The notes under the pieces are model-generated. The model did not search any database, had not been told where the DNA came from, and was given only the letters and a program-made list of their open reading frames with translations. Position numbers and translations under genes: made by a program. A stretch of 64,000 nucleotides of DNA from positions 18,244,931 through 18,308,930 of the forward strand of contig CAIIXF020000003.1 of the NCBI GenBank assembly GCA_903813345.2. The letters run 5' to 3'. Shown here in pieces: positions 1-64,000 of the stretch. Every line of letters starts with the position of its first letter. Positions within the stretch are counted from its first letter, which is position 1. Source of the DNA: Owenia fusiformis. Its lineage: Eukaryota > Annelida > Polychaeta > Sabellida > Oweniidae.

Positions 1-1135
1 CTATGAATTAAGGGTAGAATTTTCCCAGGAATCCGAATCTGCAAACCAAATTTCAATCCGACTTTCGGTTCTGAAGTTATGGCGTTTTGAAAGCTCAAAA
101 ATCGCTAAATTTGGTGCCCCATGTTATGTCAATGAGAAAAAAGATTTTTTGAAGTGTAAAATACCAGATATAAACTGAGTACAGCTTAACATTCTGAAAG
201 CCTATAAAAGAAGGGGATCTCGAAGGCTATCTAGCTTTAAAATTTGGACACAAAAATGCCTAGGTCAAAATCTAGGTCAAATTCATAGTTTTTCCTTATT
301 TTTGCAATTCTGACATTACACTTTAATGATTTGCTTCGAAATTTTGTATACAGGTAGCAAAGCGTGTGCTTATAGTGTTAGCCTTTTGCCGTCACAAAGT
401 ATTTTGACCCACTTTTGAGATATTATGTCTGAAAAGTAGGTCAAAATAAAAAGTTCTCCAAATCCAATGTCCAGGATATCAGTCTTATAGGAAATTTTCT
501 CAGGATTCCGAATCTGGAATTCAAATTTCGATTTCACTTCCGGTTCAGAAGTTATGGCGTTTTGAAAATTCAAAAATCGCTATATTTGGTGCCCCATGTT
601 AATTCAATGGGAAAAAATATTTTTTTGAAGTGTAAAATACGAGATATAGACTAAGCACAGCTAAACATAATGGAAGCCCATAAAAGAAAGGGACCTCAAG
701 ACCTTCTTTTCATAAAATTTTGGACACCAAAATGCCTAGGTCAAAATCTAGGTCAAATTCAAAGTTTTTCCTTATTTTTGCGATTCTGACACTACAGATT
801 AATTATATTCTTCGAAATTTTGTATACATATAGCCAAGAGTGTGCTTATAGTGTTAGCCTTTTGCCGTCAGAAAGTATTTTGACCCACTTTTGAGATATG
901 GTGTCCGAAAAGTAGGTCAAAATAAAAATTTCTCCAAACTCAACGTATGAGTTATGAATTAAGGGTAGAATTTTCTCAGGAATCCAGATCTTTAAACCAA
1001 ATTTCAATCCAACTTCTGGTTAGATAGTTATAGCGGTTTTAAGTCTCGAAAAGTCAATATGATGATATCCCCATGTTAAGCCAATAGAGTCGAAGATAAC
1101 ATTCTTAAGAGTTGTCTAAATGTCTATATTCTAGC

Positions 1136-1186
1136 TGACTCAGCTTATTCTGAATGACTCAGCTTACAAGATTCTGGATGACTCAG
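1136..1186 (+). promoter_or_regulatory. Three TGACTCAGCTT boxes in HLE-A 3' domain
   Basis: TGACTCAG occurs at 1136-1143, 1155-1162 and 1179-1186, each followed by CTT. TGACTCA is the AP-1 consensus, and the reverse complement GCTGAGTCA matches the NF-E2/MARE core. Similar boxes occur in the same place in the elements ending at 24608, 27288 and 29367. The motif is visible in the sequence. Any binding or enhancer role is inference; it may simply be a decayed short tandem repeat. Confidence 0.35.
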
Positions 1187-1203
1187 CTTAAAAAAAGTTT
1201 GAA

Positions 1204-1245
1204 ATCTGGAGTCTTAAATTGAACTTGTTCAATTTACATGTCTAG
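1204..1245 (+). other. HLE-A 3' terminus (inverted repeat arm, hairpin, TCTAG)
   Basis: ATCTGGAGTCT (1204-1214) is the inverted copy of the 5' TAGACTCCAGAT arm. A perfect 10-bp stem follows (1215-1224 with 1227-1236, TT between), then ACATG-type spacer and TCTAG (1241-1245). Helitrons are known to end in CTRR, usually CTAG, with a hairpin about 10 bases upstream and a T immediately 3'. All of these are met here. Confidence 0.75.
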
Positions 1246-1373
1246 TTATTATTCTTTTTCTTCTTCCTCCTTCCCAGATTTCTCACCAACTAGAAGAGCT
1301 TACTTTAAGCTGCTTACATGATTAACTAGGGAATGTATCTGGGATGATGGGAAATTAGGTCAAATTTTTATCT

Positions 1374-1386
1374 AGGTCAAAGGTCA
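1374..1386 (+). promoter_or_regulatory. DR1 motif AGGTCAAAGGTCA
   Basis: Two AGGTCA half-sites in direct repeat with one base between match the DR1 consensus bound in animals by RXR, HNF4 and COUP-TF type nuclear receptors. The same motif lies at the same place in the other HLE-A 5' domains: 8295, 23010, 24744, 27421, 38837 and 41514. Presence is certain. Function is untested and could be incidental to an AGGTCA-rich repeat. Confidence 0.4.
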
Positions 1387-3140
1387 AGAACTAGGTCAAA
1401 TCCAGTACTTTGTCACTTTTTCCCATTATCTCGGTCGTCCTTCAATATTTTTGATCCTGGTTTTTTTCATTGTGTTCCTCATAAAAAAGTAGAAAACCTA
1501 AGGTCGATTTAGTTTTTTGGTATCTCAAACCGATTTCGAGATATCAGTGTCCGAAAACGAGGTCCAAAAAAAATTTCACCGAATCCAATGTCCGGGATAT
1601 CAGCCTTATAGAAAATCTTCTCAGGATTCCGAATCTGAAAACCAAATTTCGATCTGAGTTCCGGTTCAGAAGTTATGGCGTTTTGAAAATTCAAAATCGC
1701 TAAATTTGGTGCCCCATGTTAATTCAATGGGAAAAAATATTTTTTTGAAGTGTAAACTACAAGATATAGACTAAGCACAGCTAAACATAATGGAAGCCCA
1801 TAAAAGAAAGGGACCACAAGACCTTCTTTTCATAAAAATTTGGACACCAAAATGCCTAGGTCAAAATCTAGGTCAAATTCAAAGTTTTTCTTTATTTTTG
1901 CGATTCTGACACTACAGATTAATTATATTCTTCGAAAATTTGTATACATGTAGCCAAGAATGTGCTTATAGTGTTAGCCTTTTGCCGTCAGAAAGTATTT
2001 TGACCCACTTTTGAGATATGGTGTCCGAAAAGTAGGTCAAACTAAAAAATTCTCCAAATTTAACGTATGAGTTATGAATTAGGGGTAGAATTTTATCAGG
2101 AATCTGAATCTGCAAACCAAATTTTGATTCGACCTCCTGTTCCGAAGTTATGGCGTTTTGAAAGCTCAAAAATCGCTAAATTTGCTGCCCCATGTTATGT
2201 CAATGGGAAAAAAGATTTTTTTGAAGTGTAAAATACGAGATATAAACTGAGTACAGCTTAATATAATGAAAGCCTATTAAAGAAGGGGACCTCGAAGGCT
2301 ACTTAGCTTCAAAATTTGGACACCAAAATCCCTAGGTTAAAATCTAGGTCAAATTCATAGTTTTTCCTTATTTTTGAGATTCTGACACTATATTCAAATG
2401 ATTTGCTTTAAAATTTTGTATACAGGTAGCAAAGAGTATGCTCATAGTGTTAGCTTTTTGCCGTCAGAAAGTATTTTGACCCACTTTTGAGATATGGTGT
2501 CCGAAAAGTAGGTCAAAATAAAAACTATCTAAATTTAATGTGTGAGTTATGAATTAAAGGTAAAATTTTCTCAGGAATCCAAATCTGCAAACCAAATTTC
2601 GATCCGACTTCTTGTTCTGAAGTTATGGCGTTTTGAAATCTCAAAAATCGCTAAATTTTTTGAAGTGTAAAAATACGAGATATAGAATGAGTACAGCTAA
2701 ACATAATGAAAGCCCATAAAAGAAGGGGACCTCAAAAGCTACTTTCCTTCAAAATTTGGACACCAAAATACCTAGTTCAAAATCTAGGTCAAATTCTTAG
2801 TTTTTTCTTATTGTTGCAATTCGGACACTACACTTCAATGATATTCTTCGAAATTTTGTATACATGTAGCAAAGAGTGTGCTCATAATGTTAACTTGTTG
2901 CCGTCAAGAAGTGTTTTGACCCACTTTTGAGATATGGTGATCGAAATGTATGTCAAAATAAAAAGTTCTCCAAATTTAACGTATGAGTTATGAATTAGGG
3001 GTAGAATTTCCTAAGGAATCCGGATCTGAAATTAAAATTGCAATCCGACCCCCGGTTAAGATTCTAAGCCATTTTGAAGTTTGAAATTCGCACTTGCCAG
3101 TATTCACGATGCAGATTGATCAAATAAACTTTCAAAAATT

Positions 3141-3380
3141 CCTACATACCCTACTTTACCTCCCTACCTACTCAGCTACTTATTTGACTACTTACTCAAT
3201 TGCTTAATTAGTTATTACTTACTTAGCTACTTACTCAGCTACTAACTCAGGTACTTACTCAGCTACTTACTCAGCTACCTACTCAGCTTTTTACCCAGTT
3301 ACTTACTCAGCTACTTACTCAACTACTACTAAGGTACTTACTCAGCTAATTACTCAGTTAATTACTCAGCTCTTTACTGA
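3141..3380 (+). repeat. 12-bp minisatellite (CTACTTACTCAG)
   Basis: Imperfect tandem copies of CTACTTACTCAG run up to the HLE-A 3' terminus. A similar tract occupies the same place in the complete element at 8101-9929. Other HLE-A copies have the shorter TGACTCAGCTTA boxes there instead, so this tract may be an expansion of that box. Open frames through it (SATY-type repeats in the second copy) are artefacts of the 12-bp period. Confidence 0.8.
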
Positions 3381-3398
3381 TCTATCTAGGTAAAATAA

Positions 3399-3441
3399 AT
3401 CTGGAGTCTTAAATTGAACTTGTTCAATTTCACAAATCTAG
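3399..3441 (+). other. HLE-A 3' terminus
   Basis: ATCTGGAGTCT (3399-3409), the AAATTGAAC/GTTCAATTT hairpin, a CACAAA spacer and TCTAG (3437-3441). The next base is T, followed by TATTCTTCC, which begins the 5' part of an HLE-B element. This HLE-A is therefore inserted in the pyrimidine/TTA-like tract of an HLE-B. Confidence 0.75.
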
Positions 3442-3552
3442 TTATTCTTCCTAAGCATTTTTCTCCTACTTCCAACTAGCTTTCAACTACTTACTATATG
3501 CTCCTACTAGACACCTGGGCTGGAATAGGGGGGAAAATATTTTTTATCTAGG

Positions 3553-3568
3553 TCAAGGTCAAAGGTCA
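3553..3568 (+). promoter_or_regulatory. TCAAGGTCA overlapping DR1
   Basis: TCAAGGTCA (3553-3561) is the extended monomer site known for NR5A/FTZ-F1 and ERR receptors. It overlaps AGGTCAAAGGTCA (3556-3568), a perfect DR1. The pair recurs in the next HLE-B at 5447-5462. The motif is certain; the role is inferred. Confidence 0.4.
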
Positions 3569-3865
3569 AAATCTAGGTCAAATCTAAGTTTTTTTTCAAG
3601 TTTCTCAAGTTTGTCAATATACTTCATTATTTCTTGCGATGAATTAAACTGAAACTACATTTAAGTATTCTCTACAAATTGTTCACTATATGTCAGCATT
3701 AAATTTTTACCGTTTTTGAGATATTTGACGTCAAAAAACGGTCAAAAAAGGTCATTTTTCAACTTGCTTCAATCTGACCAAATTTTTTTTTAAAAATCAT
3801 CTACAAGTTCCCAGGAGTCCAAATCTGACCTCAGATTTGACCTTTGACCTTTACTTGACCTTCAG

Positions 3866-3882
3866 TGACCTTCGAAAGGTCA
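3866..3882. promoter_or_regulatory. Everted AGGTCA palindrome
   Basis: TGACCTTCGAAAGGTCA is a 7-bp inverted repeat around CGA, equivalent to an everted AGGTCA repeat with five-base spacing. An exact second copy is at 4311-4327 in the other half of the same core unit. Later copies (near 4753 and 5758) carry substitutions. It could be a receptor-type site or only a by-product of the half-repeat structure. Confidence 0.3.
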
Positions 3883-5221
3883 GAAAAGTTGATTTTTCAA
3901 ATTGAGTCTTCGGATTCAAATTTAGGTCAGTCTAATTACAAAAAGCCTACTGAGGTCTAAAAAGTAAAAATTTCAAGGTCAAAGGTCAAGGTCATCAAAT
4001 TAGGTCACAAACTGTGCTATCTAAGTTTCTCATAGTTCAAGACTACAAATCAATATTTTTTTTTGAAAGTGAAGATATACATTTCTCTAAGGGTTCTACA
4101 CATATTAGTCATTGACTATTTATTAAAATTTTGTCCCAGTTTTGAGATATAAGAGCTCAAAAACTGAAAAAGGTCAATTTTTCAAAGTTTATAAGGTCAA
4201 ATTTTAACTTGCTTCAAATTCACCCAACTTTTTTTAAAAAATCATCTACAACTTCTCAGGAGTTCATATTTAACCTCAGATTTGACATTTGACCTTTAGT
4301 TGACCTTCAGTGACCTTCGAAAGGTCAGAAAAGTTGATTTTTCAAATTGAGTTTTTGGTTTCAAATTTAAGATAAGCCTAATCATAAAAGACCCACTGAG
4401 CTCTAAAACAGTAAAATTTTCAAAGTCAAGGGTCACGGTTATCAAATTAGGTCAAGGTCAAAATCTAGGTCAAATCTGTATTTTTTTCAAGTTTCTCAAC
4501 TTTGTCCTTATACTTCATTATTTCTTGCGATGAATTAAACTTAAACTACATTTTAGTATTTTCTACAAATTGTTCACTAGATGTCAGCATTAAATTTTTA
4601 CCGTTTTTGAGATATTTGACGTTGAAAAACGGTCAAAAAAGGTCATTTTTCAACTTGCTTAAATCTGACCAATTTTTTTTTAAAAATCATCTACAAGTTC
4701 TCAGGAGTCCGAATCTGACCTCATATTTGACCTTTGACCTTTAGTTGACCTTCAATGACCTTCGAAAGGTAAGAAAAGTTGATTTTTCAAATTGAGTCTT
4801 TGAATTCAAATTGAGGTCAGCCTAATTAAAAAAGACCTACTGTGGTCTAAAAAGGTAAACATTTTCAAGGTCAAAGGTCAAGATCATGAAATTAGGTCAC
4901 AAACTGTGCTTTCTAAGTTTCGCAAAGTTCGAGACTACAAACCAATATTTTTAACCCGAAGTCAAAATATACACATTCCTCTAAGGGTTCTACACATATT
5001 AGCAATTGACTATCTAATAGAATTTTGTCCCAGTTTGAGATATAAGAGTCCAAAAGTTGAAAATAGGTCAATTTCGAAATTTTTCAAGGTCAAATTTAAA
5101 CTCGCTTCAATTTGACCAAATCTTTTTTTGAAAATCATCTACAAGTTCTCAGGAGTTCACATCTGACCTCAGATTTGATATTTGTCCTTTAGTTGACCTT
5201 CAAATTGTCAAAAATGCCTAA

Positions 5222-5261
5222 GAGGGCCTCCGTGAGATTGCTTGCAATCTTAAAAGTCTAG
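5222..5261 (+). other. HLE-B 3' terminus
   Basis: GAGGGCCTCC (5222-5231) is the inverted copy of the HLE-B 5' hairpin arm. A perfect hairpin AGATTGC/GCAATCT (5235-5250) follows, then TAAAAG and TCTAG (5257-5261), with T next. The order is identical to HLE-A but the stem sequences are unrelated. Confidence 0.75.
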
Positions 5262-5275
5262 TTCTTTATTCTTTA
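5262..5275. other. Short interval between two HLE-B elements
   Basis: Fourteen bases of TTCTTTATTCTTTA separate one HLE-B 3' end from the next HLE-B 5' end. This resembles the pyrimidine-rich tract downstream of the HLE-B leader (5312-5340), so it may be a remnant of a host element. Confidence 0.5.
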
Positions 5276-5276
5276 T

Positions 5277-5304
5277 TAGGAGGCCCTCCTGAAAGGGCCT
5301 CCTA
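5277..5304. other. HLE-B 5' terminal hairpin
   Basis: An 11-bp stem TAGGAGGCCCT / AGGGCCTCCTA encloses a 6-base loop. One arm recurs alone near the 3' end (GAGGGCCTCC at 8007-8016), giving the asymmetric terminal inverted repeat typical of Helentron/HINE elements. The GC-rich stem followed by AGCTTTT resembles a bacterial terminator but lies in a transposon end. Confidence 0.7.
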
Positions 5305-5499
5305 TAGCTTTTGTAGCTTTTCTTTATTCTTCTTCTTATTCTATCAAAGCATTTTTCTCCTACTTCCAACTAGCTTTCAACTACCTACTATATGATCCTA
5401 CTAGGTACCTTGGCTGAAATTGGGGGGAAAATATTTTTTATCTAGGTCAAGGTCAAAGGTCAAATTCTAGGTCAAATCTAAGCTTTTTTTCAAGTTTCT

Positions 5500-7960
5500 C
5501 AAGTTTGTCATTATACTTCATTATTTCTTGCGATGAATTAAACTGAAACTACATTTAAGTATTCTCTACAAATTGTTCACTATATGTCAGCATTAAATTT
5601 TTACTGTTTTTGAGATATTTGACGTCAAAAAACGGTCAAAAGAGGTCATTTTTCAACTTGCTTCAATCTGACCAATTTTTTTTTAAAAATCATCTACAAG
5701 TTCCCAGGAGTCCATATCTGACTTCAGATTTGACATTTGACCTTTAGTTGACCTTCAGTGACCTCCGAAAGGTCAGAAAAGTTGATTTTTCAAATTGAGT
5801 CTTTGGATTCAAATTTAGGTCAGTCTAATTACAAAAAGCCTACTGAGGTCTAAAAACGTAAAAATTTCAAGGACAAAGGTCAAGGTCATCAAATTAGGTC
5901 ACAAACTGTGCTATCTAAGTTTCTCATAGTTCAAGACTACAAATCAATATTTTTAATTGAAAGTCAAGATATACATTCCTCTAAGGGTTCTACACATATT
6001 AGCCATTGACTATTTATTAAAAATGTTTCCCAGTTTTGAGATATAAGAGCTCAAAAACTGAAAAAGGTCAATTTTTCAAAGTTTATAAGGTCAAATTTTA
6101 ACTTGCTTCAAATTCACCCAACTTTTTTTTAAAAATCATCTACAACTTCTCAGGAGTTCAAATTTAACCTCAGATTTGACATTTGACCTTAAGTTGACCT
6201 TCAGTGACCTTGGAAAGGTCAGAAAAGTTGATTTTTCAAATTGAGTGTTTGGATTCAAATTTAGGGTTAGCCTAATCATAAAAGACCTACTGAGCTCTAA
6301 AGCAGTAAAATTTTCAAGGTCAAGGGTCTTGGTTATCAAATTAGGTCAAAGGTCAAAATCTAGGTCAAATCTAATTTTTTTTCAAGTTTCTCAAGTTTGT
6401 CCTTATACTTCATTATTTCTTGCGATGAATTAAACTGAAACTACATTTTAGTATTTTCTACAAATTGTTCACTATATGTCAGCATTAAATTTTTACCGTT
6501 TTTGAGATATTTGACGTCGAAAAACGGTCAAAAAAGGTCATTTTTCAACTTGCTTCAATCTGACCAAATTTTTTTTTAAAAATCATCTACAAGTTCCCAG
6601 GAGTCCGAATCTGACCTCATATTTGACCTTTGACCTTTAGTTGACCTTAAATGACCTTCGAAAGGTAAGAAAAGTTGATTTCTTTGGATTCAAATTTAGG
6701 TCAGTCTAATTACAAAAAGCCTACTGAGGTCTAAAAACGTAAAAATTTAAAGGTCAAAGGTCAAGGTCATCAAATTAGGTCACAAACTGTGCTATCTAAG
6801 TTTCTCATAGTTCAAGACTACAAATCAATATTTTTAATTGAAAGTCAAGGTATACATTCCTCTAAGGGTTCTACACATATAAGCCATTGACTATTTATTA
6901 AAAATGTTTCCCAGTTTTGAGATATAAGAGCTCAAAAACTGAAAAAGGTCAATTTTTCAAAGTTTATAAGGTCAAATTTTAACTTGCTTCAAATTCGCCC
7001 AACTTTTTTTTGAAAATCATCTACAACTTCTCAGGAGTTCATATTTAACCTCAGATTTGACATTTGACCTTTAGTTGACCTTCAGTGACCTTCAGTGACC
7101 TTAGAAAGGTCAGAAAAGTTGATTTTTCAAATTAAGTTTTTGGATTCAAATTTAGGGTAAGCCTAATCATAAAAGACCCACTGAGCTCTAAAACAGTAAA
7201 ATTTTCAAGGTCAAGAGTCACGGTTATCAAATTAGGTCAAAGGTAAAAATCTAGGTCAAATCTAAATTTTTTTCAAGTTTCTCAACTTTTTCCTTATACT
7301 TCATTATTTCTTGCGATGAATTAAACTGAAACTACATTTTAGTATTTTCTACAAATTGTTCACTATATGTCAGCATTAAATTTTTACCGTGTTTGAGATA
7401 TTTGACGTCAAAAAACGGTCAAAAAATGTCATTTTTCAACTTGCTTCAATCTGACCAATTTTTTTTTTAAATCATCTATAAGTTCCCAGGAGTCCAAATC
7501 TGACCTCAGATTTGACCTTTGACCTTTAGTTGACCTTCAATGACCTTCGAAAGGTAAGAAAAGTTGATTTTTCATATTGAGTCTTTGGATTCAAATTTAG
7601 GTCAGCCTAATTACAAAAGACCTACTGAGGTCTAAAAAAGTAAAACTTTTCAAGGTCAAAGGTCAAGATCATGAAATTAGGTCACAAACTGTGCTATCTA
7701 AGTTTCGCAAAGTTCGAGACTACAAACCAATATTTTTAACCCAAAGTCGAAATATACACATTCCTCTAAGGCTTTTACACATATAAGCAATTGACTATCT
7801 AATAGAATTTTGTCCCAGTTTGAGATATAAGAGTTCAAAAGTTGAAAAAAGGTCAATTTCGAAATTTTTCAAGGTCAAATTTAAACTCGCTTCAAATTGA
7901 CAAAATCTTTTTTTGAAAATCATCTACAAATTCTCAGGAGTTCACATCTGACCTCAGATT
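5500..7960 (+). repeat. HLE-B core, three ~892-bp tandem units
   Basis: Anchors TTCATTATTTCTTGCG recur about every 890-892 bp. Each unit is two related ~446-bp halves. The halves share AACTTGCTTCAA, AAAATCATCTACAA, TCAGGAGT and the TGACCTT-rich stretch. The DNA is AT-rich and dense in AGGTCA/TGACCT half-sites. No gene is seen. Confidence 0.7.
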
Positions 7961-8006
7961 TGATATTTGTCCTTTAGTTGACCTTCAAATTGTCAAAAAT
8001 GCCTAA

Positions 8007-8047
8007 GAGGGCCTCCGTGAGATTGCTTGCAATCTTAAAAAGTCTAG
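8007..8047 (+). other. HLE-B 3' terminus
   Basis: GAGGGCCTCC (8007-8016), hairpin AGATTGC/GCAATCT (8020-8035), an A-rich spacer and TCTAG (8043-8047). The spacer is one A longer than in the copy ending at 5261. After it come only TTTA and then another HLE-B 5' end. Confidence 0.75.
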
Positions 8048-8051
8048 TTTA

Positions 8052-8100
8052 TTAGGAGGCCCCATCGGGGGGCCTCCTATCAATTTTGTAGATATTATTA
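8052..8100 (+). mobile_element. HLE-B 5' leader, interrupted
   Basis: TTAGGAGGCCCC with a GGGGCCTCCTA partner forms an 11-bp stem (8053-8063 with 8069-8079), followed by ATCAATTTTGTAG and ATATTATTA. At that TTA tract the HLE-B stops and HLE-A begins (8101). The rest of this HLE-B is absent from the window. It should lie beyond the far end of the sat714 array if the array and HLE-A are insertions in it. Confidence 0.65.
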
Positions 8101-8101
8101 T

Positions 8102-8129
8102 TAGACTCCAGATGAAAATCTGGAGTCTA
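8102..8129. other. HLE-A 5' terminal hairpin with GAAA loop
   Basis: A perfect 12-bp stem TAGACTCCAGAT / ATCTGGAGTCTA closes a GAAA loop. The same hairpin occurs at 22835-22862. A variant with TTC loop occurs at 22783-22809 and 38651-38677, where the loop has changed while both arms are intact. Confidence 0.8.
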
Positions 8130-8147
8130 TTGCTTTTGCCAGTTTTC

Positions 8148-8190
8148 TTATTATTATTATTATTATTATTTTTCTTTCTTTCTTTCTTTC
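8148..8190 (+). repeat. (TTA)n(TTTC)n microsatellite of HLE-A
   Basis: A TTA run (8148-8170) is followed by a TTTC run (8171-8190) just inside the leader. Comparable tracts at 22828, 22882, 24609, 27289, 38696 and 41382 mark the insertion sites of other HLE-A copies. Confidence 0.9.
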
Positions 8191-8294
8191 CGAACACTTT
8201 TTCTCAGCAACTAGAAGAACTTACTTTAACCCACTTACATGGCTAAATTAGCCCATCAACCTAGTTTCTGGGAAATTAGGTCAAATTTGTATCT

Positions 8295-8307
8295 AGGTCA
8301 AAGGTCA
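8295..8307 (+). promoter_or_regulatory. DR1 motif in HLE-A 5' domain
   Basis: Perfect AGGTCAAAGGTCA, with further AGGTCAAAT half-sites within 40 bp on either side. Conservation across all HLE-A copies may reflect recent shared ancestry rather than selection. Confidence 0.4.
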
Positions 8308-9681
8308 AGAACTAGGTCAAATTTAGGTCAAATCAACATTATGTCAATTATCTTCATTGTTGATTGTCCTTACTCCTTCATCTTTTTTTCATCATGTAGC
8401 TTAGAAAAAAACAAATCGAGAGTGTGCCATCCGTTTTTTAATTACTCTTAGCGATTTTGAGATATGGCGTCCGGAAAGTAGGTCAAACTAAAAAAGTTCT
8501 CCAAATTTAACATATGAGCTATGGAATAAGGGTAGAATTTTCTTAGGAATCCGAATCTGCAAACCAAATTTCGATCCGACTTCATGTTTGGAAGTTATGG
8601 CGTTTTGAAATTTCGAGAAAAATCGATCTGATGGTATCCTGATAGAAAGTCAAGGAAAAAAGATTTTTTTGAAGTGTAAAATACGAGATATAGACTGAGT
8701 ACAGCTTAAGATAATGAATTCCTATAAAAGAAGTGGACCTCAAAAGCTACCTAGTTTCAATATTTGGACACCAAAATTCCTAGGTCAAAATCTAGGTCAA
8801 ATTTATAGTTTTTCCTTATTTTTGCGATTCTGGCACTACACTTTTAGGATTTGCTTCAAAATTTTGTATACAGGTAGCAAAGAGTGTGCTAATAGTGTTA
8901 GCCTTTTGCCGTCAGAGAGTATTTTGACCCATTTTTGAGATATGGTGTCCGAAAAGTAGGTCAAAATAAAAAATCCTCCAAATTTAACATATGAGTTATG
9001 AATTAAGGGTAGAATTTTCCCAGGAATCCGAATCTGCAAACCAAATTTCGATCTGACTTCCGGTTCCAAAGTTATGGCGTGTCCAAAAAGTAGGTCAAAA
9101 TAAAAATTCGCCAAATTTAACGTATGAGTTATGAATTAGGGGTAGAATTTTGTCAGGAATCCGAATCTTTAAATCAAATTTCCACCAGACTTCCGGTTCG
9201 GAAGTTATGGCGTTTTGAAATTTCGAAAAATCGATCTGATGGTATCCTGATAGAAAGTCAAGGAAAAAAGATTTTTTTGAAGTGTAAAATACGAGATATA
9301 GATTGAGTACAGCTTAAGATAATGAATTCCTATAAAAGAAGGGGACCTCAAAAGCTACCTAGTTTCAATATTTGGACACCAAAATGCCTAGGTCAAAATC
9401 TAGGTCAAATTCATAGTTTTTCCTTATTTTTGCGATTCTGGAACTACACTTTTAGGATTTGCTTCAAAATTTTGTATACAGGTAGCAAAGAGTGTGCTAA
9501 TAGTGAGAGCTTTTTGCCGTCAGAAAGTATTTTGACCCACTTTTGAGATATGGTGTCCGTAAAGTAGGTCAAAATAAAAAGTTCTCATAATTTAACTTAT
9601 GAGTTATGAATTAAGGGTAGAATTTTTATCAGGAATCCGAATCTTCAAACCAAATTTCAATCCGACTCCTTGTCAAAAATT

Positions 9682-9877
9682 CCTACTTACCTACCTACTT
9701 ACCTACTCGGCTACCTACTTAGCTACATACTCAGCTACTTACTCAGCTACCTACTCAGCTACTTACTCAGCAACCTGCTCAGCTGCTTACTCAGCTACCT
9801 ACTCAGCTACTTACTCAATTACTTAATCATCTACTTACTCAGCTTCCTACTCAGTTACTTACTCAGCTCTTTACTCA
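9682..9877 (+). repeat. 12-bp minisatellite (CTACTTACTCAG)
   Basis: About sixteen imperfect copies of CTACTTACTCAG / CTACCTACTCAG. The period is a multiple of three, so two overlapping forward frames stay open and give repetitive Ser-Ala-Thr-Tyr or Leu-Leu-Ser-Tyr peptides. These are not genes. Confidence 0.85.
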
Positions 9878-9886
9878 AGTAAATCA

Positions 9887-9929
9887 ATCTGGAGTCTTAA
9901 ATTGAACTTTGTTCAATTTACCAATCTAG
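9887..9929 (+). other. HLE-A 3' terminus at the array edge
   Basis: ATCTGGAGTCT (9887-9897), hairpin AAATTGAAC/GTTCAATTT with a TTT rather than TT loop, spacer ACCAA and TCTAG (9925-9929). The next base, T at 9930, is the first base of the sat714 array. Confidence 0.75.
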
Positions 9930-9930
9930 T

Positions 9931-9964
9931 AATTTTTGCTTTTGTATGTGCAAAAGCAAAAATT
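9931..9964. other. 14-bp-stem hairpin opening each sat714 unit
   Basis: AATTTTTGCTTTTG (9931-9944) pairs perfectly with 9951-9964 around loop TATGTG. It occurs once per 714 bp, about 60 times in the window. It takes the place of the terminal hairpins of HLE-A and HLE-B. It might be a relic of a 5' transposon terminus, a fold in a satellite transcript, or a cruciform site. Confidence 0.8.
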
Positions 9965-10072
9965 TTTCTGTACACACGTTCTCATCAACGAGAGAAATCT
10001 GGATAAATCTACTCATACACGTTGTTAGGGGGCTAGGCGTAGTTGGTGGGAAATTAGGTCAAATCCCGATCT

Positions 10073-10085
10073 GGGTCAAAGGTCG
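10073..10085 (+). promoter_or_regulatory. DR1-like site in sat714 unit
   Basis: GGGTCAAAGGTCG has the DR1 layout with one change in each half-site from AGGTCA. It aligns with the perfect DR1 of HLE-A and HLE-B. It is present in every unit; binding is unknown. Confidence 0.3.
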
Positions 10086-10154
10086 AAATCTAGGTCGAAA
10101 TCTGCATTTCCGCTATTTTGGCCTCTCGAGCCTCCTTAAGAAGTCAAAATCGGA

Positions 10155-10186
10155 GGAAAACTAGCTGGTCGGAAAGACAGTTTTCC
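10155..10186. other. Second stem-loop in sat714 unit
   Basis: GGAAAACT (10155-10162) pairs with AGTTTTCC (10179-10186) across a 16-base loop. CGG and CCG further out could extend it past an AG bulge. It repeats every 714 bp. Function unknown. Confidence 0.5.
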
Positions 10187-13100
10187 GAGCATTAAAAAAA
10201 CAGTGAACCAAATTGAAATCCGACCATTAGTTATCGAGATATACGCGTTTGAAGTTCGCGTACGGGCCACCGTTGCCGTATATCTAGACGGCACGAATAC
10301 ACTTGGTATACGTATCTCTGCGAACAACAGACATTTGAAAGAAAATAGGCCCGAACGATGACTAGAGCATTTCTAAAACAACGATTCCCTTCGTCAAACT
10401 AACGATTGCGGAATGTAGAACGACGCGTACGCTGCTCGAATCTACGTCGAAAGCTCTATATAGACGTCTGGAAGGCCTATTTTTTGAAGGACTATTTTTT
10501 GACCTCGACGGATCCGCGAAGCACGAGCCAGGCATTCTCCCCAACTACCTCCCTAGATTCCCCGTCCTTTAATCGACCATTATAGGCCCTCAGAGCGTCC
10601 GTAGAGCCATTTCCCTCTATACGCGTATGGCCGAATCCTATTATAATTTTTGCTTTTGTATGTGCAAAAGCAAAAATTTTTCTGTACACACGTTCTCATC
10701 AACGAGAGAAATCTGGATAAATCTACTCATACACGTTGTTAGGGGGCTAGGCGTAGTTGGTGGGAAATTAGGTCAAATCCCGATCTGGGTCAAAGGTCGA
10801 AATCTAGGTCGAAATCTGCATTTCCGCTATTTTGGCCTCTCGAGCCTCCTTAAGAAGTCAAAATCGGAGGAAAACTAGCTGGTCGGAAAGACAGTTTTCC
10901 GAGCATTAAAAAAACAGTGAACCAAATTGAAATCCGACCATTAGTTATCGAGATATACGCGTTTGAAGTTCGCGTACGGGCCACCGTTGCCGTATATCTA
11001 GACGGCACGAATACACTTGGTATACGTATCTCTGCGAACAACAGACATTTGAAAGAAAATAGGCCCGAACGATGACTAGAGCATTTCTAAAACAACGATT
11101 CCCTTCGTCAAACTAACGATTGCGGAATGTAGAACGACGCGTACGCTGCTCGAATCTACGTCGAAAGCTCTATATAGACGTCTGGAAGGCCTATTTTTTG
11201 AAGGACTATTTTTTGACCTCGACGGATCCGCGAAGCACGAGCCAGGCATTCTCCCCAACTACCTCCCTAGATTCCCCGTCCTTTAATCGACCATTATAGG
11301 CCCTCAGAGCGTCCGTAGAGCCATTTCCCTCTATACGCGTATGGCCGAATCCTATTATAATTTTTGCTTTTGTATGTGCAAAAGCAAAAATTTTTCTGTA
11401 CACACGTTCTCATCAACGAGAGAAATCTGGATAAATCTACTCATACACGTTGTTAGGGGGCTAGGCGTAGTTGGTGGGAAATTAGGTCAAATCCCGATCT
11501 GGGTCAAAGGTCGAAATCTAGGTCGAAATCTGCATTTCCGCTATTTTGGCCTCTCGAGCCTCCTTAAGAAGTCAAAATCGGAGGAAAACTAGCTGGTCGG
11601 AAAGACAGTTTTCCGAGCATTAAAAAAACAGTGAACCAAATTGAAATCCGACCATTAGTTATCGAGATATACGCGTTTGAAGTTCGCGTACGGGCCACCG
11701 TTGCCGTATATCTAGACGGCACGAATACACTTGGTATACGTATCTCTGCGAACAACAGACATTTGAAAGAAAATAGGCCCGAACGATGACTAGAGCATTT
11801 CTAAAACAACGATTCCCTTCGTCAAACTAACGATTGCGGAATGTAGAACGACGCGTACGCTGCTCGAATCTACGTCGAAAGCTCTATATAGACGTCTGGA
11901 AGGCCTATTTTTTGAAGGACTATTTTTTGACCTCGACGGATCCGCGAAGCACGAGCCAGGCATTCTCCCCAACTACCTCCCTAGATTCCCCGTCCTTTAA
12001 TCGACCATTATAGGCCCTCAGAGCGTCCGTAGAGCCATTTCCCTCTATACGCGTATGGCCGAATCCTATTATAATTTTTGCTTTTGTATGTGCAAAAGCA
12101 AAAATTTTTCTGTACACACGTTCTCATCAACGAGAGAAATCTGGATAAATCTACTCATACACGTTGTTAGGGGGCTAGGCGTAGTTGGTGGGAAATTAGG
12201 TCAAATCCCGATCTGGGTCAAAGGTCGAAATCTAGGTCGAAATCTGCATTTCCGCTATTTTGGCCTCTCGAGCCTCCTTAAGAAGTCAAAATCGGAGGAA
12301 AACTAGCTGGTCGGAAAGACAGTTTTCCGAGCATTAAAAAAACAGTGAACCAAATTGAAATCCGACCATTAGTTATCGAGATATACGCGTTTGAAGTTCG
12401 CGTACGGGCCACCGTTGCCGTATATCTAGACGGCACGAATACACTTGGTATACGTATCTCTGCGAACAACAGACATTTGAAAGAAAATAGGCCCGAACGA
12501 TGACTAGAGCATTTCTAAAACAACGATTCCCTTCGTCAAACTAACGATTGCGGAATGTAGAACGACGCGTACGCTGCTCGAATCTACGTCGAAAGCTCTA
12601 TATAGACGTCTGGAAGGCCTATTTTTTGAAGGACTATTTTTTGACCTCGACGGATCCGCGAAGCACGAGCCAGGCATTCTCCCCAACTACCTCCCTAGAT
12701 TCCCCGTCCTTTAATCGACCATTATAGGCCCTCAGAGCGTCCGTAGAGCCATTTCCCTCTATACGCGTATGGCCGAATCCTATTATAATTTTTGCTTTTG
12801 TATGTGCAAAAGCAAAAATTTTTCTGTACACACGTTCTCATCAACGAGAGAAATCTGGATAAATCTACTCATACACGTTGTTAGGGGGCTAGGCGTAGTT
12901 GGTGGGAAATTAGGTCAAATCCCGATCTGGGTCAAAGGTCGAAATCTAGGTCGAAATCTGCATTTCCGCTATTTTGGCCTCTCGAGCCTCCTTAAGAAGT
13001 CAAAATCGGAGGAAAACTAGCTGGTCGGAAAGACAGTTTTCCGAGCATTAAAAAAACAGTGAACCAAATTGAAATCCGACCATTAGTTATCGAGATATAC

Positions 13101-16100
13101 GCGTTTGAAGTTCGCGTACGGGCCACCGTTGCCGTATATCTAGACGGCACGAATACACTTGGTATACGTATCTCTGCGAACAACAGACATTTGAAAGAAA
13201 ATAGGCCCGAACGATGACTAGAGCATTTCTAAAACAACGATTCCCTTCGTCAAACTAACGATTGCGGAATGTAGAACGACGCGTACGCTGCTCGAATCTA
13301 CGTCGAAAGCTCTATATAGACGTCTGGAAGGCCTATTTTTTGAAGGACTATTTTTTGACCTCGACGGATCCGCGAAGCACGAGCCAGGCATTCTCCCCAA
13401 CTACCTCCCTAGATTCCCCGTCCTTTAATCGACCATTATAGGCCCTCAGAGCGTCCGTAGAGCCATTTCCCTCTATACGCGTATGGCCGAATCCTATTAT
13501 AATTTTTGCTTTTGTATGTGCAAAAGCAAAAATTTTTCTGTACACACGTTCTCATCAACGAGAGAAATCTGGATAAATCTACTCATACACGTTGTTAGGG
13601 GGCTAGGCGTAGTTGGTGGGAAATTAGGTCAAATCCCGATCTGGGTCAAAGGTCGAAATCTAGGTCGAAATCTGCATTTCCGCTATTTTGGCCTCTCGAG
13701 CCTCCTTAAGAAGTCAAAATCGGAGGAAAACTAGCTGGTCGGAAAGACAGTTTTCCGAGCATTAAAAAAACAGTGAACCAAATTGAAATCCGACCATTAG
13801 TTATCGAGATATACGCGTTTGAAGTTCGCGTACGGGCCACCGTTGCCGTATATCTAGACGGCACGAATACACTTGGTATACGTATCTCTGCGAACAACAG
13901 ACATTTGAAAGAAAATAGGCCCGAACGATGACTAGAGCATTTCTAAAACAACGATTCCCTTCGTCAAACTAACGATTGCGGAATGTAGAACGACGCGTAC
14001 GCTGCTCGAATCTACGTCGAAAGCTCTATATAGACGTCTGGAAGGCCTATTTTTTGAAGGACTATTTTTTGACCTCGACGGATCCGCGAAGCACGAGCCA
14101 GGCATTCTCCCCAACTACCTCCCTAGATTCCCCGTCCTTTAATCGACCATTATAGGCCCTCAGAGCGTCCGTAGAGCCATTTCCCTCTATACGCGTATGG
14201 CCGAATCCTATTATAATTTTTGCTTTTGTATGTGCAAAAGCAAAAATTTTTCTGTACACACGTTCTCATCAACGAGAGAAATCTGGATAAATCTACTCAT
14301 ACACGTTGTTAGGGGGCTAGGCGTAGTTGGTGGGAAATTAGGTCAAATCCCGATCTGGGTCAAAGGTCGAAATCTAGGTCGAAATCTGCATTTCCGCTAT
14401 TTTGGCCTCTCGAGCCTCCTTAAGAAGTCAAAATCGGAGGAAAACTAGCTGGTCGGAAAGACAGTTTTCCGAGCATTAAAAAAACAGTGAACCAAATTGA
14501 AATCCGACCATTAGTTATCGAGATATACGCGTTTGAAGTTCGCGTACGGGCCACCGTTGCCGTATATCTAGACGGCACGAATACACTTGGTATACGTATC
14601 TCTGCGAACAACAGACATTTGAAAGAAAATAGGCCCGAACGATGACTAGAGCATTTCTAAAACAACGATTCCCTTCGTCAAACTAACGATTGCGGAATGT
14701 AGAACGACGCGTACGCTGCTCGAATCTACGTCGAAAGCTCTATATAGACGTCTGGAAGGCCTATTTTTTGAAGGACTATTTTTTGACCTCGACGGATCCG
14801 CGAAGCACGAGCCAGGCATTCTCCCCAACTACCTCCCTAGATTCCCCGTCCTTTAATCGACCATTATAGGCCCTCAGAGCGTCCGTAGAGCCATTTCCCT
14901 CTATACGCGTATGGCCGAATCCTATTATAATTTTTGCTTTTGTATGTGCAAAAGCAAAAATTTTTCTGTACACACGTTCTCATCAACGAGAGAAATCTGG
15001 ATAAATCTACTCATACACGTTGTTAGGGGGCTAGGCGTAGTTGGTGGGAAATTAGGTCAAATCCCGATCTGGGTCAAAGGTCGAAATCTAGGTCGAAATC
15101 TGCATTTCCGCTATTTTGGCCTCTCGAGCCTCCTTAAGAAGTCAAAATCGGAGGAAAACTAGCTGGTCGGAAAGACAGTTTTCCGAGCATTAAAAAAACA
15201 GTGAACCAAATTGAAATCCGACCATTAGTTATCGAGATATACGCGTTTGAAGTTCGCGTACGGGCCACCGTTGCCGTATATCTAGACGGCACGAATACAC
15301 TTGGTATACGTATCTCTGCGAACAACAGACATTTGAAAGAAAATAGGCCCGAACGATGACTAGAGCATTTCTAAAACAACGATTCCCTTCGTCAAACTAA
15401 CGATTGCGGAATGTAGAACGACGCGTACGCTGCTCGAATCTACGTCGAAAGCTCTATATAGACGTCTGGAAGGCCTATTTTTTGAAGGACTATTTTTTGA
15501 CCTCGACGGATCCGCGAAGCACGAGCCAGGCATTCTCCCCAACTACCTCCCTAGATTCCCCGTCCTTTAATCGACCATTATAGGCCCTCAGAGCGTCCGT
15601 AGAGCCATTTCCCTCTATACGCGTATGGCCGAATCCTATTATAATTTTTGCTTTTGTATGTGCAAAAGCAAAAATTTTTCTGTACACACGTTCTCATCAA
15701 CGAGAGAAATCTGGATAAATCTACTCATACACGTTGTTAGGGGGCTAGGCGTAGTTGGTGGGAAATTAGGTCAAATCCCGATCTGGGTCAAAGGTCGAAA
15801 TCTAGGTCGAAATCTGCATTTCCGCTATTTTGGCCTCTCGAGCCTCCTTAAGAAGTCAAAATCGGAGGAAAACTAGCTGGTCGGAAAGACAGTTTTCCGA
15901 GCATTAAAAAAACAGTGAACCAAATTGAAATCCGACCATTAGTTATCGAGATATACGCGTTTGAAGTTCGCGTACGGGCCACCGTTGCCGTATATCTAGA
16001 CGGCACGAATACACTTGGTATACGTATCTCTGCGAACAACAGACATTTGAAAGAAAATAGGCCCGAACGATGACTAGAGCATTTCTAAAACAACGATTCC

Positions 16101-19100
16101 CTTCGTCAAACTAACGATTGCGGAATGTAGAACGACGCGTACGCTGCTCGAATCTACGTCGAAAGCTCTATATAGACGTCTGGAAGGCCTATTTTTTGAA
16201 GGACTATTTTTTGACCTCGACGGATCCGCGAAGCACGAGCCAGGCATTCTCCCCAACTACCTCCCTAGATTCCCCGTCCTTTAATCGACCATTATAGGCC
16301 CTCAGAGCGTCCGTAGAGCCATTTCCCTCTATACGCGTATGGCCGAATCCTATTATAATTTTTGCTTTTGTATGTGCAAAAGCAAAAATTTTTCTGTACA
16401 CACGTTCTCATCAACGAGAGAAATCTGGATAAATCTACTCATACACGTTGTTAGGGGGCTAGGCGTAGTTGGTGGGAAATTAGGTCAAATCCCGATCTGG
16501 GTCAAAGGTCGAAATCTAGGTCGAAATCTGCATTTCCGCTATTTTGGCCTCTCGAGCCTCCTTAAGAAGTCAAAATCGGAGGAAAACTAGCTGGTCGGAA
16601 AGACAGTTTTCCGAGCATTAAAAAAACAGTGAACCAAATTGAAATCCGACCATTAGTTATCGAGATATACGCGTTTGAAGTTCGCGTACGGGCCACCGTT
16701 GCCGTATATCTAGACGGCACGAATACACTTGGTATACGTATCTCTGCGAACAACAGACATTTGAAAGAAAATAGGCCCGAACGATGACTAGAGCATTTCT
16801 AAAACAACGATTCCCTTCGTCAAACTAACGATTGCGGAATGTAGAACGACGCGTACGCTGCTCGAATCTACGTCGAAAGCTCTATATAGACGTCTGGAAG
16901 GCCTATTTTTTGAAGGACTATTTTTTGACCTCGACGGATCCGCGAAGCACGAGCCAGGCATTCTCCCCAACTACCTCCCTAGATTCCCCGTCCTTTAATC
17001 GACCATTATAGGCCCTCAGAGCGTCCGTAGAGCCATTTCCCTCTATACGCGTATGGCCGAATCCTATTATAATTTTTGCTTTTGTATGTGCAAAAGCAAA
17101 AATTTTTCTGTACACACGTTCTCATCAACGAGAGAAATCTGGATAAATCTACTCATACACGTTGTTAGGGGGCTAGGCGTAGTTGGTGGGAAATTAGGTC
17201 AAATCCCGATCTGGGTCAAAGGTCGAAATCTAGGTCGAAATCTGCATTTCCGCTATTTTGGCCTCTCGAGCCTCCTTAAGAAGTCAAAATCGGAGGAAAA
17301 CTAGCTGGTCGGAAAGACAGTTTTCCGAGCATTAAAAAAACAGTGAACCAAATTGAAATCCGACCATTAGTTATCGAGATATACGCGTTTGAAGTTCGCG
17401 TACGGGCCACCGTTGCCGTATATCTAGACGGCACGAATACACTTGGTATACGTATCTCTGCGAACAACAGACATTTGAAAGAAAATAGGCCCGAACGATG
17501 ACTAGAGCATTTCTAAAACAACGATTCCCTTCGTCAAACTAACGATTGCGGAATGTAGAACGACGCGTACGCTGCTCGAATCTACGTCGAAAGCTCTATA
17601 TAGACGTCTGGAAGGCCTATTTTTTGAAGGACTATTTTTTGACCTCGACGGATCCGCGAAGCACGAGCCAGGCATTCTCCCCAACTACCTCCCTAGATTC
17701 CCCGTCCTTTAATCGACCATTATAGGCCCTCAGAGCGTCCGTAGAGCCATTTCCCTCTATACGCGTATGGCCGAATCCTATTATAATTTTTGCTTTTGTA
17801 TGTGCAAAAGCAAAAATTTTTCTGTACACACGTTCTCATCAACGAGAGAAATCTGGATAAATCTACTCATACACGTTGTTAGGGGGCTAGGCGTAGTTGG
17901 TGGGAAATTAGGTCAAATCCCGATCTGGGTCAAAGGTCGAAATCTAGGTCGAAATCTGCATTTCCGCTATTTTGGCCTCTCGAGCCTCCTTAAGAAGTCA
18001 AAATCGGAGGAAAACTAGCTGGTCGGAAAGACAGTTTTCCGAGCATTAAAAAAACAGTGAACCAAATTGAAATCCGACCATTAGTTATCGAGATATACGC
18101 GTTTGAAGTTCGCGTACGGGCCACCGTTGCCGTATATCTAGACGGCACGAATACACTTGGTATACGTATCTCTGCGAACAACAGACATTTGAAAGAAAAT
18201 AGGCCCGAACGATGACTAGAGCATTTCTAAAACAACGATTCCCTTCGTCAAACTAACGATTGCGGAATGTAGAACGACGCGTACGCTGCTCGAATCTACG
18301 TCGAAAGCTCTATATAGACGTCTGGAAGGCCTATTTTTTGAAGGACTATTTTTTGACCTCGACGGATCCGCGAAGCACGAGCCAGGCATTCTCCCCAACT
18401 ACCTCCCTAGATTCCCCGTCCTTTAATCGACCATTATAGGCCCTCAGAGCGTCCGTAGAGCCATTTCCCTCTATACGCGTATGGCCGAATCCTATTATAA
18501 TTTTTGCTTTTGTATGTGCAAAAGCAAAAATTTTTCTGTACACACGTTCTCATCAACGAGAGAAATCTGGATAAATCTACTCATACACGTTGTTAGGGGG
18601 CTAGGCGTAGTTGGTGGGAAATTAGGTCAAATCCCGATCTGGGTCAAAGGTCGAAATCTAGGTCGAAATCTGCATTTCCGCTATTTTGGCCTCTCGAGCC
18701 TCCTTAAGAAGTCAAAATCGGAGGAAAACTAGCTGGTCGGAAAGACAGTTTTCCGAGCATTAAAAAAACAGTGAACCAAATTGAAATCCGACCATTAGTT
18801 ATCGAGATATACGCGTTTGAAGTTCGCGTACGGGCCACCGTTGCCGTATATCTAGACGGCACGAATACACTTGGTATACGTATCTCTGCGAACAACAGAC
18901 ATTTGAAAGAAAATAGGCCCGAACGATGACTAGAGCATTTCTAAAACAACGATTCCCTTCGTCAAACTAACGATTGCGGAATGTAGAACGACGCGTACGC
19001 TGCTCGAATCTACGTCGAAAGCTCTATATAGACGTCTGGAAGGCCTATTTTTTGAAGGACTATTTTTTGACCTCGACGGATCCGCGAAGCACGAGCCAGG

Positions 19101-22100
19101 CATTCTCCCCAACTACCTCCCTAGATTCCCCGTCCTTTAATCGACCATTATAGGCCCTCAGAGCGTCCGTAGAGCCATTTCCCTCTATACGCGTATGGCC
19201 GAATCCTATTATAATTTTTGCTTTTGTATGTGCAAAAGCAAAAATTTTTCTGTACACACGTTCTCATCAACGAGAGAAATCTGGATAAATCTACTCATAC
19301 ACGTTGTTAGGGGGCTAGGCGTAGTTGGTGGGAAATTAGGTCAAATCCCGATCTGGGTCAAAGGTCGAAATCTAGGTCGAAATCTGCATTTCCGCTATTT
19401 TGGCCTCTCGAGCCTCCTTAAGAAGTCAAAATCGGAGGAAAACTAGCTGGTCGGAAAGACAGTTTTCCGAGCATTAAAAAAACAGTGAACCAAATTGAAA
19501 TCCGACCATTAGTTATCGAGATATACGCGTTTGAAGTTCGCGTACGGGCCACCGTTGCCGTATATCTAGACGGCACGAATACACTTGGTATACGTATCTC
19601 TGCGAACAACAGACATTTGAAAGAAAATAGGCCCGAACGATGACTAGAGCATTTCTAAAACAACGATTCCCTTCGTCAAACTAACGATTGCGGAATGTAG
19701 AACGACGCGTACGCTGCTCGAATCTACGTCGAAAGCTCTATATAGACGTCTGGAAGGCCTATTTTTTGAAGGACTATTTTTTGACCTCGACGGATCCGCG
19801 AAGCACGAGCCAGGCATTCTCCCCAACTACCTCCCTAGATTCCCCGTCCTTTAATCGACCATTATAGGCCCTCAGAGCGTCCGTAGAGCCATTTCCCTCT
19901 ATACGCGTATGGCCGAATCCTATTATAATTTTTGCTTTTGTATGTGCAAAAGCAAAAATTTTTCTGTACACACGTTCTCATCAACGAGAGAAATCTGGAT
20001 AAATCTACTCATACACGTTGTTAGGGGGCTAGGCGTAGTTGGTGGGAAATTAGGTCAAATCCCGATCTGGGTCAAAGGTCGAAATCTAGGTCGAAATCTG
20101 CATTTCCGCTATTTTGGCCTCTCGAGCCTCCTTAAGAAGTCAAAATCGGAGGAAAACTAGCTGGTCGGAAAGACAGTTTTCCGAGCATTAAAAAAACAGT
20201 GAACCAAATTGAAATCCGACCATTAGTTATCGAGATATACGCGTTTGAAGTTCGCGTACGGGCCACCGTTGCCGTATATCTAGACGGCACGAATACACTT
20301 GGTATACGTATCTCTGCGAACAACAGACATTTGAAAGAAAATAGGCCCGAACGATGACTAGAGCATTTCTAAAACAACGATTCCCTTCGTCAAACTAACG
20401 ATTGCGGAATGTAGAACGACGCGTACGCTGCTCGAATCTACGTCGAAAGCTCTATATAGACGTCTGGAAGGCCTATTTTTTGAAGGACTATTTTTTGACC
20501 TCGACGGATCCGCGAAGCACGAGCCAGGCATTCTCCCCAACTACCTCCCTAGATTCCCCGTCCTTTAATCGACCATTATAGGCCCTCAGAGCGTCCGTAG
20601 AGCCATTTCCCTCTATACGCGTATGGCCGAATCCTATTATAATTTTTGCTTTTGTATGTGCAAAAGCAAAAATTTTTCTGTACACACGTTCTCATCAACG
20701 AGAGAAATCTGGATAAATCTACTCATACACGTTGTTAGGGGGCTAGGCGTAGTTGGTGGGAAATTAGGTCAAATCCCGATCTGGGTCAAAGGTCGAAATC
20801 TAGGTCGAAATCTGCATTTCCGCTATTTTGGCCTCTCGAGCCTCCTTAAGAAGTCAAAATCGGAGGAAAACTAGCTGGTCGGAAAGACAGTTTTCCGAGC
20901 ATTAAAAAAACAGTGAACCAAATTGAAATCCGACCATTAGTTATCGAGATATACGCGTTTGAAGTTCGCGTACGGGCCACCGTTGCCGTATATCTAGACG
21001 GCACGAATACACTTGGTATACGTATCTCTGCGAACAACAGACATTTGAAAGAAAATAGGCCCGAACGATGACTAGAGCATTTCTAAAACAACGATTCCCT
21101 TCGTCAAACTAACGATTGCGGAATGTAGAACGACGCGTACGCTGCTCGAATCTACGTCGAAAGCTCTATATAGACGTCTGGAAGGCCTATTTTTTGAAGG
21201 ACTATTTTTTGACCTCGACGGATCCGCGAAGCACGAGCCAGGCATTCTCCCCAACTACCTCCCTAGATTCCCCGTCCTTTAATCGACCATTATAGGCCCT
21301 CAGAGCGTCCGTAGAGCCATTTCCCTCTATACGCGTATGGCCGAATCCTATTATAATTTTTGCTTTTGTATGTGCAAAAGCAAAAATTTTTCTGTACACA
21401 CGTTCTCATCAACGAGAGAAATCTGGATAAATCTACTCATACACGTTGTTAGGGGGCTAGGCGTAGTTGGTGGGAAATTAGGTCAAATCCCGATCTGGGT
21501 CAAAGGTCGAAATCTAGGTCGAAATCTGCATTTCCGCTATTTTGGCCTCTCGAGCCTCCTTAAGAAGTCAAAATCGGAGGAAAACTAGCTGGTCGGAAAG
21601 ACAGTTTTCCGAGCATTAAAAAAACAGTGAACCAAATTGAAATCCGACCATTAGTTATCGAGATATACGCGTTTGAAGTTCGCGTACGGGCCACCGTTGC
21701 CGTATATCTAGACGGCACGAATACACTTGGTATACGTATCTCTGCGAACAACAGACATTTGAAAGAAAATAGGCCCGAACGATGACTAGAGCATTTCTAA
21801 AACAACGATTCCCTTCGTCAAACTAACGATTGCGGAATGTAGAACGACGCGTACGCTGCTCGAATCTACGTCGAAAGCTCTATATAGACGTCTGGAAGGC
21901 CTATTTTTTGAAGGACTATTTTTTGACCTCGACGGATCCGCGAAGCACGAGCCAGGCATTCTCCCCAACTACCTCCCTAGATTCCCCGTCCTTTAATCGA
22001 CCATTATAGGCCCTCAGAGCGTCCGTAGAGCCATTTCCCTCTATACGCGTATGGCCGAATCCTATTATAATTTTTGCTTTTGTATGTGCAAAAGCAAAAA

Positions 22101-23009
22101 TTTTTCTGTACACACGTTCTCATCAACGAGAGAAATCTGGATAAATCTACTCATACACGTTGTTAGGGGGCTAGGCGTAGTTGGTGGGAAATTAGGTCAA
22201 ATCCCGATCTGGGTCAAAGGTCGAAATCTAGGTCGAAATCTGCATTTCCGCTATTTTGGCCTCTCGAGCCTCCTTAAGAAGTCAAAATCGGAGGAAAACT
22301 AGCTGGTCGGAAAGACAGTTTTCCGAGCATTAAAAAAACAGTGAACCAAATTGAAATCCGACCATTAGTTATCGAGATATACGCGTTTGAAGTTCGCGTA
22401 CGGGCCACCGTTGCCGTATATCTAGACGGCACGAATACACTTGGTATACGTATCTCTGCGAACAACAGACATTTGAAAGAAAATAGGCCCGAACGATGAC
22501 TAGAGCATTTCTAAAACAACGATTCCCTTCGTCAAACTAACGATTGCGGAATGTAGAACGACGCGTACGCTGCTCGAATCTACGTCGAAAGCTCTATATA
22601 GACGTCTGGAAGGCCTATTTTTTGAAGGACTATTTTTTGACCTCGACGGATCCGCGAAGCACGAGCCAGGCATTCTCCCCAACTACCTCCCTAGATTCCC
22701 CGTCCTTTAATCGACCATTATAGGCCCTCAGAGCGTCCGTAGAGCCATTTCCCTCTATACGCGTATGGCCGAATCCTATTATTAGACTCCAGATTTCATC
22801 TGGAGTCTATTGCTTTTGCCAGTTTTCTTATTATTAGACTCCAGATGAAAATCTGGAGTCTATTGCTTTTGCCAGTTTTCTTATTATTATTATTATTATT
22901 CTTTCTTTGCCAGTTTTCTCAGCAACTAGAAGGACTTACTAAAATCTGCTAACATAGTCAGCTGGGTAATGAGACCTAGTTTCTGGGAAATTAGGTCAAA
23001 TGTTTATCT

Positions 23010-23022
23010 AGGTCAAAGGTCA
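23010..23022 (+). promoter_or_regulatory. DR1 motif in nested HLE-A
   Basis: Perfect AGGTCAAAGGTCA in the 5' domain. Equivalent sites in the host elements are at 24744-24756 and 27421-27433, with duplicate copies at 38837-38849 and 41514-41526. Confidence 0.4.
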
Positions 23023-24566
23023 AGAACTAGGTCAAATCGTGTGTTTTCACTATTTTACAAGTTTTCTCAGTCGTCCTTCGGTATTTTTGCTCCGGGTTTT
23101 TTTCATCATGTTCCTTAGAAAAAAAGCTAATTCCGCAAGGCAAATCGTTTTTTGATTACTCTTACCGATTTTGAGATATGGCGTCCAAAAAGTAGGTCAG
23201 AACATAAAAAGTTCTCCAAAGTCAACGTGTGAGTTATCAAATAAGTGTAGAATTATCTCAGGAATCCGAATCTGCAAACAAAAATTTGATCCGACATCCC
23301 GTTCGGAAGTTATAGCCTTTTGAAATCTCAAAAATCGGTAAATTTGGTGCCTATGTTAAGTCAATGGGAAAAAAGACTTTTTCGAAGTGTAAAATACAAG
23401 ATGTAGACTGAGTACAGCTTAACATAATGAATGCTTATAAAACAAGGGGACCTCAAAAGCTACATAGCTTCAAAATTTGGACACCAAAATGCCTAGGTCA
23501 AAATCTAGGTCAAATTCATAGTTTTTCCTTATTTTTACGATTCTGACACTACACTTTAATAATTTGCTTCAAAATTTTGTATACAGGTAGCAAAGAGTGT
23601 GCTCATAGTGTTAGCCTTTTGCCGTCAGAAAGTATTTTTACCCACTTTTGAGATATGGTGTCCGTAAAGTAGGTCAAAATAAAAAGTTCTCCAGATCCAA
23701 CGTATGAGTTATGAATTAAGGGTAGAATTTTCTCAGGAATCCGAATCTGCAAACTAAATTTCGATCCGACTTCCGGTTCGGAAGTTATGACGTGTCCAAA
23801 AAGTAGGTCAAAATAAAAAATTTCCAAATTTAACGTATGAGTTATGAATTAGGGGTAAAATTTTGTCAGGAATCTGAATCTGCAAATTAAATTTCGATCC
23901 GACTTCCGGTTCGAAAGTTATGGCGTTTTGAAAGCTCAAAAGTCGCTAAATTTGGTGCCCCATGTTATGTCAATGAGAAAAAGGATTTTTTGAAGTGTAA
24001 AATACCAGATATAGACTGAGTACAGCTTAATATTCTGAAAGCCTATAAAAGGAGGGGACCTCGTAGGCTATCTAGCTTTAAAATTTGGACGCAAAAATGC
24101 CTTGGTCAAAATCTAGGTCAAATTCATAGTTTTTCCTTATTTTTGCGATTCTGACATTACACTTTAAGGATTTGCTTAAAAATTTTGTATACAGGTAGCA
24201 AAGAGTGTGCTTATAGTGTTAGCCTTCTGCCGTCAGAAAGTTTTTTGACCCACTTTTGAGATATGGTGTCCGAAATGTAGGTCAAAATAAAAAATTCTCC
24301 AAATTTAATGTATGAGTTATGAATTAAGGGTAGAATTTTCTCAGGAATCAGAATCTTTAAATCAAATTTCGAACTTACTTCTGGTAAGATAGGTATAGCG
24401 GTTTGAAGTCTCGAAAAGTCGATATGATGATATCCCCATGTTAAGCTAATAGAGTCGAAGATAGCCTTCTTAAAAGTTGTCTAAATGTCTATATTCTAGC
24501 TGACTCAGCTTATTTTGAATGACTCGGCTTACAAGTTCTGGATGACTCAGCTTAAACAAAGTTTAA

Positions 24567-24608
24567 ATCTGGAGTCTTAAATTGAACTTGTTCAATTTAC
24601 ATGTCTAG
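24567..24608 (+). other. 3' terminus of nested HLE-A
   Basis: ATCTGGAGTCT (24567-24577), the AAATTGAAC/GTTCAATTT hairpin, ACATG and TCTAG (24604-24608). The host TTA tract resumes at 24609. The 5' flank is A (22833) and the 3' flank is T, the A^T context of canonical Helitrons. Confidence 0.85.
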
Positions 24609-27288
24609 TTATTATTATTATTATTATTATTTTTCTTTCTTTCCGCGTTTTCTCAGCAACTAGAGGGACTTCCTAAAATCTGCTAACATAGTCAACTAGG
24701 TAATGAGTTCTAGTTTCTGGGAAATTAGGTCAAATGTTTATCTAGGTCAAAGGTCAAGAACTAGGTCAAATCGTCTCTTTTTGCTATTTCACAAGTTTTC
24801 TCAGTCGTCCTTTGGTATTTTCGCTCCGGGTTTTTTTCATCATGTTCCTTAGAAAAAAAGCTAATTCCGTAAGGCAAACCGTTTTTTGATTACTCTTACC
24901 GATTTTGAGATATGGCGTCCAAAAAGTAGGTCAGAACATAAAAAATTCTCCAAATTCAACGTGTGAATTATCAAATAAGTGTAGAATTATCTCAGGAATC
25001 CGAATCTGCAAACCAAATTTTGATCCGACTTCCGGTTCGGAAGTTATAGCGTTTTGAAATCTCAAAAATCGCTAAATTTGGTGCCCATGTTAAGTCAATG
25101 GGAAAAAAGGCTTTTTCGAAGTGTAAAATACAAGATATAGACTGAGTTCAGCTAAACATATTGAATGCCTATAAAAGAAGGGGACATCAAAAGCTACATA
25201 GCTTCGAAATTTGGACACCAAAATGCCTAGGTCAAAATCTAGGTCAAATTCATAGTTTTTCCTTATTTTTGCGATTCTGGCACTACACTTTTAGGATTTG
25301 CTTCAAAATTTTGTATACAGGTAGCAAAGAGTGTGCTAATAGTGAGAGCCTTTTGCCGTCAGAAAGTATTTTGACCCACTTTTGAGATATGGTGTCCGTA
25401 AAGTAGGTCAAAATAAAAATTTCTCATAATTTAACTTATGAGTTATGAATTAAGGGTAGAATTTTCTCAGGAATCCGAATCTGCAAACCAAATTTCAATC
25501 CGACTTTTCGTTGGGAAGTTATGGCGTTTTGAAAGCTCAAAAATCGCTAATTTTGGTGCCCCATGTTATGTCAATGAGAAAAAAGATTCTTTTGAAGTGT
25601 AAAATACCAGATAAAGACTGAGTACAGCTTAAGATTCTGAAAGTCTATAAAAGAAGGGGACCTCGAAGGCTATCTAGCTTTAAAATTTGGACACCAAAAT
25701 CCCTAGGTCAAAATCTAGGTCAAATACATAGTTTTTCCTTATTTTTGCGATTCTGGCACTACACTTTTAGGATTTGCTTCAAAATTTTGTATACAGGTAG
25801 CAAAGAGTGGGCTTATAGTGTTAGCCTTTTGCCGTCAGAGAGTATTTTGACCCACTTTTGAGATATGGTGTCCGAAAAGTAGGTCAAAATAAAAAATTCT
25901 CCAAATTTTACATATGAGTTATGAATTAAGAGTAGAATTTTCTCAGGAATCCGAATCTGCAAACCAAATTTCGATCCGACTTCCGGTTCCAAAGTTATGG
26001 CGTGTCCGAAAAGTAGGTCAAAATAAAAATTCGCCAAATTTAACGTATGAGTTATGAATAAGGGGTAGAATTTTGTCAGGAATTCGAATCTTTAAATCAA
26101 ATTTCGATCCGACTTCCGGTTTGAAAGTTATGGCGTTTTGAAATTTCGAGAAAAATCGATCTGATGTTATCCTGAAAGTCAAGGAAAAAAGATTTTTTTG
26201 AAGTGTAAAATACGAGATATAGATTGAGTACACCTTTAGATAATGAATTCCTATAAAAGAAGGGGACCTCAAAAGCTACCTAGTTTCAATATTTGGACAC
26301 AAAAATGCCTAGGTCAAAATCTAGGTCAAATTCATAGTTTTTCCTTATTTTTGCGATTCTGGCACTACACTTTTAGGATTTGCTTCAAAAATTTGTATAC
26401 AGGTAGCAAAGAGTGTGCTAATAGTGTTAGCCTTTTGCCGTCAGAGAGTATTTTGACCCACTTTTGAGATATGGTGTCCGAAAAGTAGGTCAAAATAAAA
26501 GTTCTCCGAATTTAGCATATGAGTTATGAAATAAGGATAGAATTTTCTGAGGAATCTGAATCTGCAAACCAAATTTCGATCCGACTTTCTGTTTGAAAGT
26601 AATAGCGTTTTGAAAGCTCAAAAATTGCTAAATTTGGTGCCCCATGTTATGTCAATAGGGAAAAAGATTTTTTTGAAGTCTAAAATACCAGATATAGACT
26701 GAGTACAGCTTAACATTCTGAAAGCCTTTAAAAGAAGGGGACCTCGAAGGCTATCTAGCTTTAAAATTTGGACACCAAAATGCCAAGGTCAAAATCTAGG
26801 GCAAATTCATAATTTTCCTTATTTTTGCGATTCTGACATTACACTTTAATGATTTGCTTCGAAATTTTGTATACAGGTAGCAAAGAGTGTGCTTATAGTG
26901 ATAGCCTTTTGCCGTCAGAAAGTATTTTGACCCACTTTTGAGATATGGTGTCCAAAAAGTAGGTCAAAATAAAAAAATCTCCAAATTTAATGTATGAGTT
27001 ATGAATTAAGGGTAGAATTTTCTCAGGAGTCCGAATCTTTAAACCAAAATACAATCTAACTTCTGGTTAGATAGGTATAGCGGTTTGAAGTCTCGAAAAG
27101 TCGCTATGATGATATCCCCATGTTAAGCCAATGGAGTCGAAGATAAAAAATGGAGAGTTGTCTAAATTCTAGCTGACTCGATCAGCTTATTCTGGATGAC
27201 TCAGCTTACAAGTATTCTGGATGACTCAGCTTAAAAAAAGAATTAAATCTGGAGTCTTAAATTGAACTTGTTCAATTTACATGTCTAG
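24609..27288 (+). mobile_element. HLE-A host element, body (leader at 22782-22833)
   Basis: Remainder of the host interrupted by the nested copy: TTA/TTTC tract, TTTCCGCG, 5' domain with DR1, four core units (anchors near 25261, 25737, 26343 and 26817), a TGACTCAG-box region near 27190-27235, and the 3' terminus ATCTGGAGTCT (27247) to TCTAG (27284-27288). Core spacing alternates between about 475 and 606 bp. The longer form carries an extra ~130-bp segment ending in a second GAATTAGGGG-type block. Confidence 0.75.
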
Positions 27289-29367
27289 TTATTATTATTA
27301 TTATTATTTTTCTTTCTTTGCCAGTTTTCTCAGCTACTAGAAGGACTTACTAAAATCTGCTAACATAGTCAGCTGGGTAATGAGACCTAGTTTCTGGGAA
27401 ATTAGGTCAAATGTTTATCTAGGTCAAAGGTCAAGAACTAGGTCAAATCGTGTGTTTTCACTATTTTACAAGTTTTCTCAGTCGTCCTTCGGTATTTTGG
27501 CTCCGGGTTTTTTTCATCATGTTCCTTAGAAAAAAAGCTAATTCCGTAAGGCAAATCGTTTTTTGATTACTCCTACCGATTTTGAGATATGGCGTCCGAA
27601 AAGTAGGTCAGAACATAAAAAGTTCTCCAAAGTCAACGTGTGAGTTATCAAATAAGTGTAGAATTATCTCAGGAATCCGAATCTGCAAACAAAAATCTGA
27701 TCCGACATCCGGTTCGGAAGTTATAGCCTTTTGAAATCTCAAAAATCGCTAAATTTGGTGCCTATGTTAAGTCAATGGGAAAAAAGACTTTTTCGAAGTG
27801 TAAAATACAAGATGTAGACTGAGTACAGCTTAACATAATGAATGCTTATAAAACAAGGAGACCTCAAAAGCTACATAGCTTCAAAATTTGGACACCAAAA
27901 TGCCTAGGTCAAAATCTAGGTCAAATTCATAGTTTTTCCTTATTTTTGCGATTCTGGCACTACACTTTTAGGATTTGCTTCAAAATTTTGTATACAGGTA
28001 GCAAAGAGTGTGCTAATAGTGTTAGCCTTTTGCCGTCAAAAAGTATTTTGACCCACTTTTGAGATATGGTGTCCGTAAAGTAGGTCAAAATAAAAATTTC
28101 TCATAATTTAACTTATGAGTTATGAATTAAGGGTAGAATTTTCTCAGGAATCCGAATCTGCAAACCAAATTTCAATCCGACTTTTCGTTGGGAAGTTATG
28201 GCGTTTTGAAAGCTTTAAAATCGCTAATTTTGGTGCCCCATGTTATGTCAATGAGAAAAAAGATTTTTTTGAAGTGTAAAATACCAGATAAAGACTGAGT
28301 ACAGCTTAAGATTCTGAAAGTCTATAAAAGAAGGGGACCTCGAAGGCTATCTAGCTTTAAAATTTGGACACCAAAATCCCTAGGTCAAAATCTAGGTCAA
28401 ATACATAGTTTTTCCTTATTTTTGCGATTCTGGCACTACACCTTTAGGATTTGCTTCAAAATTTTGTATACAGGTAGCAAAGAGTGGGCTTATAGTGTTA
28501 GCCTTTTGCCGTCAGAGAGTATTTTGACCCACTTTTGAGATATGGTGTCCGAAAAGTAGGTCAAAATAAAAGTTCTCCGAATTTAGCATATGAGTTATGA
28601 AATAAGGATAGAATTTTCTGAGGAATCTGAATCTGCAAACCAAATTTCGATCCGACTTTCTGTTTGAAAGTTATAGCGTTTTGAAAGCTCAAAAATTGCT
28701 AAATTTGGTGCCCCATGTTATGTCAATAGGGAAAAAGATTTTTTTGAAGTCTAAAAGACCAAATATAGACTGAGTACAGCTTAACATTCTGAAAGCCTTT
28801 AAAAGAAGGGGACTTCGAAGGCTATCTAGCTTTAAAATTTGGACACCAAAATGCCAAGGTCAAAATCTAGGGCAAATTCATAATTTTCCTTATTTTTGCG
28901 ATTCTGACATTACACTTTAATGATTTGCTTCGAAATTTTGTATACAGGTAGCAAAGAGTGTGCTTATAGTGATAGCCTTTTGCCGTCAGAAAGTATTTTG
29001 ACCCACTTTTGAGATATGGTGTCCAAAAAGTAGGTCAAAATAAAAAATCTCCAAATTTAATGTATGAGTTATGAATTAAGGGTAGAATTTTCTCAGGAGT
29101 CCGAATCTTTAAACCAAAATACAATCTAACTTCTGGTTAGATAGTTATAGCGGTTTGAAGTCTCGAAAAGTCGATATGATGATATCCCCATGTTAAGCCA
29201 ATGGAGTCGAAGATAAAAAATGGAGAGTTGTCTAAATGTCTAAATTCTAGCTGACTCGATCAGCTTATTCTGGATGACTCAGCTTACAAGTATTCTGGAT
29301 GACTCAGCTTAAAAAAAAGAATTAAATCTGGAGTCTTAAATTGAACTTGTTCAATTTACATGTCTAG
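27289..29367 (+). mobile_element. HLE-A element without its 5' leader
   Basis: Starts at the TTA/TTTC tract directly after a TCTAG end. It has a 5' domain very similar to that of the nested element (CTTTGCCAGTTTTCTCAGC), three core units (anchors near 27938, 28414 and 28888) and the 3' terminus at 29326-29367. The final TCTAG abuts the first unit of sat714 array 2. The missing leader probably collapsed with the near-identical leader at 22782. Alternatively, read-through past the first 3' end made a two-ended transposon. Confidence 0.7.
29326..29367 (+). other. 3' terminus of composite HLE-A, copy 1
   Basis: ATCTGGAGTCT (29326-29336), hairpin, TCTAG (29363-29367), then sat714. The duplicate terminus is at 43419-43460. 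The internal terminus at 27247-27288 has its duplicate at 41340-41381. Confidence 0.8.
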
Positions 29368-32300
29368 TAATTTTTGCTTTTGTATGTGCAAAAGCAAAAA
29401 TTTTTCTGTACACACGTTCTCATCAACGAGAGAAATCTGGATAAATCTACTCATACACGTTGTTAGGGGGCTAGGCGTAGTTGGTGGGAAATTAGGTCAA
29501 ATCCCGATCTGGGTCAAAGGTCGAAATCTAGGTCGAAATCTGCATTTCCGCTATTTTGGCCTCTCGAGCCTCCTTAAGAAGTCAAAATCGGAGGAAAACT
29601 AGCTGGTCGGAAAGACAGTTTTCCGAGCATTAAAAAAACAGTGAACCAAATTGAAATCCGACCATTAGTTATCGAGATATACGCGTTTGAAGTTCGCGTA
29701 CGGGCCACCGTTGCCGTATATCTAGACGGCACGAATACACTTGGTATACGTATCTCTGCGAACAACAGACATTTGAAAGAAAATAGGCCCGAACGATGAC
29801 TAGAGCATTTCTAAAACAACGATTCCCTTCGTCAAACTAACGATTGCGGAATGTAGAACGACGCGTACGCTGCTCGAATCTACGTCGAAAGCTCTATATA
29901 GACGTCTGGAAGGCCTATTTTTTGAAGGACTATTTTTTGACCTCGACGGATCCGCGAAGCACGAGCCAGGCATTCTCCCCAACTACCTCCCTAGATTCCC
30001 CGTCCTTTAATCGACCATTATAGGCCCTCAGAGCGTCCGTAGAGCCATTTCCCTCTATACGCGTATGGCCGAATCCTATTATAATTTTTGCTTTTGTATG
30101 TGCAAAAGCAAAAATTTTTCTGTACACACGTTCTCATCAACGAGAGAAATCTGGATAAATCTACTCATACACGTTGTTAGGGGGCTAGGCGTAGTTGGTG
30201 GGAAATTAGGTCAAATCCCGATCTGGGTCAAAGGTCGAAATCTAGGTCGAAATCTGCATTTCCGCTATTTTGGCCTCTCGAGCCTCCTTAAGAAGTCAAA
30301 ATCGGAGGAAAACTAGCTGGTCGGAAAGACAGTTTTCCGAGCATTAAAAAAACAGTGAACCAAATTGAAATCCGACCATTAGTTATCGAGATATACGCGT
30401 TTGAAGTTCGCGTACGGGCCACCGTTGCCGTATATCTAGACGGCACGAATACACTTGGTATACGTATCTCTGCGAACAACAGACATTTGAAAGAAAATAG
30501 GCCCGAACGATGACTAGAGCATTTCTAAAACAACGATTCCCTTCGTCAAACTAACGATTGCGGAATGTAGAACGACGCGTACGCTGCTCGAATCTACGTC
30601 GAAAGCTCTATATAGACGTCTGGAAGGCCTATTTTTTGAAGGACTATTTTTTGACCTCGACGGATCCGCGAAGCACGAGCCAGGCATTCTCCCCAACTAC
30701 CTCCCTAGATTCCCCGTCCTTTAATCGACCATTATAGGCCCTCAGAGCGTCCGTAGAGCCATTTCCCTCTATACGCGTATGGCCGAATCCTATTATAATT
30801 TTTGCTTTTGTATGTGCAAAAGCAAAAATTTTTCTGTACACACGTTCTCATCAACGAGAGAAATCTGGATAAATCTACTCATACACGTTGTTAGGGGGCT
30901 AGGCGTAGTTGGTGGGAAATTAGGTCAAATCCCGATCTGGGTCAAAGGTCGAAATCTAGGTCGAAATCTGCATTTCCGCTATTTTGGCCTCTCGAGCCTC
31001 CTTAAGAAGTCAAAATCGGAGGAAAACTAGCTGGTCGGAAAGACAGTTTTCCGAGCATTAAAAAAACAGTGAACCAAATTGAAATCCGACCATTAGTTAT
31101 CGAGATATACGCGTTTGAAGTTCGCGTACGGGCCACCGTTGCCGTATATCTAGACGGCACGAATACACTTGGTATACGTATCTCTGCGAACAACAGACAT
31201 TTGAAAGAAAATAGGCCCGAACGATGACTAGAGCATTTCTAAAACAACGATTCCCTTCGTCAAACTAACGATTGCGGAATGTAGAACGACGCGTACGCTG
31301 CTCGAATCTACGTCGAAAGCTCTATATAGACGTCTGGAAGGCCTATTTTTTGAAGGACTATTTTTTGACCTCGACGGATCCGCGAAGCACGAGCCAGGCA
31401 TTCTCCCCAACTACCTCCCTAGATTCCCCGTCCTTTAATCGACCATTATAGGCCCTCAGAGCGTCCGTAGAGCCATTTCCCTCTATACGCGTATGGCCGA
31501 ATCCTATTATAATTTTTGCTTTTGTATGTGCAAAAGCAAAAATTTTTCTGTACACACGTTCTCATCAACGAGAGAAATCTGGATAAATCTACTCATACAC
31601 GTTGTTAGGGGGCTAGGCGTAGTTGGTGGGAAATTAGGTCAAATCCCGATCTGGGTCAAAGGTCGAAATCTAGGTCGAAATCTGCATTTCCGCTATTTTG
31701 GCCTCTCGAGCCTCCTTAAGAAGTCAAAATCGGAGGAAAACTAGCTGGTCGGAAAGACAGTTTTCCGAGCATTAAAAAAACAGTGAACCAAATTGAAATC
31801 CGACCATTAGTTATCGAGATATACGCGTTTGAAGTTCGCGTACGGGCCACCGTTGCCGTATATCTAGACGGCACGAATACACTTGGTATACGTATCTCTG
31901 CGAACAACAGACATTTGAAAGAAAATAGGCCCGAACGATGACTAGAGCATTTCTAAAACAACGATTCCCTTCGTCAAACTAACGATTGCGGAATGTAGAA
32001 CGACGCGTACGCTGCTCGAATCTACGTCGAAAGCTCTATATAGACGTCTGGAAGGCCTATTTTTTGAAGGACTATTTTTTGACCTCGACGGATCCGCGAA
32101 GCACGAGCCAGGCATTCTCCCCAACTACCTCCCTAGATTCCCCGTCCTTTAATCGACCATTATAGGCCCTCAGAGCGTCCGTAGAGCCATTTCCCTCTAT
32201 ACGCGTATGGCCGAATCCTATTATAATTTTTGCTTTTGTATGTGCAAAAGCAAAAATTTTTCTGTACACACGTTCTCATCAACGAGAGAAATCTGGATAA

Positions 32301-35300
32301 ATCTACTCATACACGTTGTTAGGGGGCTAGGCGTAGTTGGTGGGAAATTAGGTCAAATCCCGATCTGGGTCAAAGGTCGAAATCTAGGTCGAAATCTGCA
32401 TTTCCGCTATTTTGGCCTCTCGAGCCTCCTTAAGAAGTCAAAATCGGAGGAAAACTAGCTGGTCGGAAAGACAGTTTTCCGAGCATTAAAAAAACAGTGA
32501 ACCAAATTGAAATCCGACCATTAGTTATCGAGATATACGCGTTTGAAGTTCGCGTACGGGCCACCGTTGCCGTATATCTAGACGGCACGAATACACTTGG
32601 TATACGTATCTCTGCGAACAACAGACATTTGAAAGAAAATAGGCCCGAACGATGACTAGAGCATTTCTAAAACAACGATTCCCTTCGTCAAACTAACGAT
32701 TGCGGAATGTAGAACGACGCGTACGCTGCTCGAATCTACGTCGAAAGCTCTATATAGACGTCTGGAAGGCCTATTTTTTGAAGGACTATTTTTTGACCTC
32801 GACGGATCCGCGAAGCACGAGCCAGGCATTCTCCCCAACTACCTCCCTAGATTCCCCGTCCTTTAATCGACCATTATAGGCCCTCAGAGCGTCCGTAGAG
32901 CCATTTCCCTCTATACGCGTATGGCCGAATCCTATTATAATTTTTGCTTTTGTATGTGCAAAAGCAAAAATTTTTCTGTACACACGTTCTCATCAACGAG
33001 AGAAATCTGGATAAATCTACTCATACACGTTGTTAGGGGGCTAGGCGTAGTTGGTGGGAAATTAGGTCAAATCCCGATCTGGGTCAAAGGTCGAAATCTA
33101 GGTCGAAATCTGCATTTCCGCTATTTTGGCCTCTCGAGCCTCCTTAAGAAGTCAAAATCGGAGGAAAACTAGCTGGTCGGAAAGACAGTTTTCCGAGCAT
33201 TAAAAAAACAGTGAACCAAATTGAAATCCGACCATTAGTTATCGAGATATACGCGTTTGAAGTTCGCGTACGGGCCACCGTTGCCGTATATCTAGACGGC
33301 ACGAATACACTTGGTATACGTATCTCTGCGAACAACAGACATTTGAAAGAAAATAGGCCCGAACGATGACTAGAGCATTTCTAAAACAACGATTCCCTTC
33401 GTCAAACTAACGATTGCGGAATGTAGAACGACGCGTACGCTGCTCGAATCTACGTCGAAAGCTCTATATAGACGTCTGGAAGGCCTATTTTTTGAAGGAC
33501 TATTTTTTGACCTCGACGGATCCGCGAAGCACGAGCCAGGCATTCTCCCCAACTACCTCCCTAGATTCCCCGTCCTTTAATCGACCATTATAGGCCCTCA
33601 GAGCGTCCGTAGAGCCATTTCCCTCTATACGCGTATGGCCGAATCCTATTATAATTTTTGCTTTTGTATGTGCAAAAGCAAAAATTTTTCTGTACACACG
33701 TTCTCATCAACGAGAGAAATCTGGATAAATCTACTCATACACGTTGTTAGGGGGCTAGGCGTAGTTGGTGGGAAATTAGGTCAAATCCCGATCTGGGTCA
33801 AAGGTCGAAATCTAGGTCGAAATCTGCATTTCCGCTATTTTGGCCTCTCGAGCCTCCTTAAGAAGTCAAAATCGGAGGAAAACTAGCTGGTCGGAAAGAC
33901 AGTTTTCCGAGCATTAAAAAAACAGTGAACCAAATTGAAATCCGACCATTAGTTATCGAGATATACGCGTTTGAAGTTCGCGTACGGGCCACCGTTGCCG
34001 TATATCTAGACGGCACGAATACACTTGGTATACGTATCTCTGCGAACAACAGACATTTGAAAGAAAATAGGCCCGAACGATGACTAGAGCATTTCTAAAA
34101 CAACGATTCCCTTCGTCAAACTAACGATTGCGGAATGTAGAACGACGCGTACGCTGCTCGAATCTACGTCGAAAGCTCTATATAGACGTCTGGAAGGCCT
34201 ATTTTTTGAAGGACTATTTTTTGACCTCGACGGATCCGCGAAGCACGAGCCAGGCATTCTCCCCAACTACCTCCCTAGATTCCCCGTCCTTTAATCGACC
34301 ATTATAGGCCCTCAGAGCGTCCGTAGAGCCATTTCCCTCTATACGCGTATGGCCGAATCCTATTATAATTTTTGCTTTTGTATGTGCAAAAGCAAAAATT
34401 TTTCTGTACACACGTTCTCATCAACGAGAGAAATCTGGATAAATCTACTCATACACGTTGTTAGGGGGCTAGGCGTAGTTGGTGGGAAATTAGGTCAAAT
34501 CCCGATCTGGGTCAAAGGTCGAAATCTAGGTCGAAATCTGCATTTCCGCTATTTTGGCCTCTCGAGCCTCCTTAAGAAGTCAAAATCGGAGGAAAACTAG
34601 CTGGTCGGAAAGACAGTTTTCCGAGCATTAAAAAAACAGTGAACCAAATTGAAATCCGACCATTAGTTATCGAGATATACGCGTTTGAAGTTCGCGTACG
34701 GGCCACCGTTGCCGTATATCTAGACGGCACGAATACACTTGGTATACGTATCTCTGCGAACAACAGACATTTGAAAGAAAATAGGCCCGAACGATGACTA
34801 GAGCATTTCTAAAACAACGATTCCCTTCGTCAAACTAACGATTGCGGAATGTAGAACGACGCGTACGCTGCTCGAATCTACGTCGAAAGCTCTATATAGA
34901 CGTCTGGAAGGCCTATTTTTTGAAGGACTATTTTTTGACCTCGACGGATCCGCGAAGCACGAGCCAGGCATTCTCCCCAACTACCTCCCTAGATTCCCCG
35001 TCCTTTAATCGACCATTATAGGCCCTCAGAGCGTCCGTAGAGCCATTTCCCTCTATACGCGTATGGCCGAATCCTATTATAATTTTTGCTTTTGTATGTG
35101 CAAAAGCAAAAATTTTTCTGTACACACGTTCTCATCAACGAGAGAAATCTGGATAAATCTACTCATACACGTTGTTAGGGGGCTAGGCGTAGTTGGTGGG
35201 AAATTAGGTCAAATCCCGATCTGGGTCAAAGGTCGAAATCTAGGTCGAAATCTGCATTTCCGCTATTTTGGCCTCTCGAGCCTCCTTAAGAAGTCAAAAT

Positions 35301-38300
35301 CGGAGGAAAACTAGCTGGTCGGAAAGACAGTTTTCCGAGCATTAAAAAAACAGTGAACCAAATTGAAATCCGACCATTAGTTATCGAGATATACGCGTTT
35401 GAAGTTCGCGTACGGGCCACCGTTGCCGTATATCTAGACGGCACGAATACACTTGGTATACGTATCTCTGCGAACAACAGACATTTGAAAGAAAATAGGC
35501 CCGAACGATGACTAGAGCATTTCTAAAACAACGATTCCCTTCGTCAAACTAACGATTGCGGAATGTAGAACGACGCGTACGCTGCTCGAATCTACGTCGA
35601 AAGCTCTATATAGACGTCTGGAAGGCCTATTTTTTGAAGGACTATTTTTTGACCTCGACGGATCCGCGAAGCACGAGCCAGGCATTCTCCCCAACTACCT
35701 CCCTAGATTCCCCGTCCTTTAATCGACCATTATAGGCCCTCAGAGCGTCCGTAGAGCCATTTCCCTCTATACGCGTATGGCCGAATCCTATTATAATTTT
35801 TGCTTTTGTATGTGCAAAAGCAAAAATTTTTCTGTACACACGTTCTCATCAACGAGAGAAATCTGGATAAATCTACTCATACACGTTGTTAGGGGGCTAG
35901 GCGTAGTTGGTGGGAAATTAGGTCAAATCCCGATCTGGGTCAAAGGTCGAAATCTAGGTCGAAATCTGCATTTCCGCTATTTTGGCCTCTCGAGCCTCCT
36001 TAAGAAGTCAAAATCGGAGGAAAACTAGCTGGTCGGAAAGACAGTTTTCCGAGCATTAAAAAAACAGTGAACCAAATTGAAATCCGACCATTAGTTATCG
36101 AGATATACGCGTTTGAAGTTCGCGTACGGGCCACCGTTGCCGTATATCTAGACGGCACGAATACACTTGGTATACGTATCTCTGCGAACAACAGACATTT
36201 GAAAGAAAATAGGCCCGAACGATGACTAGAGCATTTCTAAAACAACGATTCCCTTCGTCAAACTAACGATTGCGGAATGTAGAACGACGCGTACGCTGCT
36301 CGAATCTACGTCGAAAGCTCTATATAGACGTCTGGAAGGCCTATTTTTTGAAGGACTATTTTTTGACCTCGACGGATCCGCGAAGCACGAGCCAGGCATT
36401 CTCCCCAACTACCTCCCTAGATTCCCCGTCCTTTAATCGACCATTATAGGCCCTCAGAGCGTCCGTAGAGCCATTTCCCTCTATACGCGTATGGCCGAAT
36501 CCTATTATAATTTTTGCTTTTGTATGTGCAAAAGCAAAAATTTTTCTGTACACACGTTCTCATCAACGAGAGAAATCTGGATAAATCTACTCATACACGT
36601 TGTTAGGGGGCTAGGCGTAGTTGGTGGGAAATTAGGTCAAATCCCGATCTGGGTCAAAGGTCGAAATCTAGGTCGAAATCTGCATTTCCGCTATTTTGGC
36701 CTCTCGAGCCTCCTTAAGAAGTCAAAATCGGAGGAAAACTAGCTGGTCGGAAAGACAGTTTTCCGAGCATTAAAAAAACAGTGAACCAAATTGAAATCCG
36801 ACCATTAGTTATCGAGATATACGCGTTTGAAGTTCGCGTACGGGCCACCGTTGCCGTATATCTAGACGGCACGAATACACTTGGTATACGTATCTCTGCG
36901 AACAACAGACATTTGAAAGAAAATAGGCCCGAACGATGACTAGAGCATTTCTAAAACAACGATTCCCTTCGTCAAACTAACGATTGCGGAATGTAGAACG
37001 ACGCGTACGCTGCTCGAATCTACGTCGAAAGCTCTATATAGACGTCTGGAAGGCCTATTTTTTGAAGGACTATTTTTTGACCTCGACGGATCCGCGAAGC
37101 ACGAGCCAGGCATTCTCCCCAACTACCTCCCTAGATTCCCCGTCCTTTAATCGACCATTATAGGCCCTCAGAGCGTCCGTAGAGCCATTTCCCTCTATAC
37201 GCGTATGGCCGAATCCTATTATAATTTTTGCTTTTGTATGTGCAAAAGCAAAAATTTTTCTGTACACACGTTCTCATCAACGAGAGAAATCTGGATAAAT
37301 CTACTCATACACGTTGTTAGGGGGCTAGGCGTAGTTGGTGGGAAATTAGGTCAAATCCCGATCTGGGTCAAAGGTCGAAATCTAGGTCGAAATCTGCATT
37401 TCCGCTATTTTGGCCTCTCGAGCCTCCTTAAGAAGTCAAAATCGGAGGAAAACTAGCTGGTCGGAAAGACAGTTTTCCGAGCATTAAAAAAACAGTGAAC
37501 CAAATTGAAATCCGACCATTAGTTATCGAGATATACGCGTTTGAAGTTCGCGTACGGGCCACCGTTGCCGTATATCTAGACGGCACGAATACACTTGGTA
37601 TACGTATCTCTGCGAACAACAGACATTTGAAAGAAAATAGGCCCGAACGATGACTAGAGCATTTCTAAAACAACGATTCCCTTCGTCAAACTAACGATTG
37701 CGGAATGTAGAACGACGCGTACGCTGCTCGAATCTACGTCGAAAGCTCTATATAGACGTCTGGAAGGCCTATTTTTTGAAGGACTATTTTTTGACCTCGA
37801 CGGATCCGCGAAGCACGAGCCAGGCATTCTCCCCAACTACCTCCCTAGATTCCCCGTCCTTTAATCGACCATTATAGGCCCTCAGAGCGTCCGTAGAGCC
37901 ATTTCCCTCTATACGCGTATGGCCGAATCCTATTATAATTTTTGCTTTTGTATGTGCAAAAGCAAAAATTTTTCTGTACACACGTTCTCATCAACGAGAG
38001 AAATCTGGATAAATCTACTCATACACGTTGTTAGGGGGCTAGGCGTAGTTGGTGGGAAATTAGGTCAAATCCCGATCTGGGTCAAAGGTCGAAATCTAGG
38101 TCGAAATCTGCATTTCCGCTATTTTGGCCTCTCGAGCCTCCTTAAGAAGTCAAAATCGGAGGAAAACTAGCTGGTCGGAAAGACAGTTTTCCGAGCATTA
38201 AAAAAACAGTGAACCAAATTGAAATCCGACCATTAGTTATCGAGATATACGCGTTTGAAGTTCGCGTACGGGCCACCGTTGCCGTATATCTAGACGGCAC

Positions 38301-38649
38301 GAATACACTTGGTATACGTATCTCTGCGAACAACAGACATTTGAAAGAAAATAGGCCCGAACGATGACTAGAGCATTTCTAAAACAACGATTCCCTTCGT
38401 CAAACTAACGATTGCGGAATGTAGAACGACGCGTACGCTGCTCGAATCTACGTCGAAAGCTCTATATAGACGTCTGGAAGGCCTATTTTTTGAAGGACTA
38501 TTTTTTGACCTCGACGGATCCGCGAAGCACGAGCCAGGCATTCTCCCCAACTACCTCCCTAGATTCCCCGTCCTTTAATCGACCATTATAGGCCCTCAGA
38601 GCGTCCGTAGAGCCATTTCCCTCTATACGCGTATGGCCGAATCCTATTA
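29368..38649 (+). repeat. sat714 array 2 (13 units)
   Basis: 9,282 bp, exactly 13 x 714 bp, in the same orientation and phase as array 1. Units begin at 29368 + 714k. Translated frames are identical to array 1 in every complete unit. Both borders are HLE-A ends, at the same position within the unit as the right border of array 1. Confidence 0.95.
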
Positions 38650-41381
38650 TTAGACTCCAGATTTCATCTGGAGTCTATTGCTTTTGCCAGTTTTCTTATT
38701 ATTATTATTATTATTATTATTATTTTTCTTTCTTTCCGCGTTTTCTCAGCAACTAGAGGGACTTCCTAAAATCTGCTAACATAGTCAACTAGGTAATGAG
38801 TTCTAGTTTCTGGGAAATTAGGTCAAATGTTTATCTAGGTCAAAGGTCAAGAACTAGGTCAAATCGTCTCTTTTTGCTATTTCACAAGTTTTCTCAGTCG
38901 TCCTTTGGTATTTTCGCTCCGGGTTTTTTTCATCATGTTCCTTAGAAAAAAAGCTAATTCCGTAAGGCAAACCGTTTTTTGATTACTCTTACCGATTTTG
39001 AGATATGGCGTCCAAAAAGTAGGTCAGAACATAAAAAATTCTCCAAATTCAACGTGTGAATTATCAAATAAGTGTAGAATTATCTCAGGAATCCGAATCT
39101 GCAAACCAAATTTTGATCCGACTTCCGGTTCGGAAGTTATAGCGTTTTGAAATCTCAAAAATCGCTAAATTTGGTGCCCATGTTAAGTCAATGGGAAAAA
39201 AGGCTTTTTCGAAGTGTAAAATACAAGATATAGACTGAGTTCAGCTAAACATATTGAATGCCTATAAAAGAAGGGGACATCAAAAGCTACATAGCTTCGA
39301 AATTTGGACACCAAAATGCCTAGGTCAAAATCTAGGTCAAATTCATAGTTTTTCCTTATTTTTGCGATTCTGGCACTACACTTTTAGGATTTGCTTCAAA
39401 ATTTTGTATACAGGTAGCAAAGAGTGTGCTAATAGTGAGAGCCTTTTGCCGTCAGAAAGTATTTTGACCCACTTTTGAGATATGGTGTCCGTAAAGTAGG
39501 TCAAAATAAAAATTTCTCATAATTTAACTTATGAGTTATGAATTAAGGGTAGAATTTTCTCAGGAATCCGAATCTGCAAACCAAATTTCAATCCGACTTT
39601 TCGTTGGGAAGTTATGGCGTTTTGAAAGCTCAAAAATCGCTAATTTTGGTGCCCCATGTTATGTCAATGAGAAAAAAGATTCTTTTGAAGTGTAAAATAC
39701 CAGATAAAGACTGAGTACAGCTTAAGATTCTGAAAGTCTATAAAAGAAGGGGACCTCGAAGGCTATCTAGCTTTAAAATTTGGACACCAAAATCCCTAGG
39801 TCAAAATCTAGGTCAAATACATAGTTTTTCCTTATTTTTGCGATTCTGGCACTACACTTTTAGGATTTGCTTCAAAATTTTGTATACAGGTAGCAAAGAG
39901 TGGGCTTATAGTGTTAGCCTTTTGCCGTCAGAGAGTATTTTGACCCACTTTTGAGATATGGTGTCCGAAAAGTAGGTCAAAATAAAAAATTCTCCAAATT
40001 TTACATATGAGTTATGAATTAAGAGTAGAATTTTCTCAGGAATCCGAATCTGCAAACCAAATTTCGATCCGACTTCCGGTTCCAAAGTTATGGCGTGTCC
40101 GAAAAGTAGGTCAAAATAAAAATTCGCCAAATTTAACGTATGAGTTATGAATAAGGGGTAGAATTTTGTCAGGAATTCGAATCTTTAAATCAAATTTCGA
40201 TCCGACTTCCGGTTTGAAAGTTATGGCGTTTTGAAATTTCGAGAAAAATCGATCTGATGTTATCCTGAAAGTCAAGGAAAAAAGATTTTTTTGAAGTGTA
40301 AAATACGAGATATAGATTGAGTACACCTTTAGATAATGAATTCCTATAAAAGAAGGGGACCTCAAAAGCTACCTAGTTTCAATATTTGGACACAAAAATG
40401 CCTAGGTCAAAATCTAGGTCAAATTCATAGTTTTTCCTTATTTTTGCGATTCTGGCACTACACTTTTAGGATTTGCTTCAAAAATTTGTATACAGGTAGC
40501 AAAGAGTGTGCTAATAGTGTTAGCCTTTTGCCGTCAGAGAGTATTTTGACCCACTTTTGAGATATGGTGTCCGAAAAGTAGGTCAAAATAAAAGTTCTCC
40601 GAATTTAGCATATGAGTTATGAAATAAGGATAGAATTTTCTGAGGAATCTGAATCTGCAAACCAAATTTCGATCCGACTTTCTGTTTGAAAGTAATAGCG
40701 TTTTGAAAGCTCAAAAATTGCTAAATTTGGTGCCCCATGTTATGTCAATAGGGAAAAAGATTTTTTTGAAGTCTAAAATACCAGATATAGACTGAGTACA
40801 GCTTAACATTCTGAAAGCCTTTAAAAGAAGGGGACCTCGAAGGCTATCTAGCTTTAAAATTTGGACACCAAAATGCCAAGGTCAAAATCTAGGGCAAATT
40901 CATAATTTTCCTTATTTTTGCGATTCTGACATTACACTTTAATGATTTGCTTCGAAATTTTGTATACAGGTAGCAAAGAGTGTGCTTATAGTGATAGCCT
41001 TTTGCCGTCAGAAAGTATTTTGACCCACTTTTGAGATATGGTGTCCAAAAAGTAGGTCAAAATAAAAAAATCTCCAAATTTAATGTATGAGTTATGAATT
41101 AAGGGTAGAATTTTCTCAGGAGTCCGAATCTTTAAACCAAAATACAATCTAACTTCTGGTTAGATAGGTATAGCGGTTTGAAGTCTCGAAAAGTCGCTAT
41201 GATGATATCCCCATGTTAAGCCAATGGAGTCGAAGATAAAAAATGGAGAGTTGTCTAAATTCTAGCTGACTCGATCAGCTTATTCTGGATGACTCAGCTT
41301 ACAAGTATTCTGGATGACTCAGCTTAAAAAAAGAATTAAATCTGGAGTCTTAAATTGAACTTGTTCAATTTACATGTCTAG
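38650..41381 (+). mobile_element. HLE-A host element, uninterrupted (empty site)
   Basis: 2,732-bp complete element. It has a leader with TTC-loop hairpin (38651-38677), nine TTA units (38696-38722), TTTCTTTCCGCG, the 5' domain with DR1 (38837-38849), four core units, and the terminus ATCTGGAGTCT (41340) to TCTAG (41377-41381). It is the same element as 22782-22833 plus 24609-27288, but without the 1,775-bp nested copy. Confidence 0.85.
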
Positions 41382-43460
41382 TTATTATTATTATTATTAT
41401 TTTTCTTTCTTTGCCAGTTTTCTCAGCTACTAGAAGGACTTACTAAAATCTGCTAACATAGTCAGCTGGGTAATGAGACCTAGTTTCTGGGAAATTAGGT
41501 CAAATGTTTATCTAGGTCAAAGGTCAAGAACTAGGTCAAATCGTGTGTTTTCACTATTTTACAAGTTTTCTCAGTCGTCCTTCGGTATTTTGGCTCCGGG
41601 TTTTTTTCATCATGTTCCTTAGAAAAAAAGCTAATTCCGTAAGGCAAATCGTTTTTTGATTACTCCTACCGATTTTGAGATATGGCGTCCGAAAAGTAGG
41701 TCAGAACATAAAAAGTTCTCCAAAGTCAACGTGTGAGTTATCAAATAAGTGTAGAATTATCTCAGGAATCCGAATCTGCAAACAAAAATCTGATCCGACA
41801 TCCGGTTCGGAAGTTATAGCCTTTTGAAATCTCAAAAATCGCTAAATTTGGTGCCTATGTTAAGTCAATGGGAAAAAAGACTTTTTCGAAGTGTAAAATA
41901 CAAGATGTAGACTGAGTACAGCTTAACATAATGAATGCTTATAAAACAAGGAGACCTCAAAAGCTACATAGCTTCAAAATTTGGACACCAAAATGCCTAG
42001 GTCAAAATCTAGGTCAAATTCATAGTTTTTCCTTATTTTTGCGATTCTGGCACTACACTTTTAGGATTTGCTTCAAAATTTTGTATACAGGTAGCAAAGA
42101 GTGTGCTAATAGTGTTAGCCTTTTGCCGTCAAAAAGTATTTTGACCCACTTTTGAGATATGGTGTCCGTAAAGTAGGTCAAAATAAAAATTTCTCATAAT
42201 TTAACTTATGAGTTATGAATTAAGGGTAGAATTTTCTCAGGAATCCGAATCTGCAAACCAAATTTCAATCCGACTTTTCGTTGGGAAGTTATGGCGTTTT
42301 GAAAGCTTTAAAATCGCTAATTTTGGTGCCCCATGTTATGTCAATGAGAAAAAAGATTTTTTTGAAGTGTAAAATACCAGATAAAGACTGAGTACAGCTT
42401 AAGATTCTGAAAGTCTATAAAAGAAGGGGACCTCGAAGGCTATCTAGCTTTAAAATTTGGACACCAAAATCCCTAGGTCAAAATCTAGGTCAAATACATA
42501 GTTTTTCCTTATTTTTGCGATTCTGGCACTACACCTTTAGGATTTGCTTCAAAATTTTGTATACAGGTAGCAAAGAGTGGGCTTATAGTGTTAGCCTTTT
42601 GCCGTCAGAGAGTATTTTGACCCACTTTTGAGATATGGTGTCCGAAAAGTAGGTCAAAATAAAAGTTCTCCGAATTTAGCATATGAGTTATGAAATAAGG
42701 ATAGAATTTTCTGAGGAATCTGAATCTGCAAACCAAATTTCGATCCGACTTTCTGTTTGAAAGTTATAGCGTTTTGAAAGCTCAAAAATTGCTAAATTTG
42801 GTGCCCCATGTTATGTCAATAGGGAAAAAGATTTTTTTGAAGTCTAAAAGACCAAATATAGACTGAGTACAGCTTAACATTCTGAAAGCCTTTAAAAGAA
42901 GGGGACTTCGAAGGCTATCTAGCTTTAAAATTTGGACACCAAAATGCCAAGGTCAAAATCTAGGGCAAATTCATAATTTTCCTTATTTTTGCGATTCTGA
43001 CATTACACTTTAATGATTTGCTTCGAAATTTTGTATACAGGTAGCAAAGAGTGTGCTTATAGTGATAGCCTTTTGCCGTCAGAAAGTATTTTGACCCACT
43101 TTTGAGATATGGTGTCCAAAAAGTAGGTCAAAATAAAAAATCTCCAAATTTAATGTATGAGTTATGAATTAAGGGTAGAATTTTCTCAGGAGTCCGAATC
43201 TTTAAACCAAAATACAATCTAACTTCTGGTTAGATAGTTATAGCGGTTTGAAGTCTCGAAAAGTCGATATGATGATATCCCCATGTTAAGCCAATGGAGT
43301 CGAAGATAAAAAATGGAGAGTTGTCTAAATGTCTAAATTCTAGCTGACTCGATCAGCTTATTCTGGATGACTCAGCTTACAAGTATTCTGGATGACTCAG
43401 CTTAAAAAAAAGAATTAAATCTGGAGTCTTAAATTGAACTTGTTCAATTTACATGTCTAG
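38702..43460 (+). repeat. 4,759-bp duplicated block, copy 2
   Basis: Second copy of 24609-29367. With the preceding leader it forms a composite of 4,811 bp (38650-43460). Composite plus array 2 gives the 14,093-bp repeat distance. No third copy is seen: array 3 runs through the expected position near 52743 without interruption. Confidence 0.9.
41382..43460 (+). mobile_element. HLE-A element without leader, copy 2
   Basis: Duplicate of 27289-29367: TTA/TTTC tract, 5' domain with DR1 (41514-41526), three core units and 3' terminus 43419-43460 with TCTAG at 43456-43460. Because the leader is absent in both copies, its loss or the read-through event predates the 14-kb duplication. Confidence 0.7.
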
Positions 43461-46400
43461 TAATTTTTGCTTTTGTATGTGCAAAAGCAAAAATTTTTCT
43501 GTACACACGTTCTCATCAACGAGAGAAATCTGGATAAATCTACTCATACACGTTGTTAGGGGGCTAGGCGTAGTTGGTGGGAAATTAGGTCAAATCCCGA
43601 TCTGGGTCAAAGGTCGAAATCTAGGTCGAAATCTGCATTTCCGCTATTTTGGCCTCTCGAGCCTCCTTAAGAAGTCAAAATCGGAGGAAAACTAGCTGGT
43701 CGGAAAGACAGTTTTCCGAGCATTAAAAAAACAGTGAACCAAATTGAAATCCGACCATTAGTTATCGAGATATACGCGTTTGAAGTTCGCGTACGGGCCA
43801 CCGTTGCCGTATATCTAGACGGCACGAATACACTTGGTATACGTATCTCTGCGAACAACAGACATTTGAAAGAAAATAGGCCCGAACGATGACTAGAGCA
43901 TTTCTAAAACAACGATTCCCTTCGTCAAACTAACGATTGCGGAATGTAGAACGACGCGTACGCTGCTCGAATCTACGTCGAAAGCTCTATATAGACGTCT
44001 GGAAGGCCTATTTTTTGAAGGACTATTTTTTGACCTCGACGGATCCGCGAAGCACGAGCCAGGCATTCTCCCCAACTACCTCCCTAGATTCCCCGTCCTT
44101 TAATCGACCATTATAGGCCCTCAGAGCGTCCGTAGAGCCATTTCCCTCTATACGCGTATGGCCGAATCCTATTATAATTTTTGCTTTTGTATGTGCAAAA
44201 GCAAAAATTTTTCTGTACACACGTTCTCATCAACGAGAGAAATCTGGATAAATCTACTCATACACGTTGTTAGGGGGCTAGGCGTAGTTGGTGGGAAATT
44301 AGGTCAAATCCCGATCTGGGTCAAAGGTCGAAATCTAGGTCGAAATCTGCATTTCCGCTATTTTGGCCTCTCGAGCCTCCTTAAGAAGTCAAAATCGGAG
44401 GAAAACTAGCTGGTCGGAAAGACAGTTTTCCGAGCATTAAAAAAACAGTGAACCAAATTGAAATCCGACCATTAGTTATCGAGATATACGCGTTTGAAGT
44501 TCGCGTACGGGCCACCGTTGCCGTATATCTAGACGGCACGAATACACTTGGTATACGTATCTCTGCGAACAACAGACATTTGAAAGAAAATAGGCCCGAA
44601 CGATGACTAGAGCATTTCTAAAACAACGATTCCCTTCGTCAAACTAACGATTGCGGAATGTAGAACGACGCGTACGCTGCTCGAATCTACGTCGAAAGCT
44701 CTATATAGACGTCTGGAAGGCCTATTTTTTGAAGGACTATTTTTTGACCTCGACGGATCCGCGAAGCACGAGCCAGGCATTCTCCCCAACTACCTCCCTA
44801 GATTCCCCGTCCTTTAATCGACCATTATAGGCCCTCAGAGCGTCCGTAGAGCCATTTCCCTCTATACGCGTATGGCCGAATCCTATTATAATTTTTGCTT
44901 TTGTATGTGCAAAAGCAAAAATTTTTCTGTACACACGTTCTCATCAACGAGAGAAATCTGGATAAATCTACTCATACACGTTGTTAGGGGGCTAGGCGTA
45001 GTTGGTGGGAAATTAGGTCAAATCCCGATCTGGGTCAAAGGTCGAAATCTAGGTCGAAATCTGCATTTCCGCTATTTTGGCCTCTCGAGCCTCCTTAAGA
45101 AGTCAAAATCGGAGGAAAACTAGCTGGTCGGAAAGACAGTTTTCCGAGCATTAAAAAAACAGTGAACCAAATTGAAATCCGACCATTAGTTATCGAGATA
45201 TACGCGTTTGAAGTTCGCGTACGGGCCACCGTTGCCGTATATCTAGACGGCACGAATACACTTGGTATACGTATCTCTGCGAACAACAGACATTTGAAAG
45301 AAAATAGGCCCGAACGATGACTAGAGCATTTCTAAAACAACGATTCCCTTCGTCAAACTAACGATTGCGGAATGTAGAACGACGCGTACGCTGCTCGAAT
45401 CTACGTCGAAAGCTCTATATAGACGTCTGGAAGGCCTATTTTTTGAAGGACTATTTTTTGACCTCGACGGATCCGCGAAGCACGAGCCAGGCATTCTCCC
45501 CAACTACCTCCCTAGATTCCCCGTCCTTTAATCGACCATTATAGGCCCTCAGAGCGTCCGTAGAGCCATTTCCCTCTATACGCGTATGGCCGAATCCTAT
45601 TATAATTTTTGCTTTTGTATGTGCAAAAGCAAAAATTTTTCTGTACACACGTTCTCATCAACGAGAGAAATCTGGATAAATCTACTCATACACGTTGTTA
45701 GGGGGCTAGGCGTAGTTGGTGGGAAATTAGGTCAAATCCCGATCTGGGTCAAAGGTCGAAATCTAGGTCGAAATCTGCATTTCCGCTATTTTGGCCTCTC
45801 GAGCCTCCTTAAGAAGTCAAAATCGGAGGAAAACTAGCTGGTCGGAAAGACAGTTTTCCGAGCATTAAAAAAACAGTGAACCAAATTGAAATCCGACCAT
45901 TAGTTATCGAGATATACGCGTTTGAAGTTCGCGTACGGGCCACCGTTGCCGTATATCTAGACGGCACGAATACACTTGGTATACGTATCTCTGCGAACAA
46001 CAGACATTTGAAAGAAAATAGGCCCGAACGATGACTAGAGCATTTCTAAAACAACGATTCCCTTCGTCAAACTAACGATTGCGGAATGTAGAACGACGCG
46101 TACGCTGCTCGAATCTACGTCGAAAGCTCTATATAGACGTCTGGAAGGCCTATTTTTTGAAGGACTATTTTTTGACCTCGACGGATCCGCGAAGCACGAG
46201 CCAGGCATTCTCCCCAACTACCTCCCTAGATTCCCCGTCCTTTAATCGACCATTATAGGCCCTCAGAGCGTCCGTAGAGCCATTTCCCTCTATACGCGTA
46301 TGGCCGAATCCTATTATAATTTTTGCTTTTGTATGTGCAAAAGCAAAAATTTTTCTGTACACACGTTCTCATCAACGAGAGAAATCTGGATAAATCTACT

Positions 46401-49400
46401 CATACACGTTGTTAGGGGGCTAGGCGTAGTTGGTGGGAAATTAGGTCAAATCCCGATCTGGGTCAAAGGTCGAAATCTAGGTCGAAATCTGCATTTCCGC
46501 TATTTTGGCCTCTCGAGCCTCCTTAAGAAGTCAAAATCGGAGGAAAACTAGCTGGTCGGAAAGACAGTTTTCCGAGCATTAAAAAAACAGTGAACCAAAT
46601 TGAAATCCGACCATTAGTTATCGAGATATACGCGTTTGAAGTTCGCGTACGGGCCACCGTTGCCGTATATCTAGACGGCACGAATACACTTGGTATACGT
46701 ATCTCTGCGAACAACAGACATTTGAAAGAAAATAGGCCCGAACGATGACTAGAGCATTTCTAAAACAACGATTCCCTTCGTCAAACTAACGATTGCGGAA
46801 TGTAGAACGACGCGTACGCTGCTCGAATCTACGTCGAAAGCTCTATATAGACGTCTGGAAGGCCTATTTTTTGAAGGACTATTTTTTGACCTCGACGGAT
46901 CCGCGAAGCACGAGCCAGGCATTCTCCCCAACTACCTCCCTAGATTCCCCGTCCTTTAATCGACCATTATAGGCCCTCAGAGCGTCCGTAGAGCCATTTC
47001 CCTCTATACGCGTATGGCCGAATCCTATTATAATTTTTGCTTTTGTATGTGCAAAAGCAAAAATTTTTCTGTACACACGTTCTCATCAACGAGAGAAATC
47101 TGGATAAATCTACTCATACACGTTGTTAGGGGGCTAGGCGTAGTTGGTGGGAAATTAGGTCAAATCCCGATCTGGGTCAAAGGTCGAAATCTAGGTCGAA
47201 ATCTGCATTTCCGCTATTTTGGCCTCTCGAGCCTCCTTAAGAAGTCAAAATCGGAGGAAAACTAGCTGGTCGGAAAGACAGTTTTCCGAGCATTAAAAAA
47301 ACAGTGAACCAAATTGAAATCCGACCATTAGTTATCGAGATATACGCGTTTGAAGTTCGCGTACGGGCCACCGTTGCCGTATATCTAGACGGCACGAATA
47401 CACTTGGTATACGTATCTCTGCGAACAACAGACATTTGAAAGAAAATAGGCCCGAACGATGACTAGAGCATTTCTAAAACAACGATTCCCTTCGTCAAAC
47501 TAACGATTGCGGAATGTAGAACGACGCGTACGCTGCTCGAATCTACGTCGAAAGCTCTATATAGACGTCTGGAAGGCCTATTTTTTGAAGGACTATTTTT
47601 TGACCTCGACGGATCCGCGAAGCACGAGCCAGGCATTCTCCCCAACTACCTCCCTAGATTCCCCGTCCTTTAATCGACCATTATAGGCCCTCAGAGCGTC
47701 CGTAGAGCCATTTCCCTCTATACGCGTATGGCCGAATCCTATTATAATTTTTGCTTTTGTATGTGCAAAAGCAAAAATTTTTCTGTACACACGTTCTCAT
47801 CAACGAGAGAAATCTGGATAAATCTACTCATACACGTTGTTAGGGGGCTAGGCGTAGTTGGTGGGAAATTAGGTCAAATCCCGATCTGGGTCAAAGGTCG
47901 AAATCTAGGTCGAAATCTGCATTTCCGCTATTTTGGCCTCTCGAGCCTCCTTAAGAAGTCAAAATCGGAGGAAAACTAGCTGGTCGGAAAGACAGTTTTC
48001 CGAGCATTAAAAAAACAGTGAACCAAATTGAAATCCGACCATTAGTTATCGAGATATACGCGTTTGAAGTTCGCGTACGGGCCACCGTTGCCGTATATCT
48101 AGACGGCACGAATACACTTGGTATACGTATCTCTGCGAACAACAGACATTTGAAAGAAAATAGGCCCGAACGATGACTAGAGCATTTCTAAAACAACGAT
48201 TCCCTTCGTCAAACTAACGATTGCGGAATGTAGAACGACGCGTACGCTGCTCGAATCTACGTCGAAAGCTCTATATAGACGTCTGGAAGGCCTATTTTTT
48301 GAAGGACTATTTTTTGACCTCGACGGATCCGCGAAGCACGAGCCAGGCATTCTCCCCAACTACCTCCCTAGATTCCCCGTCCTTTAATCGACCATTATAG
48401 GCCCTCAGAGCGTCCGTAGAGCCATTTCCCTCTATACGCGTATGGCCGAATCCTATTATAATTTTTGCTTTTGTATGTGCAAAAGCAAAAATTTTTCTGT
48501 ACACACGTTCTCATCAACGAGAGAAATCTGGATAAATCTACTCATACACGTTGTTAGGGGGCTAGGCGTAGTTGGTGGGAAATTAGGTCAAATCCCGATC
48601 TGGGTCAAAGGTCGAAATCTAGGTCGAAATCTGCATTTCCGCTATTTTGGCCTCTCGAGCCTCCTTAAGAAGTCAAAATCGGAGGAAAACTAGCTGGTCG
48701 GAAAGACAGTTTTCCGAGCATTAAAAAAACAGTGAACCAAATTGAAATCCGACCATTAGTTATCGAGATATACGCGTTTGAAGTTCGCGTACGGGCCACC
48801 GTTGCCGTATATCTAGACGGCACGAATACACTTGGTATACGTATCTCTGCGAACAACAGACATTTGAAAGAAAATAGGCCCGAACGATGACTAGAGCATT
48901 TCTAAAACAACGATTCCCTTCGTCAAACTAACGATTGCGGAATGTAGAACGACGCGTACGCTGCTCGAATCTACGTCGAAAGCTCTATATAGACGTCTGG
49001 AAGGCCTATTTTTTGAAGGACTATTTTTTGACCTCGACGGATCCGCGAAGCACGAGCCAGGCATTCTCCCCAACTACCTCCCTAGATTCCCCGTCCTTTA
49101 ATCGACCATTATAGGCCCTCAGAGCGTCCGTAGAGCCATTTCCCTCTATACGCGTATGGCCGAATCCTATTATAATTTTTGCTTTTGTATGTGCAAAAGC
49201 AAAAATTTTTCTGTACACACGTTCTCATCAACGAGAGAAATCTGGATAAATCTACTCATACACGTTGTTAGGGGGCTAGGCGTAGTTGGTGGGAAATTAG
49301 GTCAAATCCCGATCTGGGTCAAAGGTCGAAATCTAGGTCGAAATCTGCATTTCCGCTATTTTGGCCTCTCGAGCCTCCTTAAGAAGTCAAAATCGGAGGA

Positions 49401-52400
49401 AAACTAGCTGGTCGGAAAGACAGTTTTCCGAGCATTAAAAAAACAGTGAACCAAATTGAAATCCGACCATTAGTTATCGAGATATACGCGTTTGAAGTTC
49501 GCGTACGGGCCACCGTTGCCGTATATCTAGACGGCACGAATACACTTGGTATACGTATCTCTGCGAACAACAGACATTTGAAAGAAAATAGGCCCGAACG
49601 ATGACTAGAGCATTTCTAAAACAACGATTCCCTTCGTCAAACTAACGATTGCGGAATGTAGAACGACGCGTACGCTGCTCGAATCTACGTCGAAAGCTCT
49701 ATATAGACGTCTGGAAGGCCTATTTTTTGAAGGACTATTTTTTGACCTCGACGGATCCGCGAAGCACGAGCCAGGCATTCTCCCCAACTACCTCCCTAGA
49801 TTCCCCGTCCTTTAATCGACCATTATAGGCCCTCAGAGCGTCCGTAGAGCCATTTCCCTCTATACGCGTATGGCCGAATCCTATTATAATTTTTGCTTTT
49901 GTATGTGCAAAAGCAAAAATTTTTCTGTACACACGTTCTCATCAACGAGAGAAATCTGGATAAATCTACTCATACACGTTGTTAGGGGGCTAGGCGTAGT
50001 TGGTGGGAAATTAGGTCAAATCCCGATCTGGGTCAAAGGTCGAAATCTAGGTCGAAATCTGCATTTCCGCTATTTTGGCCTCTCGAGCCTCCTTAAGAAG
50101 TCAAAATCGGAGGAAAACTAGCTGGTCGGAAAGACAGTTTTCCGAGCATTAAAAAAACAGTGAACCAAATTGAAATCCGACCATTAGTTATCGAGATATA
50201 CGCGTTTGAAGTTCGCGTACGGGCCACCGTTGCCGTATATCTAGACGGCACGAATACACTTGGTATACGTATCTCTGCGAACAACAGACATTTGAAAGAA
50301 AATAGGCCCGAACGATGACTAGAGCATTTCTAAAACAACGATTCCCTTCGTCAAACTAACGATTGCGGAATGTAGAACGACGCGTACGCTGCTCGAATCT
50401 ACGTCGAAAGCTCTATATAGACGTCTGGAAGGCCTATTTTTTGAAGGACTATTTTTTGACCTCGACGGATCCGCGAAGCACGAGCCAGGCATTCTCCCCA
50501 ACTACCTCCCTAGATTCCCCGTCCTTTAATCGACCATTATAGGCCCTCAGAGCGTCCGTAGAGCCATTTCCCTCTATACGCGTATGGCCGAATCCTATTA
50601 TAATTTTTGCTTTTGTATGTGCAAAAGCAAAAATTTTTCTGTACACACGTTCTCATCAACGAGAGAAATCTGGATAAATCTACTCATACACGTTGTTAGG
50701 GGGCTAGGCGTAGTTGGTGGGAAATTAGGTCAAATCCCGATCTGGGTCAAAGGTCGAAATCTAGGTCGAAATCTGCATTTCCGCTATTTTGGCCTCTCGA
50801 GCCTCCTTAAGAAGTCAAAATCGGAGGAAAACTAGCTGGTCGGAAAGACAGTTTTCCGAGCATTAAAAAAACAGTGAACCAAATTGAAATCCGACCATTA
50901 GTTATCGAGATATACGCGTTTGAAGTTCGCGTACGGGCCACCGTTGCCGTATATCTAGACGGCACGAATACACTTGGTATACGTATCTCTGCGAACAACA
51001 GACATTTGAAAGAAAATAGGCCCGAACGATGACTAGAGCATTTCTAAAACAACGATTCCCTTCGTCAAACTAACGATTGCGGAATGTAGAACGACGCGTA
51101 CGCTGCTCGAATCTACGTCGAAAGCTCTATATAGACGTCTGGAAGGCCTATTTTTTGAAGGACTATTTTTTGACCTCGACGGATCCGCGAAGCACGAGCC
51201 AGGCATTCTCCCCAACTACCTCCCTAGATTCCCCGTCCTTTAATCGACCATTATAGGCCCTCAGAGCGTCCGTAGAGCCATTTCCCTCTATACGCGTATG
51301 GCCGAATCCTATTATAATTTTTGCTTTTGTATGTGCAAAAGCAAAAATTTTTCTGTACACACGTTCTCATCAACGAGAGAAATCTGGATAAATCTACTCA
51401 TACACGTTGTTAGGGGGCTAGGCGTAGTTGGTGGGAAATTAGGTCAAATCCCGATCTGGGTCAAAGGTCGAAATCTAGGTCGAAATCTGCATTTCCGCTA
51501 TTTTGGCCTCTCGAGCCTCCTTAAGAAGTCAAAATCGGAGGAAAACTAGCTGGTCGGAAAGACAGTTTTCCGAGCATTAAAAAAACAGTGAACCAAATTG
51601 AAATCCGACCATTAGTTATCGAGATATACGCGTTTGAAGTTCGCGTACGGGCCACCGTTGCCGTATATCTAGACGGCACGAATACACTTGGTATACGTAT
51701 CTCTGCGAACAACAGACATTTGAAAGAAAATAGGCCCGAACGATGACTAGAGCATTTCTAAAACAACGATTCCCTTCGTCAAACTAACGATTGCGGAATG
51801 TAGAACGACGCGTACGCTGCTCGAATCTACGTCGAAAGCTCTATATAGACGTCTGGAAGGCCTATTTTTTGAAGGACTATTTTTTGACCTCGACGGATCC
51901 GCGAAGCACGAGCCAGGCATTCTCCCCAACTACCTCCCTAGATTCCCCGTCCTTTAATCGACCATTATAGGCCCTCAGAGCGTCCGTAGAGCCATTTCCC
52001 TCTATACGCGTATGGCCGAATCCTATTATAATTTTTGCTTTTGTATGTGCAAAAGCAAAAATTTTTCTGTACACACGTTCTCATCAACGAGAGAAATCTG
52101 GATAAATCTACTCATACACGTTGTTAGGGGGCTAGGCGTAGTTGGTGGGAAATTAGGTCAAATCCCGATCTGGGTCAAAGGTCGAAATCTAGGTCGAAAT
52201 CTGCATTTCCGCTATTTTGGCCTCTCGAGCCTCCTTAAGAAGTCAAAATCGGAGGAAAACTAGCTGGTCGGAAAGACAGTTTTCCGAGCATTAAAAAAAC
52301 AGTGAACCAAATTGAAATCCGACCATTAGTTATCGAGATATACGCGTTTGAAGTTCGCGTACGGGCCACCGTTGCCGTATATCTAGACGGCACGAATACA

Positions 52401-54884
52401 CTTGGTATACGTATCTCTGCGAACAACAGACATTTGAAAGAAAATAGGCCCGAACGATGACTAGAGCATTTCTAAAACAACGATTCCCTTCGTCAAACTA
52501 ACGATTGCGGAATGTAGAACGACGCGTACGCTGCTCGAATCTACGTCGAAAGCTCTATATAGACGTCTGGAAGGCCTATTTTTTGAAGGACTATTTTTTG
52601 ACCTCGACGGATCCGCGAAGCACGAGCCAGGCATTCTCCCCAACTACCTCCCTAGATTCCCCGTCCTTTAATCGACCATTATAGGCCCTCAGAGCGTCCG
52701 TAGAGCCATTTCCCTCTATACGCGTATGGCCGAATCCTATTATAATTTTTGCTTTTGTATGTGCAAAAGCAAAAATTTTTCTGTACACACGTTCTCATCA
52801 ACGAGAGAAATCTGGATAAATCTACTCATACACGTTGTTAGGGGGCTAGGCGTAGTTGGTGGGAAATTAGGTCAAATCCCGATCTGGGTCAAAGGTCGAA
52901 ATCTAGGTCGAAATCTGCATTTCCGCTATTTTGGCCTCTCGAGCCTCCTTAAGAAGTCAAAATCGGAGGAAAACTAGCTGGTCGGAAAGACAGTTTTCCG
53001 AGCATTAAAAAAACAGTGAACCAAATTGAAATCCGACCATTAGTTATCGAGATATACGCGTTTGAAGTTCGCGTACGGGCCACCGTTGCCGTATATCTAG
53101 ACGGCACGAATACACTTGGTATACGTATCTCTGCGAACAACAGACATTTGAAAGAAAATAGGCCCGAACGATGACTAGAGCATTTCTAAAACAACGATTC
53201 CCTTCGTCAAACTAACGATTGCGGAATGTAGAACGACGCGTACGCTGCTCGAATCTACGTCGAAAGCTCTATATAGACGTCTGGAAGGCCTATTTTTTGA
53301 AGGACTATTTTTTGACCTCGACGGATCCGCGAAGCACGAGCCAGGCATTCTCCCCAACTACCTCCCTAGATTCCCCGTCCTTTAATCGACCATTATAGGC
53401 CCTCAGAGCGTCCGTAGAGCCATTTCCCTCTATACGCGTATGGCCGAATCCTATTATAATTTTTGCTTTTGTATGTGCAAAAGCAAAAATTTTTCTGTAC
53501 ACACGTTCTCATCAACGAGAGAAATCTGGATAAATCTACTCATACACGTTGTTAGGGGGCTAGGCGTAGTTGGTGGGAAATTAGGTCAAATCCCGATCTG
53601 GGTCAAAGGTCGAAATCTAGGTCGAAATCTGCATTTCCGCTATTTTGGCCTCTCGAGCCTCCTTAAGAAGTCAAAATCGGAGGAAAACTAGCTGGTCGGA
53701 AAGACAGTTTTCCGAGCATTAAAAAAACAGTGAACCAAATTGAAATCCGACCATTAGTTATCGAGATATACGCGTTTGAAGTTCGCGTACGGGCCACCGT
53801 TGCCGTATATCTAGACGGCACGAATACACTTGGTATACGTATCTCTGCGAACAACAGACATTTGAAAGAAAATAGGCCCGAACGATGACTAGAGCATTTC
53901 TAAAACAACGATTCCCTTCGTCAAACTAACGATTGCGGAATGTAGAACGACGCGTACGCTGCTCGAATCTACGTCGAAAGCTCTATATAGACGTCTGGAA
54001 GGCCTATTTTTTGAAGGACTATTTTTTGACCTCGACGGATCCGCGAAGCACGAGCCAGGCATTCTCCCCAACTACCTCCCTAGATTCCCCGTCCTTTAAT
54101 CGACCATTATAGGCCCTCAGAGCGTCCGTAGAGCCATTTCCCTCTATACGCGTATGGCCGAATCCTATTATAATTTTTGCTTTTGTATGTGCAAAAGCAA
54201 AAATTTTTCTGTACACACGTTCTCATCAACGAGAGAAATCTGGATAAATCTACTCATACACGTTGTTAGGGGGCTAGGCGTAGTTGGTGGGAAATTAGGT
54301 CAAATCCCGATCTGGGTCAAAGGTCGAAATCTAGGTCGAAATCTGCATTTCCGCTATTTTGGCCTCTCGAGCCTCCTTAAGAAGTCAAAATCGGAGGAAA
54401 ACTAGCTGGTCGGAAAGACAGTTTTCCGAGCATTAAAAAAACAGTGAACCAAATTGAAATCCGACCATTAGTTATCGAGATATACGCGTTTGAAGTTCGC
54501 GTACGGGCCACCGTTGCCGTATATCTAGACGGCACGAATACACTTGGTATACGTATCTCTGCGAACAACAGACATTTGAAAGAAAATAGGCCCGAACGAT
54601 GACTAGAGCATTTCTAAAACAACGATTCCCTTCGTCAAACTAACGATTGCGGAATGTAGAACGACGCGTACGCTGCTCGAATCTACGTCGAAAGCTCTAT
54701 ATAGACGTCTGGAAGGCCTATTTTTTGAAGGACTATTTTTTGACCTCGACGGATCCGCGAAGCACGAGCCAGGCATTCTCCCCAACTACCTCCCTAGATT
54801 CCCCGTCCTTTAATCGACCATTATAGGCCCTCAGAGCGTCCGTAGAGCCATTTCCCTCTATACGCGTATGGCCGAATCCTATTA

Positions 54885-55596
54885 TAATTTTTGCTTTTGT
54901 ATGTGCAAAAGCAAAAATTTTTCTGTACACACGTTCTCATCAACGAGAGAAATCTGGATAAATCTACTCATACACGTTGTTAGGGGGCTAGGCGTAGTTG
55001 GTGGGAAATTAGGTCAAATCCCGATCTGGGTCAAAGGTCGAAATCTAGGTCGAAATCTGCATTTCCGCTATTTTGGCCTCTCGAGCCTCCTTAAGAAGTC
55101 AAAATCGGAGGAAAACTAGCTGGTCGGAAAGACAGTTTTCCGAGCATTAAAAAAACAGTGAACCAAATTGAAATCCGACCATTAGTTATCGAGATATACG
55201 CGTTTGAAGTTCGCGTACGGGCCACCGTTGCCGTATATCTAGACGGCACGAATACACTTGGTATACGTATCTCTGCGAACAACAGACATTTGAAAGAAAA
55301 TAGGCCCGAACGATGACTAGAGCATTTCTAAAACAACGATTCCCTTCGTCAAACTAACGATTGCGGAATGTAGAACGACGCGTACGCTGCTCGAATCTAC
55401 GTCGAAAGCTCTATAGACGTCTGGAAGGCCTATTTTTTGAAGGACTATTTTTTGACCTCGACGGATCCGCGAAGCACGAGCCAGGCATTCTCCCCAACTA
55501 CCTCCCTAGATTCCCCGTCCTTTAATCGACCATTATAGGCCCTCAGAGCGTCCGTAGAGCCATTTCCCTCTATACGCGTATGGCCGAATCCTATTA
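54885..55596 (+). repeat. sat714 unit with 2-bp deletion
   Basis: A 712-bp unit. GCTCTATATAGACG of other units is GCTCTATAGACG here (around 55409-55417), the loss of one TA from a short TA run. It removes the 60-codon minus-strand frame in this unit only. Confidence 0.85.
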
Positions 55597-56311
55597 TAAT
55601 TTTTGCTTTTGTATGTGCAAAAGCAAAAATTTTTCTGTACACACGTTCTCATCAACGAGAGAAATCTGGATAAATCTACTCATACACGTTGTTAGGGGGC
55701 TAGGCGTAGTTGGTGGGAAATTAGGTCAAATCCCGATCTGGGTCAAAGGTCGAAATCTAGGTCGAAATCTGCATTTCCGCTATTTTGGCCTCTCGAGCCT
55801 CCTTAAGAAGTCAAAATCGGAGGAAAACTAGCTGGTCGGAAAGACAGTTTTCCGAGCATTAAAAAAAACAGTGAACCAAATTGAAATCCGACCATTAGTT
55901 ATCGAGATATACGCGTTTGAAGTTCGCGTACGGGCCACCGTTGCCGTATATCTAGACGGCACGAATACACTTGGTATACGTATCTCTGCGAACAACAGAC
56001 ATTTGAAAGAAAATAGGCCCGAACGATGACTAGAGCATTTCTAAAACAACGATTCCCTTCGTCAAACTAACGATTGCGGAATGTAGAACGACGCGTACGC
56101 TGCTCGAATCTACGTCGAAAGCTCTATATAGACGTCTGGAAGGCCTATTTTTTGAAGGACTATTTTTTGACCTCGACGGATCCGCGAAGCACGAGCCAGG
56201 CATTCTCCCCAACTACCTCCCTAGATTCCCCGTCCTTTAATCGACCATTATAGGCCCTCAGAGCGTCCGTAGAGCCATTTCCCTCTATACGCGTATGGCC
56301 GAATCCTATTA
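55597..56311 (+). repeat. sat714 unit with 1-bp insertion
   Basis: A 715-bp unit. The A7 run after GCATT is A8 here (55861-55868), which breaks the 63-codon minus-strand frame in this unit. It is directly next to the 712-bp unit. Either a real pair of variants or consensus errors in simple sequence. Confidence 0.85.
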
Positions 56312-59300
56312 TAATTTTTGCTTTTGTATGTGCAAAAGCAAAAATTTTTCTGTACACACGTTCTCATCAACGAGAGAAATCTGGATAAATCTACTCATAC
56401 ACGTTGTTAGGGGGCTAGGCGTAGTTGGTGGGAAATTAGGTCAAATCCCGATCTGGGTCAAAGGTCGAAATCTAGGTCGAAATCTGCATTTCCGCTATTT
56501 TGGCCTCTCGAGCCTCCTTAAGAAGTCAAAATCGGAGGAAAACTAGCTGGTCGGAAAGACAGTTTTCCGAGCATTAAAAAAACAGTGAACCAAATTGAAA
56601 TCCGACCATTAGTTATCGAGATATACGCGTTTGAAGTTCGCGTACGGGCCACCGTTGCCGTATATCTAGACGGCACGAATACACTTGGTATACGTATCTC
56701 TGCGAACAACAGACATTTGAAAGAAAATAGGCCCGAACGATGACTAGAGCATTTCTAAAACAACGATTCCCTTCGTCAAACTAACGATTGCGGAATGTAG
56801 AACGACGCGTACGCTGCTCGAATCTACGTCGAAAGCTCTATATAGACGTCTGGAAGGCCTATTTTTTGAAGGACTATTTTTTGACCTCGACGGATCCGCG
56901 AAGCACGAGCCAGGCATTCTCCCCAACTACCTCCCTAGATTCCCCGTCCTTTAATCGACCATTATAGGCCCTCAGAGCGTCCGTAGAGCCATTTCCCTCT
57001 ATACGCGTATGGCCGAATCCTATTATAATTTTTGCTTTTGTATGTGCAAAAGCAAAAATTTTTCTGTACACACGTTCTCATCAACGAGAGAAATCTGGAT
57101 AAATCTACTCATACACGTTGTTAGGGGGCTAGGCGTAGTTGGTGGGAAATTAGGTCAAATCCCGATCTGGGTCAAAGGTCGAAATCTAGGTCGAAATCTG
57201 CATTTCCGCTATTTTGGCCTCTCGAGCCTCCTTAAGAAGTCAAAATCGGAGGAAAACTAGCTGGTCGGAAAGACAGTTTTCCGAGCATTAAAAAAACAGT
57301 GAACCAAATTGAAATCCGACCATTAGTTATCGAGATATACGCGTTTGAAGTTCGCGTACGGGCCACCGTTGCCGTATATCTAGACGGCACGAATACACTT
57401 GGTATACGTATCTCTGCGAACAACAGACATTTGAAAGAAAATAGGCCCGAACGATGACTAGAGCATTTCTAAAACAACGATTCCCTTCGTCAAACTAACG
57501 ATTGCGGAATGTAGAACGACGCGTACGCTGCTCGAATCTACGTCGAAAGCTCTATATAGACGTCTGGAAGGCCTATTTTTTGAAGGACTATTTTTTGACC
57601 TCGACGGATCCGCGAAGCACGAGCCAGGCATTCTCCCCAACTACCTCCCTAGATTCCCCGTCCTTTAATCGACCATTATAGGCCCTCAGAGCGTCCGTAG
57701 AGCCATTTCCCTCTATACGCGTATGGCCGAATCCTATTATAATTTTTGCTTTTGTATGTGCAAAAGCAAAAATTTTTCTGTACACACGTTCTCATCAACG
57801 AGAGAAATCTGGATAAATCTACTCATACACGTTGTTAGGGGGCTAGGCGTAGTTGGTGGGAAATTAGGTCAAATCCCGATCTGGGTCAAAGGTCGAAATC
57901 TAGGTCGAAATCTGCATTTCCGCTATTTTGGCCTCTCGAGCCTCCTTAAGAAGTCAAAATCGGAGGAAAACTAGCTGGTCGGAAAGACAGTTTTCCGAGC
58001 ATTAAAAAAACAGTGAACCAAATTGAAATCCGACCATTAGTTATCGAGATATACGCGTTTGAAGTTCGCGTACGGGCCACCGTTGCCGTATATCTAGACG
58101 GCACGAATACACTTGGTATACGTATCTCTGCGAACAACAGACATTTGAAAGAAAATAGGCCCGAACGATGACTAGAGCATTTCTAAAACAACGATTCCCT
58201 TCGTCAAACTAACGATTGCGGAATGTAGAACGACGCGTACGCTGCTCGAATCTACGTCGAAAGCTCTATATAGACGTCTGGAAGGCCTATTTTTTGAAGG
58301 ACTATTTTTTGACCTCGACGGATCCGCGAAGCACGAGCCAGGCATTCTCCCCAACTACCTCCCTAGATTCCCCGTCCTTTAATCGACCATTATAGGCCCT
58401 CAGAGCGTCCGTAGAGCCATTTCCCTCTATACGCGTATGGCCGAATCCTATTATAATTTTTGCTTTTGTATGTGCAAAAGCAAAAATTTTTCTGTACACA
58501 CGTTCTCATCAACGAGAGAAATCTGGATAAATCTACTCATACACGTTGTTAGGGGGCTAGGCGTAGTTGGTGGGAAATTAGGTCAAATCCCGATCTGGGT
58601 CAAAGGTCGAAATCTAGGTCGAAATCTGCATTTCCGCTATTTTGGCCTCTCGAGCCTCCTTAAGAAGTCAAAATCGGAGGAAAACTAGCTGGTCGGAAAG
58701 ACAGTTTTCCGAGCATTAAAAAAACAGTGAACCAAATTGAAATCCGACCATTAGTTATCGAGATATACGCGTTTGAAGTTCGCGTACGGGCCACCGTTGC
58801 CGTATATCTAGACGGCACGAATACACTTGGTATACGTATCTCTGCGAACAACAGACATTTGAAAGAAAATAGGCCCGAACGATGACTAGAGCATTTCTAA
58901 AACAACGATTCCCTTCGTCAAACTAACGATTGCGGAATGTAGAACGACGCGTACGCTGCTCGAATCTACGTCGAAAGCTCTATATAGACGTCTGGAAGGC
59001 CTATTTTTTGAAGGACTATTTTTTGACCTCGACGGATCCGCGAAGCACGAGCCAGGCATTCTCCCCAACTACCTCCCTAGATTCCCCGTCCTTTAATCGA
59101 CCATTATAGGCCCTCAGAGCGTCCGTAGAGCCATTTCCCTCTATACGCGTATGGCCGAATCCTATTATAATTTTTGCTTTTGTATGTGCAAAAGCAAAAA
59201 TTTTTCTGTACACACGTTCTCATCAACGAGAGAAATCTGGATAAATCTACTCATACACGTTGTTAGGGGGCTAGGCGTAGTTGGTGGGAAATTAGGTCAA

Positions 59301-62300
59301 ATCCCGATCTGGGTCAAAGGTCGAAATCTAGGTCGAAATCTGCATTTCCGCTATTTTGGCCTCTCGAGCCTCCTTAAGAAGTCAAAATCGGAGGAAAACT
59401 AGCTGGTCGGAAAGACAGTTTTCCGAGCATTAAAAAAACAGTGAACCAAATTGAAATCCGACCATTAGTTATCGAGATATACGCGTTTGAAGTTCGCGTA
59501 CGGGCCACCGTTGCCGTATATCTAGACGGCACGAATACACTTGGTATACGTATCTCTGCGAACAACAGACATTTGAAAGAAAATAGGCCCGAACGATGAC
59601 TAGAGCATTTCTAAAACAACGATTCCCTTCGTCAAACTAACGATTGCGGAATGTAGAACGACGCGTACGCTGCTCGAATCTACGTCGAAAGCTCTATATA
59701 GACGTCTGGAAGGCCTATTTTTTGAAGGACTATTTTTTGACCTCGACGGATCCGCGAAGCACGAGCCAGGCATTCTCCCCAACTACCTCCCTAGATTCCC
59801 CGTCCTTTAATCGACCATTATAGGCCCTCAGAGCGTCCGTAGAGCCATTTCCCTCTATACGCGTATGGCCGAATCCTATTATAATTTTTGCTTTTGTATG
59901 TGCAAAAGCAAAAATTTTTCTGTACACACGTTCTCATCAACGAGAGAAATCTGGATAAATCTACTCATACACGTTGTTAGGGGGCTAGGCGTAGTTGGTG
60001 GGAAATTAGGTCAAATCCCGATCTGGGTCAAAGGTCGAAATCTAGGTCGAAATCTGCATTTCCGCTATTTTGGCCTCTCGAGCCTCCTTAAGAAGTCAAA
60101 ATCGGAGGAAAACTAGCTGGTCGGAAAGACAGTTTTCCGAGCATTAAAAAAACAGTGAACCAAATTGAAATCCGACCATTAGTTATCGAGATATACGCGT
60201 TTGAAGTTCGCGTACGGGCCACCGTTGCCGTATATCTAGACGGCACGAATACACTTGGTATACGTATCTCTGCGAACAACAGACATTTGAAAGAAAATAG
60301 GCCCGAACGATGACTAGAGCATTTCTAAAACAACGATTCCCTTCGTCAAACTAACGATTGCGGAATGTAGAACGACGCGTACGCTGCTCGAATCTACGTC
60401 GAAAGCTCTATATAGACGTCTGGAAGGCCTATTTTTTGAAGGACTATTTTTTGACCTCGACGGATCCGCGAAGCACGAGCCAGGCATTCTCCCCAACTAC
60501 CTCCCTAGATTCCCCGTCCTTTAATCGACCATTATAGGCCCTCAGAGCGTCCGTAGAGCCATTTCCCTCTATACGCGTATGGCCGAATCCTATTATAATT
60601 TTTGCTTTTGTATGTGCAAAAGCAAAAATTTTTCTGTACACACGTTCTCATCAACGAGAGAAATCTGGATAAATCTACTCATACACGTTGTTAGGGGGCT
60701 AGGCGTAGTTGGTGGGAAATTAGGTCAAATCCCGATCTGGGTCAAAGGTCGAAATCTAGGTCGAAATCTGCATTTCCGCTATTTTGGCCTCTCGAGCCTC
60801 CTTAAGAAGTCAAAATCGGAGGAAAACTAGCTGGTCGGAAAGACAGTTTTCCGAGCATTAAAAAAACAGTGAACCAAATTGAAATCCGACCATTAGTTAT
60901 CGAGATATACGCGTTTGAAGTTCGCGTACGGGCCACCGTTGCCGTATATCTAGACGGCACGAATACACTTGGTATACGTATCTCTGCGAACAACAGACAT
61001 TTGAAAGAAAATAGGCCCGAACGATGACTAGAGCATTTCTAAAACAACGATTCCCTTCGTCAAACTAACGATTGCGGAATGTAGAACGACGCGTACGCTG
61101 CTCGAATCTACGTCGAAAGCTCTATATAGACGTCTGGAAGGCCTATTTTTTGAAGGACTATTTTTTGACCTCGACGGATCCGCGAAGCACGAGCCAGGCA
61201 TTCTCCCCAACTACCTCCCTAGATTCCCCGTCCTTTAATCGACCATTATAGGCCCTCAGAGCGTCCGTAGAGCCATTTCCCTCTATACGCGTATGGCCGA
61301 ATCCTATTATAATTTTTGCTTTTGTATGTGCAAAAGCAAAAATTTTTCTGTACACACGTTCTCATCAACGAGAGAAATCTGGATAAATCTACTCATACAC
61401 GTTGTTAGGGGGCTAGGCGTAGTTGGTGGGAAATTAGGTCAAATCCCGATCTGGGTCAAAGGTCGAAATCTAGGTCGAAATCTGCATTTCCGCTATTTTG
61501 GCCTCTCGAGCCTCCTTAAGAAGTCAAAATCGGAGGAAAACTAGCTGGTCGGAAAGACAGTTTTCCGAGCATTAAAAAAACAGTGAACCAAATTGAAATC
61601 CGACCATTAGTTATCGAGATATACGCGTTTGAAGTTCGCGTACGGGCCACCGTTGCCGTATATCTAGACGGCACGAATACACTTGGTATACGTATCTCTG
61701 CGAACAACAGACATTTGAAAGAAAATAGGCCCGAACGATGACTAGAGCATTTCTAAAACAACGATTCCCTTCGTCAAACTAACGATTGCGGAATGTAGAA
61801 CGACGCGTACGCTGCTCGAATCTACGTCGAAAGCTCTATATAGACGTCTGGAAGGCCTATTTTTTGAAGGACTATTTTTTGACCTCGACGGATCCGCGAA
61901 GCACGAGCCAGGCATTCTCCCCAACTACCTCCCTAGATTCCCCGTCCTTTAATCGACCATTATAGGCCCTCAGAGCGTCCGTAGAGCCATTTCCCTCTAT
62001 ACGCGTATGGCCGAATCCTATTATAATTTTTGCTTTTGTATGTGCAAAAGCAAAAATTTTTCTGTACACACGTTCTCATCAACGAGAGAAATCTGGATAA
62101 ATCTACTCATACACGTTGTTAGGGGGCTAGGCGTAGTTGGTGGGAAATTAGGTCAAATCCCGATCTGGGTCAAAGGTCGAAATCTAGGTCGAAATCTGCA
62201 TTTCCGCTATTTTGGCCTCTCGAGCCTCCTTAAGAAGTCAAAATCGGAGGAAAACTAGCTGGTCGGAAAGACAGTTTTCCGAGCATTAAAAAAACAGTGA

Positions 62301-64000
62301 ACCAAATTGAAATCCGACCATTAGTTATCGAGATATACGCGTTTGAAGTTCGCGTACGGGCCACCGTTGCCGTATATCTAGACGGCACGAATACACTTGG
62401 TATACGTATCTCTGCGAACAACAGACATTTGAAAGAAAATAGGCCCGAACGATGACTAGAGCATTTCTAAAACAACGATTCCCTTCGTCAAACTAACGAT
62501 TGCGGAATGTAGAACGACGCGTACGCTGCTCGAATCTACGTCGAAAGCTCTATATAGACGTCTGGAAGGCCTATTTTTTGAAGGACTATTTTTTGACCTC
62601 GACGGATCCGCGAAGCACGAGCCAGGCATTCTCCCCAACTACCTCCCTAGATTCCCCGTCCTTTAATCGACCATTATAGGCCCTCAGAGCGTCCGTAGAG
62701 CCATTTCCCTCTATACGCGTATGGCCGAATCCTATTATAATTTTTGCTTTTGTATGTGCAAAAGCAAAAATTTTTCTGTACACACGTTCTCATCAACGAG
62801 AGAAATCTGGATAAATCTACTCATACACGTTGTTAGGGGGCTAGGCGTAGTTGGTGGGAAATTAGGTCAAATCCCGATCTGGGTCAAAGGTCGAAATCTA
62901 GGTCGAAATCTGCATTTCCGCTATTTTGGCCTCTCGAGCCTCCTTAAGAAGTCAAAATCGGAGGAAAACTAGCTGGTCGGAAAGACAGTTTTCCGAGCAT
63001 TAAAAAAACAGTGAACCAAATTGAAATCCGACCATTAGTTATCGAGATATACGCGTTTGAAGTTCGCGTACGGGCCACCGTTGCCGTATATCTAGACGGC
63101 ACGAATACACTTGGTATACGTATCTCTGCGAACAACAGACATTTGAAAGAAAATAGGCCCGAACGATGACTAGAGCATTTCTAAAACAACGATTCCCTTC
63201 GTCAAACTAACGATTGCGGAATGTAGAACGACGCGTACGCTGCTCGAATCTACGTCGAAAGCTCTATATAGACGTCTGGAAGGCCTATTTTTTGAAGGAC
63301 TATTTTTTGACCTCGACGGATCCGCGAAGCACGAGCCAGGCATTCTCCCCAACTACCTCCCTAGATTCCCCGTCCTTTAATCGACCATTATAGGCCCTCA
63401 GAGCGTCCGTAGAGCCATTTCCCTCTATACGCGTATGGCCGAATCCTATTATAATTTTTGCTTTTGTATGTGCAAAAGCAAAAATTTTTCTGTACACACG
63501 TTCTCATCAACGAGAGAAATCTGGATAAATCTACTCATACACGTTGTTAGGGGGCTAGGCGTAGTTGGTGGGAAATTAGGTCAAATCCCGATCTGGGTCA
63601 AAGGTCGAAATCTAGGTCGAAATCTGCATTTCCGCTATTTTGGCCTCTCGAGCCTCCTTAAGAAGTCAAAATCGGAGGAAAACTAGCTGGTCGGAAAGAC
63701 AGTTTTCCGAGCATTAAAAAAACAGTGAACCAAATTGAAATCCGACCATTAGTTATCGAGATATACGCGTTTGAAGTTCGCGTACGGGCCACCGTTGCCG
63801 TATATCTAGACGGCACGAATACACTTGGTATACGTATCTCTGCGAACAACAGACATTTGAAAGAAAATAGGCCCGAACGATGACTAGAGCATTTCTAAAA
63901 CAACGATTCCCTTCGTCAAACTAACGATTGCGGAATGTAGAACGACGCGTACGCTGCTCGAATCTACGTCGAAAGCTCTATATAGACGTCTGGAAGGCCT

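Follow-up and report, generated by a model that had tools for sequence, protein, structure and literature searches.

The window, i.e. the 64,000-nucleotide stretch of Owenia fusiformis DNA analyzed here, contains two copies of one composite repeat that differ by a single insert, which raises the question of what this insert is, whether it was gained by one copy or lost by the other, and where else its relatives reside. We consider the best explanation (with a probability of about 0.85) to be that positions 22834-24608 represent a 1,775-bp non-autonomous transposon of the Helitron2/Helentron type (HINE-like), gained at 22782 after the duplication of the surrounding block, whose copies can nest in (TTA)n tracts.

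A filled and an empty site in a satellite array

The features discussed below are as follows (all on the + strand):

8101-9929: a further family member, 1,829 bp, bordered on the left by the 5' end of a second family and on the right by the 714-bp array
9930-22781: 714-bp satellite array, 18 units
22782-22833: to the left of the insert, the host element's 5' end and its initial two TTA units (gap alignment, sequence)
22834-24608: the 1,775-bp insert, reading TTAGACTCC...TCTAG and without a long open frame (single gap; borders from outside sites, one-base shift possible)
22836-22861: 5' inverted repeat of the insert (11 bp) and its complement, together the 5' hairpin (sequence)
22881-22898: (TTA)6 tract of the insert; the corresponding place is the landing site in other copies
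24567-24577: 3' subterminal inverted repeat ATCTGGAGTCT, the exact complement of AGACTCCAGAT (sequence)
24578-24599: 3' hairpin (stem of 9 bp), separated from the 3' end by 9 nt (DNA fold)
24609-27288: rest of the host element, with its other seven TTA units, the tandem-repeat body and the tail (sequence)
27289-29367: a second element body following in series, with its tail at 29367; no separate 5' end was found there
29368-38649: 714-bp satellite array, 13 units
38650-41381: empty host, the same element with an uninterrupted (TTA)9 at 38696-38722 (gap alignment)
41382-43460: the empty composite's second body with its tail
43461-64000: 714-bp satellite array, reaching the end of the window

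Pairwise alignment of 22782-29367 (6,586 bp) with 38650-43460 (4,811 bp) reveals one gap of 1,775 bp in otherwise identical composites, in agreement with the first-pass annotation, which had given a length difference of exactly 1,775 bp and no difference in the surrounding block at the points compared. The first 55 bp and the last 4,759 bp of the composites are the same, these two stretches overlapping by three bases, and the placement of the gap is ambiguous by 3 nt (TTA); the (TTA)9 tract of the empty copy corresponds to 2 + 7 units around the insert, and the host body is identical between the filled and the empty copy over 2,637 bp. No scattered differences exist between the composites besides the gap, and their flanks remain identical for 9,282 bp to the left and 9,283 bp to the right, both limits marking the end of 13 consecutive 714-bp lengths. 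The duplicated block is embedded in a nearly uniform satellite array; both composites share one phase of the 714-bp unit, and this unit contains a single TWATWA site, which coincides with the insertion point, i.e. the boundary at which the elements sit. Each composite already strings two element bodies together behind a single host 5' end, the tails lying at 27288 and 29367 in the filled, and at 41381 and 43460 in the empty composite. By itself, the pair does not distinguish gain from loss. It is also mute on target duplication, because a 1,772-bp element that had duplicated three target bases (TTA) would look identical when placed in a run of TTA units; therefore, sites other than this pair were needed for the claim that no base had been duplicated.

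Structure of the insert

The insert comprises a 5' hairpin, two 11-bp asymmetric inverted repeats (the 5' one being part of the 5' hairpin), a microsatellite, tandem repeats and a 3' hairpin. The 5' fold was evaluated on the host 5' end (38650-38685), which is of the same kind as, and distinct from, the insert's own; it reaches -11 kcal/mol (z -9.3), and none of 200 shuffles was as good. The 3' hairpin is weak against shuffles: its DNA fold of -5.2 kcal/mol (z -2.4) was equaled by 4/200 of them, and with other flanks (43410-43460) the score was only z -1.6 (15/200 as good). No open frame of 150 aa is present in the window, and no RNA family scored above its threshold.

Other copies and self-nesting

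Among 28 candidates scored, nine further copies of the insert exhibit 99-100% identity, which supports the earlier claim of recent mobility. The search for further copies also yielded empty sites, both in a dispersed repeat and in the 714-bp satellite. On contig C1, 17 of 40 copies examined are located in the (TTA)n tract of another copy, 5 lie beside the 5' end of another copy and 18 elsewhere, with the qualification that the counted insertions are not independent events, as composites can be copied whole. Judging from these locations, the (TTA)n tract just inside the family's own 5' hairpin appears to be a recurrent landing site. It is tempting to consider the family as one equipped with its own landing pad, a fixed (TTA)n inside the 5' hairpin that is the preferred target of its siblings, so that nests would grow, stack 5' ends, move as composites, and colonize or seed satellite arrays via the one matching site per unit; we regard this proposal as tentative, with slightly less than even odds. 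Copies could nest because each of them supplies a new (TTA)n target, always at the same position. If true, self-targeting of an internal microsatellite would explain why 5' ends are stacked and tails serial, and also how rolling-circle elements are linked with satellite arrays. A literature search found no title on such self-targeting by a Helitron, from which we do not claim its absence from print.

Alternatively, composites may have originated on a few occasions and been multiplied by block duplication and by movement as units, in which case the preference for the tract would be only apparent. The composites of the window, C147 and C1 are indeed related, and Fusarium composites with several 5' ends have been proposed to move as one unit (PMC5148889). 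However, the right flanks of the 17 nested copies match different library elements (at 75-100% identity), and the query is matched at 91-94% by the bodies of the nest on C1, which does not look like a single recent copy. We consider nesting without targeting less likely than not.

Gain or loss

The first-pass annotation had placed the insertion after a very recent duplication. A gain at 22782 is favored by the wider comparison and loss is less likely, although the direction is not given by the pair alone. If the filled state were older, the copy at 38650 would have lost its insert by recombination between the flanking TTA runs, and no recent transposition would have occurred in the block. The TTA runs on either side would make such a loss easy, and filled composites are contiguous across both junctions on C1 (98.9% over 3,227 bp) and C147 (98.4% over 5,237 bp); the filled relative on C1 is moreover split after two TTA units, as in the window, so that one older insertion with later loss is conceivable. 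On the other hand, uninterrupted hosts are common (17/40 scored places), and the filled hosts do not group together, as those of the window and C147 are each nearest to an empty one (with 5/8 inner forks weak). The inserts are also less diverged than their hosts (4/1772 vs 21/2636, p = 0.013; 3/1772 vs 11/1149, p = 0.004), although gene conversion could cause this. Finally, the unit counts are kept, both in the window (9 = 2+7) and in a second filled/empty pair found on C147 (8 = 1+7), which slippage would yield only by chance. The C147 pair shows 2 differences in 3,016 bp right of the tract and is not a clean one-gap case: its filled copy has three 5' ends before the insert's own, versus two in the empty copy, i.e. 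one beyond what insertion alone explains. The TTTC 5' loop of the C1 host is not rare, being present in 7/8 empty hosts compared, and was dropped as an argument; this correction and that concerning the C147 pair act in opposite directions and leave our estimate unchanged. Altogether, we regard loss at 38650 as improbable.

It is still less probable that one composite arose in the assembly, by wrong joining of near-identical repeats: assemblers do err in arrays as uniform as this one, but the C147 pair is diverged and split differently on another contig, and three substitutions of the insert are missing from the copies on C1, C147 and C3:18319.8k.

Borders and target of the insert

The family provides filled/empty comparisons at several kinds of sites. 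Among the matches listed genome-wide, the TTA preceding GACTCC is invariant (100/100 5' ends), whereas that following CTAG is present in 85/100 3' ends among the matches listed (Fisher p = 3.5e-5, or 1.2e-3 without six satellite rows, the rows being not fully independent). In additional 5' ends, all on the reverse strand, TT is in place in 100/100 of the matches listed, the A being fixed by the search pattern itself. The base before the left TTA is A in 99/100, and the base after CTAG is T in 100/100 of the matches listed. Empty sites in the dispersed repeat equal the joined flanks in 2/20 cases, and 0/20 carry an extra TTA. Pairwise scores are undecisive here: without the extra letters they are better in 5/20 repeats, equal in 3 and worse in 12/20, because the T-runs of these 12 are longer; the decision rests on the letters, as 0/20 possess the A of an extra TTA. 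The empty site in the 714-bp satellite likewise exhibits no duplication. With an invariant left TTA, a variable right TTA and empty sites free of duplication, the element is therefore best delimited as TTAGACTCC...TCTAG, joined between A and T. From these alignments, the join probably falls at A^T within TWA^TTA, give or take a shift of one base, as T is found both at the start of the element and in the right flank. The claim of insertion at A^T without target duplication and with a CTAG end is thus favored by the wider data, with no duplication at the satellite and dispersed-repeat sites examined; it is these sites, and not the window pair, that speak for the absence of duplicated bases.

PIF/Harbinger elements generate a 3-bp TWA target duplication and possess terminal inverted repeats at both ends. 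A cut-and-paste element of this kind with borders GACTCC...CTAG and a TTA duplication is very unlikely: TTA mostly occurs on both sides (right in 19/20 loci, left in 9/9 with the 5' end found), but among the matches listed the left TTA is constant in 100 rows while the right one is changed in 15/100, the satellite and dispersed-repeat sites show no duplication, and the 3' inverted repeat is subterminal.

Relationship to known rolling-circle elements

As judged from its ends and anatomy, the insert is a non-autonomous Helitron2/Helentron-type (HINE-like) rolling-circle element. The designation "Helitron-like" used in the first-pass annotation therefore holds in the broad sense, but not in that of a canonical Helitron (Helitron1). 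Two canonical features are present, namely the 3' CTRR after a hairpin (...TCTAG, the hairpin being weak against shuffles) and insertion at A^T without target duplication, give or take the one-base shift. Two others differ: instead of TC, the 5' end reads TTAG in 100/100 of the matches listed, and instead of lacking a 5' hairpin and asymmetric inverted repeats, the family has both (z -9.3 for the host copy, 11-bp repeats).

Asymmetric inverted repeats within the range of 8-15 bp and hairpins at both ends, as in the insert (AGACTCCAGAT / ATCTGGAGTCT), also characterize Helitron2 as described by Bao and Jurka (PMC3627910), including a 5' repeat that folds with downstream bases and a 3' repeat just 5' of the 3' hairpin; however, Chlamydomonas Helitron2 inserts after TTTT, and the insert at TWA^TTA. 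HINEs, the Helentron-associated elements that include DINE-1, share with the insert identical subterminal inverted repeats of at least 11 bp, a hairpin at each end, a microsatellite, tandem repeats, non-coding character and lack of target duplication (PMC4067079). HINEs prefer a TT dinucleotide, whereas the insert joins A^T (A before in 99/100, T after in 100/100 of the matches listed), ends in 3' CTAG, and has no Helentron with its ends among the 8 Rep copies scanned. Our assignment is weakened by the absence of the TT target that Helentrons and HINEs would lead one to expect and, among the copies scanned, of a Rep-helicase with these ends. Proto-Helentron-Pi of Phytophthora infestans, a coding element of about 14 kb with ends described as Helitron-like, resembles the insert in its 5' TT, 3' CTAG, A/T insertion and lack of target duplication, but the insert is non-coding and possesses asymmetric inverted repeats and a 5' hairpin (PMC4067079). 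A proto-Helentron would also encode a Helentron-like Rep-helicase lacking an endonuclease, and the window contains no frame of 150 aa. By uniting proto-Helentron-like ends (TT...CTAG, A^T) with the body plan of a HINE, the family makes the published division into Helitron1, Helitron2 and Helentrons less sharp.

Among other families, FoHeli of Fusarium oxysporum shares asymmetric inverted repeats, an AT-rich target and stacked 5' ends, which were attributed to self-insertion; the available part of that study reports one nested case, whereas here the internal microsatellite appears as a recurrent landing site (PMC5148889). Cg_HINE of the Pacific oyster exhibits a similar left module (inverted repeat and microsatellite), satellite-like tandem repeats and a right module with a hairpin, but its target is TT, and the available portion of its description mentions no use of a microsatellite as target (PMC7492417).

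The use of a microsatellite as a target has a parallel in Lepidoptera, where a Helitron-like element studied by Coates et al. in 2010 reportedly disrupts (GAAA)n microsatellites.

Putative mechanism and search for an autonomous partner

We envisage that a Rep-helicase supplied in trans would recognize the hairpins and asymmetric inverted repeats, and that a single-stranded or circular intermediate would be joined into TWA^TTA. The window pair would then represent such a gain at 22782 following the block duplication, and repeated nesting would yield stacked 5' ends with serial tails behind them. The autonomous partner of a HINE would be a Rep-helicase-endonuclease element sharing its ends. The Rep matches of this genome (~60) were grouped into five clades by identity, and a text search for the element's ends covered 8 of these copies (C5, C1, C6, C2 and C38 from clades 1-2, C38 being a near-duplicate of C5, and one each from clades 3-5) plus one side of a ninth on C505; no Rep-helicase with the same ends was found among them. 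The single GACTCCAGA in the clade-5 copy was rejected as an element end, as it sits in a coding frame without a palindrome. The clade-3 Rep elements, whose ends were mapped, follow the same plan as the insert in different letters.

Filled and empty sites

The features to which the argument refers are as follows.

3164-3378 and 9700-9877: (TACTTACTCAGC)n minisatellites, just ahead of element tails
5276 and 8052 (5' ends from), 5261 and 8047 (tails ending): second family of the same plan
8101-9929: element copy, just inside the second family's 5' end
22782-29367: filled composite, with the insert at 22834-24608
38650-43460: empty composite, the host without the insert
9930-64000: 714-bp satellite, nearly uniform; a 35-bp palindrome opens the unit

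The first-pass annotation had claimed one clean 1,775-bp gap between the two composites, and the alignment bears this out: there is a single gap, its placement ambiguous by TTA, and otherwise no difference, with 0 differences across the 2,637 bp of the host bodies.

In 20 isolated copies on contig C1, TTA directly follows CTAG in 19, and TTA precedes all nine of the 5' ends that could be located. A 3-bp TTA duplication is compatible with these copies, but the two flanks differ in behavior. Among the matches listed, GACTCC is preceded by TTA in 100/100 (767 matches genome-wide), and a second type of 5' loop has TT at the pattern-free places in 100/100 (347 matches), many of these 5' ends belonging to stacked copies and thus not being independent. 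On the right, CTAG is followed by TTA in 85 of the 100 matches listed (of 432); the other 15 triplets are TTC (3), TTT (5), TTG (1), TAA (3) and TGA (3), the six TAA and TGA triplets being satellite sites. The left TTA is invariant and the right one variable; therefore the left TTA is part of the element.

A copy with one 5' end and one tail at C5:30779 lies inside a dispersed repeat, and its joined flanks match 38 further places across the junction. Two of 20 fetched empty repeats equal the joined flanks exactly (CCTTA^TTTTT), the rest differ in or close to the T-run, and an extra TTA is absent from all 20; the satellite empty site CCTATTA^TAATTT is likewise without duplication. The earlier claim that no base is duplicated is thus supported at these sites. 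Insertion at A^T agrees with the A/T joining at these outside sites, with the exact border free to shift by one base, because element and right flank both begin with T. Within that limit, we would define the element as TTAGACTCC...TCTAG with A/T joining, and its preferred target is probably TWA^TTA.

Gain or loss of the insert

C1 and C147 likewise have composites with an insertion at this tract, as they would if one old insertion had later been lost from 38650. This scenario predicts equal divergence of insert and host, but the inserts are less diverged in both comparisons (4/1772 against 21/2636, p = 0.013; 3/1772 against 11/1149, p = 0.004); this speaks against one old insertion as the source of all filled composites, although gene conversion among inserts could also lower their divergence. 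The host most closely related to the filled one is empty both in the window (0/2637 differences) and on C147 (1/2650; support 100/99); filled hosts form no group in the tree, which has 5 weak forks among its 8 inner ones. The number of TTA units is preserved in each pair (9 = 2+7, 8 = 1+7). We consider loss unlikely, and on these comparisons gain at 22782 is the better reading. In the C147 pair, the filled copy has one additional 5' end, and there are 2 differences in 3,016 bases rightward.

The further copies for which the annotation had proposed a search are abundant: 681 tails occur genome-wide at up to 1 mismatch, against 0 for the reversed control. Nine other insert copies (28 candidates scored) are 99-100% identical, and the copies on C1, on C147 and at C3:18319.8k differ from the insert by 3, 4 and 6 of 1,772 bases, plus 1-2 indels.

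Anatomy and the Rep-helicase source

The 5' end carries an 11-bp inverted repeat, which folds with the bases downstream of it into a strong hairpin (z -9.3, fold of the host copy); the (TTA)n tract begins about 45 bp inside the element, after this repeat, and is followed by tandem repeats (family periods 133 and 476). The 3' end comprises a copy of the inverted repeat, a weak hairpin (z -2.4 and -1.6) and CTAG. The same plan is described for Helitron2 and HINE elements in PMC3627910, PMC4067079 and PMC7492417; the published HINE target is TT, which is not the target found here. TT...CTAG ends and A^T joining, described for proto-Helentron-Pi in PMC4067079, are shared by our element. From its sequence features it is placed as a HINE-like variant, no single class agreeing in every respect. 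The second family has a AGGAGGCCC...GGGCCTCCT hairpin and a tail ...GTCTAG; one exact pattern gives at least 7 tails genome-wide, a lower bound that omits the window's own, followed by TT in 7/7.

The genome contains at least 58 Rep-domain matches, 35 of the 58 listed lying within open frames of at least 2,000 aa. A 3,247-aa frame on C5 (L005 161-9901) encodes OTU, a Herpes_teg_N match, DUF6570, Rep, PIF1 and endonuclease, and thus includes the OTU, Rep, PIF1 and endonuclease set of Helentrons, as outlined in PMC4067079. Its relatives, more than 85% identical in the Rep piece, are found on many small contigs. The annotation had suggested a search for a Rep-helicase gene with the element's own ends; none was found in the 8 copies scanned. 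Rep elements of clade 3 in our grouping (5' ATGTCACCACC-hairpin-ATTGTTATGG, 3' GGTGGTGACAT-hairpin) share the plan of the ends and differ in the letters. Tandem repeats (L037 266-2348) upstream of a clade-3 Rep-helicase frame are 77-85% identical to the window's repeats at 3500-7999 (best 40 of 176 matches). In a clade-3 coding element on C11 (L043, about 325-430), the 5' end is tandemly doubled.

Possible self-targeting and nests

The right flanks (151 bp) of the first 40 listed tails, all on C1, were compared in the same orientation with 43 library segments: 17 match sequence that follows another copy's 5' hairpin, 5 tails adjoin the 5' end of another copy, and 18 flanks match neither. In a biased sample of 40 scored host junctions (of 2,429 candidates), the host 5' junction is contiguous in 17, the window's own among them, and the match starts within the tract in 23, as judged by match start. 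C1 60,778,996-60,791,965 has six 5' ends and six tails among those listed (exact or near-exact), and their order is consistent with a nest. Nested insertions are not independent events, because whole composites can be copied. PMC5148889 attributes stacked 5' ends in Fusarium to self-insertion; here an internal microsatellite is the place that is hit repeatedly.

The 714-bp satellite

The assembly (498 Mb, 525 contigs) was searched as an intron-bearing genome. A 714-bp satellite array, broken up by elements of a single family, makes up most of the window (C3:18244931-18308930); the frames listed for it include no closed stop-to-stop one of at least 150 aa, and no RNA family reaches its own threshold. 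TWATWA occurs once per unit, at the boundary holding the elements, so that target preference accounts for their common unit phase in the array. Over 81 bp the unit is 80% identical to the element body, and it opens with a strong 35-bp palindrome (z -7.6), which suggests that the satellite itself may have descended from an element of this kind. Relatives at 97-98% are present on C6, C7, C8, C12, C14 and C291 (8 of 542 candidates scored). When the array is sliced every 714 bp, 47 of 59 units are identical; the other 12 all lie from 54,885 onward, where indels shift the phase. Adjacent steps of 712 and 715 bp occur at 54712-56139, the array elsewhere being a regular 714 bp.
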